This document shows, in pieces, positions 1 through 64,000 of a DNA stretch of 64,000 nt. Under the pieces are notes generated by a model that saw only the letters and a program-made list of their open reading frames with translations, did not search any database and was not told the origin of the DNA. Each line of letters opens with the position of its first letter. Positions within the stretch are counted from its first letter, which is position 1. Position numbers and translations under genes: made by a program. The stretch comes from Synechococcus sp. UW140 (GTDB taxonomy: Bacteria; Cyanobacteriota; Cyanobacteriia; PCC-6307; Cyanobiaceae). The stretch lies in assembly GCF_900474295.1 (NCBI RefSeq), contig NZ_UCOB01000012.1, forward strand, positions 62,001-126,000. Reading direction: 5' to 3'.

Positions 1-490
1 GGGAGCGATTGCCCGTAAGACCATTGGCATGGCCTTACTGCGAAGTGCCTTGCTTCAGAGGGTGTTGTTTGAAAACATGCGTCGTCCAGCCACGATCCGG
101 CGCACCCTGAATCAGGTGTATCTCGACCCCACCAATGTCGATGATGAGTTGGTCGAGGCGATCCGGGTGCCCTCCTGTGACCCTGGAGCGTTTGGGGTCT
201 TCCGCACCGTCTTTGACATCCCTAAGGGTCAGCCGCTGGATGAATTGTTCTCCCAGCTGCAAGCACCGCTCTTGCTGCTTTGGGGCATTCGCGACCCCTG
301 GATCAACGCCGCCGGGCGGCGAGCCAGTTTTCAACGCCATGCGCCCGCGGCCACCACTGAAGTGGTGCTGGAGGCTGGCCACTGCCCCCATGACGAGGTG
401 CCAGAGCAGGTGAATCGGGCAATGCTGGATTGGTTGCAGGGTCTTTCGTTCGAACGAACGGCAGCGCCAAACTTGGATGTCCCAAGCTGA
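1..490 (+). CDS. alpha/beta-fold hydrolase, C-terminal part (5' end outside window)
   Basis: The reading frame is already open at base 2 and runs to the TGA at 488-490, so the first ATG at 29 is internal and the gene begins upstream of the window. The visible part is the second half of an alpha/beta-hydrolase fold: a strand ending in LLLLWGIRDPW supplies the acid residue (Asp near base 292), and GHCPHDE near base 380 supplies the catalytic His followed by the typical C-terminal helix. The nucleophile elbow (GxSxG) must lie upstream and cannot be inspected. The stop overlaps the ATG of the next gene (TGATG), suggesting translational coupling. Substrate is unknown; cyanobacterial members of this superfamily are often annotated only as alpha/beta hydrolase. 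I am confident of the fold and not of any reaction. Confidence 0.85.
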   Translation, partial: GAIARKTIGMALLRSALLQRVLFENMRRPATIRRTLNQVYLDPTNVDDELVEAIRVPSCDPGAFGVFRTVFDIPKGQPLDELFSQLQAPLLLLWGIRDPWINAAGRRASFQRHAPAATTEVVLEAGHCPHDEVPEQVNRAMLDWLQGLSFERTAAPNLDVPS

Positions 491-1398
491 TGGCCATGAC
501 GCTCATCCAGCAGTCCGCTCCCTATCCCCATTGGGAGTTTGTTCATCCCAGTAGCGGAGATTGCCTGCGGATCGTGCCTGAACGGGGCGGGTTGGTGACC
601 GCGTGGAGCTGCGACGGTCGGGAGATGCTCTATTTCGATCAGACCCGCTTCGCTGATCCTGCCAAGAGCATTCGGGGTGGCATTCCGGTGTTGTTTCCGA
701 TTTGCGGCAATCTCCCCGGGGATGTGCTTCCGGTGGATGGTGTGAATCACATCCTGAAACAGCATGGCTTTGCCCGGGATTTGCCTTGGAAGCTCCAGTT
801 GCTTGAGGATCAGAGCGGTCTTCAGCTCACGCTCACAGATACCGAGCAAACGCGAACGGCGTTTCCATTCCCGTTTCAGTTGGTGATGGCGCTTCGGCCG
901 CTAGCTCAGGCCCTGGAGATCACGACCACGGTGACCCATATGGGCCATGGCTCGGGGGCCATGCCTTTTAGTTTCGGTCTTCATCCTTATTTCAAGGTGA
1001 GTGATCTCGGCCGCACCCGCCTTGAGGGCCTGCCTGCTCGCTGTCTGAATCATCTGGAGATGGCGGAGGCGGACACGGCCCCGCAGTTGGCCCGCCTGCC
1101 TGAGGGTGTGGATTTCCTCTGTCGTGAGGCAGAGGGCCCGGTGACCCTCATCGATCAACGGGCCGGCATCAAGGTGCAGCTCGATCAGCCTGCACCGATG
1201 GATCTCACCGTGATCTGGACTGAGCCACCTCGACCCATGGTCTGTCTGGAGCCTTGGACTGGACCGCGGCAGGCGCTGATTAGCGGTGACCACAAACTGC
1301 AGCTTGCAGTAGGCGAGAGCATCGAGCTTCGCTGCACATACAGGGTTAGTGAAGTTGGAGGCTCAAGCAATGGGGACAGGCTTGGCCACGCCGGGTAG
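490..1398 (+). CDS. D-hexose-6-phosphate mutarotase / aldose-1-epimerase-like protein
   Basis: The 302-residue product resembles the galactose mutarotase superfamily, specifically the YeaD-like hexose-6-phosphate mutarotases: an early RGGIPVLFPICGN segment, KQHGFARD containing the conserved His-Gly-Phe-Ala-Arg, and FSFGLHPYF with the second active-site His. Such enzymes interconvert the alpha and beta anomers of phosphorylated hexoses in the cytoplasm. An in-frame GTG/ATG further upstream (430) would extend the protein through the end of the preceding gene; I prefer the ATG at 490 because it makes a TGATG junction with the hydrolase and begins just before the family's conserved region. The 3' end overlaps the convergent glcE gene by 36 bases. 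Confidence 0.85.
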   Translation: MAMTLIQQSAPYPHWEFVHPSSGDCLRIVPERGGLVTAWSCDGREMLYFDQTRFADPAKSIRGGIPVLFPICGNLPGDVLPVDGVNHILKQHGFARDLPWKLQLLEDQSGLQLTLTDTEQTRTAFPFPFQLVMALRPLAQALEITTTVTHMGHGSGAMPFSFGLHPYFKVSDLGRTRLEGLPARCLNHLEMAEADTAPQLARLPEGVDFLCREAEGPVTLIDQRAGIKVQLDQPAPMDLTVIWTEPPRPMVCLEPWTGPRQALISGDHKLQLAVGESIELRCTYRVSEVGGSSNGDRLGHAG

Positions 1399-2571
1399 GC
1401 GGCCGCGGCTGAGTTGCTGCAGCGGATCGAACTGGCGCTTCACCGCTTCGATCAGGGGTCGTGATGGGGCGTCTGTCCAGGCCGGCAGAGTCTCTTCTGA
1501 AGGTTGGCTGATGGGCTGGATCAAAACGCTGAGTCGGCCCCCCAGAGCTGTCACGCGACTGCGCAGGGCCTGCACCTGCGCCCTTGTGCTGGCTTGATCA
1601 CTCCAGGCATCGCCGCAACCAGCCCCTGCAGCTAGGTTCCAATGCCAATCTCTCAGGGCTTGGGCCTCTTGGCTGCTGAATAGGGCTTGCGCTTGGCTGG
1701 GAGGCAGGCTGATTCTCAGCAGCCACTGCTGAGAATCTTCGTCGTCTGGGTTCGTTGGTCGTGCTGCAGGCGGTGGCAGGGGTCCATCCCAGGGGTGTCG
1801 TTCCGCCTTCAATCCGTGGGTCTCTGCGAGCGACTCAAGGCGATTGAGCTGGTCTCTCACCGCCGCGTCGCTGACGCTCGCAATTCCCGCCTGGATGCCC
1901 AGCTCCTGCTTGGGATCTTGCTGCCAGTTGAGCAGTTCGAGGGTGAGAGTGCTCGCGACCACCTCCGCTCGCCAGGCTTCGAGGGCATCCAGGGCTCCCT
2001 TGAGGTTGAGGAGGGCCCGCGCTGGTCGAATCGGCTGCACCCTCAGGGTGAGTTCGCTGATCAGAGCCAGGCTGCCCCAGCTGCCGCAGAGCAGGCGCAT
2101 CAGGTCGTAGCCAGCAACATTCTTCACCACCCTGCCGCCGGCATGCGCTTCGAGACCGTCACTGCGGATCAGGCCGATGCCGATGATTTGATCACGCACA
2201 CCAAGATGCCGATGGCGCAGGCCCCCTGTCAGGCCCCTGGCCACCAGCCCTCCCACTGTGCCGGCGGTCTTGGCCTGGTGGTGACTGCCCCAGGGCCAGT
2301 CGATGGGCAGCCACTGGTTTTGTTCCGCCAGCGCTGCTTGCAGATCCGTCAGGCTCAGGCCTGCCTGCACACTGATCGTGAGGTCATCAACGGCATGCTC
2401 CAAGACTGTGTTGCACTGGCGCAGGCTGATCAGAGGAGACGGCTGCAGGGCTGCTCCCCAGTGCATACGGGTGCCCAGCCCGGAGGGGATCCAGGGGCTG
2501 CTGGTGGCATGGAGCTCTCGCACCATCGTCTGCAAGTCCGCCAGGCTTTCTGGTGTCAGCGTTGTGGGCAA
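1363..2571 (-). CDS. glcE: glycolate oxidase/dehydrogenase FAD-binding subunit GlcE
   Basis: The 402-residue protein has a PCMH-type FAD-binding domain: an N-terminal IPSGLGTRM segment, then GTVGGLVARGLTGG and RDQIIGIGLI, followed by GRVVKNVAGYDLMRLLCGSWGSLA, the pattern that binds the FAD pyrophosphate in GlcD/GlcE proteins. The C-terminal half is more divergent and ends with GRLPGVAKP. GlcE works with GlcD and GlcF to oxidise glycolate to glyoxylate in photorespiration. GlcF is encoded nearby at 4149-5459 in the same direction, but a divergent kinase gene separates the two and glcD is not in the window. The gene is convergent with, and overlaps, the mutarotase gene and is divergent from the kinase gene. 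Confidence 0.9.
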   Translation of the reverse strand: MPTTLTPESLADLQTMVRELHATSSPWIPSGLGTRMHWGAALQPSPLISLRQCNTVLEHAVDDLTISVQAGLSLTDLQAALAEQNQWLPIDWPWGSHHQAKTAGTVGGLVARGLTGGLRHRHLGVRDQIIGIGLIRSDGLEAHAGGRVVKNVAGYDLMRLLCGSWGSLALISELTLRVQPIRPARALLNLKGALDALEAWRAEVVASTLTLELLNWQQDPKQELGIQAGIASVSDAAVRDQLNRLESLAETHGLKAERHPWDGPLPPPAARPTNPDDEDSQQWLLRISLPPSQAQALFSSQEAQALRDWHWNLAAGAGCGDAWSDQASTRAQVQALRSRVTALGGRLSVLIQPISQPSEETLPAWTDAPSRPLIEAVKRQFDPLQQLSRGRLPGVAKPVPIA

Positions 2572-2639
2572 AGCGGTGGATTCGTGGTGAGCGGCGGAAC
2601 GGCTGATGGTGCTGGGGTGGTGCGGAGGATGATCGTGCC

Positions 2640-4112
2640 ATGGGCGCTGTCATGACCACGCCTGTGCCACCGCGGAGAGCTGGAACGATCGTTGTCATTG
2701 ATGATGATCCCACCGGATCCCAGACGGTGCATAGCTGTCCGTTGCTGCTGCGTTGGGATGTGGAGACGCTGCGGCGTGGTTTGCGCCACCCTTCGCCGTT
2801 GTTGTTTGTCCTGGCGAACACCCGGGCTCTGACGGCCCCAGAGGCAGAGGCTCGCAATCGGGAGATTGTGGTGGCTTTGGCGGAGGCGATGCAGTTGGAA
2901 AACCTGGCGGCCCAGGAGGTGTTGCTGGTGAGCCGCGGTGACTCCACGCTGCGGGGCCATGGGGTGCTGGAGCCACAGGTGCTGGCGGAGGAATGGCAAG
3001 CCCGCTTTGAGCCTGTGGATGCCACCCTTCATGTCCCTGCTTTCCTGCCGGGGGGACGCACCACCATCAATGGTGTGCATTTGCTCAATGGTGAGCCTGT
3101 GCATACGACCGCCTTCGCTCAGGATCGGCTGTTTGGTTACAGCACCAGCGATTTGGCGGCTTGGTTGGATGAGAAGAGCGCCGGACGGATTTCGGCGGCC
3201 TCCGTGGTCCGCTTGGATTTGGAGCTTTTGGATGGCGCCGCTGCTTCCGTCTGTGGTGAAGGGGATCCCGCCGGCTTACAGGCCTTGTTGGCTCGGCTCA
3301 TTGGGATGGAGAACAACTGTGCGGTTGTTGTGGATGCGCTTCGGTCGGAACAGTTGCAGGCACTGGGTGTGGCGGTGCACCAGTTGAAAGGCCGCAAACG
3401 CTTTCTGTTCCGCTCTGCTGCCAGTCTCCTCAATGGTTTGCTTGATGGTGGCCCTGAGCCGTTAGGGCCGCAACCGATGGATCCAGTCGGGCTGGCCAGA
3501 CTGCGACGGGTCGCGTCAAGTTCCGATGGTGGCGCACTTCCAGGCTTGGTCCTGCTGGGTTCCCATGTCCCTTTGGCTGATCGGCAACTTCGGCGATTGC
3601 TGCAGGCGTCGGCCTGCCGTGGTGTGGAGCTTCCTGTGGCCAGGATTGCCCGTGTGTTGGAGGGAGGGCATGCCGAATGGCTGCTGGCTGACCTGGAGGC
3701 TGAATGGCGAGATCAGCTACAGCAGATCTTGATCTCGGGGTGCACGCCTGTGCTCTACACCAGTCGCGGTGAGTTGCCCTTTGGCTCAGGAGAGGCCGCC
3801 GCTGCTCGCAGATTGCACTTTGGGATGGCCCTTGCCCGTTTAATGGCTCGCCTGGTGGCCGCCGTGGCAGACCAGCTCGGGTACGTCATCAGCAAGGGGG
3901 GCATCACGACCGGCACCTTGCTGGCGGAGGGGTTGCAGTTGCCTGCCATGCAGCTCGAGGGCCAGCTCTTGCCAGGGTTGTCGCTCGTGCGGCCGATGGA
4001 GGACGGGGCCTCTGAGACTGTTGCAGGTTTGCCGATCGTGACCTTCCCTGGGAATCTTGGTGATGACAACACCCTTCTCGAGGCCTGGCGACTGATGCAG
4101 GGTGATGCCTGA
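2640..4112 (+). CDS. four-carbon acid sugar kinase family protein (DUF1537 type)
   Basis: The 490-residue protein begins with VVIDDDPTGSQTVH (residues about 18-31), the N-terminal signature of the four-carbon acid sugar kinases, followed by VLANTRAL and a SRGDSTLRGH segment that binds the acid substrate. The C-terminal nucleotide-binding half carries the ISKGGITTGTLLAEGL motif near residue 417. Known members phosphorylate erythronate, threonate and related hydroxy acids with ATP. The substrate here is not evident. Position between glcE and glcF, in the opposite direction, invites a link to glycolate/glycerate metabolism but that is inference. Two candidate starts exist, ATG 2640 and ATG 2652; both precede the conserved region and I cannot separate them. 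Confidence 0.85.
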   Translation: MGAVMTTPVPPRRAGTIVVIDDDPTGSQTVHSCPLLLRWDVETLRRGLRHPSPLLFVLANTRALTAPEAEARNREIVVALAEAMQLENLAAQEVLLVSRGDSTLRGHGVLEPQVLAEEWQARFEPVDATLHVPAFLPGGRTTINGVHLLNGEPVHTTAFAQDRLFGYSTSDLAAWLDEKSAGRISAASVVRLDLELLDGAAASVCGEGDPAGLQALLARLIGMENNCAVVVDALRSEQLQALGVAVHQLKGRKRFLFRSAASLLNGLLDGGPEPLGPQPMDPVGLARLRRVASSSDGGALPGLVLLGSHVPLADRQLRRLLQASACRGVELPVARIARVLEGGHAEWLLADLEAEWRDQLQQILISGCTPVLYTSRGELPFGSGEAAAARRLHFGMALARLMARLVAAVADQLGYVISKGGITTGTLLAEGLQLPAMQLEGQLLPGLSLVRPMEDGASETVAGLPIVTFPGNLGDDNTLLEAWRLMQGDA

Positions 4113-4148
4113 ACCTTCCGTTGCCTGAACCATGCGTTCAGCCTTGGC

Positions 4149-5459
4149 TCAGATCAGGGAGGCGGAGCGGGCCAGCAGTTCCATCGGATGGTTGACCACC
4201 ACTGGCTCACTTGTGGCAGGTAGATGACGCCGCAGCTGCAGGCTGCAACCGATGTTCGCGCTGGCGATCACACTGGCGCCGGTGCCGCTGAGGTCAGCTG
4301 CCTTAATCCTGCCTAGTTCGGCGGCTTCGTTCGGCTGAACCAGGTTGTAGATGCCGGCGCTGCCGCAGCAGACGCCTGCCTCGGTGGCCTCGCGCAGTTG
4401 GAGGTGGGGAATGGTTTCTAAGAGCTGGCGAGGCTGATGGCTGATGCCTTGGCCGTGAATCATGTGGCAGGCATCGTGATACGCCACCACGAGCGGTTGA
4501 TCGGCACTGGCCCTTTGCCCGTTGGCATGGGACAGAGGTTGCAGAGATTGCTGGAATGGCTTGGAGAGTCCTTTTTTGAACAGGAACTCGTGAACATCTT
4601 GAACTGGGCAGTGAAAGCCATTGGCTTCAGATCCACCGTCCAAGATCTCTGAATAGGCCTTCATGGTGTGGCCACAGCCGGAGGCGGCAACCAGCACGGC
4701 ATCGAGCGGTGGATCGATCTGGTCGCTCGTGAAGCTCTCCACCAAGGCGCTTGCCAGATCTCTGGTCTGTTCCATCTGGCCTTGGTGATGGCTCACCGCA
4801 CCGCAACAGCCTTGATTGGCGGGGATCACGACTTCGTAGCCATTGGCCTGCAGCACAGCCACGGTGGCCGCATTGACTGCCGGGTCAAAACAGCGTTGAA
4901 CGCAGCCAAGCACCAGGCCGACACGACCGCGCTGCTCTCCCTGGGCGGGGTTGATGTGAGGGAACTGATCGCGGAAGCCTTCCTCTGCCAACTTGGGTAG
5001 GAGCGACTCCATCGCTTCCAGCTGCGGCCCAAGCAGGCGCACGAAACCGCTGCGGCGCATGAGGTCTTGGATGGGGGTGCCGGCGTAGGCCCGTAGGGGC
5101 GTGAGCAGGGCCCGCAGGCGTTTCGGATAGGGCAGCACCTGCAGCAGCAGCTGGCGAAAACGGGTCTGCCAGCAGCTGCGCAGTTCGGGTTTGTTGAGCT
5201 GGGGTCGGGTGGCTTCGATCAGTTGGTCGTAGCGCACTCCAGACGGGCAGGCGCTCACACAGGCGAAACAGCCGAGGCAACTATCGAAATGGGATGCCAC
5301 TGTGGCATCCAGCTCCAGTTCCCCGGCGTCAATCGCTTTGAGGGTATGGATGCGGCCACGGGGAGAGTCCATCTCCGTTCCCATCACCCGGTAACTGGCG
5401 CATGTCGGCAGGCAGAAGCCGCAATGCACGCAGGGGTCGGTGGGATCAGAGCTAGCCAT
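4149..5459 (-). CDS. glcF: glycolate oxidase/dehydrogenase iron-sulfur subunit GlcF
   Basis: The 436-residue protein has two 4Fe-4S motifs at its N-terminus (Cys10, 13, 16, 20 and Cys61, 64, 67, 71, in CVHCGFCLPTC and CLGCFACVSACPSGV) and, further on, two CCG domains (GCCGAVSHHQG and VCCGSAGIYN) that bind additional iron-sulfur centres or act in electron transfer. This is the exact architecture of GlcF, which passes electrons from GlcD/GlcE during glycolate oxidation. The start codon lies within the last codons of the PhyH-like gene upstream (8-base overlap), so it is the last gene of a leftward run beginning at icd. Related heterodisulfide-reductase-like proteins share the domains; proximity to glcE supports GlcF. 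Confidence 0.92.
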   Translation of the reverse strand: MASSDPTDPCVHCGFCLPTCASYRVMGTEMDSPRGRIHTLKAIDAGELELDATVASHFDSCLGCFACVSACPSGVRYDQLIEATRPQLNKPELRSCWQTRFRQLLLQVLPYPKRLRALLTPLRAYAGTPIQDLMRRSGFVRLLGPQLEAMESLLPKLAEEGFRDQFPHINPAQGEQRGRVGLVLGCVQRCFDPAVNAATVAVLQANGYEVVIPANQGCCGAVSHHQGQMEQTRDLASALVESFTSDQIDPPLDAVLVAASGCGHTMKAYSEILDGGSEANGFHCPVQDVHEFLFKKGLSKPFQQSLQPLSHANGQRASADQPLVVAYHDACHMIHGQGISHQPRQLLETIPHLQLREATEAGVCCGSAGIYNLVQPNEAAELGRIKAADLSGTGASVIASANIGCSLQLRRHLPATSEPVVVNHPMELLARSASLI

Positions 5460-6213
5460 GGCGCCATTCTGATGGGCTGGGCTGGATCTCTGGGCGTTGG
5501 AGGCGCTGCGAGAGGATCTGGTGGTGGGTCTCCCTCAGTTGGTTCACGACCTCTGGATGGCACTCTCCTTGCAGTCTTGCCTGGCGATTCAGTCGCAGTG
5601 GGGCGCTGAGATAATTGACGATCAGGGCGCGGCGAGGGCCAGCGGAGCGATTGCTGCTGGAGCCGTGAAGGGTCCAGGGCGTGTGCACGGTGCCATCCCC
5701 GAAGGCCATCGGTGCTGCCACGCTGGGATTGGTCTGGGGCAGTCCGGTCGGAGCTGTTCTGGCGAGTTGCGGTTGTGATAACAGGCAGTGGTTTTGACTT
5801 CCCGGCACGAATTGGATCGGCCCGTTGCTGGCGTCGATCGCCTGCAGCGGCAGCCAGAGGGTGAGGGCGGCGAGCTGATCCGCAGGGATGAAACGGGCGT
5901 CCTGATGCCAGGCGGTGCCAGGGTCTCCGGGTCGTTTGTTGTAGAGCGTCACCGCCAGCAGCTGCAGGGGGGTGTCATCGAGACCGCAGCAGTTCTGAAG
6001 CCGAGTGGTCAGAGTGGGTTGCTGGAGCAGGGTCGTCAGTTCGGGCAGGTCATCCTGGAGAAACCAGAGCGGCACACCCGCGTTCTGCCATCGTTCGGCC
6101 GCCTTCAAGATTTTCGGGATGAGCGCACGCAAGTGGGTGCATGCTGCGCCATCGAGTACCTGGGGCAATAGCGCGAAACCATCGCGTTCAAATGTGGCGT
6201 CAGCCAGTTGCAT
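5452..6213 (-). CDS. phytanoyl-CoA dioxygenase (PhyH) family oxygenase
   Basis: The 253-residue protein starts with FERDGFALLPQVLDG, the usual opening of PhyH-like enzymes, and has the facial triad: His103 and Asp105 in AWHQDARF, and His183 in TPWTLHGSSSNRS, with Arg194/195 placed to bind the 2-oxoglutarate carboxylate. PVPGSQ-like PIQFVPGSQNH is also typical. The family hydroxylates small molecules with Fe(II), O2 and 2-oxoglutarate; the substrate cannot be deduced. The gene overlaps the upstream hypothetical gene by 14 bases and glcF downstream by 8, so all three are probably co-translated. It is one of two predicted 2-oxoglutarate oxygenases following icd, whose product is 2-oxoglutarate. 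Confidence 0.85.
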   Translation of the reverse strand: MQLADATFERDGFALLPQVLDGAACTHLRALIPKILKAAERWQNAGVPLWFLQDDLPELTTLLQQPTLTTRLQNCCGLDDTPLQLLAVTLYNKRPGDPGTAWHQDARFIPADQLAALTLWLPLQAIDASNGPIQFVPGSQNHCLLSQPQLARTAPTGLPQTNPSVAAPMAFGDGTVHTPWTLHGSSSNRSAGPRRALIVNYLSAPLRLNRQARLQGECHPEVVNQLRETHHQILSQRLQRPEIQPSPSEWRHG

Positions 6214-7015
6214 GGCTCAGCAGATAGAGCTTCATCGACCAGGTGCCATCGCGATTTGGGCTCAGTTTGATGTGGCTGAACCCTTCGGCATGGCCCGGTG
6301 CCTCCTCTTGATGCCAGTTGTGATGGCGGCGTCGGCAGTGCTCGATTGCAGCTGCAGGGCACCAGGGGGCCAGGGTGTCGAGGAGGGCCTGTACTTCAGG
6401 TGCATCAGCGGCGCTGCCCCGTTGCAGTCGACCAGTAGGGAACAGTTCAAACCCGAGTCGATCCAGGCCACCTCTCCCCCAATCGAGGGTGGCTGACCAG
6501 CAGAGGCTGGGCTGATTGAGCAAGCGTTCCAGAACTGGCGTGCACAGATCAGGGGCCTGTTGCTGCAGCCAAGACCATTGGTGGGGTCCTGTGAGGTTGA
6601 GGCGGATCCGGCCTTTCTGATGACTGGGGCGCCCTGGGAAAAGACCGCAATGACTGATGCCGAGATCGCCTTCGCCTGGCTCCGGTATGAGCCAGGCGGT
6701 CGTCAGGCTGGGGAGCAACTCTCGGCGCGCCTCCAGCACCCCTTGCTGGCGTGGTCCGCGCCGGTGATCCAAACGGAAAAACACGCCAGGGGCATCCTGG
6801 AAGGGATGGTCGAATTCCAGCCAGGGTTCGCGCAGCACCCCCCTTGCCCCTCGCAGGGCACGGTCGATCGATTTGCAGACTTTGTCCCATCGCTCCCAGT
6901 GCTGGCGCTGGCGAGGAGGGGGAAGAGGGACTGAGAGATCCACACCTCCCTCGGGATCGTTGAGGCGGTATTCGCATAGAGCGACCGTGCCGATTGGTGG
7001 CGTCAGACGTAGCAA
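6200..7015 (-). CDS. conserved-looking hypothetical protein, no family recognised
   Basis: I do not recognise this roughly 270-residue protein. It has no membrane segment or signal peptide, is rich in Arg, Trp and Pro, and ends with a region GFSHIKLSPNRDGTWSMKLYLLSH that looks like a beta-sheet terminus. A GTG at 7093 would give 297 residues but would overlap the upstream oxygenase gene by 91 bases with a low-complexity proline-rich leader; I prefer the TTG at 7015, which gives a 13-base overlap like the other junctions in this run. It is sandwiched between two predicted 2-oxoglutarate-dependent oxygenases, so it may be a partner or a substrate-specific enzyme of the same pathway; that is only inference from position. 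Confidence 0.7.
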   Translation of the reverse strand: MLRLTPPIGTVALCEYRLNDPEGGVDLSVPLPPPRQRQHWERWDKVCKSIDRALRGARGVLREPWLEFDHPFQDAPGVFFRLDHRRGPRQQGVLEARRELLPSLTTAWLIPEPGEGDLGISHCGLFPGRPSHQKGRIRLNLTGPHQWSWLQQQAPDLCTPVLERLLNQPSLCWSATLDWGRGGLDRLGFELFPTGRLQRGSAADAPEVQALLDTLAPWCPAAAIEHCRRRHHNWHQEEAPGHAEGFSHIKLSPNRDGTWSMKLYLLSHATG

Positions 7016-7704
7016 TGCAGGTGCGTGTGACTGCGATGGAGGCGTAGGAATCCTCCCAGGACCACCCGTTGGCTCGGGCCGCCGGTCGGACACACCCGAT
7101 GTCGGTGGTAGCCGGCGTTGAACAGCAGCAGTTCTCCAGGGTTCAGGCTGATGCGATCGCCACTGGTGCTGATCTGCAACTCGCCGCCTCTAGTCGCTGA
7201 ATCCACGCCATAGAGAAAGCTCATTTGAAAGCGTGGTTCGAAGGCTGCCGGCAGCAGGGTTCCGTTTTCAATCAGGTTGACAGGATTCCAGTCCCGTTCG
7301 CAGTGTTCGGGGATGCCGCCACCGTGAGCCATCTCCCGTAGAGCCCAGCCCGGAAGACGCGTGCCATCTTCAAGCTCGAGCCCCTTGAGCGGTGTGTCGA
7401 AGTGATCGCTGAAGAGAGCCGCGATCGGTTGAAAGAACAGCTCCTCCATCTGTTGCAGCAAAGGCATGGGCTGCAGCGCCAGAGTGCCGCGGTAGCGATC
7501 TGGGGTCGTACCCACGCAGCTGCGTGGCAGGGTGCGGCCCCAGGGTGTGGTGGCCCATGCTTTGTGGTGACTCGGTTCTCTCAGTTGTCGGCAGAGCTGG
7601 GAGATGGCGGCATGGTCGAGCTTGGGATGCCAGCGGGTCAGTGCCAGATCTCCCGCCAGCACGGCCTCAAGGGCTGCTGGGGGGGCTGGGATCGAGGCTG
7701 ACAT
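7003..7704 (-). CDS. 2-oxoglutarate/Fe(II)-dependent oxygenase-like protein
   Basis: The 233-residue protein has a plausible double-stranded beta-helix with HxE at His134-Glu136 (PEHCERD), a distal His200 or His202 in LLLFNAGYHRHRV and Arg213 about 11 residues later (SQRVVLGGF), which matches the spacing of an Fe(II) ligand set followed by the 2-oxoglutarate-binding Arg. GGELQI preceding the distal strand is also common in this superfamily. Overall similarity to any named enzyme is not visible to me, so the call is at superfamily level. It begins 28 bases downstream of icd and overlaps the next gene, placing it second in a leftward run of icd, oxygenase, unknown, oxygenase, glcF. Confidence 0.65.
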   Translation of the reverse strand: MSASIPAPPAALEAVLAGDLALTRWHPKLDHAAISQLCRQLREPSHHKAWATTPWGRTLPRSCVGTTPDRYRGTLALQPMPLLQQMEELFFQPIAALFSDHFDTPLKGLELEDGTRLPGWALREMAHGGGIPEHCERDWNPVNLIENGTLLPAAFEPRFQMSFLYGVDSATRGGELQISTSGDRISLNPGELLLFNAGYHRHRVCPTGGPSQRVVLGGFLRLHRSHTHLHCYV

Positions 7705-7732
7705 GACTGCTTAAACGGCGAGGACGCCTCGT

Positions 7733-9157
<1,425 letters not shown>

Positions 9158-9251
9158 GGATGTGGTGTGCCGCCTGGCGACGTTGTGGTGGGGCGAGCCT
9201 ATGACTCGGGGCGGGATCCCTAAAGTTCGATCTGATCCGCCCCCACGACCC

Positions 9252-10205
9252 ATGGCCAAACCTGCAGGTGTGTGGGTGGTGGCTGCCTGTTTCAACGAAC
9301 AGGCCGTGATCACCCATTTCATTGAACGGGTGTTGGCGGTTGCGGGGGTGGAGCGTTTGGTGCTGATCGATGACGGCTCCCGCGATGGCACCGTCGATCA
9401 GATTCGTGCGTTTCAGCGGCAAGAGCGACAGCGCGAGAGTGAGGGTTCAGTGACCCTGTTGGAACTCACCCGGAACTTCGGCAAGGAGGCGGCGATGCTC
9501 GCGGGTCTCGACTATGCCTGCGGTCAGTGCTCTGCAGCGGTGTTGATCGATTCTGATCTTCAGCATCCCCCCGAGTTGATCGGGGGGATGATCGACGCGT
9601 GGCATCAAGGGGCGGAGGTTGTCACCGCCGTGCGTGATGACCGGGATCAAGAGTCGCGCTTGAAGGTGGCCAGTGCCTCATGGTTCTACCGGGTGTTCAA
9701 CAACCTGGTGGATTCGATCCAATTGAAGGAAGGGGCCGGTGATTTCCGCTTGCTGGATGCACCGGTGGTCGAGGCGCTTACCAGTTTGCGTGAGTCGAGC
9801 CGCTTCTCCAAGGGGTTGTTGCCTTGGACCGGATTCCGCAGTGTGGAACTGCCGTATCAGCGGGTGAGTCGCAGCGGTGGCACCACCTCCTGGAGTCCTC
9901 TAAAGCTTTGGAGTTATGCCCTTGACGGCATTTTCTCCTTCTCGGTGCTGCCGTTGAAGGTTTGGAGCGGCATCGGAATTGTTGTCTCCCTTTTGAGCTT
10001 GATCTATGCCCTTGTGATTGTTCTCGACACCCTGTTCACGGGAGTAGACGCCCCAGGTTTCGCCACGCTGATCGTTGCGATCCTCTTCCTCGGCGGTGTT
10101 CAGCTCATCGGCATTGGTGTGCTCGGTGAATACATCGGCCGGATCTATGTCGAGGCGAAGGCTCGTCCCCATTACTTCATCCGCACCATCCACCGGGATG
10201 GCTGA
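9252..10205 (+). CDS. family 2 glycosyltransferase, polyprenyl-phosphate type (DPM1/GtrB-like)
   Basis: The 317-residue protein has a GT-A domain opening with WVVAACFNEQAVI, the nucleotide-binding VLIDDGSRDGT (residues 37-47), and the metal-binding DSDLQHPPEL (100-109). Two hydrophobic helices follow at about 240-263 and 269-290, the usual membrane anchor of GtrB/ArnC/DPM1-like enzymes, which move a sugar from a nucleotide donor to undecaprenyl phosphate on the cytoplasmic face. The ATG at 9252 is preferred to an earlier in-frame ATG (9126) because residues before it are antisense to the icd start. The convergent neighbour encodes a GtrA domain, the classical partner of GtrB, only 18 bases away, so the two may form a lipid-linked sugar supply and flipping pair. 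Confidence 0.9.
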   Translation: MAKPAGVWVVAACFNEQAVITHFIERVLAVAGVERLVLIDDGSRDGTVDQIRAFQRQERQRESEGSVTLLELTRNFGKEAAMLAGLDYACGQCSAAVLIDSDLQHPPELIGGMIDAWHQGAEVVTAVRDDRDQESRLKVASASWFYRVFNNLVDSIQLKEGAGDFRLLDAPVVEALTSLRESSRFSKGLLPWTGFRSVELPYQRVSRSGGTTSWSPLKLWSYALDGIFSFSVLPLKVWSGIGIVVSLLSLIYALVIVLDTLFTGVDAPGFATLIVAILFLGGVQLIGIGVLGEYIGRIYVEAKARPHYFIRTIHRDG

Positions 10206-10223
10206 GTGGGGTTGGTGATGGCT

Positions 10224-11555
10224 TCAGTTGGCTGTGCCTGTGGTCTGAATCAACTGCTGAATGGCTCTCCACTCCCGCTGTCGCCAGGGGGAGCTGGCGA
10301 AAGGAGCTGAGACAGCAAAACCGGACTCTTCCAGGTCACACTCAAGCGGGCCGCCCGGGTGCACGAGCAGTTGCGCTGGTGTCTGCAACCTGTCATCAGG
10401 CAGCTTGCGGCTGCAGAGCTCCAGCCAGCAGGCTTGCAGCGCTGCTCCACTCATTTGGCCTGTGAAGAGCACGCCAGCAAAGCCGCTGTTGCTGGCAATG
10501 CCATGCCGGCGCTGTCGTCTGCTGGCCTTTGCGTTGAGCAGTTGCAGCACGCTCCATTTGAGTAGTCCTGCGCCGCGGAGCGCTTCCCACCAGCAGCGCA
10601 GAGGCAGCCCTGTGGGTAGGGGTTCGGCGGTGCTGCGTATCCAGCTGATCCGCTGATCAGCGGCGAGGCTGATCAGCGTGTCGTGAACCAGGGGGACTAG
10701 ATGGATGTGTTGGTGGCCGTCCAGGGCGATGGGACCGGGTCCACAGAGTTGGCGGAAGCGTTGGATCTGGGCTGCGATTTCAAGGCGGAGTTGTCTTGTC
10801 ACTCGGCGCCGGCGGCGATGGCGCCGCGGCAGGAGCGATAGAAGCAGCCATTGGCCGAATGAGAGATGGAAGTGGCCGTGGCTGTTGACCAGGTCTGGAA
10901 CGACATCGCATGGCGCACTCGATGGGCCTTCAGTGAGGCAGAGATGGAGGCAGAGCTGCTGGTTTGGATTCAGGGTTGCCAGTTGATGCCAGCGCTCTAG
11001 AGCTGGCCTTGTTTTCGGACCGTTGACCAGCAGGCTGGCACCATCCAGCTGCCCGGCTTCGATCAGGCCCAGGATGGCTTCGTTGGTGGCCTGACTCAGG
11101 CCGAGGTCATCGGCATGCAGGCGTGGGCGCTGGCCATGACTGCGCCGTCGTTGACTGAAGCGTGCTGCCCGTGACCAGATCAGAGCATTGAGCACCGTGG
11201 GAGTGAAGACAAAAATGGTGTCCAGCACTGCCGTCGAGGCGTTGGTGCCGATCAGGGTTGCCAAGGTTGCTGAGGGCAGTGCAAGCGGTAGCAGTCCGCA
11301 TACGCTGAGATTGATGGCGTACTGCATCACCAACCAACGGCGGGCAAACCGAGCCCCGCCTGTTTCAGGCCGAAAGGTAAAGCGGGCGTGGCCTAAATAT
11401 CCCGTCAACGAGGCCGCCAAGAACGCCAGAGGATTGGCCAGCCAGGTGGGCATGACCCACCGCAGCCCAATCAGTACGCCGTAATGCACCGCCGCGGCGA
11501 CAATGCCCACCAGTCCGTAGAGGCTGAGGCGGGTGCTGATCGAGCGGAAAGCCAT
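10224..11555 (-). CDS. GtrA-domain / ChbG-YdjC deacetylase fusion protein
   Basis: The 443-residue protein has two parts. Residues 8-135 form four hydrophobic helices typical of GtrA (LYGLVGIVAAAVHYG, NPLAFLAASLTGYLGHARFTF, ending near VLNALIWSR), a small membrane protein thought to flip lipid-linked sugars. From about residue 144 it continues as a ChbG/HpnK/YdjC-like carbohydrate deacetylase: LHADDLGLSQATNEAI with metal ligands His147-Asp149/150, LCLHLCLTEG, and DGHQHIHL (His281, 283, 285). The fold deacetylates N-acetyl sugars in a metal-dependent manner. An in-frame upstream start at 11612 is possible; ATG 11555 begins right before the first helix. The fusion suggests that flipping and deacetylation of a lipid-linked amino sugar are coupled, possibly with the GT2 product next door. 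Confidence 0.85.
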   Translation of the reverse strand: MAFRSISTRLSLYGLVGIVAAAVHYGVLIGLRWVMPTWLANPLAFLAASLTGYLGHARFTFRPETGGARFARRWLVMQYAINLSVCGLLPLALPSATLATLIGTNASTAVLDTIFVFTPTVLNALIWSRAARFSQRRRSHGQRPRLHADDLGLSQATNEAILGLIEAGQLDGASLLVNGPKTRPALERWHQLATLNPNQQLCLHLCLTEGPSSAPCDVVPDLVNSHGHFHLSFGQWLLLSLLPRRHRRRRRVTRQLRLEIAAQIQRFRQLCGPGPIALDGHQHIHLVPLVHDTLISLAADQRISWIRSTAEPLPTGLPLRCWWEALRGAGLLKWSVLQLLNAKASRRQRRHGIASNSGFAGVLFTGQMSGAALQACWLELCSRKLPDDRLQTPAQLLVHPGGPLECDLEESGFAVSAPFASSPWRQREWRAIQQLIQTTGTAN

Positions 11556-11644
11556 GGTCTGAACGCCTCGCTCGCAACCGTAACGGCCGCTGGCAGATAG
11601 ACCACGAAGCATTCATCCTTACCGGTAGGTGATTAGACGGTGGT

Positions 11645-12070
11645 GTGAACGCAGCTGAAGCCATTCACAGCGTGCCTCAGGCCCAGGCCCTGGCTTCATC
11701 GGTGACCTTGGTGCGTCAGCACTTTCCTGCTGCCAAACCCAACCTTCGGCCTTGGCGGGATGACCCTCAGACCCGTGCATGGACCGAGCAGGAAACCTTG
11801 GATTTCTCCTTTCATTTCCCCGGTTGGAGTCCCCGTCTGGAGTGCCGCAGTCTGCTGTTGCAATTGCGGCTCCAGGCGGATCCGCGTGAGCAGAGCTCAC
11901 CCCTTCTTGGTGTGCTGATCAGAGGGATGACCTACGACGGCGAACGCTGGCGCCTGGCCACCGTCGGTGACTGGCAGCCCAGTGGACGCCATCTTCCTCA
12001 GCCTGATCAGGTGCTGCATCTACAGCAGATTTGTCGTGATTTGCATGCTCTGTTCAGCACCGTCTCGTAA
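11645..12070 (+). CDS. hypothetical protein upstream of heme oxygenase
   Basis: A 141-residue soluble protein that I do not recognise. It has no signal peptide or membrane helix; the middle contains a run of beta-like segments (LDFSFHFPGWSPRLECRSLLLQLRL and LLGVLIRGMTYDGERWRLATVGDWQP) and the C-terminus is helical. The start is a GTG at 11645, about 90 bases from the divergent GtrA/ChbG gene, so the interval probably contains both promoters. The gene is followed within 20 bases by a good intrinsic terminator and then by the heme oxygenase gene, so it is likely its own transcription unit with some readthrough into ho1. Codon use is like its neighbours, supporting a real gene. Confidence 0.75.
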   Translation: MNAAEAIHSVPQAQALASSVTLVRQHFPAAKPNLRPWRDDPQTRAWTEQETLDFSFHFPGWSPRLECRSLLLQLRLQADPREQSSPLLGVLIRGMTYDGERWRLATVGDWQPSGRHLPQPDQVLHLQQICRDLHALFSTVS

Positions 12071-12088
12071 CCCTTCGCAACCCCTGAG

Positions 12089-12112
12089 GCCCTCAGACCG
12101 GAGAGGGCTTTT
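12089..12112 (+). terminator. intrinsic terminator after the hypothetical gene
   Basis: GCCCTC at 12089-12094 pairs perfectly with GAGGGC at 12103-12108 across an 8-base loop, followed directly by TTTT (12109-12112). It starts 19 bases after the stop of the 141-residue gene and ends 33 bases before the ho1 start, so it should end the first transcript; ho1 then needs its own promoter or readthrough. Confidence 0.75.
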
Positions 12113-12145
12113 ATGGTTCTCGTCTGTGCTACGCCTTTCTTACCC

Positions 12146-12859
12146 ATGTCTGTCGCTCTTGCTGCCCAGCTCCGTGAAGGCACCAAGAAGTCGCACACCA
12201 TGGCCGAAAACACCGGCTTTGTGAGCTGCTTCCTCAAAGGTGTTGTTGACAAGGGCAGCTACCGCAAGTTGGTGACTGACCTCTACTTCGTGTACACCGC
12301 CATGGAGGAGGAGATCGGCAAGCTGGAGGACCATCCCGTGGTTGGTCCAGTGGCGATGGAGCAGCTCAACCGCCGTGAATCTCTTGAGCAGGATCTGACT
12401 TACTACTTCGGCGAGGGCTGGAAGGAACAGATTCAGCCTTCACCCTCTGCGGCCGCTTACGTCGAGCGCATTCACGCTGTTGCCAAGGAGTCCCCCGAAC
12501 TGCTGGTGGGACATCACTACACCCGCTATTTGGGTGATCTCTCAGGTGGTCAGATCCTGAAGAACATCGCCCAGAAAGCAATGAATATGGAGGGTGATGA
12601 TGGCCTGCGCTTCTACGTCTTTGATGACATCGCCGATGAGAAGGCCTTCAAGACCACCTATCGGGCCACCATGGACGAGCTGCCGATCGACCAGGCCACG
12701 GCCGATCGCATTGTTGAGGAAGCCAACCATGCCTTCCACCTGAATATGAACATGTTCAAGGAACTGGAGGGCAATCTTGTGGCTGCGATTGGCAAGGTTC
12801 TGTTCGGCTTCCTCACCCGTCGTCAGCGCACAGGGAGTACTGAGGCCGCTGCGGCTTGA
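12146..12859 (+). CDS. ho1: heme oxygenase (biliverdin-producing)
   Basis: The 237-residue protein is a cyanobacterial HO1: LREGTKKSHTMAENT places the proximal heme ligand at His17, and YTRYLGDLSGGQIL is the distal-helix signature with the glycine-rich kink. The enzyme opens heme to biliverdin IXalpha using reduced ferredoxin, the first committed step toward phycocyanobilin and phycoerythrobilin, the pigments of the phycobilisome. An in-frame ATG at 12113 lies inside the terminator region and would add an unconserved leader; ATG 12146 fits the family. No other bilin gene is in the window, so ho1 stands apart from the phycobilisome cluster here. Confidence 0.97.
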   Translation: MSVALAAQLREGTKKSHTMAENTGFVSCFLKGVVDKGSYRKLVTDLYFVYTAMEEEIGKLEDHPVVGPVAMEQLNRRESLEQDLTYYFGEGWKEQIQPSPSAAAYVERIHAVAKESPELLVGHHYTRYLGDLSGGQILKNIAQKAMNMEGDDGLRFYVFDDIADEKAFKTTYRATMDELPIDQATADRIVEEANHAFHLNMNMFKELEGNLVAAIGKVLFGFLTRRQRTGSTEAAAA

Positions 12860-12894
12860 TTCCTCTGGATTGAATCCATCCCTTCTGTGATGCA

Positions 12895-13983
12895 GTGCTG
12901 ATTGCTAACGGCTCTGAGCCCTCAGGCGTTGGCCTTTCTCCGATCAGGGTTCTGGTGCCTGGCACCGGAACCCGTTTTCGTTGTGGTGGTTTGAGTGTGG
13001 CTATGCAGACAGCCCGTCTGCTTTCCACATTGCGTCCCACTGAAGTGGTCACCTATCGCCAGCGGCAGGATGATCATCCTTTTCTGGATGACCTGCTTCG
13101 TGAGGAGAAGGCTCCAGGTGCCTGCCTGTGGCTGGTGAGCTGGGGTTTTGATGTGCCGGCGCTGTTGCGGCGGCTGCGGGGGCGTTCAGTGATCTATCAA
13201 GCCCATAGCAGTGGCTATGGCTTTGATCTGCCGCCAGGGGTACCGGTGCTCGCGGTTAGTCGCAACACTCTCGGCTACTGGGGGGATCGCGCCCCAAGAA
13301 ACCCGTTGTTTCTGTTGCCTAATGCGCTGGAACCTCAGTGGCTGGAGCGAGGAGATCGCTACGGGGCCGGGGGCCCAAGGGTGATTGATGTGCTGGTCCA
13401 GCAGCGCAAGAGCAGCGATTACGTGTTGAAGGAATTAGTCCCGGCTCTGCGTGCTCGCGGCTTGCGGGTGGAGGTCCAGAACGGCTGGGTTGACGATCTG
13501 GTGGGCTTATTCAACAGTGCCAGCGTTTATCTCTATGACTCTGCAGAGCACTGGCGTGCTGCTGGTGTGAGTGAGGGGTTCGGCCTGCCGCCGTTGGAGG
13601 CGATGGCCTGCGGTTGTGTGGTGTTCAGCAGTCTCAATCACGCCCTTGCCGACACCCTCACCCCTGGTGAGCTAGGTCATCAGATTGGTTGCGGCAGCCT
13701 TGAACATGATCTGGAAAGCATCACGGCGGCTGTCGCAGACCAGGCTGTCTGGCGCTGCTCCGGGCCTGCACTCGATCATTTCCTCGTCGCTTATTCGGAA
13801 TCGGCCTTGAAGCAACGTTGGCAGGCGTTGTTGATGAAACTCGATCAATTGATGCCGGCCCTGCAGCGGCAGTCGGTGTTGCACTCCCGTCCGCTTTGGC
13901 GTCTGCGCCTTCACCGTTATTGGCGGGGGCTGAGGCGGGTGGTCAATCGGTTGCCTGGCTGGCCTGTGGGTCGGAAACGCTAA
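12895..13983 (+). CDS. GT4-like glycosyltransferase
   Basis: The 362-residue protein starts (GTG 12895) with a Rossmann-like segment VLVPGTGTRFRCGG and has near residue 226 the GT-B donor-site motif VSEGFGLPPLEAMACGCVV, with the two Glu residues seven apart that typify family 4 retaining transferases. The linker VLVQQRKSSDYV preceding the C-terminal domain is characteristic of a subgroup acting on surface polysaccharides. No membrane helix is seen; the Arg-rich C-terminus (RLRLHRYWRGLRRVVNR) could bind membranes peripherally. It is the first of five consecutive rightward genes for glycan assembly and sulfation up to 20305. Donor and acceptor are unknown. Confidence 0.85.
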   Translation: MLIANGSEPSGVGLSPIRVLVPGTGTRFRCGGLSVAMQTARLLSTLRPTEVVTYRQRQDDHPFLDDLLREEKAPGACLWLVSWGFDVPALLRRLRGRSVIYQAHSSGYGFDLPPGVPVLAVSRNTLGYWGDRAPRNPLFLLPNALEPQWLERGDRYGAGGPRVIDVLVQQRKSSDYVLKELVPALRARGLRVEVQNGWVDDLVGLFNSASVYLYDSAEHWRAAGVSEGFGLPPLEAMACGCVVFSSLNHALADTLTPGELGHQIGCGSLEHDLESITAAVADQAVWRCSGPALDHFLVAYSESALKQRWQALLMKLDQLMPALQRQSVLHSRPLWRLRLHRYWRGLRRVVNRLPGWPVGRKR

Positions 13984-14021
13984 GGGTGCGGCCGGTCTAA
14001 GGTCATTTCATCCGAAATTTG

Positions 14022-14046
14022 ACTGCCTTGTGAGCTGCAAGGCAGT
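14022..14046. repeat. perfect 9-bp inverted repeat in front of the ABC exporter gene
   Basis: ACTGCCTTG (14022-14030) and CAAGGCAGT (14038-14046) form a perfect stem with a 7-base loop, ending 15 bases before the ABC gene's ATG. The sequence after it (TCTCTGACTTCTTTC) is pyrimidine-rich but not a clean U-tract, so it could be a weak terminator for the preceding transferase, or a leader hairpin that affects translation of the exporter. Confidence 0.55.
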
Positions 14047-14061
14047 TCTCTGACTTCTTTC

Positions 14062-15879
14062 ATGCCCTTGCAAAGTCAGACCTGGAGCAATCTCAGTCAG
14101 CTGCTTCGTGAGTTGCCCAGACGACGGGTTCGTCTGCTGATTGTTGTCCTGATCGCATCCCTGTTTCAGGGATTGCTGGATGTGTTTCTTGTGGCCTTGT
14201 TGGCCAGGCTGGTGGGTTTATTGGCGGGGGCCAAGGTTGAGGATTACTTGCCGGGAATCCGTGTTTTCGGTGGTGATTTTCTAGATCAGTCGGGTTGGCT
14301 AGTGGCCTTGCTGATTGGATCATTTTGGTTTTCCTCTGCCATTCGCTTTGGTGTGGCTCTGATGCAGAGCCTTCTCAGCGCTGAGGTCTGGAACGATTTG
14401 GTCAACAAGGTGTATGACAATCTCATGCGCCAAAAATACGAATTTTTTATTCGTCAACGTACGGCAAATCTATCTGAAAAATTCAACCGGATTATCAATA
14501 GTGTCTCCACAGGTGTGATCAGCCCGATCATCCTGATCGCTGGAAATGTGGTTTCTGTTGCTTCCCTTTTAGTCGGAGTTGTGCTCGTTTTAGGTGTGAA
14601 GGCTTTAGCCGTTTTTGGCCTGATGCTGTTGGCCTATGTCCTGGCGTCCAAGTTGATTACGCCCTATTTGCGGTTGTCGACCAAGCAACGTATCCGTTAT
14701 GGACGGCGAATCAACCTTCTCTTGATGGAGTCGCTCCGATCAATGCGAGAGGTGCAGTTGTATTCGGCGGAAAATTACTTCGTCTCACGCTTTGCCCGCG
14801 ATGGCGTGATTGCCAAGCGTTATGACCGTGTTGGTCGTCTTCTCCCGGATGTTCCTCGTTTGGTGATTGAGCCTGCCGGCATCACCATTCTGTTTGCCGT
14901 CGGTATCGGTCCGGCTTTGCTAAGTCGTGATCCTGAACAAATCAAGAATGCGATCCCATCCCTGTCTGCGGTTCTTGTCGCTCTCCTGCGCATTTCCGGT
15001 CCGCTGCAGTCGATGTTCCGCAGCATCAACCGCCTTCGTGGTGGATTGCCTGAAATTGCAGATGCTCTGGAGTTGCTTAGCTTGAGGCCCGAGCGTTATT
15101 TGCTGACCTCTGAGGGTGTACCCACGGCTGAAGGGGTGATGCCGCGGAGATTCATCCAGCTCAAGGATGTGTGTTTTGCCTACACGCGTGATGGAAAGCC
15201 GGTGATCAACAATATCAATCTTTCAATTCCGATTGGATCGCGTATTGCTTTGGTGGGCCGCACGGGTAGTGGCAAAACCACGCTGGCCCATCTCTTGCTG
15301 GGGTTGTTCCAGCCCACATCTGGCGAGCTCATGCTCGACGGCATTGAGGTAAGTGATCAGGAGGTGCCTGCCTGGCAGGCCAATTGTGCCTTTGTGCCAC
15401 AGACCATTCGTTTGATGGATGGCAGCATCCGCGACAACGTGGCCTTTGGTTGTGATTCGGATCTCATCGACGATGACCAGGTTTGGGCAGCGCTCGAGGC
15501 GGCTCAATTTGATGAGTATGTGGCAGGCATGACCTATGGCCTCTACACCATGATTGGAGAGAACGGAATCAAGCTTTCAGGAGGCCAGCGTCAGCGTCTT
15601 TCTCTTGCAAGGGCCTTCTTCCGAGGTGCCAAGGTGCTCGTGCTCGACGAAGCTACGAGTGCTCTCGATAACAAAACAGAGCACGATGTGATGCAGGCGC
15701 TCGACATTGTTGGTCGTCGCTGCACCACGATTGTGATCGCTCATCGTCTTTCAACGGTCAAGAAGTGTGATCTGATTTATGAAATGGCTCGTGGTGAAAT
15801 CATCGCTAGCGGGAACTTTCAGCAGTTGCAGGAGATTTCACCAACATTTCGCGAAATGGCTTTGATCGAGGGGGAGTAA
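14062..15879 (+). CDS. ABC exporter, fused membrane and ATPase domains
   Basis: The 605-residue protein is a type IV ABC half-transporter. Six transmembrane helices occupy roughly residues 22-330 and the ATPase domain follows: Walker A GRTGSGKT (399-406), Q-loop around FVPQTIRLMD, signature LSGGQRQR (505-512), Walker B VLVLDEATSALD with Asp529-Glu530 and the switch His in IAHRLSTV. All catalytic residues are present. Such half-transporters work as dimers; those inside glycan clusters (PglK, MsbA-like) flip lipid-linked sugars or export glycolipids across the inner membrane. Flanking GT4 genes on both sides and only 7 bases to the next gene support that role. A peptide or lipid exporter cannot be excluded from sequence alone. 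Confidence 0.92.
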   Translation: MPLQSQTWSNLSQLLRELPRRRVRLLIVVLIASLFQGLLDVFLVALLARLVGLLAGAKVEDYLPGIRVFGGDFLDQSGWLVALLIGSFWFSSAIRFGVALMQSLLSAEVWNDLVNKVYDNLMRQKYEFFIRQRTANLSEKFNRIINSVSTGVISPIILIAGNVVSVASLLVGVVLVLGVKALAVFGLMLLAYVLASKLITPYLRLSTKQRIRYGRRINLLLMESLRSMREVQLYSAENYFVSRFARDGVIAKRYDRVGRLLPDVPRLVIEPAGITILFAVGIGPALLSRDPEQIKNAIPSLSAVLVALLRISGPLQSMFRSINRLRGGLPEIADALELLSLRPERYLLTSEGVPTAEGVMPRRFIQLKDVCFAYTRDGKPVINNINLSIPIGSRIALVGRTGSGKTTLAHLLLGLFQPTSGELMLDGIEVSDQEVPAWQANCAFVPQTIRLMDGSIRDNVAFGCDSDLIDDDQVWAALEAAQFDEYVAGMTYGLYTMIGENGIKLSGGQRQRLSLARAFFRGAKVLVLDEATSALDNKTEHDVMQALDIVGRRCTTIVIAHRLSTVKKCDLIYEMARGEIIASGNFQQLQEISPTFREMALIEGE

Positions 15880-15886
15880 AACCGCG

Positions 15887-18307
15887 ATGGCGGACTTTGT
15901 CGTTCTCGCTACGGCCGACTGGGACCACCCCCTTTGGACCAACAAGCAACACACGGCCCAGACCCTCGTGGCTGCGGGGCATCGTGTGCTGTATGTCGAA
16001 TCTCTTGGCATTCGTCCTCCCCGGGTGGGTGCTGCTGATCGCACCCGCATCCTTCGTCGTCTGAGGCGCATGCTGCAGCTACCGCGTCAGCGGCGGGAGC
16101 GGTTGTGGGTGTGGTCGCCTCCCGTCTTGCCTGGAGGTCATGGCGGATTCGGTCTGCGGTTGAACCGGTCCCTCCTGCGACTGGGCCTCGCTGTCTCCTG
16201 CCGTTGGCTGGGGTTCGATCAACCCATTCTCTGGACCTACAACCCCCTCACGACTCTTTATCTCGACCCCGAGAGCTTCGCGGGCAGCGTCTATCACTGT
16301 GTGGATCGCATTCAGGATCAGCCGGGCATGCCGGTGGCGCGGATCGAAGCCAATGAGCGCCGGCTTTCTGAAGCGGTGGACGTGGTGTTTGCAACGTCTC
16401 CCGAGTTGCAAATCACTCATCAGCATTGGAATCCCCACACGCTGCTGTTTGGCAATGTGGCCGATCACGAGCACTTCAGCCGGGCGCGCCGTGGCGATGG
16501 TGATGCTCCTTTGTCGTGCCCAACGAAGTTGCAGTTGATGCAGCCACCGCGCTTGCTGTTTATGGGGGCGATCGATGCCTACAAGCTCGATCTCGACCTC
16601 TTACTGCAATTGGCTCAGACGCATCCGCAGTGGAGTTTTGTGCTGATCGGTCCTGTGGGGGAATGTGACCCCTCCACCGATGTCGGGGCCCTGGCTGCGT
16701 GTCCGAATGTGCAGCTGATCGGTCCTGTGGCCTATGCCGATCTGCCCGCTTGGCTCGCCCACGCCAATGTCGCCCTGCTGCCGTTGCAGCTCAATGGCTA
16801 CACCCGGCACATGTTCCCGATGAAGTTCTTCGAGTACCTCTCGGCTGGGTTGCCAGTGGTGGCTACCGCCATCCCTTCGTTGGAGGCCCACGCTGATGTG
16901 GCTTGGCTGTGTCCGCCTGAGGCGGGGGCGTTTGATCGGGCCATTCGTGCTGCATTGAACGGCCAGGGTCCGCCACTCCAGAAGCGTTTGGAGAGGGCAG
17001 CCACGCAGACCTATACGGCAAGAACCGAGGCCATGCTCACTGTGCTGGAGGAGCGGGGGGTGTTAGCCCCAACAGGTTTGTCGTCAACGCTCGCTGCACG
17101 ACCCCCAAAGCATCCTCGGGTGGCGCTTTATATCGATAGCTTGAAGTTGGGAGGTGCCGAACGGGTCACGCTGACCTGGGCCACATGGTTGCAGCAGGTG
17201 GGCTGGAAGCCCATCGTGCTGACCCGCAAGCACGCTGGCTGGGATTTTTATCCCATTCCTGCTGGAGTGGGTCGGGCTGTGGAGCCTGTCGATCCTGCCT
17301 GGATGCGTTGGTGCGGCCCTTTGGCCTTTCCTTTGCGGGTGCTTCGGCTGCAGCGTTGGATTCATCGGCAGAACGTGGCGCTCACGATCGGCGTGACCTC
17401 CTTGCCAGCGATCAAGATGGTGTTGGCATCGCGTCTGGCCGGAGTCCCATGCGTGGTCTCAGAGCGCAATGATCCTGGCTTAAAGCGCATCGGCCCAATC
17501 TGGAGTGTTTTACGCAAGCTCAGTTATCCATGGGCTGCCTTGCATTTGGTGCAGACCCAGGCCGTAGGTGCATGGTTATCCCAACATCTTGCGGTGAAAC
17601 GTCAGTTGTTGCTGCCCAATCCCGTGCAGTGGCCTCTGGAACGGTTCCCGCCCTGTCTTGATCCTCAGCAGTGGTTGGCGAAGGCGGGTGTGAGCGCTGC
17701 CGATCCGGTGCTCTTGGCTGTGGGCACGAAAGCGCATCAGAAGGGCTTTGATCGTCTCCTGCGTTGGTGGGTCCCGCTGGCCTTGCGTCATCCCGATTTG
17801 CAGCTTGTGATCCTGGGTTTGGAGCAGCAGCCGTATCACGGTTGTGATCAACAGGCCGATCTGCAGGCGCTTTTGGCACACCAACCTGAGTTGCAGGCCA
17901 GGCTGCACTTTCCCGGTCGTGTCGGCAACGTGGCCGATTGGTATGACCGGACCGAGATCTTTGTGCTCTCGTCGCGCTACGAGGGCTTCCCCAATGTGTT
18001 GCTCGAAGCGATGGCTGCGGGTTGCTGCTGTGTCGCTGCCGATTGCCCGCATGGCCCTGCCGATTTGATCACGGATGGGGACAACGGTCGTTTGATCGCA
18101 GACGATGCCACCGATGCCGACTGGGTGCGATGCCTGGATGGTTTGCTCACGCATCCAACTGAGCGGTCACGTTTGGCGGGGCAAGCACTTGCGGTGAGGG
18201 AACGCTATGCACCTGAGCGGCTTCGAAACAGCCTGATCACGGCGCTGCGTGAGGTCGGCACTCCAGCGCTGATCCAAGCCTCTGCGGAGTGGTGTCGCGA
18301 TGGCTGA
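15887..18307 (+). CDS. tandem double GT4 glycosyltransferase (two complete GT-B domains)
   Basis: The 806-residue protein contains two glycosyltransferase domains. The first (about 1-390) begins FVVLATADWDHPLWTNKQH and ends with a donor domain containing FEYLSAGLPVVAT near residue 318. The second (from about 408) begins VALYIDSLKLGGAERV and has SERND, then SSRYEGFPNVLLEAMAAGC near residue 697, the usual GT4 EX7E site. The first domain resembles TuaH-like transferases in which the first Glu is less clear. A single polypeptide carrying two transferases probably adds two sugars in sequence. It overlaps the next gene by 8 bases (start codon within the 3' end), indicating one operon with the ABC exporter and GT downstream. 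Confidence 0.87.
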   Translation: MADFVVLATADWDHPLWTNKQHTAQTLVAAGHRVLYVESLGIRPPRVGAADRTRILRRLRRMLQLPRQRRERLWVWSPPVLPGGHGGFGLRLNRSLLRLGLAVSCRWLGFDQPILWTYNPLTTLYLDPESFAGSVYHCVDRIQDQPGMPVARIEANERRLSEAVDVVFATSPELQITHQHWNPHTLLFGNVADHEHFSRARRGDGDAPLSCPTKLQLMQPPRLLFMGAIDAYKLDLDLLLQLAQTHPQWSFVLIGPVGECDPSTDVGALAACPNVQLIGPVAYADLPAWLAHANVALLPLQLNGYTRHMFPMKFFEYLSAGLPVVATAIPSLEAHADVAWLCPPEAGAFDRAIRAALNGQGPPLQKRLERAATQTYTARTEAMLTVLEERGVLAPTGLSSTLAARPPKHPRVALYIDSLKLGGAERVTLTWATWLQQVGWKPIVLTRKHAGWDFYPIPAGVGRAVEPVDPAWMRWCGPLAFPLRVLRLQRWIHRQNVALTIGVTSLPAIKMVLASRLAGVPCVVSERNDPGLKRIGPIWSVLRKLSYPWAALHLVQTQAVGAWLSQHLAVKRQLLLPNPVQWPLERFPPCLDPQQWLAKAGVSAADPVLLAVGTKAHQKGFDRLLRWWVPLALRHPDLQLVILGLEQQPYHGCDQQADLQALLAHQPELQARLHFPGRVGNVADWYDRTEIFVLSSRYEGFPNVLLEAMAAGCCCVAADCPHGPADLITDGDNGRLIADDATDADWVRCLDGLLTHPTERSRLAGQALAVRERYAPERLRNSLITALREVGTPALIQASAEWCRDG

Positions 18308-19439
18308 TTCTCGTGGCTCTCAGCGGCGTCTGCTCGTGTTTGCACCCACCCGGCGTGCCGCTTCTGAAACCTTTGTGCGCGCCAATCTGGCGGGGTTGCC
18401 CTTTGCGGTGCAGGCCTATTTCGGTGACGAGTGCCCTTGGCGTCAGCCAGATCGCTGCGCCTACGGCATGTCTGTTTGGCTTAGCAAGGTGTTCACGCGA
18501 CTGGGCTGGTTGCGAGTGGCCGGATGGCCTGCAGCTCGTGTCGCTGAGGTGCTGATTCGTCGGCATCAGCCTGATCTCATGATGGCGGAATTCGGATTCC
18601 ATGCGGTGCGGGTGATGGATGCCGCCAAAGCCACTGGTGTTCCCCTTGTGGTGCATTTCCGTGGCTCGGATCTGTCTGCCCAGTGCAAAGTCGGGGTGTT
18701 GAAATCGCGGTATCGCCATTTGCTCCGATTCGCTGATGGCGTGATCTGCAAGTCGGAGCCGATGGCGCAAACGCTGCGGCAGTTGGGAGCTAACCCATCT
18801 CGCCTGCTTATTAGTGCCTCAGGTGCCAATACAGCTCTCTTTTATGGCAGCAATCCGTCTCAGGCTGCACCAGTGTTTTTGGCGGTTGGCCGTTTTGTCC
18901 CGAAGAAAGGTCCCCTCCACACGATTAGGGCCTTTCAGCAGCAGCCGTTAGGTCAGTTGTGGATGGTGGGGGAAGGGCCACTGCTTTTGCAGGCAGAGGC
19001 TCTTGTGCAAGACCTTGGCCTTCAGGATCGCGTTCGCTTTTTTGGTGCGTTGCCGCAGGTCAAGGTGGCTGCCTTGATGCGGGAGGCACGGGTGTTCGTG
19101 CAGCATTCTTTGGTCGCTGCGGATGGCGACAGTGAGGGCAATCCTGTGTCAGTGATGGAAGCGCAGCTGAGTGGTTTACCTGTGGTGGCCACCCGTCATG
19201 GTGGAATCCCTGAGGTGGTGCTCGATCAGCAGACGGGCTGTCTTGTGGAGGAAGGAGATGTGTCGGGCATGGCAGCGGCGATGCAGCATTTGATGGCAGA
19301 TCCTCTGCTAGCGGAGTGCTACGGCGCCGCTGGTCGGCGCCAAATCCTGGCGGGTTTCACACTTGAACACCACCTTCAGGACGTCACCAAGTTTCTGGAG
19401 ATGGTGATGGATTCCCATCGTTTGAGGTTGCGCGCATGA
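18300..19439 (+). CDS. GT4 glycosyltransferase
   Basis: The 379-residue protein has an N-terminal acceptor domain with the SETFVRANL segment typical of colanic-acid-type GT4 enzymes, LVVHFRGSDLS in the middle, and a donor domain starting FLAVGRFVPKKGP and continuing to the EX7E site SEGNPVSVMEAQLSGLPVVAT followed by HGGIPEVV. These features point to a retaining transferase using a nucleotide hexose. The start lies within the end of the double-GT4 gene and the stop overlaps the ATG of the sulfotransferase by 4 bases, so it is tightly coupled on both sides. Sugar specificity is not deducible. Confidence 0.9.
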   Translation: MADSRGSQRRLLVFAPTRRAASETFVRANLAGLPFAVQAYFGDECPWRQPDRCAYGMSVWLSKVFTRLGWLRVAGWPAARVAEVLIRRHQPDLMMAEFGFHAVRVMDAAKATGVPLVVHFRGSDLSAQCKVGVLKSRYRHLLRFADGVICKSEPMAQTLRQLGANPSRLLISASGANTALFYGSNPSQAAPVFLAVGRFVPKKGPLHTIRAFQQQPLGQLWMVGEGPLLLQAEALVQDLGLQDRVRFFGALPQVKVAALMREARVFVQHSLVAADGDSEGNPVSVMEAQLSGLPVVATRHGGIPEVVLDQQTGCLVEEGDVSGMAAAMQHLMADPLLAECYGAAGRRQILAGFTLEHHLQDVTKFLEMVMDSHRLRLRA

Positions 19440-20305
19440 GTGCTCCCAAGTTCCGTCTGCTGCTGATTCGAGGCCTTGGTCACAGCGGTACCACCATCCT
19501 GGATCTTGCACTTGGCGCCCACCCTCAGATCACCGGCCTTGGCGAAGCCGTGCGCCTGTTGCAAAAGCCTGCCCCAGGCGAGACACATCGGGGGCCCGCC
19601 CAATTGCGAGGTGAATTGCGTCATGAACGTCTTTGCACCTGTGGTCAGGTGGCGGCGCAATGTCCTGTGTGGGGACCAATGTTGGATTGGCTCCCTGCCC
19701 ATGATGATGAGCCCTTGCCTGTGAAGTTGGCCTATCTGCTGGAGACCTTGCGTTGCAGCAGTCCTGAGGGCTCGTGGTCGTCCCAGTGGGTGGTGGAGTC
19801 ATTTCAGGATGATTTCATTCTGCCGATGCTTGAGGATCCCTCGGTTGAGGTGAGGGTCATTCATCTCACCCGAGATGTGCGCAGTTGGGTGCATTCCAGG
19901 TCTCGGGATGGTCAGAAAAAAGGTGTTTGGTTGCCGGGCCTCCGCCCGTTATTGCGCTGGTGGCGCCTTAGTTCCCGCCATGAGCGGCTACTTCAAGGGT
20001 CTGGTAAGCCCGTGTTTCGACTCGGTTACGAGGAGTTGGCCTTGGATCCTGAGCACGCTCTTCAGCGTCTTTGTCATTGGTTGGGGTTGGAGTTCCGGCA
20101 AGAGATGTTGCAGCCACTGGTGTATTCCCGCAGTCATATCTTGTCCGGTAATCGGATGCGGTTTGATTCCAGTAAGGGTCGGGCGATTCGCTACGACGGT
20201 GCCTGGATGTCTGCCCCAGCTGGGGTGGCGCAACTGGCCTTGTCGCTTCCGTGGTTGTCGAAGCTGAATCAGAGACTTGTGTATTCAACTGTGCGTCAAC
20301 GGTGA
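19436..20305 (+). CDS. PAPS-dependent sulfotransferase family protein
   Basis: The 289-residue protein has the 5'-phosphosulfate-binding loop GLGHSGTT (residues 14-21) directly after the first strand and a 3'-phosphate-binding segment VIHLTRDVRSWVHSRSRDG in mid-protein, the two halves of the PAPS site. A cysteine-rich insert (LCTCGQVAAQCPVW) also occurs in the homologous 40200-41090 product (LCSCHRLAPEQCPFW), so the two belong to one subgroup. It likely transfers sulfate from PAPS to a sugar hydroxyl of the glycan made by the preceding transferases, to which it is translationally coupled. The 3' end overlaps the convergent membrane-protein gene by 10 bases. Confidence 0.87.
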   Translation: MSAPKFRLLLIRGLGHSGTTILDLALGAHPQITGLGEAVRLLQKPAPGETHRGPAQLRGELRHERLCTCGQVAAQCPVWGPMLDWLPAHDDEPLPVKLAYLLETLRCSSPEGSWSSQWVVESFQDDFILPMLEDPSVEVRVIHLTRDVRSWVHSRSRDGQKKGVWLPGLRPLLRWWRLSSRHERLLQGSGKPVFRLGYEELALDPEHALQRLCHWLGLEFRQEMLQPLVYSRSHILSGNRMRFDSSKGRAIRYDGAWMSAPAGVAQLALSLPWLSKLNQRLVYSTVRQR

Positions 20306-22125
20306 CGATAGATTTTGCCCTGACTGAGCGAGGGGTCAAAGTCATAAATCAGTTCGTAGTCGCTGAGATCTATCTTGTATTTTCTTAGCTTCTTTCCAGA
20401 GTCGATGTTCAGAAAGAAATCTCCACGCTGTGGTTGGTATGTTGAGCCTTTGTTGATGCCTGCGATGATGCGTATCTCTCGGGTGTCTGGATCCATGTAA
20501 ATCAAGCGGTCAAACTGCAGAGACCGTAGGTATTCCGAGTGCTTGAACCAGGATTTGGAGAAAATTAGATTAACTGGGCGCCCTGCTTCTTTAGTTGTTT
20601 GTGCTAAGCGAATCGTTTCTTGAAGTGTGGCCTGCCAGGAGCGCTGGGTCGCGCGTATGTCGCTGACCTGGTTGTGAAAGGAGGTAGGTGACGTGTGTTC
20701 AATGCCAATCACGACAGCGCTCAACGCGGTGCCCGCGAGGGCGAGTTTGCTGGTGGGCCATCTCTTGTGCAGGCGGGTTGCGATCCAGGCAGACCAGGCC
20801 ATGAGGATGTCGAGCGTGGCGACCAGTTGGATCGGCAGGGCCATGTAGCTGCTGCTTTTGAAGCCCACTAGAGCGAAGAGTGCTGCTCCGTAGGCCATGG
20901 CACCTGCGTTCAGGCTGTCGAGCAGGTTGGCTTTGGATTGCCCGCGAAGCACATGAATCAGCCTGATCAGGCTGTAGCTGATCAGTGCAACAGTGCGCAC
21001 GTCTGGCACGAAGAGGGAGAAGCGCAGATTGGCGTCGTAGCGCTCAACTCCAGCGGCTATCCCTGGCAAATAACTCAACCAGATGAAAGCCGCCAGAAAG
21101 AAGAGCAGCAGGCAGAGCAGGGCGATTTCTAGTCTGTAGGCATGCAGCCATTGTTGACGTGAGGTTTGCTTCCAGCTTGGATACAAGCTGTGCATACCAA
21201 GAGAACCCAGGACGATGGTCGCCATCGCCGGAACGACAAAAAGAAGAATGCCGATGTCTTTGGTGAAACAGCCGATGAGCGCGAAAACTAAGGCAATTAG
21301 TGCGTATTTATCTTGTTTGGAGCGTTGATAGATTAGATAGATTAGGCCAAAGAGTGCTAAGCAAAGGGTGAGGATCCGCTCGCTATAAATGAACTGAAAA
21401 TAGTTGTATGCGGCGGATGGTGTGAAGAGGTAAATGAGGCAACCGATCAGGCTGACCCCGGCTGTTGTTTGATGCGGCCGCAAGGCCTGAATCAGTTTGA
21501 TACCTGCCAGAAGAGTGATGATCAGCTCCAGGGCATTGGCCAAGGCCCAGACCTTCGGAAAGGGTGTGAACCAGCTCAGAAGATGGATGTCTTGGTGAGA
21601 GAGAGGGAAGAAGCGGAAGTCATTGCGTCCTCTCACTTCCGAGATCAATGACCAGCGGATCGAGAAATTATTAGTGAGTTGGTTCGCCTGAATGTCGTCA
21701 TACCAGGTGACAATTTCTTTGTAGAACCAGCTCGCATCGGCAACCATGATTGCGGCGTAGGCGATCAGGATGGTTGTGGTGACCGGATGGCGTCGCATCC
21801 ATCGGCTGATTCGGGCTGCCAGCGCAATAGCATCGAGCTGAGGTTTTGGTTTGCTGCTCTTCCACGCAGCGATGAGCAGAAGTGACGCAGTTGCCACAAG
21901 CGTGGTGATCAAGATGCCATGGCTCACCTCGTTGTAGGTGTGCACATCAATCAGTAGCTCTGAGGCGGTCTTGTTGAAGGAGCGGAGCCACTGCCCTAGC
22001 AGTAAGCCGATGGCGACCAGGATGGATCCTGTCAGGGCAATTCGCCCTGACCAGGCGCTCCATGTGGATGGATCGCGACGGTCTGCCGTTGCTGGTTGCT
22101 TGTTCAGGTTGTCTGCTCCGCCCAT
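20296..22125 (-). CDS. multi-spanning membrane protein, second of two tandem paralogues
   Basis: This 609-residue protein has roughly ten or more hydrophobic helices and belongs to no family I can name. It is clearly paralogous to the product of the upstream gene (22130-23980): shared blocks include ASWFYKEIVTWYDDIQAN (residues 131-148), RNDFRF, LSWFTPF, FIYSERILTL, SSYMALPIQLVA and a soluble C-terminal tail with GSTYQPQRGDFFLNID. The acidic pair in WYDDI sits in the predicted first large loop, where GT-C-fold transferases keep their catalytic Asp/Glu, so a lipid-linked-sugar transferase is a reasonable hypothesis, not an identification. Only 4 bases separate it from its paralogue, and kdsA lies just upstream of both. 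Confidence 0.8.
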   Translation of the reverse strand: MGGADNLNKQPATADRRDPSTWSAWSGRIALTGSILVAIGLLLGQWLRSFNKTASELLIDVHTYNEVSHGILITTLVATASLLLIAAWKSSKPKPQLDAIALAARISRWMRRHPVTTTILIAYAAIMVADASWFYKEIVTWYDDIQANQLTNNFSIRWSLISEVRGRNDFRFFPLSHQDIHLLSWFTPFPKVWALANALELIITLLAGIKLIQALRPHQTTAGVSLIGCLIYLFTPSAAYNYFQFIYSERILTLCLALFGLIYLIYQRSKQDKYALIALVFALIGCFTKDIGILLFVVPAMATIVLGSLGMHSLYPSWKQTSRQQWLHAYRLEIALLCLLLFFLAAFIWLSYLPGIAAGVERYDANLRFSLFVPDVRTVALISYSLIRLIHVLRGQSKANLLDSLNAGAMAYGAALFALVGFKSSSYMALPIQLVATLDILMAWSAWIATRLHKRWPTSKLALAGTALSAVVIGIEHTSPTSFHNQVSDIRATQRSWQATLQETIRLAQTTKEAGRPVNLIFSKSWFKHSEYLRSLQFDRLIYMDPDTREIRIIAGINKGSTYQPQRGDFFLNIDSGKKLRKYKIDLSDYELIYDFDPSLSQGKIYRHR

Positions 22126-22129
22126 GCTG

Positions 22130-23980
22130 TCAGCGGCGTTTGATATAGATATGGCCGTTGCTCACATCTGGGCTGAATTTGTAGATAGCTTCGAAGTGTT
22201 TGATATTGATGCCGAATTCCTTGATGCGGCGTTTTCCGGTGTCGAGGTCAAGAAAGAAATCGCCTGGTTGTGGTGTGTAAGAGTTTCCTTTATTTTTTCC
22301 ATCGATGATCAGATAGTTGTGAGTATCTTCGTTGAGATAAATTAGCCGGTCGTAGTGCAGTCTTTTGAGGTGGTTGAATCTGCGAAACCATGATTTAGAG
22401 ATGATCACATTCACTTCGTTGCCTTTCTCCTTTGCTTCTCTCAGCACCAGGGCCGACTGATTGAACGTAGCTCTCCAGGAGCGATGGGTGCGCATGATGT
22501 CTTTGACGCGTGAATAGGCATTACCTGGAAACTGAAGCTCGGTATAGATCAACGCCGCAGTTGTAAATAAACCTGCTGCAGTGAGAGCTTGATTGCTGAG
22601 GTTGTGTTCGAGCCAGGGTCTTGGCCCGATGCACCAGAGCACCAGGATGTCGGTCACGGCGACCAGGTGCATGGGTAGGGCCATGTAGTTCGATGAGCTA
22701 TAGCCAACCAGCCAGTACAGTCCGCCCACGTAGCTCAGGGCTGCCACATTGGCTGCGTCGAGAGGGGTGAAGTTGCTGCCTTTGAGCCAGATTTGAGCTG
22801 CTCTGAAGCAGATGTATGCGGTGAGAATCGCAAGGCGCCCATCTGGTTCGAACTGCACCATGGTTAAGTCGGCGTCGTAGCGCTGCTCGCCGACGAAGAT
22901 GCTGGGCAGGTAGGTGAGATAGAGGAAGGATGTGACGAAAAATAGTGAGAGCAGCAAAAGCTGCAATTCGAACTGATAGTGGTTTACCCAGAGTTTCAAG
23001 TTTTGGGCTGAGAGTTTTGGCGTTTCTGCTTTGCGATCGAGTTGACCACTAATCAGCATCGCTGCCGCTGGAACGACAAACAGAATGATTGCTGTGTCTT
23101 TGCAGAACGCGCCCAGGAGTGCAGCTCCAAGTGCTGTATTTGCGGCTCGAGTCGATCGGCTGGTTTGATAGTCAATGTAGTTCCATAGGAAAATGGCAAA
23201 CAACAGGGTGAGCATTCGCTCGCTGTAGATGAACTGCATGTAGCTGAAGGCGCTCGGTGCAGTGGCGATGAACAGCAGGCTGAACATCAGCAGTATTTCT
23301 TTGGCCTGTGGTGATTGGGTCGTTCGCTTGATGATTCGCACGCCGAGAGCAATGGTGGCGATCAGTTCAATCGCATTGAAAATCATCCAGACCTTCACGT
23401 ATGGCGTGAACCAGCTGAAAATCTGAAGGTCTGCAAAGGCAAGGGGATAAAAGCGAAAATCATTCCGCGTCAGCGTTTCGCTGATCAAGTTGGCTTTGAG
23501 CGAAAAATTGTTGAGCAGATTGTTGGCATAGATGTCGTCGTACCAGCCAATGATTTCCTTGTAAAACCAGCTCGCTTCGTGGATGAGAAATGCTGATGTC
23601 GCGGCAAGCACAAGGCATGCCAGAGGCTGCATCTTGATTTGTGCCCACAGCTGAGCGATCAGTCCGGATCTGGATGCCGACTGTTGGCTTGGCTCCACGC
23701 TCTTGGTCTGTTCAGGACTGTCCTGTTTCAGGCAGCTTTCTCGCCACAGCCAGACCAACAGCGCCATCACGATGCCAAGCCAAAGGCCATGGCTGGCCAG
23801 GTTGTAATGCAGCAGCGTTGCTGCAGCTTCCGATGATTCTGTCGACGGCCACTGCTCACGATGGAGCCGCAACCAGTGCCCAAGGCCTAGGGCCACGGCG
23901 ATGAGGCTGAGCAAGCTGGCGACAGCCCAGGCCATCGCCTGAGCTCGAACGGCTGAGGTGGAAGGTTGCGCCTGTTTCAA
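22130..23980 (-). CDS. multi-spanning membrane protein, first of two tandem paralogues
   Basis: A 616-residue polytopic protein with a first helix at about 15-37 and many further helices. It shares with its downstream neighbour a string of conserved blocks: EASWFYKEIIGWYDDIYAN (136-154), RNDFRFYPL, FSWFTPYVKVW, FIYSERMLTLL, SSNYMALPMHLVAVTDIL and, near the C-terminus, SWFRRFNHLKRLHYDRLIYL and NSYTPQPGDFFLDLDTGK. The WYDDI block in the first periplasmic loop resembles the position of catalytic acids in GT-C enzymes, although no HPP or similar second motif is evident. It begins 10 bases after kdsA, hence an operon kdsA-paralogue 1-paralogue 2. A role in handling KDO-containing glycan at the membrane is inference from this linkage. 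Confidence 0.8.
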   Translation of the reverse strand: MKQAQPSTSAVRAQAMAWAVASLLSLIAVALGLGHWLRLHREQWPSTESSEAAATLLHYNLASHGLWLGIVMALLVWLWRESCLKQDSPEQTKSVEPSQQSASRSGLIAQLWAQIKMQPLACLVLAATSAFLIHEASWFYKEIIGWYDDIYANNLLNNFSLKANLISETLTRNDFRFYPLAFADLQIFSWFTPYVKVWMIFNAIELIATIALGVRIIKRTTQSPQAKEILLMFSLLFIATAPSAFSYMQFIYSERMLTLLFAIFLWNYIDYQTSRSTRAANTALGAALLGAFCKDTAIILFVVPAAAMLISGQLDRKAETPKLSAQNLKLWVNHYQFELQLLLLSLFFVTSFLYLTYLPSIFVGEQRYDADLTMVQFEPDGRLAILTAYICFRAAQIWLKGSNFTPLDAANVAALSYVGGLYWLVGYSSSNYMALPMHLVAVTDILVLWCIGPRPWLEHNLSNQALTAAGLFTTAALIYTELQFPGNAYSRVKDIMRTHRSWRATFNQSALVLREAKEKGNEVNVIISKSWFRRFNHLKRLHYDRLIYLNEDTHNYLIIDGKNKGNSYTPQPGDFFLDLDTGKRRIKEFGINIKHFEAIYKFSPDVSNGHIYIKRR

Positions 23981-23990
23981 GGTCAGCGGC

Positions 23991-25626
<1,636 letters not shown>

Positions 25627-25627
<1 letters not shown>

Positions 25628-26433
25628 TGACGATTCAGCGTTCCGTTGTGGCAGTGCCGGCGCGGTTGGCCTCCTCCCGCTTGCCCGACAAGGTGCTGGC
25701 AGACATCGGCGGCAAGCCGATGCTCCAGCGGGTGCTCGAGCAATGCGCCAAGGCCACGGGGCCTGCGGCGGTGGTGCTCTGCACCGATAGCCAGCGTTTG
25801 CAGGCTCTGGCAGAAGGCTGGGGGTTCCCGGTGCTGATGACGTCTGAGGCCTGTAGCTCTGGCAGCGAAAGGATTGCCTCGGTCGCCGATCAGTTGGTGG
25901 CGATGGCTTGGGGTCAGGTGGCTGATCGCTGGGATGTCCCAACCCGTGCTGAGCGTCTGGTCAGCACGGCGGTGATCAATGTGCAGGGGGATCAGCCGTT
26001 TCTGGAGCCAGATGTGGTCACCGCGATGGTGGAGGAATTCGGCCGGCGTGATCCGGTGCCTGCTGTGGTGACACCGGTGTATCGGCTCAAACCCGACACC
26101 ATCCACAACCCAGCTGTGGTGAAGACGTTGCTGGCCCATGACGGTCGGGCGCTCTATTTCTGTCGCTCCGCGATTCCCCATGTCCGCGATGTGGACCCGT
26201 CTGAGTGGCATCAGCACACCGACTACTGGGGCCATGTGGGCATGTATGGCTTCCGCGGCGATGTTCTGGCCGCCTGGAATCAGTTGCCTGCCTCGCCTCT
26301 TGAGGATTTAGAGCGGCTCGAGCAGCTGCGGCTGATTGAGGCCGGCCTCACGATCGCGACCTTCCCGGTGAAGGGCACGTCACTGTCGGTGGACACCGCC
26401 GAACAGCTCGAGGAGGCCCGGGCTCTGGTCTGA
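25627..26433 (+). CDS. kdsB: 3-deoxy-manno-octulosonate cytidylyltransferase (CMP-KDO synthetase)
   Basis: The 268-residue protein has the KdsB signatures VVAVPARLASSRLPDKVL at the N-terminus, TSEACSSGSERIA, INVQGDQPFLEP with the metal-binding Asp, and later LYFCRSAIPHVRD, HVGMYGFR and SPLEDLERLEQLR, and VDTAEQLEEA at the end. It activates KDO with CTP to give CMP-KDO. I use the ATG at 25627, overlapping the stop of the preceding transferase, over an in-frame start nine bases earlier. A diverged remnant of a second kdsB copy follows the next gene at 28717-28855. Confidence 0.97.
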
Positions 26434-26505
26434 CTGACGGCCGAAACCACAAACCATCAATAGCTTGAGGCTTGTGCCCATAGCCCCCGCGGGGGGCGAT
26501 GTGTC

Positions 26506-28695
26506 GTGTCTGAGCTCAAATGTCCCTTCGCTGGCCATACCGGTGCCGTCACCCCAGCGGCCCACACGGGCCATCGGCAGTGGTGGCCCAATCAGATTGA
26601 TCTCGGCCTGCTGCATCAGCACCATCCAGCCTCCAATCCCTTGGGGGATGCCTTCGACTACCCCGCCGCCTTCGCTGGCCTGGACCTGGCGGCCTTGAAG
26701 GCGGATCTGGCGGTGCTGATGACCGATTCCCAGGATTGGTGGCCAGCGGATTGGGGCCATTACGGCGGTCTGTTCATCCGCCTGGCTTGGCACAGCGCCG
26801 GCACCTACCGCAGCGCCGACGGGCGCGGTGGTGCCGGTCACGGTAATCAGCGTTTTGCCCCTCTCAACAGCTGGCCGGACAACACCAATCTCGACAAGGC
26901 CAGGCGGCTGCTCTGGCCGCTGAAACGCAAGTACGGCAATGCCATTTCCTGGGCGGATCTGATCATCCTCAGCGGCAATGTGGCCCTGGAATCGATGGGG
27001 TTCCGCACCTTCGGTTTTTCCGGGGGCCGTACCGACATCTGGCAGCCCGAAGAGGATGTGTTCTGGGGCAAGGAAACCGATTGGCTGGCGGATGAGCGCC
27101 ACAACACTGATGGCGGGCTGGATCAGCCGCTGGCGGCTGTCGAGATGGGTCTGATCTACGTCAACCCTGAGGGTCCCCACGGTCATCCGGATCCCGTGGC
27201 CTCCGGTCTGGAAGTGCGCGACACGTTCGCTCGGATGGGGATGACGGTGGACGAGACCGTTGCCCTGGTGGCGGGTGGCCACACCTTCGGCAAATGCCAC
27301 GGCGCGGCTCCGGCATCCCACCTTGAGGCGGAACCCGAGGGGGCTGAATTACATCAGCAGGGCCTGGGCTGGCACAACCGCTTCGAGAGCGGCAAGGGGG
27401 AATACACCATCACCAGCGGCATTGAAGGGGCCTGGAAACCCCACCCCACCCGCTGGGACCAGGGCTACTTCGAGATGATGTTTACCTACGACTGGGAGCT
27501 CACCAAGAGTCCGGCCGGGGCCTGGCAGTGGGTGGCGAAGGATGTGAAGCCGGAGCACAGGGTTCCCGATGCCCATGTTCCTGGCCGGTCGTCCGCGCCG
27601 ATCATGACCACGGCGGATCTGTCGTTGCGGCACGATCCGGTGATGGAGCCTGTGGCGCGCCGCTTTTACCAGGATCAGGACGCCTTCGCCAATGCCTTCG
27701 CCCGGGCTTGGTTCAAGCTCACCCATCGGGATCTGGGCCCCCGTGCTCTCTATCTCGGTCCGGATGTTCCCCAGGAGGTGCAGATCTGGCAGGACCCAGT
27801 GCCAGCTCTGGATCATCCGCTGATCGGTGAGCCCGAGATCCAGGCCCTGAAGCAGCGGGTTCTGGCCAGCGGCTGCAGCATCGGGGCCCTGGTGGGCACG
27901 GCTTGGGGTTCGGCATCAACGTTCCGTGGCTCCGATCGCCGTGGTGGTGCCAATGGTGGCCGGATCCGCCTTCAGCCCCAGAACACCTGGGAGGTCAATG
28001 ACCCAGAGCAGCTGCGCACGGTGCTGCAGGCGCTCGAGACGGTGCAGCAGCAGTTCAACGCTGAGGCCCCCGGTGGTCAGCAGGTCTCGATGGCTGATCT
28101 GATCATTCTGGCTGGGTGTGCCGCCGTGGAACAGGCTGGTGGTGGTGGTGGTCACAGCCTGACGGTGCCGTTCATCCCCGGACGGACGGATGCATCCGCG
28201 GATCAGACCGACACCGCATCGTTCAATGTGCTGAAGCCGATCGCCGATGGCTTCCGCAACTGGCAGCGCAGTGGTCTGCCGGTGCGTGCGGAGGAGTGTC
28301 TGGTGGACCGCTCCCAGTTGCTGGGGCTTAGTGCTCCGGAGATGACGGTGCTGCTCGCTGGTTTACGGGTCTTGGGTGCCAACACTGGCGGCAACCGCCA
28401 GGGGGTCTTCACCGACCGCGTCGGCGTATTGAGCAATGACTTCTGTGTGAATCTGCTCGACATGTCGACCCGCTGGTCTCCCACCAGTGAGGCGATGGAG
28501 GCTTACATCGGCCGAGATTCCCATGGTGCTCAACGCTGGACAGCGAGCCGAGCCGATCTCGTGTTCGGCTCCAACAGCCAGCTGCGGGCCATTGTGGAGG
28601 TCTATGCCCAGGACGATGGCGCCAGTCGTTTTGTCGCCGATTTCGTTCAGGCCTGGGTGAAGGTGATGAACCTCGATCGCTTTGATCTGCGCTGA
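26506..28695 (+). CDS. katG: catalase-peroxidase
   Basis: The 729-residue protein (GTG start) is a full KatG with both duplicated domains. The N-terminal domain has [19 protein letters not shown] with the distal Arg-Trp-His, [10 protein letters not shown] with the Tyr and DTFARMGM with the Met of the Trp-Tyr-Met adduct, and [13 protein letters not shown] with the proximal His. The C-terminal, heme-free half begins near [13 protein letters not shown]. The enzyme removes hydrogen peroxide as catalase and peroxidase. It has nothing to do with glycans, yet it is inserted between kdsB and a remnant of another kdsB, which makes it look like a passenger. KatG is patchily distributed among marine picocyanobacteria. 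The 72-base gap from kdsB could hold its promoter. Confidence 0.98.
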
Positions 28696-28716
28696 CTCAT
28701 CGCTTCCCTCAATTGG

Positions 28717-28855
28717 TGCCGCTCCGCGATCCCCCACGTTCGTGATCTTGATCTCGCCGCTTGAGGATTTAGAGCGCCTAGGGCAGTTGCGCTTGATCGA
28801 AGCAGGTCAAACGATCGCCACCTTCTTGGTGGGAAGCACATCGTTGTCGGTTTAG
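28717..28855 (+). pseudogene. decayed fragment of a second kdsB
   Basis: Two pieces of KdsB can be read in different frames: CRSAIPHVRD (28717-28746), then, after a deletion of roughly 120 bases relative to the intact gene, SPLEDLERLGQLRLIEAG and TIATFLVGSTSLSV ending in TAG (28754-28855). They correspond to the intact gene at about 26158-26187 and 26293-26394. The nucleotide match is clear but diverged, so this is not a recent duplication. The fragment starts 21 bases after katG and its last bases overlap the stop codon of the convergent sulfotransferase gene. Confidence 0.85.
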
Positions 28856-29736
28856 CGTTTGCACCAGCGGCTGGCGGTGGGCCATAGGTGATTGAAATCG
28901 AGAGCGGGAAGCACTTTGGTGGCCGTTTGCAGATCCTTGGCCTGTAGCTGGCCTATCTGGGCAAGCAGGTCATCGGGGATCACCGTGGCCGTGGCACTCA
29001 CGTTCACCTTCTCAGTCCACGCCGGTTCCTGGTACGGGATTGTCAGATAGCGGCAGAGGTCTGCGTAGGTCTTTGGGGTGAACAGGGTTTCGAACAGACC
29101 GATGAAGCAGTGCTCTAACCCAAAGGCTTGATCGAGTGCATCGAGGGTCTGGCCGTAGTTGCTGCGTAGACCTCGCCCTTTGGCCACTCTCTTCCGCAGG
29201 GTCTCCACTTCCAAGCCGGCATCCCGGAAGCCTTGCTTGCGCAGTTTCATGCGCTGACTGGAGATGATGCGCTCGATTGGATCGCGCATCAGGAACACCG
29301 GTTTGACAGGAATGCCACGCTGCTCAAAGCTGGCTTTGATCTCTTGCAGGGTCTCTGCGCTGAGCAGGGCATAGGAGGGGGTGATGTCGCCAGTGAGGCG
29401 GATCTGAGCTCCCCTGAGGTGTGGGCGCTGCAGCAGCCAGGCGAAATAGTCGGCATAGCGCTCCGGGTTGTGAATGAACCACTGGCGCAGCCAGGTGCGG
29501 GGTTGAATCCAGCTGCTGGGTTTGTTCAGCTGGATGTTGACCTGGCGGAAGCGGGAGAGTTCCGGCACTGTGCGCGCGTCGTGCACGTGGTACTCCTTCA
29601 GGCAGCCGAAGTCGGCGTCAGGGCGGCTGTGCAGTTGCTGATGCAGCCAGGAGGTGCCGGCTTTCTGTGCACCGACCCCAAGCAGAAAGCCCCCTGGTGT
29701 TCCAGCGGTTGTCAAGGGACTGGTTGGGTCAGTCAT
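28852..29736 (-). CDS. sulfotransferase family protein
   Basis: The 294-residue protein has the PAPS-binding loop LLGVGAQKAGTSWLHQQL (about 18-35) and a 3'-phosphate site VFLMRDPIERIISSQRMKLR, with the GDITPSYALLS segment that often contains the catalytic-region Thr/Ser. It is most like the product of 44607-45473 (same GVGAQKxGTSWLHxQL opening, CKEY and TGDxxPxYxxLS blocks), so this window has two members of that subgroup. ATG 29736 is chosen: it overlaps the kdsC stop by 8 bases, while the longer frame to 29880 is a shadow of kdsC. Co-translation with kdsC and kdsD suggests that a KDO-linked glycan is sulfated, which is inference. Confidence 0.88.
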   Translation of the reverse strand: MTDPTSPLTTAGTPGGFLLGVGAQKAGTSWLHQQLHSRPDADFGCLKEYHVHDARTVPELSRFRQVNIQLNKPSSWIQPRTWLRQWFIHNPERYADYFAWLLQRPHLRGAQIRLTGDITPSYALLSAETLQEIKASFEQRGIPVKPVFLMRDPIERIISSQRMKLRKQGFRDAGLEVETLRKRVAKGRGLRSNYGQTLDALDQAFGLEHCFIGLFETLFTPKTYADLCRYLTIPYQEPAWTEKVNVSATATVIPDDLLAQIGQLQAKDLQTATKVLPALDFNHLWPTASRWCKR

Positions 29737-30295
29737 TGTGGTCTCTCCAGCCATGGCGCTCGAGCCCGCTCCATTGATCCCGGGCTTTGAGGATGTGTTC
29801 GGCCAGTTCGCGAACGGCACCATGGCCGCCGCGACGGCTGAGCACAGCATCGGCTTGACGCCGCACCGCGAGGCAGGCATCCGCTGGTGTCACCAGCAGT
29901 CCCACGTGATCACGAACGGCTAGATCATTGAGGTCATCGCCGATGAAAGCCGTGGTGGCGACAGTCACTCCGAGTTGGTGTTGGAGTCGCTCCAGGGCTG
30001 CAGGTTTGTCTTTGATGCCCACCAGGCAGTGGTCGATTCCGAGCTGCCGTGCTCTCACCTCCGTGGCACCTCCTTTGCCGCCGCTTAGGAAGGCCAATCG
30101 CAATCCAGCTTCTTGTAACAAGCGGATGCCAAGGCCATCGCGCACGTCAAACCGTTTCTGCAGCAAACCGTTGGGGTCGAACCAGAGGCCCCCATCGGTG
30201 AGCACACCATCTACATCGAGCACGAGTAGCTCGATCTGGCACAGGCTCCTGCGCTGTCGATGCCATTGAAGAGAGCGCAGCAGGCCCAACATCAA
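29729..30295 (-). CDS. kdsC: KDO-8-phosphate phosphatase (HAD family)
   Basis: The 188-residue protein is a C0-type HAD phosphatase of KdsC size: LLVLDVDGVLTDGGLWF holds the nucleophile Asp and the general acid Asp, followed by RFDVRDGLGIRLLQ, AFLSGGKGG, and FIGDDLNDL with the magnesium-binding acids. KdsC hydrolyses KDO-8-phosphate to KDO and phosphate. The start overlaps the end of kdsD by 4 bases (ATGA) and its stop overlaps the sulfotransferase start, so kdsD-kdsC-sulfotransferase form one unit. Similar small HAD enzymes act on other nonulosonates, but the three kds neighbours make KdsC the best reading. Confidence 0.94.
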   Translation of the reverse strand: MMLGLLRSLQWHRQRRSLCQIELLVLDVDGVLTDGGLWFDPNGLLQKRFDVRDGLGIRLLQEAGLRLAFLSGGKGGATEVRARQLGIDHCLVGIKDKPAALERLQHQLGVTVATTAFIGDDLNDLAVRDHVGLLVTPADACLAVRRQADAVLSRRGGHGAVRELAEHILKARDQWSGLERHGWRDHND

Positions 30296-31350
30296 GCCAG
30301 CCCCGCCTGCACCAAATCGTGCAAGCGCAGCAAACCTTCCAGCTGGCCATCAGCATTCACCACAGGCAGCACCGAGATCGGTTTGCGCCGGTTGTGTTCC
30401 ATGCGCTGAATCGCTTCTACCGCCATCAGTTCGGATGAAACGGTGATGGGGTCGGCGGTCATCAGGTCCGTGGCCTTGAGGGTTGACCAGGTGTCACTGC
30501 TGTGGTCTCGCAAGGCCCGGCGAAGATCACCGTCGGTGATCAGGCCCACGAGGCGGCCTTGGGAGTGGGGGTCCTCCACCCAGCCGCTGCCAATCGCCCC
30601 TTGCGTGAGCTGGCTGATCACCTCCGGTAGGGGCGTGTCGGGTTGAAGGGCGGGCAATTGACCGGCTGGCACCATCAGATCTGCCACGGTCATCGTGAGC
30701 TGTTTGCCGAGGGAACCGGCGGGGTGATTGATGGCGAAATCGGCCGGCGAGATGCCGCGCCGTTCCATCCAAACGGCCGCCAGGGCATCGCCAATGGCCA
30801 TGGCCACCGCGGTACTGGCCGTGGGGGCGAGATTGAGCGGGCAGACCTCCCGATCCACGGACGCCTCCAGCACCACATCACTGCCTCGAGCGAGCGAAGA
30901 CTCGGCCTTGCCGACGAGCGCGATCCGGGCTGTGCCACGCCGTTTGAGATGGGGAAGCACCTCCAGCAATTCCGATGTTTCGCCACTGTTGGAGAGCAGC
31001 AGGCAGACGTCATCGGGTGCGACGACCCCCAGATCGCCATGGAGAGCATCGAGGGGATTGAGATACAAGGCCATCAGGCCAATGGAGGAGAAGGTGGCGG
31101 CAATCTTGCGGGCGACGATGCCGCTTTTGCCCACCCCGGTGATCACCAGCTTGGCCTTGCGATCGGCGCAACGCTCAAGCAGTGCCAGGGCACCTTCCAC
31201 CTGATCGCGACTGAGGCGATCGGCCGCGGCGGCGATGGCGGCTGCTTCCTCCTGCAGGCAGCGGGTGAGAGCAGACAACGACACAAGCACCAACTGTGAT
31301 GATTCTGAGGCCTGAGCGGTCGTAGCCGATTCAGCGTCGTGCCCCTTCAT
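30292..31350 (-). CDS. kdsD: arabinose-5-phosphate isomerase (KpsF/GutQ family)
   Basis: The 352-residue protein has an N-terminal SIS domain (about 45-210) with VITGVGKSGIVARKIAATFSS, LNPLDALHGDLGVV, LLLSNSGETSELL and NLAPTASTAVAMAIGDALA, and two C-terminal CBS domains (about 225-350) with LVGLITDGDLRRAL and KPISVLPVVN. It interconverts ribulose-5-phosphate and arabinose-5-phosphate, the entry step to KDO. It is the promoter-proximal gene of the kdsD-kdsC-sulfotransferase unit; the 62 bases to the divergent ATP-grasp gene should contain both promoters. Confidence 0.95.
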   Translation of the reverse strand: MKGHDAESATTAQASESSQLVLVSLSALTRCLQEEAAAIAAAADRLSRDQVEGALALLERCADRKAKLVITGVGKSGIVARKIAATFSSIGLMALYLNPLDALHGDLGVVAPDDVCLLLSNSGETSELLEVLPHLKRRGTARIALVGKAESSLARGSDVVLEASVDREVCPLNLAPTASTAVAMAIGDALAAVWMERRGISPADFAINHPAGSLGKQLTMTVADLMVPAGQLPALQPDTPLPEVISQLTQGAIGSGWVEDPHSQGRLVGLITDGDLRRALRDHSSDTWSTLKATDLMTADPITVSSELMAVEAIQRMEHNRRKPISVLPVVNADGQLEGLLRLHDLVQAGLA

Positions 31351-31412
31351 GGCCTGGGTCAGCGGTGCAGAATGCTGGAGGTGTCGTCAGCTGACCTGTT
31401 GCCTGCGTCTCG

Positions 31413-32384
31413 ATGCCTGCGCGTGTGATGACCGTTTTATGGCAACGGTTCATTGGTGCCCTCAAGGCGATCAATCGCTTTCGCTTGTGGCTTTGGGAAA
31501 CACCACCTTTCTATGAACTGCGTGGGCGGACGTTTCAGCTCAAGGAGCGGTTACGGGGCTATCCCGCTCTTCATCAAGCTTTCTTGAGGCGAACTGGGTA
31601 TGCGCTTGATCTGCAGAATCCCTGCACATTTCACCACAAAATCACAGCGCTTAAGATACGCAAACCGCCCCGAATCTTTGTGCGAGCGGTTGATAAGGTT
31701 TGGGCCAAGGATCTTGCCAAGGATTGGGCTGACCGGCACGGTTTTGATCTTGGCGTTGCCCGTACCCTCGCTGTCGTGAACGATGTGGATGAGATCCGTT
31801 GGGATCAGCTGCCGGAGCGCTTCCTGATCAAGGCTACCCATCGATCTGGAGCCAATCACTTCGTTGATCAGCGCGAGGGTGTTGATCGTGTTGCTTTGCG
31901 TTTGAAGTGCAGGCAATGGCTTGATTACCCCTACGGAGTTTATAAGCATGAGTGGGCGTATTGGGATGTGCCAAGACGCTTGCTGATCGAGGAATTAATT
32001 GAGACGGATCAGGGCTCAGAACTGCTCGACTACAAGTTTCATATGAGTCGAGGAGAATGCCTGATGATTCAGGTGAATCAGGGCTTTCGTTCTGGTGAGC
32101 GCAAGCGCACCATGCTGTTGCCTCCATGGGAGCCCCAGCCTGTGACTTGGCTCTATCCCCAGCCATCTCAGATGCCTGCCAAGCCAGACAATCTTGATGC
32201 CATGTTGGAGATGGCTGAAGCTTTTTCCAGGGATTTCCCCTATCTGCGGGTGGATCTTTACAGCGTGAAGCAGTCAGCCTTGCGGGTGCTTTTTGGCGAA
32301 TTCACTTTTTTCCCTGGGAGCGGGAGTGAACCTGTCGATCCCTTTAGCTTTGATCTTGCGATGGGTGAGAGGCTGAAGCTCTGA
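31413..32384 (+). CDS. TupA-like ATP-grasp family protein
   Basis: The 323-residue protein has the features of TupA-like ATP-grasp enzymes found in polysaccharide loci: an N-terminal helical part with FHHKITALKIRKPP, then DQLPERFLIKATHRSGANHFV resembling the ATP-binding loop with the conserved Lys, LLIEELIE with the acid cluster, DYKFHMSRGE, and VDLYSV and FGEFTFFPGSG near the C-terminus, where the last acidic residues bind Mg-ATP. TupA homologues are implicated in forming amide bonds in teichuronopeptide or adding amino acids to sugars. The gene starts a rightward run and its stop overlaps the next start (TGATG). Confidence 0.8.
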   Translation: MPARVMTVLWQRFIGALKAINRFRLWLWETPPFYELRGRTFQLKERLRGYPALHQAFLRRTGYALDLQNPCTFHHKITALKIRKPPRIFVRAVDKVWAKDLAKDWADRHGFDLGVARTLAVVNDVDEIRWDQLPERFLIKATHRSGANHFVDQREGVDRVALRLKCRQWLDYPYGVYKHEWAYWDVPRRLLIEELIETDQGSELLDYKFHMSRGECLMIQVNQGFRSGERKRTMLLPPWEPQPVTWLYPQPSQMPAKPDNLDAMLEMAEAFSRDFPYLRVDLYSVKQSALRVLFGEFTFFPGSGSEPVDPFSFDLAMGERLKL

Positions 32385-33442
32385 TGGTCAGTGTGTTGGC
32401 AAGTAAGTCACAACGCCTGCGTTATGAGGTTCAGTTCTGGGCCTGCCGTCTTTCTTTGGGTTGGTGTTGCCGTCAAAGATGGTTCTATCGCCTGTTCGAG
32501 ACCAGTCTCCGGTTGCATTCTTATCCGCGCGCCACAGTGCTGGCGGGTCTGGCGGCGAGACGGTGTCCTGACAGCGCTGATGTGCAATCGATGCAGTGCA
32601 CGCTGGCGTTTCGGTCAGGCGACCTTGATCAGGCTTTTGCGTTGTTGTCGCAACGCTTGCGAGTCGGTGATTACCGCGCCGTGGAACGGTTGTTGTTCCG
32701 GACTGGATCGCGACCGCAGGACGAGCGGGATCGCCTTCAAGTGTTGGCACAACTGTCTCAGCTCCCTGAGCTGCTTCAGAGCCATCGCTGTTATGCCCTG
32801 ATTGCGCAGAGCTATCTCGTGCTGAAACTGGCCGACTGTTCCATGGCAGTTTCACTGCTGCAGGGGCTACGTCCGCTCGTGCTCGAGCTTGCTGCTGACG
32901 CTGAGGTCTTTGGCTGCACGGAGTCGAATCGGCGCAACCGCGCCAAATTGTTGATCTCCCTCTGCACCACTTCGTATCACTTGGCCTTGTTAGTTGGTGA
33001 TGATTCGGAACTTGCCTGGGTCTGGTCCGAGGTGATGGCGGTTTCCTCCAGGCTGCGTTACTCCCAGCTCAATGCCGATGCCTGTCTTCGCATGTCGAGC
33101 AACCTGTCTCGCTGTCTTGCGCTCGGTGCGCTCATGCATGATGCCCGCGCTTCGGGGTCTGATCCACTGATGCGCAGCCTGGCGGCCGTGAAGACCGTTG
33201 AGGCTGCCGTCCGTCGTTATTGCCTCACGCCGTCAGGTGAAGGTGTGTCCAAAACCCAAGAGAATCACCTAGCGCTGATGGTGCAGCTTCAGAAGAACCT
33301 CCTGAAACTCAGCAGTGAGGTGCCGAGCGAGCGGGAGAGTGGGATGCGTCGGCTGTCTCAGTTGTTGAATCACTCGTCGGCTCGCGATCTGAATGGGGTC
33401 ATCGCTCATCGCCTCCAGCTGCTTTACGGGTCAGGGTGCTGA
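32384..33442 (+). CDS. hypothetical helical (TPR-like) protein
   Basis: A 352-residue protein without signal peptide or membrane helix that appears to be mostly alpha-helical, with a rough TPR-like periodicity (for example YPRATVLAGLAARRCPDSADVQSM followed by ALLSQRLRVGDYRAV). I cannot assign it to a family. It is coupled on both sides: its ATG overlaps the ATP-grasp stop and its stop overlaps the GT4 start. The neighbouring gene 34777-36054 has a similar helical region in front of a transferase domain, so this protein may serve as a scaffold or acceptor-binding factor for the local transferases. Confidence 0.7.
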   Translation: MVSVLASKSQRLRYEVQFWACRLSLGWCCRQRWFYRLFETSLRLHSYPRATVLAGLAARRCPDSADVQSMQCTLAFRSGDLDQAFALLSQRLRVGDYRAVERLLFRTGSRPQDERDRLQVLAQLSQLPELLQSHRCYALIAQSYLVLKLADCSMAVSLLQGLRPLVLELAADAEVFGCTESNRRNRAKLLISLCTTSYHLALLVGDDSELAWVWSEVMAVSSRLRYSQLNADACLRMSSNLSRCLALGALMHDARASGSDPLMRSLAAVKTVEAAVRRYCLTPSGEGVSKTQENHLALMVQLQKNLLKLSSEVPSERESGMRRLSQLLNHSSARDLNGVIAHRLQLLYGSGC

Positions 33443-34710
33443 TGCAGTCGTCGCTCCCAAGACACTGTGATCTAGTGATCGTGTTGCCCCATCTCGGGCC
33501 AGGGGGAGCGCAAAAAGTGGCGCTGATGGCAGCTGAGCACTATGTGCGGGATGGGTTGCGGGTGGCTTTGATCACGTTGTTGCCCGATAAGTCCTTGGCC
33601 CATGCCCTGCCCGATGGGTTGCTCTGGATTGATCTGGGACCAGAGGTCGCCGCTACTTGGAGCAATCGGGCTATGGCAGCCCGGGCCAAGAGGTTCTTGG
33701 TGGCATGGAGTCGGCGTCTTTTGGCGTGGTTTGCATTTTCGGTCTGCTGGGGAGTCCTTCAGCCCTTGCGTCGTGGCCAGAATCCTGCGCTGGTGCACTG
33801 GTTGCTGACCAGCATCTCCGGGCAACAGGCCACTCTCTTGCGGGACCTGCTGCGGAGGGGGCAACCCGTGCGGGTGCTGTCTCTACTGACCCGCACCAAT
33901 CTTTTGTGTTGTCAGGCGTTGTGGGCGTTACCCGGCCACTTGGTGGTGTCGGAGCGCAATGACCCGTGTCTGCAGATGCAGCCTTTCCCTTGGCCTCGGC
34001 TACAGCCTTGGTTGTGGCAACGGGCTGATGTGATCACTGCCAATACAGCCGGTGTGCTCGAAGGTCTTCAGCGTTGCTATCCGGATCAGGCAGCAGACAT
34101 GCACTTGCTCCCAAATCCTCTCGAGCTCAGTGCAGTGACCGTTGACTCCTGCAGCGCCGCCTCTCCGGCAACCACCCCTTGTTTCCTGGCGGTGTGTCGC
34201 CTAGTGCCGCAGAAGGGCATGGATCTGTTGGTGCGGGCCTATGCGCAGTTACCCGAAGAGATCCGAACCGGTTGGCCGCTACTGATCGCTGGTGACGGTC
34301 CGGAACGGCAGGCCCTTGAAGCACTTGCCGCCACTCTGCTCGCGCCCGGGCAGGTGCGTTTTCTCGGCTTTCAGTCTCAGCCTCACACCCTCTATTGCCG
34401 CGAGTCGATCTTCGTGCTGTCGTCCCGTTTTGAGGGGATGCCCAATGCCTTGCTGGAAGCGATGGGTGCTGGCCTGGCTGTGATCGTCAGCGATGCTTCC
34501 CCGGGGCCGCTTGAGGTGGTGACCCATGCAACGAGTGGCTGGGTGGTTCCGACTGAACGGGTAAGCCTCTTGGCTGAGGCGATGCAGCGACTGGCAGAAG
34601 ACCCAGCACTACGCCGCCAGTTGGGAACGGCTGCTGCTGGCTTGATGCAAGCCCACTCCTGGGATGCTCTCGATCCCACCTGGTCGGAGGCGCTACGTCT
34701 CGACCCTTGA
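33442..34710 (+). CDS. GT4 glycosyltransferase
   Basis: The 422-residue protein opens with LVIVLPHLGPGGAQKVAL, the glycine-rich acceptor-domain start of GT4 enzymes that act in surface glycan synthesis, has VVSERNDP in the hinge, FLAVCRLVPQKGMD at the start of the donor domain and VLSSRFEGMPNALLEAMGAGLAVI as the EX7E site. The sequence resembles the second half of the double GT4 protein at 15887-18307 (SERNDP and SSRxEGxPNxLLEAM in both), suggesting paralogy. The ATG at 33442 forms a TGATG junction with the preceding gene; a GTG six bases upstream is the alternative. Confidence 0.9.
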   Translation: MQSSLPRHCDLVIVLPHLGPGGAQKVALMAAEHYVRDGLRVALITLLPDKSLAHALPDGLLWIDLGPEVAATWSNRAMAARAKRFLVAWSRRLLAWFAFSVCWGVLQPLRRGQNPALVHWLLTSISGQQATLLRDLLRRGQPVRVLSLLTRTNLLCCQALWALPGHLVVSERNDPCLQMQPFPWPRLQPWLWQRADVITANTAGVLEGLQRCYPDQAADMHLLPNPLELSAVTVDSCSAASPATTPCFLAVCRLVPQKGMDLLVRAYAQLPEEIRTGWPLLIAGDGPERQALEALAATLLAPGQVRFLGFQSQPHTLYCRESIFVLSSRFEGMPNALLEAMGAGLAVIVSDASPGPLEVVTHATSGWVVPTERVSLLAEAMQRLAEDPALRRQLGTAAAGLMQAHSWDALDPTWSEALRLDP

Positions 34711-34776
34711 GCTCTGCGCTGGCCAGACACTTTCAAGCTCTGCTTCTAAGGTTCTTTTCGTCTGAGGTTTGACTCC

Positions 34777-36054
34777 TTGAGAAAAGCGCTTACGGCTCTC
34801 GTCAAGGTGGCAACCGTTTGTGGTGGTGAGGGTTTTGCCCAAAGGCTCCTGATCAGCTTGGTGGGCGCAACACCAGGCTGGTCTGGTCTGCACCGCGAAG
34901 TGGCCCGTCTTTGTGCCAAGCGGAGATGGTTTGATGCCGTGATCAGGATCGGCAAACAAACTCTGCCAGAACGCTCTAGTGATCATCAGTTGCGCTTGAT
35001 TGTGGCCGATTCGTGTTACGCCAGTCGCCGCTATGTCGAGGCTCTGCAGCACGCCAAGGTGTTGATCGAGGTGGTACCTACATCCTTTGATGGCTATCAC
35101 ATTGCCTGTGAAAGTCTGCAGTTGCTTGGCCGCCCGACCGAGGCCATCGCCACGTTGGAAGAGGGATGCCGCCACTGCCTTGATGGTGAACAGTTGCTGG
35201 GCACTGTGCGATCCCGTCATGTGCATCGCCATCTGCAGGCCTATCTCAAGCGTGATCAAGTGCCTCTGTATGGGCTCTGGAGTGAAGCGATTGTCCATGG
35301 CGATGCCACCGCTGGTGTTGACGAGGCCGTTGATCAGCCTCGTCAACCGTTGTTTCGACCACAGCCCTTTCAATACTGGAGCCAGGGCACGCCACCGCAG
35401 GATGTCATCGCCATCACAGAGCAATGGAACGGCCTGTTTGAGCATCTAGGCCTCAAATCCATCATGGTGTTTGGCCGTGATCAGGCTCTGGAGTGGATTA
35501 CACGTCACAATCCTGATTTCAGGATTGCGTTCGAAACTGCTCCCCATTATGCGGCTGAATCGGATGTCTTCCGTTTGGCCTATGCATCTTGTGGAGATAC
35601 GATTTGGCTGGATAGTGATGTTATGCCTGTGGCAACATCGTGGCGGGTGCTTGATCTTTCACTTCAGTGCCACTCGAGTCTTCTTTATCTCAAAAAAAGG
35701 GTGCCCTATTTGCAGAGCAGCTTTTTCCTTTCCAGGCAGGGTTGTCCATTTTTTGCTGAGCTGGCTAATGGGTTGCGGGGGTTTGATTACTCTGACCCGC
35801 GTTTTCAGTCTGTTGGCAAGCTGCAGTTGATTCATGATTGCTCGTTTGGACCCGCTTCCTACACTGCTGCCCTAGAGCGTTTGTGCGCCAATGTGCCATT
35901 CACTGGCTTTGACCATGCCTCACTCCCTTTGATGCAACGGGTACTCTTCCCAGCATTCTCCCTATCGTTCTTTCGCGGAAACTGGATGGTGAGGGGCGGC
36001 CCGCTGTCCTACAAGCAGTCTGCGGATAACTGGAAAGTGTGGGCAAGGTCTTGA
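34777..36054 (+). CDS. helical-repeat protein with C-terminal GT32-like glycosyltransferase domain
   Basis: The 425-residue protein has an N-terminal helical region (about 1-180, TPR-like: YVEALQHAKVLIEVVPTSFDGYHIACESLQLLGRPTEAIATLEEGC) and a C-terminal GT-A domain of the GT32/OCH1-like kind: WNGLFEHLGLKSIMVF, AESDVFRLAYASCGDTIWLDSDV with the DxD metal site, then a region FGPASYTAALER. Family members are transferases for mannose or galactose residues in capsules and glycolipids. The start is uncertain: TTG 34777 is the first in-frame start. It follows the GT4 gene after 66 bases and ends the co-oriented run; a 243-base gap follows in which I see no gene or RNA. Confidence 0.78.
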   Translation: MRKALTALVKVATVCGGEGFAQRLLISLVGATPGWSGLHREVARLCAKRRWFDAVIRIGKQTLPERSSDHQLRLIVADSCYASRRYVEALQHAKVLIEVVPTSFDGYHIACESLQLLGRPTEAIATLEEGCRHCLDGEQLLGTVRSRHVHRHLQAYLKRDQVPLYGLWSEAIVHGDATAGVDEAVDQPRQPLFRPQPFQYWSQGTPPQDVIAITEQWNGLFEHLGLKSIMVFGRDQALEWITRHNPDFRIAFETAPHYAAESDVFRLAYASCGDTIWLDSDVMPVATSWRVLDLSLQCHSSLLYLKKRVPYLQSSFFLSRQGCPFFAELANGLRGFDYSDPRFQSVGKLQLIHDCSFGPASYTAALERLCANVPFTGFDHASLPLMQRVLFPAFSLSFFRGNWMVRGGPLSYKQSADNWKVWARS

Positions 36055-36297
36055 AAAGAGCGCCAGTCCGTTGAGGTTTCGTCTGGTCGATGTGGTTGCA
36101 TCAGATGGTTTTTCCTCGGATGCATTTCTAAATTGGGATGTTATTGCCGTTGCTTTGTTGATGAGTTTTTGCTCCTAGTCCTGCTGGGGTCGATCTTGCT
36201 GCGAGTTCCTGTTTTGGGAGTTGTGGCTGCTCTGTGTGGGTGAGCTTGTGGCCTGTGTGGTGAATCCTTATGATGCAGGTCTTCTTCGACTCGCGCT

Positions 36298-37350
36298 GTG
36301 CTGAAGTTGATTCTGCGCAAGATCTCATCGGTTCGGTCTGGTCATGCAGCACTGTTTTCTTTGTCTCCCCTTGCTAATGGGGAGAAAAAGATTATTTATT
36401 ATTCTACGGGGCGCTGGAGCTTGGGTTTCGTTTGGCGAGGGCTGGCTTCGTCGCAGGCGTTGAGTTCTTCGCGTCGAGGTGTTGAGGTGGAAACTTGTAA
36501 TTCAATTGAGGATTTAAAGCGGCTCTTTCGTGCTTCAAATTCGTATGTCTTGGTGATGTCTGGTCGACGTATTGCCGAGATTTTGCGTGCAGGGATTCCT
36601 CCTCGTAGAATTGTTTATTATGCCCCCCATGTTGAAATCAATAAGACCGTACCTCGAGTGAAAGAGCTCTATGCAATTTTAGCTCAAAGTTTATTCGAAT
36701 TTAATCTATTTTTAACCAAGGGCGTTGACCCTCGCAGGGTGCAGCATTTTCCTGCTGGAGTGAATCGCTCCCTGTTTTATCCCCCACAATCTATATCCGA
36801 TGCATCCTGTGACGTGGATGTTTTGTTTGTGGGATCGAGCTATTCTTCACGTCAAGTTGGTGAGCGTTTTAGAAAGGGATATGCCCTCCAGATTGAGCTT
36901 TTTCGTCGTCTATCTGAATGTGGTTTAAGAGTTGCTGTCGTTGGCCCGGGTTGGGGCGAGTCTGCAGATTTATTGGGTTCGCAAGTTCGGGTTCTTGATC
37001 CTCCTTACGCTGAGTTCCCGAATCTGATGCGTTCGACGCGATTGCTTTGCTCGGTTGCGGTACAAGAAGGTGGACCGCTTTCATTCCCGGAGGCGTTGGC
37101 TTGTGGTTGCTCGACGCTGTCCATGATGACGGGGTTCCCGTTGGGGTTTGCTTCGGGCTCAGAGGGTGTTTGGCATATGCCAATGGGGGCGACTGCGGAT
37201 GAATGGCTGAATCAAATTCGTTTGATTCTCTCGCAGCACCGCCCTTCGCATTGGCCCTCTTCAGGCGTGCGCGAAAAGTTTTTGCAGTCTGCCGACTATG
37301 AGTGCCTTGGTGAGAAGTTGGCTTCGCTTTGTTTCCCTGCAGAGTGTTAA
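36298..37350 (+). CDS. glycosyltransferase (GT1/GT4-like) with spore-coat-type C-terminal domain
   Basis: The 350-residue protein (GTG start) resembles CgeB/spore-maturation-type GT-B transferases: an N-terminal domain with IVYYAPHVEI and FLTKGVDPRRVQHFPAGVN, then CDVDVLFVGSSYSSR and a donor domain with VVGPGW and VQEGGPLSFPEALACGC (near residue 257). No membrane segment is present. Base composition is visibly lower in G+C than the genes around it and the flanking spacers (243 and 169 bases) are longer than usual here, so it may be a separate acquisition. I see no promoter or terminator that I could defend in the spacers. Confidence 0.78.
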   Translation: MLKLILRKISSVRSGHAALFSLSPLANGEKKIIYYSTGRWSLGFVWRGLASSQALSSSRRGVEVETCNSIEDLKRLFRASNSYVLVMSGRRIAEILRAGIPPRRIVYYAPHVEINKTVPRVKELYAILAQSLFEFNLFLTKGVDPRRVQHFPAGVNRSLFYPPQSISDASCDVDVLFVGSSYSSRQVGERFRKGYALQIELFRRLSECGLRVAVVGPGWGESADLLGSQVRVLDPPYAEFPNLMRSTRLLCSVAVQEGGPLSFPEALACGCSTLSMMTGFPLGFASGSEGVWHMPMGATADEWLNQIRLILSQHRPSHWPSSGVREKFLQSADYECLGEKLASLCFPAEC

Positions 37351-37519
37351 TGGTGTTTTATAAGAGCTTGCCTCTTGGTCTGGTTGTGCACCGTCAGTGA
37401 ATGACTTGCGCGACTGACTCCCTTTGCCATCTCTGTTTGTGTTGTGCAACGTCAACGTTTGACGCTTAAATTCGTGTGCTTCGGTCTGTCATTGGTGCGG
37501 CCGGCTGGTCGTTGAGCAG

Positions 37520-38752
37520 GTGGAACTTCCTGGTATTCCTGCTGATTTGCTTGGCACGCTGCAAGAAGCGGTTCGAGTGTTAGGCATGCAGCGGTTGGCC
37601 CTCGTGGGTGGAGCCGTTCGTGATGGATTGCTCCACCACGTTCACCATGACGCCTGGCGTGGCCTTCCTGACCTCGATTTTGTGGTGGAGGGGTCGAGTG
37701 AAGCGTTGGCCACGCACCTTCGGGACTGCCTTGGTGCAGGACGCATTCCTGAGCTGCGGGTGCATGGCAGCTTTGGCACGGTTGAGATGGTGCTTGATGG
37801 TGTTTGGCTTGACTTGGCGCAGTCCCGCACGGAGCGCTATCCCGAGCCTGGCGAGAATCCGCTTGTCCAGCCCGGACGCCTTCAGGACGATCTGCTTCGC
37901 CGCGACTTCACCATCAATGCGATGGCCTTGGTGCTCAACCAGGAGGGAGCTGATCCCGAACTGCTCGATCTCCATGGTGGACAGCAAGATCTGGCGGCCC
38001 GTCAGCTCAACTTCCTGCATGAGAGAAGCGTGGAAGACGATCCCACTCGTGTGATTCGGGGAGCGCGTTATGCCGCCCGCCTCAATTTTTCATTGGCTCC
38101 GCAGGCTCTTGATCAGGTACAGCGCACTGTGGACGCTTGGCCGTGGTCTTGGTGCCCTGGAGATTGCCTTTCAGCTGTGCCACCTGCTCTTGGCACTCGG
38201 CTGCGTATGGAGTTGGAGTTGCTCTTCAGGCGTGAACCTTGGCGATTGGCTTTGACCCATCTGCAGGATTGGAGGGCGATGCCTCTTCTGGATCAACAGT
38301 TGCAGGTGGATGGCCGATTGCAGCGCCGTCTCCATCGGGCTGAACGGATGAATGTCCCTCTGCTGTGTGCGTTAGTGGCGGCTTCCGCAACGCCGCAAGC
38401 GCTCTCGAAGCGTTTGCAGATGCCACTTCAGCAACAACGTCGGATTGATCAATGGCTTGCATTTCAGGGGTGGATGGCCGAGCACGTGCTGCCCTACTCC
38501 TGGCAGAACTGGTCTGCAGCGCACTGGACCGAAACTCTTGAAGCTCAGTCGTGGGATGCAGACGTGGTCGCCCTCGAGGTGGCGCTGATCGGTCCGTGTT
38601 GGCGTCCCCTGCTGCGCTGGTGGGGGCGTTGGCGGCATGTGACCTCTCCTTTCACGGCAAGAGATCTGTTGGAACAAGGGATGCAACCGGGGCCTGAGCT
38701 TGGGAAGCTGCTCCGCGAAGCACGACTTCGGGTGTTGGAGGGGGCCCGATGA
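37520..38752 (+). CDS. cca: tRNA nucleotidyltransferase / poly(A) polymerase family (CCA-adding type)
   Basis: The 410-residue protein (GTG start) has the class II nucleotidyltransferase motifs: LVGGAVRDGLL (28-38), DLDFVV with the catalytic Asp pair at 51 and 53, RRDFTINAMAL (motif B) and DDPTRVIRGARYAARL. These enzymes add or repair the 3' CCA of tRNAs; in some bacteria including cyanobacteria the A- and CC-adding activities are split between two proteins, so this could be one half of such a pair. It is a housekeeping gene amid glycan genes; its end overlaps the next start by 4 bases (ATGA). Confidence 0.92.
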   Translation: MELPGIPADLLGTLQEAVRVLGMQRLALVGGAVRDGLLHHVHHDAWRGLPDLDFVVEGSSEALATHLRDCLGAGRIPELRVHGSFGTVEMVLDGVWLDLAQSRTERYPEPGENPLVQPGRLQDDLLRRDFTINAMALVLNQEGADPELLDLHGGQQDLAARQLNFLHERSVEDDPTRVIRGARYAARLNFSLAPQALDQVQRTVDAWPWSWCPGDCLSAVPPALGTRLRMELELLFRREPWRLALTHLQDWRAMPLLDQQLQVDGRLQRRLHRAERMNVPLLCALVAASATPQALSKRLQMPLQQQRRIDQWLAFQGWMAEHVLPYSWQNWSAAHWTETLEAQSWDADVVALEVALIGPCWRPLLRWWGRWRHVTSPFTARDLLEQGMQPGPELGKLLREARLRVLEGAR

Positions 38753-40203
38753 AGTGGCTGCGTTGGCTGGCGATGGTGTGTTGCGCAGCCTTTGCGTTGC
38801 GGGCCCTTTCCCTGATCGATGCGACCGGTTTATGGAGTGATGAGCTCTATACGGTCGGGAAGAGCTTTCAGCCCAGCTTCTCGGCGTTGCTGGCCATGCT
38901 CCGCCAGGACACCCATCCCCCCCTGTATTACGGCTTGGTCTGGCTTTGGGGGCAATGGGCCGCACCGACAGCCCTGAACCTGCGTCTGCTGTCTTGGCTG
39001 TTTTATCTGGCGGGTGGCGTGGTCATCACACTCCAGGCAGGCGCTTTAGCCCTGGACAGGCCAAGACGGGCCATGACCCTGGCGGCTCTGCTGGCGTTCT
39101 GTTCGCCGTATCCCGTGCGTTTTGCGATTGAGGGCAAGGGGTATGCCCTGCTGGTGTTGCTGGTGGCTTTGGCCTGGTGGTTCCGGCAGCGGCAGCAGCG
39201 CTGGGCTTACGGGGGCGTCGTCGCCCTAGCCGCTCTAACTCATTATTACGGCCTGTTTTTGTTCGCATCTGCACTGGTCTGGGATGCCTGGCGTGGGCGA
39301 CGGGGCTTGGCGTTGTCAGCGGCCGTCGGCTTGATTCCGGCTGTGTTGTGGATGGTGTTGGCATCGGCTTATCTGCTGCGTAGCGGTACAGGTGCTTGGA
39401 TCGGCCCGCCTGATTTCGCCCTCCTCGAAGACAGCCTGGCTCGGGCGCTGGGGCTCTGGCCCTTGCCCAAGCTGGTTCTGTTGCTGCTGAGCGTTTGGGC
39501 GATCCTGCAATGGGGAACAGCGTCCTCAGCCTTGGAGGCCAAGCCAGCCCTGAAGTCGGAGCTGCAGGCGACTGCAGCCGATCGCAGCGGTTTGCTGCCG
39601 TCGCTCGGGATGGTGGCTGCTGTGGTGCTGATTTCGTACTGGAAGCCCTTGGCCTTCAGCCGTTATTTCGTGGTGCTGTTGCCTGCCCTGATTCCATGGC
39701 TCGCCGCGCAAGCAGCGTCATGGTCATTGACGCGCGTTGGGCAGCGTTTTGCCGCTCTCGTGCTGGCCCTGCTGGTGCTCAGCTGGTGGTGGCATGCCTT
39801 TGCGGAACTTGATCCTGGCGGGCGGGATTGGGGCGTTCGTGAAGGGGATCAGTTCCAGCTGGTCAGTCGTTCTTTGGCCTCAGAGCCCCATCGTTTTTCA
39901 CGCCGTGAGCGGTTGTTCAACCTCAGCGATCGCACTGAGGTGGCGGCAGGGCGGATGGATTCACCTGTCTCGGCTTGGGGGGATGCCGGTGCGCTGGCGC
40001 GATTGCTTAGCAGGCCAGCTCCACCACCTGTGTTGTGGCTGGCCGATAGCGGCGATGTGGATGGCGTGCGGCCGCGTCTCAAGCCGATGCTGCGCCAGGT
40101 CGATGCTGCTGGTTATCGCTGTGCTCCATGGTTGGAGCAGGAACCCTATGCCCAGGTCTGGCGTTGTGAGCGCCTCCAGTTTCAGGCAGAGGGTCAACCT
40201 TGA
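38749..40203 (+). CDS. GT39/PMT-like membrane glycosyltransferase
   Basis: The 484-residue protein has many hydrophobic helices and the GT-C catalytic signature: WSDELYT at residues 29-35 (Asp31-Glu32 in the first periplasmic loop) and DTHPPLYYGLVW about 25 residues later, followed by the helix pairs of the membrane core and a soluble C-terminal part of about 120 residues. Such enzymes use polyprenyl-phosphate sugars at the periplasmic face, which fits a GtrB-like donor-forming enzyme as encoded at 9252-10205. Overlaps with cca upstream and the sulfotransferase downstream imply co-translation despite unrelated functions. Confidence 0.88.
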   Translation: MKWLRWLAMVCCAAFALRALSLIDATGLWSDELYTVGKSFQPSFSALLAMLRQDTHPPLYYGLVWLWGQWAAPTALNLRLLSWLFYLAGGVVITLQAGALALDRPRRAMTLAALLAFCSPYPVRFAIEGKGYALLVLLVALAWWFRQRQQRWAYGGVVALAALTHYYGLFLFASALVWDAWRGRRGLALSAAVGLIPAVLWMVLASAYLLRSGTGAWIGPPDFALLEDSLARALGLWPLPKLVLLLLSVWAILQWGTASSALEAKPALKSELQATAADRSGLLPSLGMVAAVVLISYWKPLAFSRYFVVLLPALIPWLAAQAASWSLTRVGQRFAALVLALLVLSWWWHAFAELDPGGRDWGVREGDQFQLVSRSLASEPHRFSRRERLFNLSDRTEVAAGRMDSPVSAWGDAGALARLLSRPAPPPVLWLADSGDVDGVRPRLKPMLRQVDAAGYRCAPWLEQEPYAQVWRCERLQFQAEGQP

Positions 40204-41090
40204 ATCCCATCAAGTTGGTGTACATCACAGGTCGTGGTCATAGCGGCTCGACCCTGCTGGCTCTGCTGATCAGTGGTCACAGTCAGGTGATCAGCGCTGG
40301 CGAAGTGAAGATGCTGAACAATCCCGATCCTCGCCATCGCTTGTGCAGTTGCCACCGTCTCGCGCCGGAGCAGTGTCCGTTCTGGAGTCAGGTGGAAGAG
40401 CAAGTGCAGGCGCAATTGGGTTTGCCGCTGCGTGGCCTCGCCCTGATGGATCAGGGCGATCTCGCCACATTCGCGCGTCACAACAGCGTGTTGTTTGCTG
40501 CCATTGCGGCGGTGAGTGGCTGTGCGGTGATTGTGGATTCCTCCAAGTCGTTGCCACGTCTGTCGCGTTTGCTTGCGGCGGTAGATGCAGAGGCCATCTC
40601 GGCGGTGCAGGTGTGGCCGATTCATCTGCATCGGGGCCCTCTGGGCCTGATGAACAGTGTGCGCAAACTTGGCTATTCCCTGCGGGACTCTTCAGACAAC
40701 TACGGACGTCTTTTTTTTCGCACCCGAGACTGTCTTGCATCCGTGCCGTCTCTCGAGGTGTTGTACGAGCGGTTGGCTCGTCACCCCCGCAGGGAAGTGG
40801 TTCGGGTGATGGCCTGGCTTGGTCTCCCCTTCGAACAGCAGCAGCTGCGCTGGCGATTAGGGGTTCGTCGGGATGTGCACGGCAACGCCATGCGCTTCGG
40901 AGGCTCCGAACGGATTGAGCCCGATGACAGCTGGCGTTGGCAGTTGACGTTGGCACAACAATGCGCCGTGGCGGTGTGGACGTTGCCCGTGCGCTTGCGT
41001 TCCCCGTGCTTGTTCCGTTGGATGCGGTGGTTGATGAAGCCCTCAGGCTTCGCCAAGGCTTCGCGCACGAGCGATAACCTCGTGCCATGA
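40200..41090 (+). CDS. sulfotransferase family protein
   Basis: The 296-residue protein begins with the PAPS-binding VYITGRGHSGSTLLALLISGH (loop GRGHSGST, residues 11-18) and has VDSSKSL and IHLHRGPLGLMNSVRKLG as the 3'-phosphate-binding region. The insert LCSCHRLAPEQCPFW matches that in the 19436-20305 product, placing both in one subgroup. TTG at 40200 starts inside the stop of the preceding gene; an internal GTG a few codons on is possible. The stop overlaps the pcrA start by 4 bases. Presumed substrate is a sugar on a lipid carrier or polysaccharide. Confidence 0.85.
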   Translation: MNPIKLVYITGRGHSGSTLLALLISGHSQVISAGEVKMLNNPDPRHRLCSCHRLAPEQCPFWSQVEEQVQAQLGLPLRGLALMDQGDLATFARHNSVLFAAIAAVSGCAVIVDSSKSLPRLSRLLAAVDAEAISAVQVWPIHLHRGPLGLMNSVRKLGYSLRDSSDNYGRLFFRTRDCLASVPSLEVLYERLARHPRREVVRVMAWLGLPFEQQQLRWRLGVRRDVHGNAMRFGGSERIEPDDSWRWQLTLAQQCAVAVWTLPVRLRSPCLFRWMRWLMKPSGFAKASRTSDNLVP

Positions 41091-43474
41091 GCTTTCTGGC
41101 CGGCCTTAACGACGCCCAGCGACGGGCGGTGGATCACCACGAGGGTCCGCTGCTGGTGGTGGCCGGGGCTGGCAGTGGTAAGACGCGGGCACTCACCCAC
41201 CGCATCGCCCACCTGATCGGGGAACACGGTGCCGATCCGGCCCAGATCCTGGCGGTGACCTTCACCAATAAGGCCGCCCGGGAGATGAAGGAGCGTTTGG
41301 AACTGTTGCTGGCTCAGCGGCTGGCCCAGAGTCAGTTTGGGCAGCCTTGGAGCACCTTGCCGCCAGTCGAGCAGCGCCAGCTGCGCTCCCGTATCTACCG
41401 GGAGGTGACCAAGGAGCTTTGGATCGGTACCTTCCATGCGCTGTTCGCGCGCATGCTCCGCTTCGACATTGACAAATTCAAGGATTCCGAAGGCCTCACC
41501 TGGACCAAGCAGTTCTCGATCTACGACGAGACCGATGCTCAGAGCTTGGTGAAGGAGATTGTCACCCAAGAGCTGCAACTCGATCCCAAGCGGTTTGACC
41601 CCAAGAAAACGCGCTGGGCGATCAGCAATGCCAAAAACCAGGCTTGGCTGCCGGATCAGCTCGAGGCCAATGCTGAGGGTCAACGCGGCAAGCTCACCGC
41701 TGATGTCTACCGCCGTTACCGCAAGGCACTAGCGGCCAACAACGCTCTCGATTTCGACGATCTGCTGTTGTTGCCGGTGCAGCTCTTGCAGCAGAACGAG
41801 CAGGTGCGCGGCTATTGGCATCGCCGCTTTGCCCATGTGCTGGTCGACGAATACCAAGACACCAACCGAACTCAGTACGAGTTGATCAAGCTGTTGGTCA
41901 CCGATGGGGTGGACCCAGAGCGTTACGACAACTGGCAGGGTCGCTCAGTGTTTGTGGTGGGGGACGCCGACCAGAGCATTTACAGCTTCCGAGCGGCTGA
42001 TTTCACGATCTTGATGGGGTTCCAGGACGATTTCGGTGACCAGGCACCGGATGACACCACTCGCACGATGGTGAAGCTGGAGGAGAACTATCGCTCCACG
42101 GCCACGATCCTCGAGGCAGCTAATGCCCTAATTGCCAACAACAGCGAGCGGATCGACAAGGTGTTGCGGCCCACGCGTGGTGAGGGCGAGTTGATCTCTC
42201 TGACCCGCTGCGACGACGAAATCGCCGAAGCGGAAGCGGTGGTGCACCGGTTGCGGATGATGGAAGCGGCCAACCCCGAGCTCACCTGGGGGGATATGGC
42301 TGTGCTCTATCGCACCAATGCTCAGTCGCGGGCGATTGAAGAATCCTTGGTGCGTTGGCGTATTCCCTACGTGGTGGTGGGCGGCATGCGTTTCTACGAC
42401 CGCCGCGAGATCAAGGATCTGCTCGCCTACCTGCGCCTGTTGATCAACCCTGCCGATACGGTCAGCCTGCTTCGGGTGATCAACGTGCCCAAGCGGGGCA
42501 TTGGTAAGACCACCATCCAGCGCCTTACGGATGCGGCGACTCAACTGGGGATTCCCCTGTGGGATGTGGTCAGTGATCCAGAGGCTGTGCGTTCCCTTGG
42601 CGGTCGCTCCGCTAAGGGACTGCTGCAGTTCTGCGATCTGCTCAACGCGATGCAGACCCGTCTGCAGGATGCGGCCCCCTCCGAGTTGATTCAGGAGGTG
42701 ATGGAGAAGAGCGGCTATGTGAGCGAGTTGATTGCCGATGGTTCCGATGAGGCGGAGGAACGGCGCCGCAACTTGCAGGAATTGGTGAATGCGGCTCTCC
42801 AATACCAGGAGGAAAACGAGGAAGGCGACCTGGAGGGCTTTTTGGCCTCGGCGGCACTGGCCAGCGATGCCGACAGCAAAGACACGGCGGCTGATCGCGT
42901 CACCTTGATGACGTTGCACAGCAGCAAGGGGTTGGAGTTCCCTGTGGTGTGCCTGGTGGGCATGGAGCAGGGTCTCTTCCCCAGCTATCGCTCCCTCGAT
43001 GATCCGGCGTCGCTGGAGGAAGAACGGCGCCTTTGTTATGTGGGGATCACACGGGCCAAGGAGCGGCTGTTCCTCTCCCATGCCAGTGAGCGGCGGCTCT
43101 GGGGTGGCATGCGTGAGCCGGCGGTACCAAGTGTGTTCCTCTCGGAGTTGCCGGAAGCCTTGGTGCAGGGGGACATCCCCCGCAGTGGCGGGGCGGCGAT
43201 CCGGCGGGAGCAGAGGTTAGAGCGGTTGACCCGGGTGGATCGGGACACACCCAGTCGTGCTCCAGCCAATGCGGTGCGTCGCCGCCAGGCCGGCCCTGCT
43301 CCTGGCACGAGCTGGAGTGTTGGAGATCAGGTCAGCCATGCCAGCTTTGGTATCGGCGAGGTCACCCACACCTTTGGCAGTGGCCAAAAGGTGTCTATCG
43401 CGGTGAAGTTTCCGGGCATGGGGCCCAAAATTCTTGATCCGCGCTTGGCGCCGATTGAAGCTGTTGAAGGCTGA
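41087..43474 (+). CDS. pcrA: ATP-dependent DNA helicase, UvrD/PcrA family
   Basis: The 795-residue protein is a superfamily 1A 3'-5' helicase: Q-motif LNDAQRRAV, Walker A VVAGAGSGKT (about 25-34), TFTNKAAREMKERL, GTFHALFARML, LDFDDLL, Walker B VLVDEYQDTN, GDADQSIYSFRAA, ENYRST, motif V and VI (TLMTLHSSKGLEFPVV and VGITRAKERLFL). The C-terminal WSVGDQVSHASFGIGEV segment matches the Tudor-like RNA-polymerase/DNA-binding tail of PcrA/UvrD. It acts in repair, replication-fork processing and transcription-coupled repair. A housekeeping gene translationally coupled to a sulfotransferase gene upstream, which is odd. Confidence 0.96.
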   Translation: MSFLAGLNDAQRRAVDHHEGPLLVVAGAGSGKTRALTHRIAHLIGEHGADPAQILAVTFTNKAAREMKERLELLLAQRLAQSQFGQPWSTLPPVEQRQLRSRIYREVTKELWIGTFHALFARMLRFDIDKFKDSEGLTWTKQFSIYDETDAQSLVKEIVTQELQLDPKRFDPKKTRWAISNAKNQAWLPDQLEANAEGQRGKLTADVYRRYRKALAANNALDFDDLLLLPVQLLQQNEQVRGYWHRRFAHVLVDEYQDTNRTQYELIKLLVTDGVDPERYDNWQGRSVFVVGDADQSIYSFRAADFTILMGFQDDFGDQAPDDTTRTMVKLEENYRSTATILEAANALIANNSERIDKVLRPTRGEGELISLTRCDDEIAEAEAVVHRLRMMEAANPELTWGDMAVLYRTNAQSRAIEESLVRWRIPYVVVGGMRFYDRREIKDLLAYLRLLINPADTVSLLRVINVPKRGIGKTTIQRLTDAATQLGIPLWDVVSDPEAVRSLGGRSAKGLLQFCDLLNAMQTRLQDAAPSELIQEVMEKSGYVSELIADGSDEAEERRRNLQELVNAALQYQEENEEGDLEGFLASAALASDADSKDTAADRVTLMTLHSSKGLEFPVVCLVGMEQGLFPSYRSLDDPASLEEERRLCYVGITRAKERLFLSHASERRLWGGMREPAVPSVFLSELPEALVQGDIPRSGGAAIRREQRLERLTRVDRDTPSRAPANAVRRRQAGPAPGTSWSVGDQVSHASFGIGEVTHTFGSGQKVSIAVKFPGMGPKILDPRLAPIEAVEG

Positions 43475-43475
43475 A

Positions 43476-44606
43476 GTGAGACGTCTCCGCCGTTTGGTGC
43501 AGAGGGTGCTGGCGCGGTTGATTCGGTTGTTGCTTCCCACGGATCCTCAGCCCATCGATCCCAGCATTGGTGCCGACGGAGGCAACGGTTTCGGCGCTCG
43601 CAAACTGTTGCGCTCCAATCTGGCGGCTGGATCTGGGCCCGAGACGCCATCTGCCTCTGCCTGTCTGGCCGGGGTGCAGCTGTTGACCCGGTTTTGCGCT
43701 GTCGAGCAGCCCTACTGGCCCAGTTTTCTCGAGCACTATCACCAGTTGGGGGTAGGACGCGTGCATGTTTGCGTGCAAAACGCCACGGATGAAGCGTTGC
43801 TGCAGGTGTTGCCGACGCCAACGGGTCTTGCGTTGCACGTGCATCGCTTGGACTCCCAACTCACTCCAGGTCATGCCTGGAAGCACTTGGATCTGGCACC
43901 TCTGGCCGCCTTAGCCCCGTTCACGATGCTTGTGGACTGTGATGAATATGTGCAGCAGATGCGTGCTGGGGTGTCGGTGGCGCAGCTCTTCAGTGTGTTT
44001 CCTCAGGCTGCACAGCTTTATCTCCCCTGGATGATGCGGCCTGTGCTTCAGCCTGATGACCATCAGTGCGGTGGCTATTGGGGCCACGTCGGTAAGCCGA
44101 TTGTGCGCTCGGAGCTGATGACGGCGATTGCGTCTGACCACAGCTTCAAGGTTGGTCATGCCGATCCTCGTTTTGCTTCCATGCCCGTGGGCCTATTTGG
44201 CTTGGTGCTGGTGCATTACTGGAGCCGTAGCTTCCGCGATTGTCTGCTCAAAACTTTCCAGAATCGCTTTGATGATGCCAAGAGTGCCGACCGGGCGCTG
44301 GCTTTGCCATTGATTCGTGCGGGTGAGCTGCCAATTCGGCTGCGCCTGCTGGCTTATTTGATGTTGCAACAGGGGTATCTGCCCACACCTGCTTCACCGT
44401 TGATGTCGATGGATCATGCTGCAGAAGAGCGGTTGCTTCGCGCGCAATTGTCTGACGGGGAGGAAGAGCAATGCCGGCAGTTGTTTGAGGACTATTGCTC
44501 TTTATTGCGTGCCAGGTTGGATGACTATCCTCTCTATCCAGCGGTGACGTTGCTTCAGATGGCGCGTCTGTTGCCTCCTCTTGCGGTATTGCGTTCTGCT
44601 CGTTGA
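43476..44606 (+). CDS. glycosyltransferase family 2-like protein
   Basis: The 376-residue protein has LLTRFCAVEQPYWPSFLEHYHQLGVGRVHVCVQNATDE, the opening of the family 2/92-like group that handles a whole-protein glycosyltransferase domain, and LVDCDEYVQ near residue 152, the DxDE metal motif of that group, with RPVLQPDD and KVGHADPR further on. The C-terminal third is helical. Start choice is uncertain: GTG 43476 directly follows the pcrA stop, TTG 43464 and TTG 43434 lie within pcrA. It ends immediately before the stop of the convergent sulfotransferase gene with no spacer. Confidence 0.75.
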   Translation: MRRLRRLVQRVLARLIRLLLPTDPQPIDPSIGADGGNGFGARKLLRSNLAAGSGPETPSASACLAGVQLLTRFCAVEQPYWPSFLEHYHQLGVGRVHVCVQNATDEALLQVLPTPTGLALHVHRLDSQLTPGHAWKHLDLAPLAALAPFTMLVDCDEYVQQMRAGVSVAQLFSVFPQAAQLYLPWMMRPVLQPDDHQCGGYWGHVGKPIVRSELMTAIASDHSFKVGHADPRFASMPVGLFGLVLVHYWSRSFRDCLLKTFQNRFDDAKSADRALALPLIRAGELPIRLRLLAYLMLQQGYLPTPASPLMSMDHAAEERLLRAQLSDGEEEQCRQLFEDYCSLLRARLDDYPLYPAVTLLQMARLLPPLAVLRSAR

Positions 44607-45473
44607 TTAGGTGTTGAAGATGAAGCGACTGCTGGGCCATCGTTCAAGGATCTCCTCTCCGAAGTGGCGTAAACATCCCGTGTAAACGTCTCGATAATGT
44701 GATGCGATTTCGGCCTGGAGAGCTTCGCTGATGAGCTTGGTTTTTGGTGAGGCGTTAATCCGTTCGTTGGTCTTGGCGCTGTGGAGATCGAGATCAAGGA
44801 ACGTGCTGAGCTTGATCAGGCTGGCCTGCTCAAAGAGGGATTCATAGAAGCCGCAATGGAGGGCATCTGCAGGAAATGCAGACCGCAGTGCTTGCAGAGT
44901 GAGGTGGTATTGGCCTTTGGTGGAGAAGCGCGGGTGGCGGTAATGCAGTGCGAGGGCTTCTTCTTCTGAGCTGCACTGGTTGACGCTGGCCATCTTTCCG
45001 TTGGTACGCAGCATCCGTACCTGTGACCACACTCTTTCAACAGGATCCCGCATGAGAAATATCACCTTCACGGTAAATCCTTGCTTGTTGAGGTGTCGTT
45101 TGGCTCGCTTGAAGGTCTGTCGGCTGAGATTGGAGTAGTGGGGGGACATATCTCCTGTGGCCTTGATTTGTGGATGGTGATTCATCAGCCACTGGAAATA
45201 GCGGTAGTAGGCTCTTTCGTTGTGAAGAATCAGCCGGTGCTTGGCGGCATCATCCAGGTGGCCAAACTGCTCAGAGGCTGATGGTCGATCAAGTGATCGA
45301 TGCTGAAGCTGCTGTTGCAGCTGCTCCCGCCAGCGTCGATCGCGTAGGGCGCGGTATTCCTTGCAGAAGCCCATGTCAACCAGGGGGTGCTGCTGCAGTT
45401 GATGGTGCAACCAGGAGGTGCCGCACTTTTGGGCGCCCACCCCAAGAATGAATGTCTTGCCGTTGCCCGTCAT
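44607..45473 (-). CDS. sulfotransferase family protein
   Basis: The 288-residue protein starts with FILGVGAQKCGTSWLHHQL (PAPS loop at 11-20), has FCKEYRAL, ATGDMSPHYSNLS and VIFLMRDPVERVWSQVRMLR as the 3'-phosphate site. It is the closest relative in the window of the 28852-29736 product. Its start overlaps the stop of the selD fusion gene by 4 bases, making it the last gene of the leftward wza operon. That placement suggests that it modifies the exopolysaccharide exported by the operon's own machinery. Confidence 0.88.
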   Translation of the reverse strand: MTGNGKTFILGVGAQKCGTSWLHHQLQQHPLVDMGFCKEYRALRDRRWREQLQQQLQHRSLDRPSASEQFGHLDDAAKHRLILHNERAYYRYFQWLMNHHPQIKATGDMSPHYSNLSRQTFKRAKRHLNKQGFTVKVIFLMRDPVERVWSQVRMLRTNGKMASVNQCSSEEEALALHYRHPRFSTKGQYHLTLQALRSAFPADALHCGFYESLFEQASLIKLSTFLDLDLHSAKTNERINASPKTKLISEALQAEIASHYRDVYTGCLRHFGEEILERWPSSRFIFNT

Positions 45474-47608
45474 CTCTGCATGGCTGTGCCAATGGCTGTC
45501 CAGCCTTGGTTGATCAGCAGATTGGCCGCAGCTGGTGAACAGCTCACGAGGAGAGGGCCGCAGGTTTGAGGGTCGATCAGAAGTTCCAGGTTGGTGAGGT
45601 CGGCGCTGGTGTCTGACGACTGGCTCCCGGTGGTGAGGGTGACCGTTTGCTCCAGGCTTGACCAGGCCTGCCGGTTGGACGGTGCGGTGGTGCTGTTGAT
45701 GCCCTGTGCCAGCAACTCTCGGACCCCATCAAAAGCCGGAATCTTGCTGATGGCCAGTTCCACCTGGATGGCGTCACTGGCGTCAACCATTTCGTTGAGA
45801 TGGCCCAGCAGGCCAAAGCCAGTGACGTCGGTGCAGGCGTGGATGCTGCCAGGTTCTTCTGCATTCGCCTGCCGCAGCTGAATCAGTCGATGATGCTGGC
45901 TTTGGCTGAGTTGTGCCAAGGCTTGATCCAGCCATGGCCCTGGGCAGCGTCCTTGCATGGCCGCGGCAAACAACACGCCTGTGCCGAGGGGGCGGCTGAG
46001 CAACAGTTGGTCACCGCTGCGAATGGGACCCTTGCGCCAGGTTGGTTGATGCGGGGCTGTGGCTCCGATCACGCTCAGGCTCACCTGCAGGTCGAGGCCC
46101 ACAGGTTGGTTGCTGGCTTGCCGCGACTCCATGGTGTGGCCCCCAAGCAACACTGCGTCTTGCTCGTCGAGGGCAGAACGAATGCCAGCCAGGGTCTGAC
46201 TCATCAGCTGAATCTGGCTGGCCTGGTCGGTGACCGGAAGTGTGAGAAGCGCCAGGGCGCCAGACACTTCAGCGCCACTAGCCCAGAGGTCGGAGCAGGC
46301 ATGCAGCGTTGTCAGCCGGCCATTCAGCCATGGGTCGGAGAGGAGCGCTGGAAAGCCATCCACGGAGGTGAGCAGTGTCGCCTTTTCGCTGTTACTGCCG
46401 ATGACTTGAGCATCAGCCGGCTCACTGCCAAGGCCTGCGACTCCCGCTAGTTGCAGCGCTTGCTTGAGGGGGGAGGCTCCAAGCTTGGCGGCGCAGCCGC
46501 GGCACGCCATGCCGCTTGCCGCCTCGCCTTGGCTATCCATCCCACTGGCGGGAGTGGTGAGCTGTTGAAAGTTTTGGATGAAGCGGCGATCGAGATGTTG
46601 CTTCCATCGCCAGAGCCAAGGATGGGGGCCTATCAGGGTGGTGCCGACCTTGGCCCAGGCGATGTCTTGCTGATTCGAAGTGTGGGTGCCCAGCAATTGC
46701 AGGGCTCGCTTCTGGGGTGTCCAGGTTCTGAGCTTTTTGTCTTCGATGAAGCGCTTCAGATTGGAGGCAAGGACGGGTGCGGCTCGCACGGCATACACCC
46801 CTGAAGCCTGTCTGGGCTGGTTATGAATGGAGGCGCAGTCACCCGAGGCAAAGAGCCAGGGATGATCGAGGTCTTGCAGGGTGGAGTGGGTGAGCACGCG
46901 CCCGCGTGAATCGCAGCGCAGACCAATGGCTTGAAGCCAGCCTGGGGCTGCGGCACCTGTGCAAAGCAAGGTGTTGGTGTCATCGGGCGCTGGTGCCTCA
47001 GTGAGGGTGACGCCAATGGCCGTGAGGGCGTTGGCCATGCGCACGTCGAGTTGGTGATCGCCGCGGTGCAAGGAAAGAGGCCGGCTTGGCCACCGACGCC
47101 GCAGCGCAAACATCACCTCAATTGCGGCCAGTCCTGCGCCGACAACGTGAAAGGTTGTCTGGTCGCGGTTGAGAGATTGATCCTGTTGATTGAGCGCTCT
47201 GAGTAGTGGCCCGAGGGGTTTGATGGGGATGGCTGTTTTGAAGTGTTGCCTTGGTGAAATAGCGCCTAAGTTGAGGCTGAGGATGTCAAAGGCAATCGCG
47301 GGTCGATTGCTGAGTTGGAGCACTTTGCTGCTCAGATCGATGGATTCAGCATCCGCCTGGATGAAATGAACGCCGGCTCGATCGGCAAGGCTGCGCACAT
47401 TGATGGAGGTGTCTGCTAGGGGGAGTTGCCCTGAGAGGTGTGATGGAATCAAGCCTGAATAGAGCGTGCTGCTGCCTGAACTCACCAAAGTGATCAATAT
47501 TTTGGGTCGCGACTGCGGCCGCATCAGCCATTGCTTGAGCAGCAGGGCGTGGGTGTGGCCTCCGCCAACTAAGACAAGGTGAGGTTGGCTAGAAACCGAT
47601 GCTGGCAC
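45470..47608 (-). CDS. selD: NADH-dehydrogenase-like FAD oxidoreductase / selenide, water dikinase fusion
   Basis: This 712-residue fusion has an N-terminal pyridine-nucleotide-disulfide oxidoreductase domain (VLVGGGHTHALLL at 12-24, a second Rossmann FHVVGAGLAAIEV, and FAD-binding FASGDCASIH) and, from about 370, a SelD domain: CRGCAAKLG with the catalytic Cys (369-372), TSVDGFPAL, HACSDLWASGA, LGGHTMES, CTDVTGFGLLGHL and DPQTCGPLL. SelD makes selenophosphate for selenouridine or selenocysteine synthesis; the catalytic residue is Cys, not selenocysteine. The oxidoreductase may supply reduced selenide. The fusion is known in several bacteria including picocyanobacteria. A start at TTG 47662 would overlap the upstream gene by 74 bases; GTG 47608 is preferred. 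Confidence 0.9.
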   Translation of the reverse strand: MPASVSSQPHLVLVGGGHTHALLLKQWLMRPQSRPKILITLVSSGSSTLYSGLIPSHLSGQLPLADTSINVRSLADRAGVHFIQADAESIDLSSKVLQLSNRPAIAFDILSLNLGAISPRQHFKTAIPIKPLGPLLRALNQQDQSLNRDQTTFHVVGAGLAAIEVMFALRRRWPSRPLSLHRGDHQLDVRMANALTAIGVTLTEAPAPDDTNTLLCTGAAAPGWLQAIGLRCDSRGRVLTHSTLQDLDHPWLFASGDCASIHNQPRQASGVYAVRAAPVLASNLKRFIEDKKLRTWTPQKRALQLLGTHTSNQQDIAWAKVGTTLIGPHPWLWRWKQHLDRRFIQNFQQLTTPASGMDSQGEAASGMACRGCAAKLGASPLKQALQLAGVAGLGSEPADAQVIGSNSEKATLLTSVDGFPALLSDPWLNGRLTTLHACSDLWASGAEVSGALALLTLPVTDQASQIQLMSQTLAGIRSALDEQDAVLLGGHTMESRQASNQPVGLDLQVSLSVIGATAPHQPTWRKGPIRSGDQLLLSRPLGTGVLFAAAMQGRCPGPWLDQALAQLSQSQHHRLIQLRQANAEEPGSIHACTDVTGFGLLGHLNEMVDASDAIQVELAISKIPAFDGVRELLAQGINSTTAPSNRQAWSSLEQTVTLTTGSQSSDTSADLTNLELLIDPQTCGPLLVSCSPAAANLLINQGWTAIGTAMQR

Positions 47609-48980
47609 CAAAGGTCCACCTGTATTGATCAAAGTCTTCTCTGAGTTCCTGGCTGCCAGCAAAGCTGAAGCCCCAAGTCAGGCGTATTGGAATGCCCCCT
47701 GTGAGATTGAGAGACGCAGATAATGTGGTTGCTGTGCCGTTGTATTCGGTGAAAATACCAAAATATTCATTGAAAACTAAGGCTGCAGTTCCGATCGGCC
47801 CCCAGCAAAGATCGGTGTCTCGTTGGAAGTTGGGTTCAGGTCTGTTTTGGACGTTGTTGATGCAAGCGAAGCGCAGGGGATTGTCGTATTGAAAAGCTCC
47901 TGTGCCTAGGCCTCCATTCGCAATCACCAGTGGATAGTCCTTGCCTTGGTTGCCGAGCCACCAGCCTTTGGTGGCCATGAGATAGATGTTTCGGCCGGTG
48001 TCAGTGTTGTCATCCCATTGAATCAGCTGTTCGGCGCCGAAGGCGATGCCACCGGTGTCGCCGATCGCGCGAGCAACGCGGAAACCTGTCGAAATACCGT
48101 CTGTGATGCCGGTGCTGCCACCGGCGATGTTGGGATTGCTTTGCAAACTACGAAAGGAGGTGTTGAGCCCCACACTCCAATTTTCGGTTTGTAAGAGGTT
48201 CGCGTGCACGATGCCTTCGCCATCGCCTTGGCCGAAGTCGAAGAAGTTGTCGTCTCCTTTTTGGCGCCGGTTAATCGCTTGCACTGTTGCATCGCCAAAC
48301 CAGCGCCGGCTCCACCTCAATCCGTTGGGGACACGCCAACCAATATCAGGCCCCACCAATCCATCACCAAAGGCAATCGAGCGATTGAGCGCTTGAAGAG
48401 GCGGTGGCGGTGGCGGACCGGGAATCACACGTGGCGGCATGGCCTCTTCCTGGGCGATCACCTCAGCTGGTGGCTCTTCGCTTGAGCTAACAGTGGAATT
48501 GCCTGATGACTGAACGTCTTCGATCCCAGCGAAGGTGTCAGTGTTTTCAGGCGCGAGCGGAGCAATGGTGTTTAGTAGCACTTCCCAGACGATGGCGGTT
48601 GCTGGGCCGTTGTGGGATCCATCAGCCGCGACGGATGGGGTACTGGGCAGTGGCTCCCACACCACTTCGGTTGATCGTGATGGATTGGTAGTCGGGGAAT
48701 CTGAAGCCTCTGGATCGGGTACCACCTCCCACACGATCGGTTGGGGTGCAGCTGGCTGTGCTGTTGCGTTCGATTCAAAAGGACTGGTTGGGACGTTTGT
48801 CGCTCCACCATCGACGGCGGGCACCAGGATCTGCAGCTGATCCGCTTGCTCTTCGGTGACGGGCTCCCAGATCACTTGTGCCTGTGCCTGCCCTTGCAAT
48901 GGCGCTGCAAAGGCAAGGGGAGCCAAGCCGCCTAGCAGCCACAGGCGCTTGGACTGTGAAGGGAGTTCTGACGCAGTCAT
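47589..48980 (-). CDS. outer-membrane beta-barrel protein with WE repeats
   Basis: The 463-residue protein has a signal peptide (basic MTASELPSQSKR, hydrophobic LWLLGGLAPLAFA, cleavage near QGQAQA). A linker follows with four copies of a [IV][IV]WE[PV] motif at residues about 37, 83, 107 and 131, set in Pro/Thr/Ser-rich sequence, then a PGPPPPPPLQ stretch. From about residue 205 the sequence has alternating hydrophobic strands with Gly and aromatic residues and ends FGASIGF, a C-terminal outer-membrane insertion signal. I do not recognise the family. The start (ATG 48980) overlaps galE by 4 bases, so it is made with the polysaccharide export proteins, and the repeats may bind the periplasmic or peptidoglycan side. 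Confidence 0.8.
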   Translation of the reverse strand: MTASELPSQSKRLWLLGGLAPLAFAAPLQGQAQAQVIWEPVTEEQADQLQILVPAVDGGATNVPTSPFESNATAQPAAPQPIVWEVVPDPEASDSPTTNPSRSTEVVWEPLPSTPSVAADGSHNGPATAIVWEVLLNTIAPLAPENTDTFAGIEDVQSSGNSTVSSSEEPPAEVIAQEEAMPPRVIPGPPPPPPLQALNRSIAFGDGLVGPDIGWRVPNGLRWSRRWFGDATVQAINRRQKGDDNFFDFGQGDGEGIVHANLLQTENWSVGLNTSFRSLQSNPNIAGGSTGITDGISTGFRVARAIGDTGGIAFGAEQLIQWDDNTDTGRNIYLMATKGWWLGNQGKDYPLVIANGGLGTGAFQYDNPLRFACINNVQNRPEPNFQRDTDLCWGPIGTAALVFNEYFGIFTEYNGTATTLSASLNLTGGIPIRLTWGFSFAGSQELREDFDQYRWTFGASIGF

Positions 48981-50017
48981 GGCGCCTCCCGGTAGCCCTG
49001 GGGATTGGCGGATTGCCAGGCCCAGCCGTCGCGGCACATGTCGGCGAGGGAGCGTTTGGCACTCCAACCAAGAACGTTGGCCGCTTGCTTTGGGCAGGCT
49101 TCCAGTTTGGGCACATCGCCGGGGCGGCGCTCCACCACTTCGTAGGGGATGGTGATGCCTGTGGCGGCTTCAAAGCCATGCACCACATCCAGCACGCTGA
49201 GGCCTTGGCCGGTGCCGAGGTTTAGCGTCAGGCTGAGGGGGGCGTCTGACTGCAGCAGGTGATCGACGGCAGCGGCGTGAGCTTCCGCCAGATCCATCAC
49301 GTGCAGGTAATCGCGGATGCCAGTGCCATCGGGGGTGGGGTAGTCGTCGCCAAAGACCCTCAGCTTCTCCAGCCGGCCTGCAGCGATCTGGGTGATGAAG
49401 GGGAAAAGGTTGTTGGGGATGCCGAGGGGGTCTTCGCCGATGCGTCCGGAGGGATGGGCGCCTACGGGATTGAAGTAGCGCAGGGATGCCACACGCCAGT
49501 CGCCTGTGCTTGCAAGGGCCGACAGCATTTGCTCCACCGCCAGCTTGGTTTGGGCGTAGGGGTGAATCGGATCGGTGGGGGTGGTTTCAGTGAGAGGAAA
49601 ACTGTCGGGTTCGCCGTAGACGGTGCTGGTGCTGCTGAACACCAACGACCGGCAACCGTGGGTCTCCATGGCGGAGAGCAAAGCGCGTGTGCCGCTTACA
49701 TTCACGTCCCAGTAGTGCAGCGGATCGACGACCGATTCGACCACGGCCTTGAGGCCCGCGAAGTGAATCACCGCCTCGATCGGTGCGCCGGCGCTTGCCG
49801 CATTGGCAAACAGTTGCTCTAGCACAGCCGCATCGCGCACATCGCCTTCAATGCCCTGCAGCGAACGCCCGCTCAGCTCCTGCACTCGATCGAGCGCAAC
49901 GGGTGAGCTGTTGGAAAAGTCGTCGAGTACGAGCAGTTCGTGGCCAGCCTCGAGCAGCACCACACAGGTGTGACTGCCGATGAAGCCGGCACCGCCGGTG
50001 ATGAGCAGACGAGCCAT
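48977..50017 (-). CDS. galE: UDP-glucose 4-epimerase
   Basis: The 346-residue protein is an extended SDR with RLLITGGAGFIGSHTCVVLLEAGH at the start, DVRD, VIHFAGLKAV, FSSTSTVYG, HPYAQTKLAVEQML (catalytic Tyr and Lys, YxxxK), SLRYFNPVGAHPSG and RDYLHVMDLAEAH, and a C-terminal RRPGDVP. It interconverts UDP-glucose and UDP-galactose and so supplies UDP-Gal for the polymer. ATG 50017 is taken because upstream residues are shadows of the adjacent gene. It sits 10 bases after the Wzz-like gene and overlaps the outer-membrane barrel gene, so it belongs to the export operon. Confidence 0.95.
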   Translation of the reverse strand: MARLLITGGAGFIGSHTCVVLLEAGHELLVLDDFSNSSPVALDRVQELSGRSLQGIEGDVRDAAVLEQLFANAASAGAPIEAVIHFAGLKAVVESVVDPLHYWDVNVSGTRALLSAMETHGCRSLVFSSTSTVYGEPDSFPLTETTPTDPIHPYAQTKLAVEQMLSALASTGDWRVASLRYFNPVGAHPSGRIGEDPLGIPNNLFPFITQIAAGRLEKLRVFGDDYPTPDGTGIRDYLHVMDLAEAHAAAVDHLLQSDAPLSLTLNLGTGQGLSVLDVVHGFEAATGITIPYEVVERRPGDVPKLEACPKQAANVLGWSAKRSLADMCRDGWAWQSANPQGYREAP

Positions 50018-50027
50018 CGCGCGTTCC

Positions 50028-51800
50028 TCAGGCTGCGTCGGGTGCTGCGAGCGCGGTGTCGAGCAACACCCAGCCGGCGACGGGGCTGCCTTGGAGGGCC
50101 AGCTGTTCGCGCAATTGACGCAGCTGTTCGCGCTTGGCGGCACCAGGGGCGGTGATCAGCAGTTGGGTGGAGGCGCTGCGGGTGGCGAGCAGATCACGGC
50201 TGACCACGAGCTCGCGGGCACTGCCCAGGGCGCGACGCAGTTCAGCGGTAAAGCCCTCCAAAGCCGCTGCATCGAGCTCACCTACGGGGATCAGCGCGAC
50301 GGAGCCGTTGCTGCGCAAAGGACCATCAGCCAGCAGTTGGATCGGCGATCTCCAGGCGTCGGTCGTCGGCATCTCGTCTTGGCAGGGCAGCCGCTCCAGC
50401 AGAGGGCCGGGGAGGTCACGGCCGAGTTCATCGCTGCTGAACACGCGGCCGCTGCGGCGATCGCTCACCAGGGCACCGCCGCTGCCGAGCACCAATCCGG
50501 CGAGCAAGCCCAGAGCAAGGGTGCGGCCCTTGCGGGGGCTGACGGGTTTGTCGAGCAATGTGGGGGTGGAGATCAACTCCCAGGGGCTGGTGGCGCGGGC
50601 CTGCTCCAGTTCGAATTGCTTGAGCTGGTTCTGCAGGGTCACCAACGTGGCTTCATCGCGCAGGGCCTTCTGAGTGAGCTCGCGGTGGCGCGCCACCACC
50701 TCTTTGGGGCGGTTGAGGGCCTGGAGGTTGGCCTGGGCCAGATCGAGCTCGCCCTTGAGCAGAGCAATCGTTTGTTGGTTGATGTAGCGCACCAGGGTGT
50801 TGCGCTCCCGTTCCAGCTTCTGCACCAGCGGGTCGTTGTCTTTGAAGCGGGAGCGGAGCTCCGCCAGTCGGGTCTCCACCGACGTGAGTTGGTCGAAGGT
50901 CGACGACTTGTCGGTGAGGGAGGCGAGTTGGGAGGCGAAATAGAGAGAGCCGGCTCCGGCTTTGCTGGCTTCTTCAATTTGGATCTGCAGCGCCTTCACC
51001 TTCTGCTGCGCGCCTGTGCGAGCCGCTTCAACGCTGCCGCCGCTGCCCCCCACCGTGGCACCTTTAGTGGATCCATCTTTGGAGACACCAGCACCAGACA
51101 CATTGCCGGCGAGGGGCAGGCCATCGAGCAAGCCGAGACCGTTGGCGTAGCCGTAGTCCAGGGCGACGCGGGCGCTGGCCTCCGCCTGGGGCTTGATCGT
51201 GTTGATCTGCTCGTTGAGGTAGGCGATCAAATTGCTGAGCTCGCGGGCTCGGCCGCGGTTGGAATAGCCCTGGTAGGCCTGGGAGATCATTTTGGTGATC
51301 GGCAGTACCAGTTGCTCGTTGGTGTCGCGGAATTCCACGTTGAGCACCGAAGTGCCTTTTTCTTCTTCAGCGGTGATCGCTGACTTGGCCCAGTCTTGAA
51401 AGCGCATGCCTTTTGCCGCTTCAGGCGGCTTGCGTGCCTTTACGGCATCGAAGACGGGGCGCAGCACCGAGGGGCTGTTGAGGATCTGCACCTCGGTGGC
51501 GATCGAATCATTGGCACCGCCGCCACCTAAACCCGCAAGGGCCGACAGAGCAGGGTTCTGGCTGAGAAGGGCAGCCGCGCCTGACTGGTTGTTCTGCTGG
51601 TTGAGAACGATTTGGAACTCACCTTGATAGACAGGCTTGGCCGTGAGCAGGTAGAGCCCGGAGAGAACGAGGCCGAGGGCACCACCACCAGCAATCCATT
51701 GCCAGCGGCGCCCCAGGGCACCAGCCACTTGGCGTAGATCGATTTCGTCGTCTCTAGCTGGGGAGGCGGCCAGGGGCTGCTCGGCGGGGGCGGTGGTCAT
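50028..51800 (-). CDS. Wzz/Wzc-like polysaccharide co-polymerase without visible tyrosine-kinase motifs
   Basis: The 590-residue protein has the layout of the chain-length determinant family: helix 1 at about 35-53, a long periplasmic part with coiled-coil character (about 190-390), a Pro-containing segment before helix 2 at about 447-470 and a cytoplasmic tail of about 110 residues. In Wzc-type proteins that tail is a BY-kinase with Walker A, A' and a Tyr cluster; here none is visible, although VALIPVGELD and LLITAPGAAKREQL look like remnants of the fold. It probably regulates length but not through own phosphorylation. GTG 51803 or ATG 51800 are both possible starts; ATG 51800 makes the TGATG junction with wza. 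Confidence 0.86.
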   Translation of the reverse strand: MTTAPAEQPLAASPARDDEIDLRQVAGALGRRWQWIAGGGALGLVLSGLYLLTAKPVYQGEFQIVLNQQNNQSGAAALLSQNPALSALAGLGGGGANDSIATEVQILNSPSVLRPVFDAVKARKPPEAAKGMRFQDWAKSAITAEEEKGTSVLNVEFRDTNEQLVLPITKMISQAYQGYSNRGRARELSNLIAYLNEQINTIKPQAEASARVALDYGYANGLGLLDGLPLAGNVSGAGVSKDGSTKGATVGGSGGSVEAARTGAQQKVKALQIQIEEASKAGAGSLYFASQLASLTDKSSTFDQLTSVETRLAELRSRFKDNDPLVQKLERERNTLVRYINQQTIALLKGELDLAQANLQALNRPKEVVARHRELTQKALRDEATLVTLQNQLKQFELEQARATSPWELISTPTLLDKPVSPRKGRTLALGLLAGLVLGSGGALVSDRRSGRVFSSDELGRDLPGPLLERLPCQDEMPTTDAWRSPIQLLADGPLRSNGSVALIPVGELDAAALEGFTAELRRALGSARELVVSRDLLATRSASTQLLITAPGAAKREQLRQLREQLALQGSPVAGWVLLDTALAAPDAA

Positions 51801-53077
51801 CACTGGAAGTCGCGGAACAGGCTGTACACCGAATAAACGCCAACGGCAGGGCCCGTGAGTTCGTTGAGCACGGTGACGGTGGCGGAGAGGGGCGAATCGT
51901 TGACGCGCACCACATCACCGGCCATCAAAATTGGATTTTTGTAGGACCCGGCAGGGTTAGCACCACCCACGAAGAATTTGCGTTGGTCGGTTGTTCCATC
52001 GCGGTTGAACCGGATGAACTCCACCTGCCCACGGATCAGCTTCTGACCGCCAGCGGACGCGAGGGCTTGATCGAGAGAGGCCCCCTGGGGAAGAACTTTG
52101 GAACCGGGGGCGCGAACTCGACCGGTCACGAACACCTGGACGAAATCAGGGCTGAGATTGGTTTGACCAGCCTTGATGATTTGCTCACGCAATTCCACAG
52201 GAGATCGTGCGACCACCACCGTGTCGCCATCAAAGAGGCGGATGTTTTGCGACTCGTTGCCCTCTGTGATTAAGGTCAGAAAATTGAGCTTTGTGCGCAT
52301 CTTGCCGCCGCCGCTGCTTAGGGGGCGCTTGCGAGTGACCGACACCTCACTGAGCTTGGAGAAGGGGGTGACGCCACCGGCGGTGCGCAGGGCATCGAAG
52401 ACGGTGGGCAGGCGCAGGGCTTCATTCACCTGCACGCCAAGAATGCGCGGCCCAATTTGGTTGGCCGGGTTGCTGGTGATGCCCGCAGTGGTTGCCCGCC
52501 CAGCAACTCCCACTTGCCCTGTGGCGAGATTGGTGGCGCCAGGGTTGGTGGAAGTTGTGGCTTCTTCCAGACCCACGACCCCCTGTTTCCCCGAGAGGTA
52601 GTAATACCCAGGCCGGGCCACTTCACCACCGATGTAGACGCGGATCGGCCGGTAGGCGGCCGGGCTCACGAACACCTGGGGGTCGCGCACGTAGGCGCTG
52701 AATTGCCGGGTGAGGAAGTAACGCAGCTCTTCTACGGTGAGTCCCTCCACGACAAGGGAGCGCAGCCGCGGCAAATAGAGGGTACCGTCGGGGCCGATGG
52801 TAAAAACTCCGGAATATTCCGGAATATCCAGCAGCTCTACCACAACGGCATCGCCTGGACCGAGGATGTAGGCGTCTTGGATCGGGGCGTTGGGGATCGG
52901 TCTTGCCGCTCCTTCAGGTGCCGGAGCGGTGATCGTGACGGTTTCGGTGACCTGAAGCGTTTCCTGTTCTGGCAGCTGAGTTTGCGCGAGCCCTGCTGGC
53001 CAACTTCCCGACAGCGCAATCAGAGCCATGGCTGGGACCCGGGCAGAACGCTGGAGAAATCGACTGCGCTGATTCAT
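51800..53077 (-). CDS. Wza-like polysaccharide export protein
   Basis: The 425-residue protein has a signal peptide (VPAMALIALSGSWPAGLAQ), a Poly_export domain with YILGPGDAVVVELLDIPEYSG and GPDGTLYLPRL, and SLBB domains (VYIGGEVARPGYYYL; VFVTGRVRAPGSKVL). In the Wza family these assemble into the ring that carries polysaccharide through the outer membrane. No lipobox Cys is seen, so it is not a lipoprotein as E. coli Wza is. It is the first gene of a leftward operon (wza, wzz-like, galE, barrel, selD fusion, sulfotransferase), so the promoter should lie in the spacer before 53077. That spacer starts with an rfbB remnant. Confidence 0.9.
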   Translation of the reverse strand: MNQRSRFLQRSARVPAMALIALSGSWPAGLAQTQLPEQETLQVTETVTITAPAPEGAARPIPNAPIQDAYILGPGDAVVVELLDIPEYSGVFTIGPDGTLYLPRLRSLVVEGLTVEELRYFLTRQFSAYVRDPQVFVSPAAYRPIRVYIGGEVARPGYYYLSGKQGVVGLEEATTSTNPGATNLATGQVGVAGRATTAGITSNPANQIGPRILGVQVNEALRLPTVFDALRTAGGVTPFSKLSEVSVTRKRPLSSGGGKMRTKLNFLTLITEGNESQNIRLFDGDTVVVARSPVELREQIIKAGQTNLSPDFVQVFVTGRVRAPGSKVLPQGASLDQALASAGGQKLIRGQVEFIRFNRDGTTDQRKFFVGGANPAGSYKNPILMAGDVVRVNDSPLSATVTVLNELTGPAVGVYSVYSLFRDFQ

Positions 53078-53123
53078 AGGGGCGAGGTTATGGGATCGAT
53101 GCGACAGGCCTTAGCGTGGGTGG

Positions 53124-53440
53124 TCAGGCCCTGGGTTGGCTGCTGCGTTGGACTGCTTGGCACCAGCCAAGGTTGTTGAGAAACCACCGCACAGTGGACT
53201 CCAGACCCTTTTCAAACGTGTGGCAGGGGCGGTCGCCCAACATGGTGATCAGGCGCGCGTGCGGAGCGCCCTGGGGACGCAATTGATCAATCAGGGTGTA
53301 GACCGACTCCATCACTTGGTGGTTCTTGCGTTCCCCGCTGCCTCTCACGCAGTAGCTGGCGCCTCCACGTGATCATCGCCATACAGCGGAATCGGCTCCC
53401 CCACCGCCTGGCTGTCCTCCAACAGCTGAACCACCGCCAG
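53124..53440 (-). pseudogene. remnant of dTDP-glucose 4,6-dehydratase (rfbB-type)
   Basis: Reading leftward, pieces of the C-terminal half of an RfbB-type dehydratase appear in order, with gaps and frame changes: QAVGEPIPLYGD near 53390-53430, then ASYCVRGSGERKN, LIDQLRPQGAPHARLI and GDRPCH, and finally TFEKGLESTVRWFLNN near 53165-53215. In the intact family the RPGH segment is followed by about 20 residues that are missing here. The rest of the gene is not found. It implies that the locus once made dTDP-4-keto-deoxyglucose for rhamnose or related sugars. Confidence 0.8.
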
Positions 53441-53606
53441 CTGCAGTTGCAGGCATCACGACTTCCCGTTAATGAAGCATCGGCGCTGCAGCGGTCCTGG
53501 CTCTGCAGCCATCCAGCACCCTGCGCAGCAAGGCTGAGATCCCACGGGTCACCTCCGTTCAGGCAACGCTGCAGCAGCTTGCTATCGAGGAACCTGCTCT
53601 AACGCT

Positions 53607-53890
53607 GGACTTCTGTCGTCTCAGCCTCTGCAGTGTCGTGTTGCGCCGATGCGGCGTGGCGGTCAGGCCAGTTTGTACCATTTCAAAGCCTTGTTTGCCC
53701 ATCCTGATACGCAGATTGTGGAGCTCAGAGCCTTTGTTGTTGAACTGGCCATTCAGTGGCGCGCGAACCATGGGCTGCGGTCGCCTGATGCTCTGTAGGC
53801 GCCTTGTTGCCTGCAACGGGGGTCTCATGCTTACGGGTGATGCTTGCTTTCAGCGTGTCCAGTCATTGCAAGTTCGCCTGATTGCTTGCG
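53607..53890 (+). pseudogene. remnant of a PIN-domain (VapC-like) toxin gene
   Basis: The C-terminal half of a PIN-domain protein can be read: SSQPLQCRVAPMRRGG, then SLYHFKALFAHP and IQWRANHGLRSPDAL, where a CAG-to-TAG change (about 53796-53798) interrupts, then ACCLQ-like sequence and, after a small frameshift, LTGDACFQRVQSLQV. In intact VapC-like toxins the PDALQ and TGD-F blocks carry acidic active-site residues. The N-terminus and an antitoxin gene are not recognisable. It is a decayed type II toxin gene. Confidence 0.7.
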
Positions 53891-53960
53891 CTTGCTGCAG
53901 TTCCCAGACTTGTGATGGTTGAACTGCGCTAAGGGCTAAGACTTTTCATGTCAAAATTAT

Positions 53961-53976
53961 GGCACGATTTCGTGCC
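53961..53976. repeat. perfect 7-bp palindromic arms, GGCACGA-TT-TCGTGCC
   Basis: GGCACGA (53961-53967) and TCGTGCC (53970-53976) are perfect reverse complements two bases apart, in an otherwise gene-free stretch about 330 bases before gmd. It could be a protein-binding operator or a small hairpin for a transcript coming from either side. No further copy was noticed nearby. Confidence 0.5.
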
Positions 53977-54009
53977 TATTTCAATACGTAGTCGTGTCAT
54001 TCTCTCTCT

Positions 54010-54037
54010 GTGGCGCCTTGGGGCGCACTGGTTTTTT
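54010..54037 (+). terminator. probable intrinsic terminator
   Basis: GTG-G-CGCC (54010-54017) pairs with GGCG-CAC (54022-54028) with one bulged G and a TTGG loop, followed after TGG by TTTTTT (54032-54037). It could stop transcripts coming rightward through the PIN remnant, isolating gmd. Confidence 0.6.
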
Positions 54038-54308
54038 CCTTGCGGGTGGCGATGGATCCGATCCATGGCAAACTTCGCCCTTCCTCTGCGGTTGAGGCGG
54101 TTGAGCTCCGCTCCCGTCCACTGTTGTTTCAGCAGTCCTGGTGTGTCCATGTCTGGGTGGCTTCAAGATGAAACGGTTGCCATTTATTGCTGAAAAGTCC
54201 CCTTTGCCAGATGAAGCTTTCGCGTGATGATCTGAAGCTGTTTTGAACCTCCTACAGGCTTAAGCCTGAACCCCTCAATTACATCCACACCAATTCCTCA
54301 TCACCCCC

Positions 54309-55412
54309 ATGCCCACACCCCTGCCCAAAATCGCCCTGATCACCGGCATCACAGGCCAGGACGGCAGTTACCTGGCGGAGCTGCTGCTGGAGAAGGGCTA
54401 TCAGGTGCATGGGATCAAGCGGCGCGCGAGCAGCTTCAACACCAGCCGGATCGATCATCTTTATCAAGACCCCCACGAAAGTGATCCGCGACTGGTGCTC
54501 CACTACGGCGACCTCACCGACAGCACCAACCTGATCCGGATCATCCAGCAGGTGCAGCCCGATGAGATTTACAATCTCGGCGCTCAAAGTCATGTGGCGG
54601 TTAGTTTTGAGAGCCCGGAATACACCGCCAACAGTGATGCGCTGGGCACGCTGAGAATCCTGGAGGCCGTACGGATTCTGGGACTCACCGAAAAAACGCG
54701 GATCTACCAGGCCAGCACCAGTGAGCTCTACGGCCTGGTGCAGGAGATTCCACAGAAAGAGAGCACGCCTTTCTATCCGCGCAGCCCCTACGGGGTGGCC
54801 AAGCTCTATGCCTACTGGATCACGGTGAACTACCGCGAGAGCTATGGGATGTACGCCTGTAACGGGGTGTTGTTCAACCACGAGAGCCCGCGCCGAGGGG
54901 AAACGTTTGTGACGCGCAAGATCACGCGCGGTCTGGCGCGGGTGGATGCCGGGCTCGACGAGTGCCTTTACATGGGCAATCTCGATTCACTTCGCGACTG
55001 GGGCCATGCCCGGGATTACGTGGAGATGCAGTGGCTGATGCTGCAGCAGGAGCAGCCTGAGGATTTCGTGATTGCCACCGGCCGCCAGGAGAGCGTCCGC
55101 CGCTTCATCGAGCTCACGGCGCAGCAGCTGAGCTGGAATAATGTGTTGTGGGACGGCGAAGGTATTGCTGAAGTGGGCCGCCGTGGTGACACCGGTGCTG
55201 TGGTGGTGCGCATCGATCCGCGTTATTTCCGCCCGGCGGAGGTGGAGACTCTGTTAGGTGACCCGAGTAAAGCTAAGGACAAGTTGGGCTGGACCCCGAC
55301 AACCACCCTTGAAGAACTTGTTGCTGAGATGGTGGCTACCGATGTTGAGGAGGCCAATAAAGAGGCGTTTCTTAAGCGCAAGGGTTTTGCTGTGGTGGGG
55401 GCGCGGGAATGA
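54309..55412 (+). CDS. gmd: GDP-mannose 4,6-dehydratase
   Basis: The 367-residue protein is a clear Gmd: [70 protein letters not shown] and [14 protein letters not shown] with the catalytic Tyr and Lys, and [16 protein letters not shown]. It converts GDP-mannose to GDP-4-keto-6-deoxymannose, the first step toward GDP-L-fucose. The stop overlaps the start of fcl by 4 bases. Its composition is like that of the G+C-rich core, unlike the genes beyond fcl. Confidence 0.98.
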
Positions 55413-56377
55413 CGTTGATCAATCCTGATGATTGTTTTGCGATTTTCGGCGCCCGGGGTATGGCCGGCAGCGCCATCAGCCGGGCTTTGGAGCACGCAGG
55501 TTACCGGCAGCAGTTGAGACCTAGCCGACAAGAGCTTGACTTGATCGATCAATTAGCTCTCCAACGCTGGTTCGCTGAGAACCAGCCTACCGTGGTAGTT
55601 CTTGCCGCAGCGAAGGTAGGTGGTATTCACGCTAACAACACATACCCGACCGACTTTCTGCTGGAGAACCTAAAGATCCAAACCAATGTGATCGAAACGG
55701 CCTGGTGTTCGGGGGTGCGGCGTTTTTTGTTTCTTGGTAGTAGTTGTATATATCCCAAATTTGCAGAGCAACCGATCCAAGAAGAAGCCTTGCTTACCGG
55801 GCCATTGGAGCCCACGAACGAGTGTTACGCGATTGCCAAGATCGCCGGCATCAAGCTATGTGAAGCCCTAAGTAAACAGCATGGCTTTGATGCAATCAGC
55901 CTGATGCCTACCAACTTGTATGGTCCGGGCGATAACTACCACCCCGAAAATAGCCATGTACTTCCAGCGCTGATCCGTCGGTTTCATGAGGCGGTGGAAG
56001 CCAAGGTTCCCACGGTAACCTGCTGGGGCACAGGCACTCCGCTTCGGGAGTTTCTGCATGTGGATGATTTGGGGGAAGCATGTGTTTTTGCATTAGAGCA
56101 TTGGGTGCCTGGTCCCAAGGATCCCTCTTTTTTAAACGTCGGTACAGGAATTGATATGACAATTGCGCAGCTTGCTAAAGCTGTTGCTGAGGCTACCGGT
56201 TTCAAAGGGGAAATTAGGTGGGATACATCCAAACCTGATGGCACCCCTAAGAAACAGCTTGACGTGAGTCGGCTGGCCCGATTGGGTTGGCGATCACGGA
56301 TCTCTTTGGCAAATGGCCTTGTCAGTACTGTTGCTGAGTTTCGGAAGCAGTTTATTCAAAAATCGTCGCGTTTATAA
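55409..56377 (+). CDS. fcl: GDP-L-fucose synthase
   Basis: The 322-residue protein has the NADP-binding [38 protein letters not shown], the catalytic [13 protein letters not shown] (YxxxK) and [26 protein letters not shown], all typical of the WcaG/Fcl epimerase-reductase. With Gmd it makes GDP-L-fucose. The codon and base use change along the gene: a sample line in the 5' half (55561-55620) has 36 G+C of 60, a 3' line (56161-56220) has 29 of 60, and the line at the end (56341-56400) has 17 of 60, so the composition boundary passes through this gene's 3' half. Confidence 0.97.
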
Positions 56378-56438
56378 TTGATTAATTATTTGAGTGATAA
56401 TTTCTGTTGTTTGGGGTCAAATTACTAATAAGATATAT

Positions 56439-57755
56439 ATGCTTAAAAGATTTATCCCTTCTTCTGGCAAATCAAAGAGTCTTGTCTCTCGCAATCACTC
56501 TTATTGGCTTGCACTTGATAGATCAATTAACATATTCTTCTCCTTTTGTTCTTCAGTATTGCTTGCAAGGTCATTAACAGTTGACAGCTTTGCATTTTAT
56601 AGTTTTTTAACTGCTATCCTGACTATAACAGTTTCCATTGGCAATCTAGGCATATCAAGCCTTATTATAAAAAAGATAATCTTATTTAAGAGTAAGTCAG
56701 AAGAAGTAGTGGAAATCTTTTTTAAAATTAAAGTAATGATATTTTCGCTTATATTTATAATTTCCTTAGGCCTGATTAGCTTATCAGCACTTTCAGCCCA
56801 TGAAAAAATAACTGCTTTCGTTTTTTCATTAACCTTATTAGCAAGACCTTTTGATATATATTCAATATGGTTTAATGCTAACTTAAAAGGTGCAAATATT
56901 TTTCTCGCTAGATCAACTGGTTCTACAATTGCACTAATTGCCAAAATCTTTCTTTTTGCAGTCAAATCTTCTAACATAATTTATTATAGTTTAACTGAAT
57001 TGCTTAAAAATGTAATATCATCCTTTTTCTTTCTCGCTCAATCCAACTTCAAAAATAAATCAGGTCTTTTCAAAATAAACTTTAGCGCTATTAAAGCACG
57101 CGTACTTTTAAGGGGAACAGCACCATTAGCGCTTTCAGCATTTCTTCAATCAATTTACTATAGAGTCGATCAAGTTATGTTGGGCTCATTTGGCAATACT
57201 AATGCCCTTGCGAATTATACAGTTTCGGCTCAATTTAGTGAGATAACATTATTCATTCCAGTTGTATATGTCGCCTCCTTTTATCCTATGCTTATTTCAC
57301 TTAATAGAGACAATAAAAAAGAATTTATAGCTTTATTTAGACAACTTTTTAATAAGCTTCTCTATATAGGCTTGGCAATGACTGCAGTAAGTATTGTTTT
57401 TTCATCCTTTTCGCCTCTTTTATATGGACCTAATTTTTCAGAGGTACTAAGTCTCACTAGCTTGTTATCTATATCTTGCATATTTATAGCAATAAGAGCT
57501 GGTATATCAAAGTGGTTAATTATAAACAATTTAATAAAAATTTCCACTTTAAGTCAGGCATTTGGTGCAATTGCTAATATCATTCTTAATTCTATACTTA
57601 TTCCAAAATATGGTGCTTACGGAGCCGCATTTGCTACCACTGCTTCTCATTTAATAGCCAGCTATCTTGTCTTCATAGTCCTACCTGTTAGCAAGGAGCT
57701 CAGGTCCATTCTATTAAGTGCTATAATTATAAATCGCAAATATGTGAGGGCATGA
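56439..57755 (+). CDS. Wzx-like flippase (polysaccharide biosynthesis membrane protein)
   Basis: The 438-residue protein has about twelve hydrophobic helices and the general appearance of the PST/MOP flippase family: an N-terminal helix followed by FAFYSFLTAILTITVSIGNLGISSLIIKK, a mid-protein VDQVMLGSFGNTNALANYTVS, which is a common block of this family, and a C-terminal GAYGAAFATTASHL. Such proteins flip undecaprenyl-linked repeat units. The start is ATG 56439; an in-frame start at 56394 would add an unconserved leader. It is the first gene of the AT-rich block. A single base separates it from the next gene. Confidence 0.85.
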   Translation: MLKRFIPSSGKSKSLVSRNHSYWLALDRSINIFFSFCSSVLLARSLTVDSFAFYSFLTAILTITVSIGNLGISSLIIKKIILFKSKSEEVVEIFFKIKVMIFSLIFIISLGLISLSALSAHEKITAFVFSLTLLARPFDIYSIWFNANLKGANIFLARSTGSTIALIAKIFLFAVKSSNIIYYSLTELLKNVISSFFFLAQSNFKNKSGLFKINFSAIKARVLLRGTAPLALSAFLQSIYYRVDQVMLGSFGNTNALANYTVSAQFSEITLFIPVVYVASFYPMLISLNRDNKKEFIALFRQLFNKLLYIGLAMTAVSIVFSSFSPLLYGPNFSEVLSLTSLLSISCIFIAIRAGISKWLIINNLIKISTLSQAFGAIANIILNSILIPKYGAYGAAFATTASHLIASYLVFIVLPVSKELRSILLSAIIINRKYVRA

Positions 57756-57756
57756 G

Positions 57757-58782
57757 GTGAGCGTTTTTAAAAAATTGAAGAAACATTTAAATTTCTACCT
57801 ATTGGTTATATTTAGTAGTTCAAGATTCTTATCTCGAATCTACTTTGTTTTTTCTCCTAGGTTTGAAGAAGAAAATTTTCGCGTGTTAAAAGGCCGACTT
57901 AAATATTTAATTAATATAAAATCAAAAAACTCAAACTCACTGCTAAGGCGAAATATCCATCGACTTGAAAAAGGCATGTATATGAAAAATAGGCGAAAAA
58001 AATTTGCCACTTCCTATATAAAAGAAACTGTAGAGATGTTTTTAAACTATGATCACTTTGATGTTAAATCAGATCAAGAATATCTATGGAGCTCTCATGT
58101 CTTGTCTAACTATTTTGATATATGTGAGCTAAATCATGACCTATTGATGACTAAAAATAAATTTGTATCCGTCATAAAAGAAAAACATACTTTGAATGCC
58201 ACTAAAGATTATATTTCCAAATCTAAACTTTCACTAAGCCCGCTTCCAACTTTTAGTGAATTTCAAAATCTTTGTCACTCTAGAGCATCAGTGAGATGGT
58301 TTACTGACCAACAGCCTCCAATCGAGTATATTCGAAAGGCCTTAAATACTGCGTCTACATCACCCTCGGCTTGTAATAGGCAACCTTATCGATTTATAAT
58401 TAGTCGTAGTTCTAAATTCACGAAAAGTATTTTAGATTGCACTGGTGGTACTGCGGGTTTTGCCCACCAAGTCCCTGCGCTAGTTGTGGTAATTGGGAAT
58501 TTAGATTATTTTGAATTAGAGAAAGATAGACATTTAATATATATTGATTCATCTTTGGCTGCAATGCAATTCATGTTGTCGTGTAAGACACTAGGGTTGT
58601 CGACTTGTACCTTTAATTGGCCGGATGTCGGTCGTGAAGACAAGAAAATTTCTAAAGTTATTGATTTAAAAAGTAGTGAGCGAGTTATTATGTTAATAGG
58701 TGTTGGCTTCGCTGACGATAAAATACAAATACCTACATCACAAAAAAAACAAAACAACGACCTTTTTACCGAAATTCAATGA
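57757..58782 (+). CDS. nitroreductase-family protein with N-terminal extension
   Basis: The 341-residue protein (GTG start) has about 170 residues before a nitroreductase-like domain: SRASVRWFTDQQPPIEYIRKALNTA followed by SPSACNRQPYRFIISR is the family opening that binds FMN, and FAHQVPALVVVIG, DSSLAAMQFMLSCKTLGL and RVIMLIGVGFA complete the fold. The extension contains RRNIHRLEKGMYMKNRRKKFA, a motif I associate with nitroreductase-like proteins of polysaccharide loci. It is located between the flippase and pyruvyl-transferase genes. The reaction is unknown. Confidence 0.82.
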   Translation: MSVFKKLKKHLNFYLLVIFSSSRFLSRIYFVFSPRFEEENFRVLKGRLKYLINIKSKNSNSLLRRNIHRLEKGMYMKNRRKKFATSYIKETVEMFLNYDHFDVKSDQEYLWSSHVLSNYFDICELNHDLLMTKNKFVSVIKEKHTLNATKDYISKSKLSLSPLPTFSEFQNLCHSRASVRWFTDQQPPIEYIRKALNTASTSPSACNRQPYRFIISRSSKFTKSILDCTGGTAGFAHQVPALVVVIGNLDYFELEKDRHLIYIDSSLAAMQFMLSCKTLGLSTCTFNWPDVGREDKKISKVIDLKSSERVIMLIGVGFADDKIQIPTSQKKQNNDLFTEIQ

Positions 58783-59957
58783 AACAGGACTTAATTATCG
58801 AAATCCGTAAAGCTGGATTTGTAAACAAAGGGGCAGAATTAATGCTCTTGTCAATTATAAATCAGCTCAAAAATAAGTACCCTCTATCCAAAATTACTTG
58901 TTTAACAACTCATGAAGGTGGACATTTTCCCTATTCTAAGGTTAGTAAACTAGGAATTTTGCCGAAAGGTGAATTATACAAGTCTGGACTAAGCTTTAAT
59001 TATCTATTTGAGCTTTTACCATATCAATTACTTAAAAAATTTGGAATCATCCTTGCTTCTGAGGTAGATGTGATAATTGACTCTGCAGGCTTCGCTTATA
59101 GTTCACAATGGGGAATTAAAGAAACACTGGAGCTATATAAGTCAGTTAATGAAGCCAAAAAAAACAAGAGTTGCTATGTCCTACTTCCTCAAGCATTTGG
59201 TCCTTTTCACGATAAAAGACATCGAAATATCATGAGGCAGATATTGGAAAAAGTCGATCTTGTTTTTGCACGAGACAGTGTTTCATACGCAAATTTAATT
59301 GATCTTCAAGCTAAAAAGGCAAATATTGTTCAAATGCCTGACTTTACTAACTTGCTAAAAGGGAAATTGCCTATGGATATAGATCCAATTTCTTTAGATG
59401 TCTGCATTATTCCCAATAAAAGAATGTGTGATAAAACAAATGAAGACAAAGATATATACATAAAATTAATTTCAAAAATCGTTAAGTATTTGCTTGCATG
59501 TGGCCGTTCACCCTTTTTCCTAATTCATGAAGGTGAACCTGATTTATTGCTTGCAAAAAAAATCATATCTACCAGTCGGCTTGTGAATCTCCCTATAATT
59601 CAACTTGATGATCCACTTTCTATAAAAGGGATAATAGCTAATTCAAATCTTGTAATTTCTAGTCGTTTCCATGGAATCGTAAGCGCTCTCTCTTCAAATG
59701 TACCCACCCTGGCAACAGGTTGGAGCCATAAATATGTTTGTTTGTTCGATGACTATTCTTATCCACAAGGATTGCTAAGTACACAAGTCTCCGACAAAGA
59801 ACTTTATTCAGCATTAGATCAACTTATTTCCAAAGAATCTGCTGAGCTTATATCTAAAAAATTAGAGTACGAATCATCAAGATTACGACAACTGTCTCTT
59901 GATATGTGGAATCAAACCTTTGAGACAATAGACCAATATTTAAATGATTTGCGATGA
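58779..59957 (+). CDS. polysaccharide pyruvyl transferase family protein
   Basis: The 392-residue protein begins IIEIRKAGFVNKGAELMLLSII, has VDVIIDSAGFAYS and YVLLPQAFGPF, DLVFARDSVSY, and near the C-terminus the SSRFHGIVSALSSNVPTLATGWSHKY block that defines the family (His of RFHG, then the GW segment). It uses phosphoenolpyruvate to form a cyclic pyruvate ketal on a sugar, giving negative charge. Overlaps of 4 bases with genes on both sides show tight coupling. PEP is also the substrate of KdsA elsewhere in the window. Confidence 0.92.
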   Translation: MKQDLIIEIRKAGFVNKGAELMLLSIINQLKNKYPLSKITCLTTHEGGHFPYSKVSKLGILPKGELYKSGLSFNYLFELLPYQLLKKFGIILASEVDVIIDSAGFAYSSQWGIKETLELYKSVNEAKKNKSCYVLLPQAFGPFHDKRHRNIMRQILEKVDLVFARDSVSYANLIDLQAKKANIVQMPDFTNLLKGKLPMDIDPISLDVCIIPNKRMCDKTNEDKDIYIKLISKIVKYLLACGRSPFFLIHEGEPDLLLAKKIISTSRLVNLPIIQLDDPLSIKGIIANSNLVISSRFHGIVSALSSNVPTLATGWSHKYVCLFDDYSYPQGLLSTQVSDKELYSALDQLISKESAELISKKLEYESSRLRQLSLDMWNQTFETIDQYLNDLR

Positions 59958-61003
59958 TTTCAGATATCTTATTTATTCTTCCATTCCAAGCCTCATCTGC
60001 TAAAAATCTTTCATCTAAATATAAGGCATTGAGATCCATTCTAGAGACAAAGTCAGATTTATATTTTATTGACTTGCCTGGCAAAATACCTAAACGTCTT
60101 TCTATTCTCTATAATACCCTAATAACACATTCCAAATCTAAAGTGGTTTATTATAGAATTGGCAATATAATTCTAAATATTTTCTTCCTTTTTTTTGCAA
60201 AGACAATAACTCCAAATGCCAAAATATATGTAGAGTTCCCCACTGTTGAGTATTTTAATAGACACGCTATTAAAAACAGCTTCCTGAAATTTATAAATCA
60301 TTTAATAATGTTTATATTTGCCGATTTTATTGTTGCGATAGGAGTCCCTACTGCTTTAAAAAATAGTTCAAAGCTGATACCAGCTAGAAATGGATCAGTA
60401 TATCCCTTCAAATATCATAATTGTAATTATGACATAAATTCTTCTGAAATCCTCCGACTAGTCTGTTTTGCGAATGTATCAAATATTCACGGTCTTGATC
60501 GTATTCTTAATTCTATTAATAACGAATTAAAAATGTTTGGACGTTGCCCCACCAAAATAAGTCTATATACAACTTTTAATAATTATTGTGAGGATTTAAT
60601 GATGGAATATAGAAACCTTATAGATTTAACTCTCTTTGAAGTGAATCCGGTGATATCAGAAATTAATTTGAGGAACGAAGTAAATTCATATCATTGTTGT
60701 ATTGATGCATTAGGTCGTCATAGAGTTCATGATTATTATAATTCATCGCTAAAGTTTCCATTTTATGCATCTTGTGGTATCCCAATTATCACAAGTAGTA
60801 AATTAGATTGTTATAAGTTAATCGAAAATATACAGGTTGTAGAAGCCAATGACAATCCAATAGATCTACGTTTAATTAGAGAATGGCTTTCCACTAACAC
60901 CAATAGACACGCTAAAAATAAAGGTTATTATGAAAAATATCACACTTGGGATGCATCCTACAAGAATGTTTTTGACTCTATAAATCATAGTCTGACATTA
61001 TGA
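59954..61003 (+). CDS. glycosyltransferase-like protein (GT-B type)
   Basis: The 349-residue protein has no clear GT4 EX7E motif but shows the overall GT-B layout: an N-terminal ILFILPFQASSAKNLSSKYKAL, a hydrophobic stretch at about 74-84, IYVEFPTVEYF, and a C-terminal half with RLVCFANVSNIHGLDRIL, FYASCGIPIITS and a final helix-forming tail. FANVSNIHGLDRIL is like the start of a GT4 donor domain (usually G.l...KG...L). A glycosyltransferase is most likely but confidence is moderate. Neighbours overlap by 4 bases. Confidence 0.65.
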   Translation: MISDILFILPFQASSAKNLSSKYKALRSILETKSDLYFIDLPGKIPKRLSILYNTLITHSKSKVVYYRIGNIILNIFFLFFAKTITPNAKIYVEFPTVEYFNRHAIKNSFLKFINHLIMFIFADFIVAIGVPTALKNSSKLIPARNGSVYPFKYHNCNYDINSSEILRLVCFANVSNIHGLDRILNSINNELKMFGRCPTKISLYTTFNNYCEDLMMEYRNLIDLTLFEVNPVISEINLRNEVNSYHCCIDALGRHRVHDYYNSSLKFPFYASCGIPIITSSKLDCYKLIENIQVVEANDNPIDLRLIREWLSTNTNRHAKNKGYYEKYHTWDASYKNVFDSINHSLTL

Positions 61004-62088
61004 TTAGATATCTGATAGTTATTCTAACAGTTGCTTATAGCATTTTAGTCTCGTATTGGGGAAATCTTCAAACATATGGAGATCTATCTAAATACAGATA
61101 TGTTTTTGAGTCAATATCCTTCAACTCAAAAAATATTGTTAACTTCTATGTAAATATGAATCAATATGACACATTGTATGAGCCATTGTATGCATTTTAT
61201 ATTTACATATTCTCTAGACTTTTTAACTATAACTTTTTCTTTTACAGTTCTGCTTCTATCTTTGTATTTCTCTTAATCGTCTATAATTTAGTTGATAAAG
61301 AAAATAAAGTCAATTCTATTATTTTTACCCTCATTACCTCATCTTCCTTTTACTTTTATGTATTATTTACCAATATTGATAGACTAAAATTGGCTATAAT
61401 TTCTATTTTTCTGGGCCATCTGCTAAGAAAATCTACACGCAAATATTTTAATTTGATTGGAAACTATTTTGTTGTTAGTTCATTTATGATTCAGGCATCA
61501 AGCATATTGGTTATTATTCCATATTATGCATTACAATCGAAGCAAAAAGCCCCTAATCCGCACCTAAATATTACAAATATAGGTAGTAAGATTACTGGAA
61601 CAATTAGAAACCTTGTAAGGTTATTAAGCTTAAAAATTAAACTATCTTCTATTCTTCCATGTTTGCTTTTGTTTATTATGACCATACCTTTTTTCCTTGG
61701 AATATTTGATAAAAAAATTGCTGTATACTTATTTAGAGACCCATTCACAATTTATAGTACCGCACAGATCTTTTTCTTTGCAATACTTTTTATGCTTTCA
61801 AGTAATGTATCAAATTCACGCCTTAAGTTAAACTTGAATACATTTTTATCCTTTATTATACTTGTATCTTCAATGATTGCAGTTAGCCTGTTAATAGGCT
61901 TATCCAGAGTAAACATATTATGCTTCTACCTCTCAATGTTAATATTCATCTCTAATTCTTCCAAATCTAATTTTGCTTTAAAGAAATTGACATTATGCTT
62001 ATTCAGTATCTTATGGCTGTATACGCTTCCAAGTTCAGTAATTTACTTCGATAGAATAATTCAAAATGGTTTTGGTTTTGCAGGATGA
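61000..62088 (+). CDS. EpsG/Wzy-like polysaccharide polymerase
   Basis: The 362-residue protein has about ten hydrophobic helices. The N-terminal YGDLSKYRYVFESI segment and YEPLYAFYIYIFSRLF, then NIDRLKLAIISIFLGHLL, resemble EpsG-family polymerases, which have an R-x-x-(L/I)A-x-x-I-F block after a periplasmic loop. Wzy-type enzymes join repeat units in the periplasm after flipping by Wzx. Presence right between two transferases and downstream of a Wzx-like gene supports the assignment, although polymerases have low sequence similarity. Confidence 0.75.
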   Translation: MIRYLIVILTVAYSILVSYWGNLQTYGDLSKYRYVFESISFNSKNIVNFYVNMNQYDTLYEPLYAFYIYIFSRLFNYNFFFYSSASIFVFLLIVYNLVDKENKVNSIIFTLITSSSFYFYVLFTNIDRLKLAIISIFLGHLLRKSTRKYFNLIGNYFVVSSFMIQASSILVIIPYYALQSKQKAPNPHLNITNIGSKITGTIRNLVRLLSLKIKLSSILPCLLLFIMTIPFFLGIFDKKIAVYLFRDPFTIYSTAQIFFFAILFMLSSNVSNSRLKLNLNTFLSFIILVSSMIAVSLLIGLSRVNILCFYLSMLIFISNSSKSNFALKKLTLCLFSILWLYTLPSSVIYFDRIIQNGFGFAG

Positions 62089-63314
62089 ATAAAAACATAA
62101 ATGCTACTGAGAAAAAATCAATTCTAGGGTTTGGAACATTGCCCACTAGTGATTTTACTAGCGGAGCGGCTGAAGCTTTTTCCAGCTTATTCACTCAATT
62201 AGAGAATACACAATTTAAAGTAAAAAAGATTAATTATGCGAAATTCTCTTTCGCCTTCAAATCTCATATTAATATACTTGCTAGTACTATACGATTTCTT
62301 GACACAATTTATACGGTTTTTGCTGCAGTTGTGCTGATACCTTTCTATGACCTCATCTATATTTGTTTATCTAGAAATCTCTTGTTTTTCTTAGCACGCG
62401 ATTTGCCTATAGTTTTGCTTTCGAAATTATTCATGAAAAAGTCTGTCGCTGTTTATCATGGCGGTTCATATTTTACTTTAGGCCTTAAAAATAAGCTTCA
62501 AAGAAAAATTTTCCATAATTTACTTAATCTTCTTGACGCAAAAATAATTATATCCGCGACATTTGTGTCTGATTATAATTTTATGAAACATTCTAAGCTT
62601 CATATTATACAAAATTCACCCCCTTCACAAGAGTTTGATTTAATCAATAAGCAATTATGCAGATATGATTATCTCTCTATTTCCCCTAGAAAAAATTTAA
62701 ATCTTCTTTTTCTCTCAAATTTAATGCATGAAAAAGGATATCTTGAATTAGTTGACTCTGTGATCACCTTAAATTATAGCTATAAATTAAATGTCGTATT
62801 TAATCTACACATTTGCGGATCTTTTTCAAGTACATTCAGCTTGCCAAAATTTAGCAATCATCTTGTGAATCTTCACGGAATACACAGATGCAAGACATAT
62901 GACTCAATTCAAAAGTTTATAAAAAATATCGACTCTATGGATTCCATCAAATTTTATGGTCATATTGATAGCACCCAGAAGTTAAATTTTCTGTCATCAT
63001 CAGATATTTATTGCTTACCGACTTATTATCTGAATGAAGGTTTGCCCATATCAGCAATAGAAGCCATGGCCTATGGTATGCCAATTGTTGGTACACCATG
63101 GAAAGGAATGGTTGATATTATTGATGAAAACCACAATGGTTTTTTCGTTGAGCCTCATAATACCTCATCGATTGTTCATAAGCTATTACAATTTACAACA
63201 AATCCCTCATTGCTCCAAAAAATGGGGGCTAACTCTCTATTAAAATACAAAGAATTTTCTTTCTCTCGCAATTTACAGTCATACATCAAACTCTTTGATT
63301 CTCTATTGTCTTAA
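62085..63314 (+). CDS. GT4 glycosyltransferase
   Basis: The 409-residue protein has SGAAEAFSSLFTQL in the acceptor domain, SVAVYHGGSYF, FLSNLMHEKGYLEL at the start of the donor domain and PTYYLNEGLPISAIEAMAYGMPIVGTPWKG, a typical GT4 donor-site block with E-x7-E. FVEPHN follows. It is overlapped by 4 bases at its 5' end and followed by the sulfotransferase gene after one base. Donor and acceptor are unknown. Confidence 0.9.
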   Translation: MNKNINATEKKSILGFGTLPTSDFTSGAAEAFSSLFTQLENTQFKVKKINYAKFSFAFKSHINILASTIRFLDTIYTVFAAVVLIPFYDLIYICLSRNLLFFLARDLPIVLLSKLFMKKSVAVYHGGSYFTLGLKNKLQRKIFHNLLNLLDAKIIISATFVSDYNFMKHSKLHIIQNSPPSQEFDLINKQLCRYDYLSISPRKNLNLLFLSNLMHEKGYLELVDSVITLNYSYKLNVVFNLHICGSFSSTFSLPKFSNHLVNLHGIHRCKTYDSIQKFIKNIDSMDSIKFYGHIDSTQKLNFLSSSDIYCLPTYYLNEGLPISAIEAMAYGMPIVGTPWKGMVDIIDENHNGFFVEPHNTSSIVHKLLQFTTNPSLLQKMGANSLLKYKEFSFSRNLQSYIKLFDSLLS

Positions 63315-63315
63315 T

Positions 63316-64000
63316 ATGATTAGATCCTTTACCCTTTTAATAGCCGAGATTTTGTATATCTTTTTGCCTAGGTGCTTTAAGCCGCAGAATATCAAAAACT
63401 TGCAACTTTTAAAATCACTAGCACAAGAGCATGAGGTATTTATATTGTCTTCTTATCCACGAAGTGGTAGCACTTGGTTTCGAATTCTTATCTGTGATTA
63501 CTTATCCCAGCTTCAATTGCGCGATTCCTCATCAACTTTGCAAAAAATCAGGCAAGTTAATCGTCTTTTCCCAGACATAGAAGAAAAATTTATTGCTAAA
63601 GACGATATAATTAATTTTGAAGGAAAAATATTTTTCAAATCTCATCTTAACCTTTCATTACTCTCTCTGATCCTAAATCCCTCTCGAAATAAAAATATTA
63701 AATTTATATACTCTTACAGGGACCCTGTCGACATGATAGAGTCATATTATTCTTACTCAAAACTCAAAAATCGCAACAAAATACTGCGTTTTTTGGGTCA
63801 AACTGTTTTTGCAGCATATTCGTCTAGAGTTGTTCGCTCTCATCTTTTGAGTGCCTGTCATGCTTTAAACACAATACCAAATAATGTCTTTCTAATTGAG
63901 TTTAAATTCCTGAAGTTGAATACTTATCAAACTATAGAAAGCGTCTTGCAATTTGCGGGCCTACCTGTAAGGTCAGTATTTTTAAATAATTCAATTGCTT
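63316..64000 (+). CDS. sulfotransferase, 3' end outside window
   Basis: The visible 228 codons start with ATG 63316 and remain open to the window end. The translation begins MIRSFTLLIAEILYIFLPRC and has LSSYPRSGSTWFRIL, the PAPS 5'-phosphosulfate loop of classical cytosolic-type sulfotransferases, then KSHLNL and KFIYSYRDPVDMIESYYSYSK, the 3'-phosphate-binding segment. It differs from the other four sulfotransferases in the window in the P-loop, so it is a different subgroup. It is the last visible gene of the AT-rich cassette and likely sulfates its product. Confidence 0.88.
   Translation, partial: MIRSFTLLIAEILYIFLPRCFKPQNIKNLQLLKSLAQEHEVFILSSYPRSGSTWFRILICDYLSQLQLRDSSSTLQKIRQVNRLFPDIEEKFIAKDDIINFEGKIFFKSHLNLSLLSLILNPSRNKNIKFIYSYRDPVDMIESYYSYSKLKNRNKILRFLGQTVFAAYSSRVVRSHLLSACHALNTIPNNVFLIEFKFLKLNTYQTIESVLQFAGLPVRSVFLNNSIA

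Follow-up and report, generated by a model that had tools for sequence, protein, structure and literature searches.

A nitroreductase-family protein and a PS_pyruv_trans transferase as a candidate lactyl ether-forming pair in the exchangeable core of a Synechococcus polysaccharide locus

MurA has the EPSP-synthase fold and MurB an FAD fold of its own. The characterised members of PF04230 that we know of make ketals, and the O-antigen of E. coli O124 presumably bears a lactyl ether, as in S. dysenteriae type 3. Many bacterial polysaccharides are known to bear lactyl ethers, including the cyanobacterial one of Cyanospira (cited in the relevant passage of PMC8466920), and 4-O-[(R)-1-carboxyethyl]-glucose occurs in S. 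dysenteriae (excerpt of PMC10609480); in the literature searched, we found no paper naming the enzymes that form them. According to the sections of PMC4616057 consulted, Klebsiella K22 and K37 possess a pyruvyltransferase gene and lack pyruvylation, and the gene count over 78 cps includes two nitroreductase genes. K22 and K37 probably hold those two genes; their cps, for which PMC3857182 gives the accessions AB819893 and AB819894, was not found through related enterobacterial sequences. As excerpted from PMC3857182, the cps of the two types is the same except for a frameshift in an acetyltransferase, and acetylation is the sole difference between the capsules; two reference lists give K22 the title “another glycan containing 4-O-[(S)-1-carboxyethyl]-D-glucuronic acid”. 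The Man4Lac-containing O-chain of Salinivibrio sp. EG9S8QL and that of S. dysenteriae 10 with Man4,6Pyr have the same backbone as printed in the passages of PMC8466920 and PMC10609480.

At the right end of our window (the whole stretch of 64,000 nucleotides analysed), the AT-rich block makes up the exchangeable core of a polysaccharide locus of Wzx/Wzy type (Table 1). The GC content in 1-kb steps changes from 0.55-0.66 between 49 and 56 kb to 0.28-0.37 between 56 and 64 kb, bearing out the AT-richness claimed in an earlier sequence-only reading. The coordinates and profile matches confirm the order given there, flippase, nitroreductase-family protein, pyruvyl transferase, GT-like protein, EpsG/Wzy-like polymerase, GT4 and sulfotransferase, with the GT-like protein having no family match and EpsG lying below its cut-off; the four 4-base overlaps and two 1-base gaps at the junctions of these seven genes are exact, given the ATG start of the sulfotransferase. 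The same reading treated the seven genes as one cassette, which we reject: the window end cuts the sulfotransferase, and the contig (L003) continues for 9,176 bases, with six further AT-rich genes followed by degT and capD. The core thus has 13 genes in about 13.3 kb, of which the seven are slightly over half. All 13 are open and mostly overlapping or nearly touching, with one wider spacing, of 87 bp, in front of Bac_transf. Their GC3 is 0.23-0.38, compared to 0.67-0.76 for galE, wzz, wza, gmd, and capD, and the edge genes fcl (0.52) and degT (0.56) are intermediate.

Table 1. Features of the locus, with profile scores against family cut-offs. Positions are those of the window unless preceded by L003 (the contig extended rightward).
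Feature	Position	Strand	Evidence
galE, left side of locus	48977..50143	-	TIGR01179 395 bits vs cut-off 262; GC3 0.75
Wzz-type chain length protein	50028..51803	-	PF02706 49.8 bits vs 25.5
Wza-type export protein	51800..53077	-	PF02563 61.4 bits vs 28
gmd, left border of exchangeable core	54309..55412	+	TIGR01472 582 bits vs 415
fcl, left border	55409..56377	+	PF01370; NF047922 445 bits, under cut-off 500
wzx-type flippase (Polysacc_synt), first AT-rich core gene	56394..57755	+	PF01943 46.2 bits vs 28.2
Nitroreductase-family protein, proposed enolpyruvyl reductase	57757..58782	+	PF00881 71.9 bits vs 23.5
PS_pyruv_trans, clade A, proposed enolpyruvyl (lactyl-forming) transferase	58779..59957	+	PF04230 114.9 bits vs 25.3
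Probable glycosyltransferase (GT-like)	59954..61003	+	Context only; no match in Pfam/NCBIfam
Probable Wzy polymerase	61000..62088	+	EpsG 19.3 bits, E 7e-4, below Pfam cut-off 30.1
GT4 glycosyltransferase	62085..63314	+	PF00534 95 bits vs 26.4
Sulfotransferase (Sulfotransfer_1)	From 63316 (ATG) or 63295 (TTG) to window end; true end L003:10191 (window-equivalent 64191)	+	PF00685 68.8 bits vs 22
Second GT4, Bac_transf initiating transferase, class I/II aminotransferase, 2-hydroxyacid dehydrogenase, GNAT, ATP-grasp	L003 10155-15716		
degT, right border	L003 15701-16891		
capD, right border	L003 16848-18776		

The core sits between gmd-fcl and degT-capD, and both flanks recur in congeners around different genes. 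The Wzz-type gene is also found beside wza and gmd-fcl in two congeners (G019 and G011), the Wza-type gene keeps its side of gmd-fcl in these and in G012, and fcl occurs in 18 of 31 genus genomes (E <= 1e-40). Since AT-rich, strain-specific genes occupy the same site in other congeners too, import is usual at this site. The transferase of the core, which belongs to clade A of our PF04230 tree, was found in one of the 31 genus genomes (E <= 1e-10) and one of 300 family genomes (E <= 1e-15), our organism being included in all three counts. The earlier proposal of an imported block is therefore supported in the form of an exchanged core, variable among congeners, within flanks that are kept. The proposal of a Wzx/Wzy-type locus with a sulfotransferase is likewise backed by the profile matches, with flippase, initiating transferase, Wza, and Wzz all over their Pfam cut-offs and Wzy itself below. 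When the window proteins were searched against 80 loci of reductase relatives with single-sequence phmmer (E <= 1e-5), an insensitive method, all 80 loci matched the reductase, 75 the transferase, and 33 the flippase, and none of the 80 gave a relative of the GT-like protein, Wzy, sulfotransferase, class I/II aminotransferase, hydroxyacid dehydrogenase, GNAT, or ATP-grasp.

The association of the nitroreductase with the transferase was analysed in the same 80 relatives, with adjacency defined as profile matches less than 400 bp apart. A transferase is present in the locus of 76 and adjacent on one strand in 56, directly downstream of the reductase in 52 and directly upstream in four; one of the upstream cases (L106) is a weak match (E 8e-7). 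Shewanella algidipiscicola (L085) is among the organisms that hold both genes. In the other loci, it is adjacent on the opposite strand (1), within 3.5 kb (16), farther away (3), or absent (4). Given that 49 of the reductase genomes hold 85 PF04230 places, about 1.7 each, chance proximity is expected, by arithmetic estimate, at around one percent or less per locus. In the reverse direction, the clade-A transferase occurs in 19 of 384 genomes of one order; strong reductase hits (E <= 1e-97) were obtained in 17 genomes, all of which belong to these 19, and in 15 of the 17 no more than about 130 bp separate the two genes (Fisher p 1e-27). The two are fused in a single protein in the Rhodobacterales Gemmobacter and Paracoccus, and across 45 loci the distances of reductase and transferase correlate with r 0.72, compared to 0.26 for flippase and transferase. 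The pair occurs across many bacterial phyla, and the redox partner can change: a clade-A transferase in a cyanobacterium (G620) and a clade-B transferase in E. coli O124/O164 have FrhB as neighbour instead of the nitroreductase.

The pairing is nearly constant in clade A. Neither nitroreductase nor FrhB was found in the 15 kb around the transferase in two of the 19 clade-A genomes (G1020 and G935), no partner was seen in G628, in which the matches run to the contig ends, and no partner lay within about 3 kb of two second-copy clade-A rows or of two clade-B rows. Among nine weaker reductase hits, five were examined, of which four have a transferase beside them or one gene off and one has none (L195). 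The pair is fused, adjacent, or one gene apart in five of seven plasmid records examined; ATP-grasp and HAD genes take the place of the transferase beside the reductase on a Ruegeria plasmid, and a more distant nitroreductase on a Rhizobium plasmid lies outside any polysaccharide locus.

In the nitroreductase-family protein, an N-terminal helical region (about 165 aa) carries HRLEKG, and the C-terminal part is modelled with the FMN nitroreductase fold (8cqt_A, TMt 0.84, model against structures). The model of the transferase is GT-B-like and resembles GT-B transferases and 2-epimerases; by sequence, no PDB chain matched its profile at E <= 0.01. The Pfam/NCBIfam hits of the pair include no MurA or MurB family, and the best 50 structural matches of each model are other folds. 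In the PF04230 tree, from which four places with fragmentary matches (L201, L213, L214, and L219) were excluded, the transferase groups with Pseudomonadota rows, apart from the eight other cyanobacterial rows, and the reductase is a long branch of uncertain placement in the nitroreductase tree.

In the E. coli O124/O164 cluster, every other galF-gnd gene is a flippase, glycosyltransferase, polymerase, or glf, which leaves PS_pyruv and FrhB as sole candidates for the O124 lactyl ether. Both intact and split forms of the PS_pyruv gene occur among E. coli strains. The pairing of clade A with a redox enzyme, together with the lactyl ethers of O124 and K22/K37, leads us to predict the same substituent here. 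The transferase would attach enolpyruvyl, taken from PEP, to a hydroxyl group of a sugar, and reduction by the FMN enzyme would then give a 1-carboxyethyl (lactyl) ether, following the logic of MurA/MurB with unrelated proteins; PEP as donor, reduction of the C=C bond, and the lactyl product are steps that we infer. On balance, we favour the view that the two proteins form one functional unit within the core and yield a lactyl ether by enolpyruvyl transfer and reduction, not a pyruvate ketal.

The transferase could instead make an ordinary ketal, with the nitroreductase an accessory or acting elsewhere in the pathway. Its PF04230 score is well over the cut-off, the characterised members known to us make ketals, and the two clade-A genomes without a visible redox partner would fit. 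We nevertheless judge this unlikely, since the equivalog cut-offs of the known ketal enzymes are missed by far (CsaB, 56 vs 213.1 bits; WcaK, 23.6 vs 399 bits) and redox neighbours are absent from E. coli WcaK, from the second PF04230 copy of the genome, CsaB-like by our reading, and from the 12 rows of the tree that fall in neither clade A nor clade B, of which those fetched were picked as unlinked and viewed over about 3 kb on each side. A slightly less probable option is another redox-dependent group, in which PS_pyruv would transfer a moiety different from enolpyruvate, with oxidation or reduction of this donor or product by the flavoenzyme; the resemblance to GT-B transferases and 2-epimerases, the 2,4-dihydroxypentanoic acid ethers described for Providencia in the excerpt of PMC10609480, and the Ruegeria reductase beside ATP-grasp speak for it, but it needs an extra assumption for K22/K37 and O124. 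That the core is a decaying, unexpressed import, as its strong AT bias and the long-branch reductase might suggest, is very improbable given its open, closely packed genes and the retention by reductase and transferase of the residues invariant in their respective alignments.

If the pair makes lactyl ethers, the polymer predicted by the sequence-only reading, with fucose, galactose, ketal pyruvate, and sulfate, has to be amended: its ketal is doubtful in view of the redox-paired clade and the lactyl-ether cases, while fucose is available via gmd/fcl and sulfation is plausible from the sulfotransferase profile and the APS kinase, a PAPS source whose profile match in the genome exceeds its cut-off. 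Such a polymer would carry both sulfate and lactyl groups, and its reducing end would probably be an N-acylated 4-amino-4,6-dideoxy sugar (capD, degT, GNAT) placed by the Bac_transf enzyme; the identity and order of the sugars we infer. The supposed rarity of genetically described pyruvate and sulfate together is weakened by published Cobetia clusters holding both sulfotransferase and pyruvyltransferase (passage of PMC11766843) and by the Cobetia pacifica O-polysaccharide bearing both groups (as cited in PMC6801904). The coat of the strain would be doubly acidic, with sulfate and lactyl carboxylate, gained by core exchange; the substituent would be predictable from sequence, and “pyruvyl transferase” calls beside a redox gene would need revision. 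The broader claim, that a PS_pyruv clade, working with either nitroreductase or FrhB as exchangeable redox partner, constitutes the general lactyl-ether system of bacterial surface glycans, a MurA/MurB-like route that arose anew from unrelated folds and passed between phyla as a cassette of two genes, seems to us evenly poised between true and false; if true, many loci annotated as “pyruvylated” are mis-annotated.

Compared with known systems, the proposed reaction shares with MurA/MurB its two steps, enolpyruvyl transfer and then flavin reduction to a lactyl ether, but the pair combines a GT-B-like model with an FMN nitroreductase fold. The transferase shares PF04230 with CsaB and WcaK, from which it stands apart in the tree as well as in score and neighbourhood. 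E. coli O124/O164 also has a PS_pyruv gene adjoining a redox-protein gene in a Wzx/Wzy locus, although with an FrhB partner and a clade-B PS_pyruv in place of a nitroreductase and clade A. K22/K37, known by description, offer a pyruvyltransferase gene without ketal and a lactyl ether on GlcA, and no sulfotransferase is among the gene classes listed in the part of PMC4616057 consulted. Finally, the locus resembles the Klebsiella wzc-gnd type of capsule and O-antigen loci, in which, as outlined in that source, conserved export and sugar genes surround strain-specific wzx, wzy, glycosyltransferases, and modifying enzymes, but its flanks are wzz-wza with gmd-fcl and degT-capD, and its core carries a sulfotransferase and amino/hydroxy-acid genes.

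We propose that two genes of the AT-rich block, encoding a nitroreductase-family protein (the reductase) and a PS_pyruv_trans protein (the transferase, PF04230), make a lactyl (1-carboxyethyl) ether, not a pyruvate ketal. The sequence-only reading had described a completely coupled seven-gene cassette, whose gene order was recovered as written and whose junctions, four overlaps of 4 bases and two gaps of 1 base, match the gene calls in both counts; the window edge, however, cuts the block, and the AT-rich core comprises 13 genes. The window covers G000:C27:62001-126000 in a genome of 2.7 Mb, and the contig extends 9,176 bases past its right edge. Pfam matches confirmed the flippase, nitroreductase, PS_pyruv_trans, GT4 and Sulfotransfer_1 genes, while the polymerase has a weak EpsG match under the Pfam cut-off, and the fourth gene lacks any family match in the Pfam and NCBIfam search. 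Six more AT-rich core genes follow to the right of the sulfotransferase and encode a second GT4, a Bac_transf initiating transferase (212 aa), an aminotransferase of class I/II, a 2-hydroxyacid dehydrogenase, a GNAT protein and a PylC-like ATP-grasp protein. After these, GC climbs back towards native values over the genes for a DegT aminotransferase and a 4,6-dehydratase resembling CapD/PglF. The presence of CapD, DegT, GNAT and Bac_transf points to an N-acylated 4-amino-4,6-dideoxy sugar as the reducing-end residue, and the class I/II aminotransferase, hydroxyacid dehydrogenase and ATP-grasp protein might make and attach an amino-acid-like group. The block's sulfotransferase scores over the Pfam cut-off, and the genome holds one APS kinase and five Sulfotransfer_1 places. 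About 3.5 kb from galE there is another match to Sulfotransfer_1, a weaker one (E 4.9e-8).

Coordinates of the features discussed in the text
Feature	Position	Strand	Genes
AT-rich core	window 56394 to window-equivalent 69716		13
Reductase	window 57757-58782		
Transferase	window 58779-59957		
Weaker Sulfotransfer_1 match	window 44766-45443	-	
Congener capD in two pieces	G006:C2:178913-180767		
PS_pyruv gene, O124/O164-type E. coli	L197 13148-14283		
PS_pyruv gene, O124/O164-type E. coli	L255 11380-12515		

The core block is an exchangeable island, with gmd-fcl as its left border and degT-capD as its right. In four congeners, gmd-fcl and capD share a strand and are separated by about 17 (G019), 17 (G011), 49 (G020) and 57 kb (G012), and the genes between them, as far as fetched (the whole interval for G019 and G011, the two ends alone for G020 and G012), are other than the window's. 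A degT gene (79-82% identity) immediately precedes capD in G003, G025, G008, G007 and G020, and in G011 and G003 most core genes are equally AT-rich (GC 0.31-0.40). The capD of another congener was recovered as two overlapping pieces, one carrying an in-frame stop. The window's transferase has no match among 30 other genomes of the genus (E <= 1e-10) or 299 others of the family (E <= 1e-15), and a quick tree of 103 rows, without bootstrap, places it in a seven-row set (SH-aLRT 97) whose other members are five rows from Pseudomonadota and one Bacteroidales bin, apart from the eight other cyanobacterial rows. The import claimed for the core is therefore supported, but import is usual at this site.

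Among 386 genomes of the phylum, the reductase has seven matches besides its own. A PS_pyruv gene adjoins it in three (G311, G557, G456) and stands one gene away in two (G464, G497), these five neighbours being identified by Pfam in two cases and by kinship in the tree in the others; the G325 match sits at a contig end, and the G047 one has no PS_pyruv nearby except a weak partial match 5.5 kb off. Scanning named genomes with a two-sequence alignment yielded 140 relatives, of which 80 were kept, from Pseudomonadota, Cyanobacteriota, Bacteroidota, Actinomycetota, Planctomycetota, Chloroflexota and others. A six-frame profile search found the transferase in 76 of these 80 loci: directly downstream on the same strand in 52, directly upstream in 4 (one of them, L106, on a weak transferase match), adjacent on the opposite strand in 1, within 3.5 kb in 16 and farther in 3; the other 4 have none. 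Because PF04230 has 85 places in 49 genomes (those of 49 of the 80 loci), chance proximity would be about one percent or less per locus. In L110, L141, L144, L150 and L156, the two genes are separated by one for a probable membrane protein (about 310-340 aa) that has a KY[IV]PGQVGS motif. A Rhizobium brockwellii plasmid (L164, the one record viewed of 24 matching Rhizobium records) carries a nitroreductase of this kind that is more distant and does not lie in a polysaccharide locus; a YkgJ-family gene is close by. On a plasmid of Ruegeria sp. B32 (L160), nitroreductase, ATP-grasp and HAD genes belong to a polysaccharide stretch that occurs twice, the inverted copies facing each other; this could be a true duplication in inverted orientation or an error of assembly.

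Within the order that includes Shewanella, the transferase profile matches 19 of 384 genomes and the reductase profile 26 of 394; of the reductase matches, 17 are strong (E <= 1e-97) and 9 weak (E 5e-76 to 4e-21). All 17 strong-reductase genomes belong to the 19 with the transferase, the genes lying within about 130 bp in 15 and about 6 kb apart in 2 (Fisher p 1e-27 for 17, 2, 0, 365, taking the 384 genomes, four of which overlap with the 80, as the common set); the remaining two transferase genomes have no partner in 15 kb. Among five fetched loci of the 9 weak matches, the transferase is adjoining or one gene off in four, and L195 has none. Evolutionary distances of the two proteins correlate over 67 loci (r 0.68); in the 45 loci where a flippase is also present, the pair gives r 0.72, compared with 0.26 for flippase versus transferase and 0.37 for flippase versus reductase.

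In the transferase tree, clade A, which holds the window's protein, has 75 rows (SH-aLRT 98), 73 nitroreductase-linked and 2 not linked. Clade B has 16 (SH-aLRT 99), of which 12 are linked to a nitroreductase, 2 to an FrhB-type (F420 hydrogenase beta) protein and 2 to neither, and includes the E. coli O124 PS_pyruv and two fusion proteins in which PS_pyruv precedes nitroreductase (Gemmobacter fulvus, 871 aa; Paracoccus alcaliphilus, 849 aa). The 12 rows outside both clades have no redox neighbour within the fetched DNA. Most rows entered via the reductase and unlinked rows were chosen as such (one of those 20, L205, turned out linked); therefore, the reverse search alone is free of this bias.

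An FrhB-type protein can stand in place of the nitroreductase. In a cyanobacterium (G620), the clade-A transferase shares 37% identity with that of the window and has no nitroreductase in the 15 kb around it, and the adjoining gene matches the FrhB-type protein of E. coli O124/O164 (E 1.5e-65); FrhB of that kind is absent from all 80 nitroreductase loci at E <= 1e-5. The structural model of the window's transferase (pLDDT 89) is GT-B-like, with likeness to BshA and GlcNAc 2-epimerases. In the reductase model (pLDDT 85), the C-terminal half is an FMN nitroreductase fold, and the helical N-terminal region bears an invariant HxxEKG. Its profile relatives include the enone reductase 4qlx, so the superfamily could carry out the reduction of a C=C bond.

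The O124/O164 family, named so by wzx and wzy, was found in 5 of 5,426 E. coli genomes, with the gene order wzx, FrhB, PS_pyruv, glycosyltransferases, wzy, glf. We take E. coli O124, like S. dysenteriae type 3, to bear a lactyl ether; from galF to gnd, every gene besides FrhB and PS_pyruv has another evident role. In three of the five genomes, the annotation splits PS_pyruv into two pieces. A comparison of two clusters over 12.8 kb shows 20 differences: 19 are substitutions scattered across the cluster, and one is a frameshift in PS_pyruv. If O164 is, as we assume, the lactyl-free sister of O124, the split gene would be a natural knock-out; serotypes are absent from the records. The record of hit H58 also matches the O124/O164 FrhB/PS_pyruv stretch, and two small E. 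coli plasmids (L159, L199) contain fragments of surface-polysaccharide clusters in which nitroreductase and PS_pyruv genes sit amid IS elements.

Among the matches listed from the open-licence literature, no paper assigns lactyl-ether synthesis to these genes, and PMC4616057 alone names a nitroreductase with a pyruvyl transferase in a polysaccharide or glycosyltransferase context. Passages of that paper state that Klebsiella types K8, K22, K37 and K66 have a pyruvyltransferase gene and no pyruvylation, and count two genes for nitroreductases and one for an F420 hydrogenase in 78 cps clusters; we infer that K22 and K37 hold the two nitroreductase genes. The title of Parolis 1988, as cited in PMC3857182 and PMC7246685, describes K22 as 'another glycan containing 4-O-[(S)-1-carboxyethyl]-D-glucuronic acid'. 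For S. dysenteriae, 4-O-[(R)-1-carboxyethyl]-D-glucose is given in an excerpt of PMC10609480. As printed in excerpts of PMC8466920 and PMC10609480, Salinivibrio Man4Lac and S. dysenteriae 10 Man4,6Pyr occur on the same backbone, which fits two fates of one intermediate.
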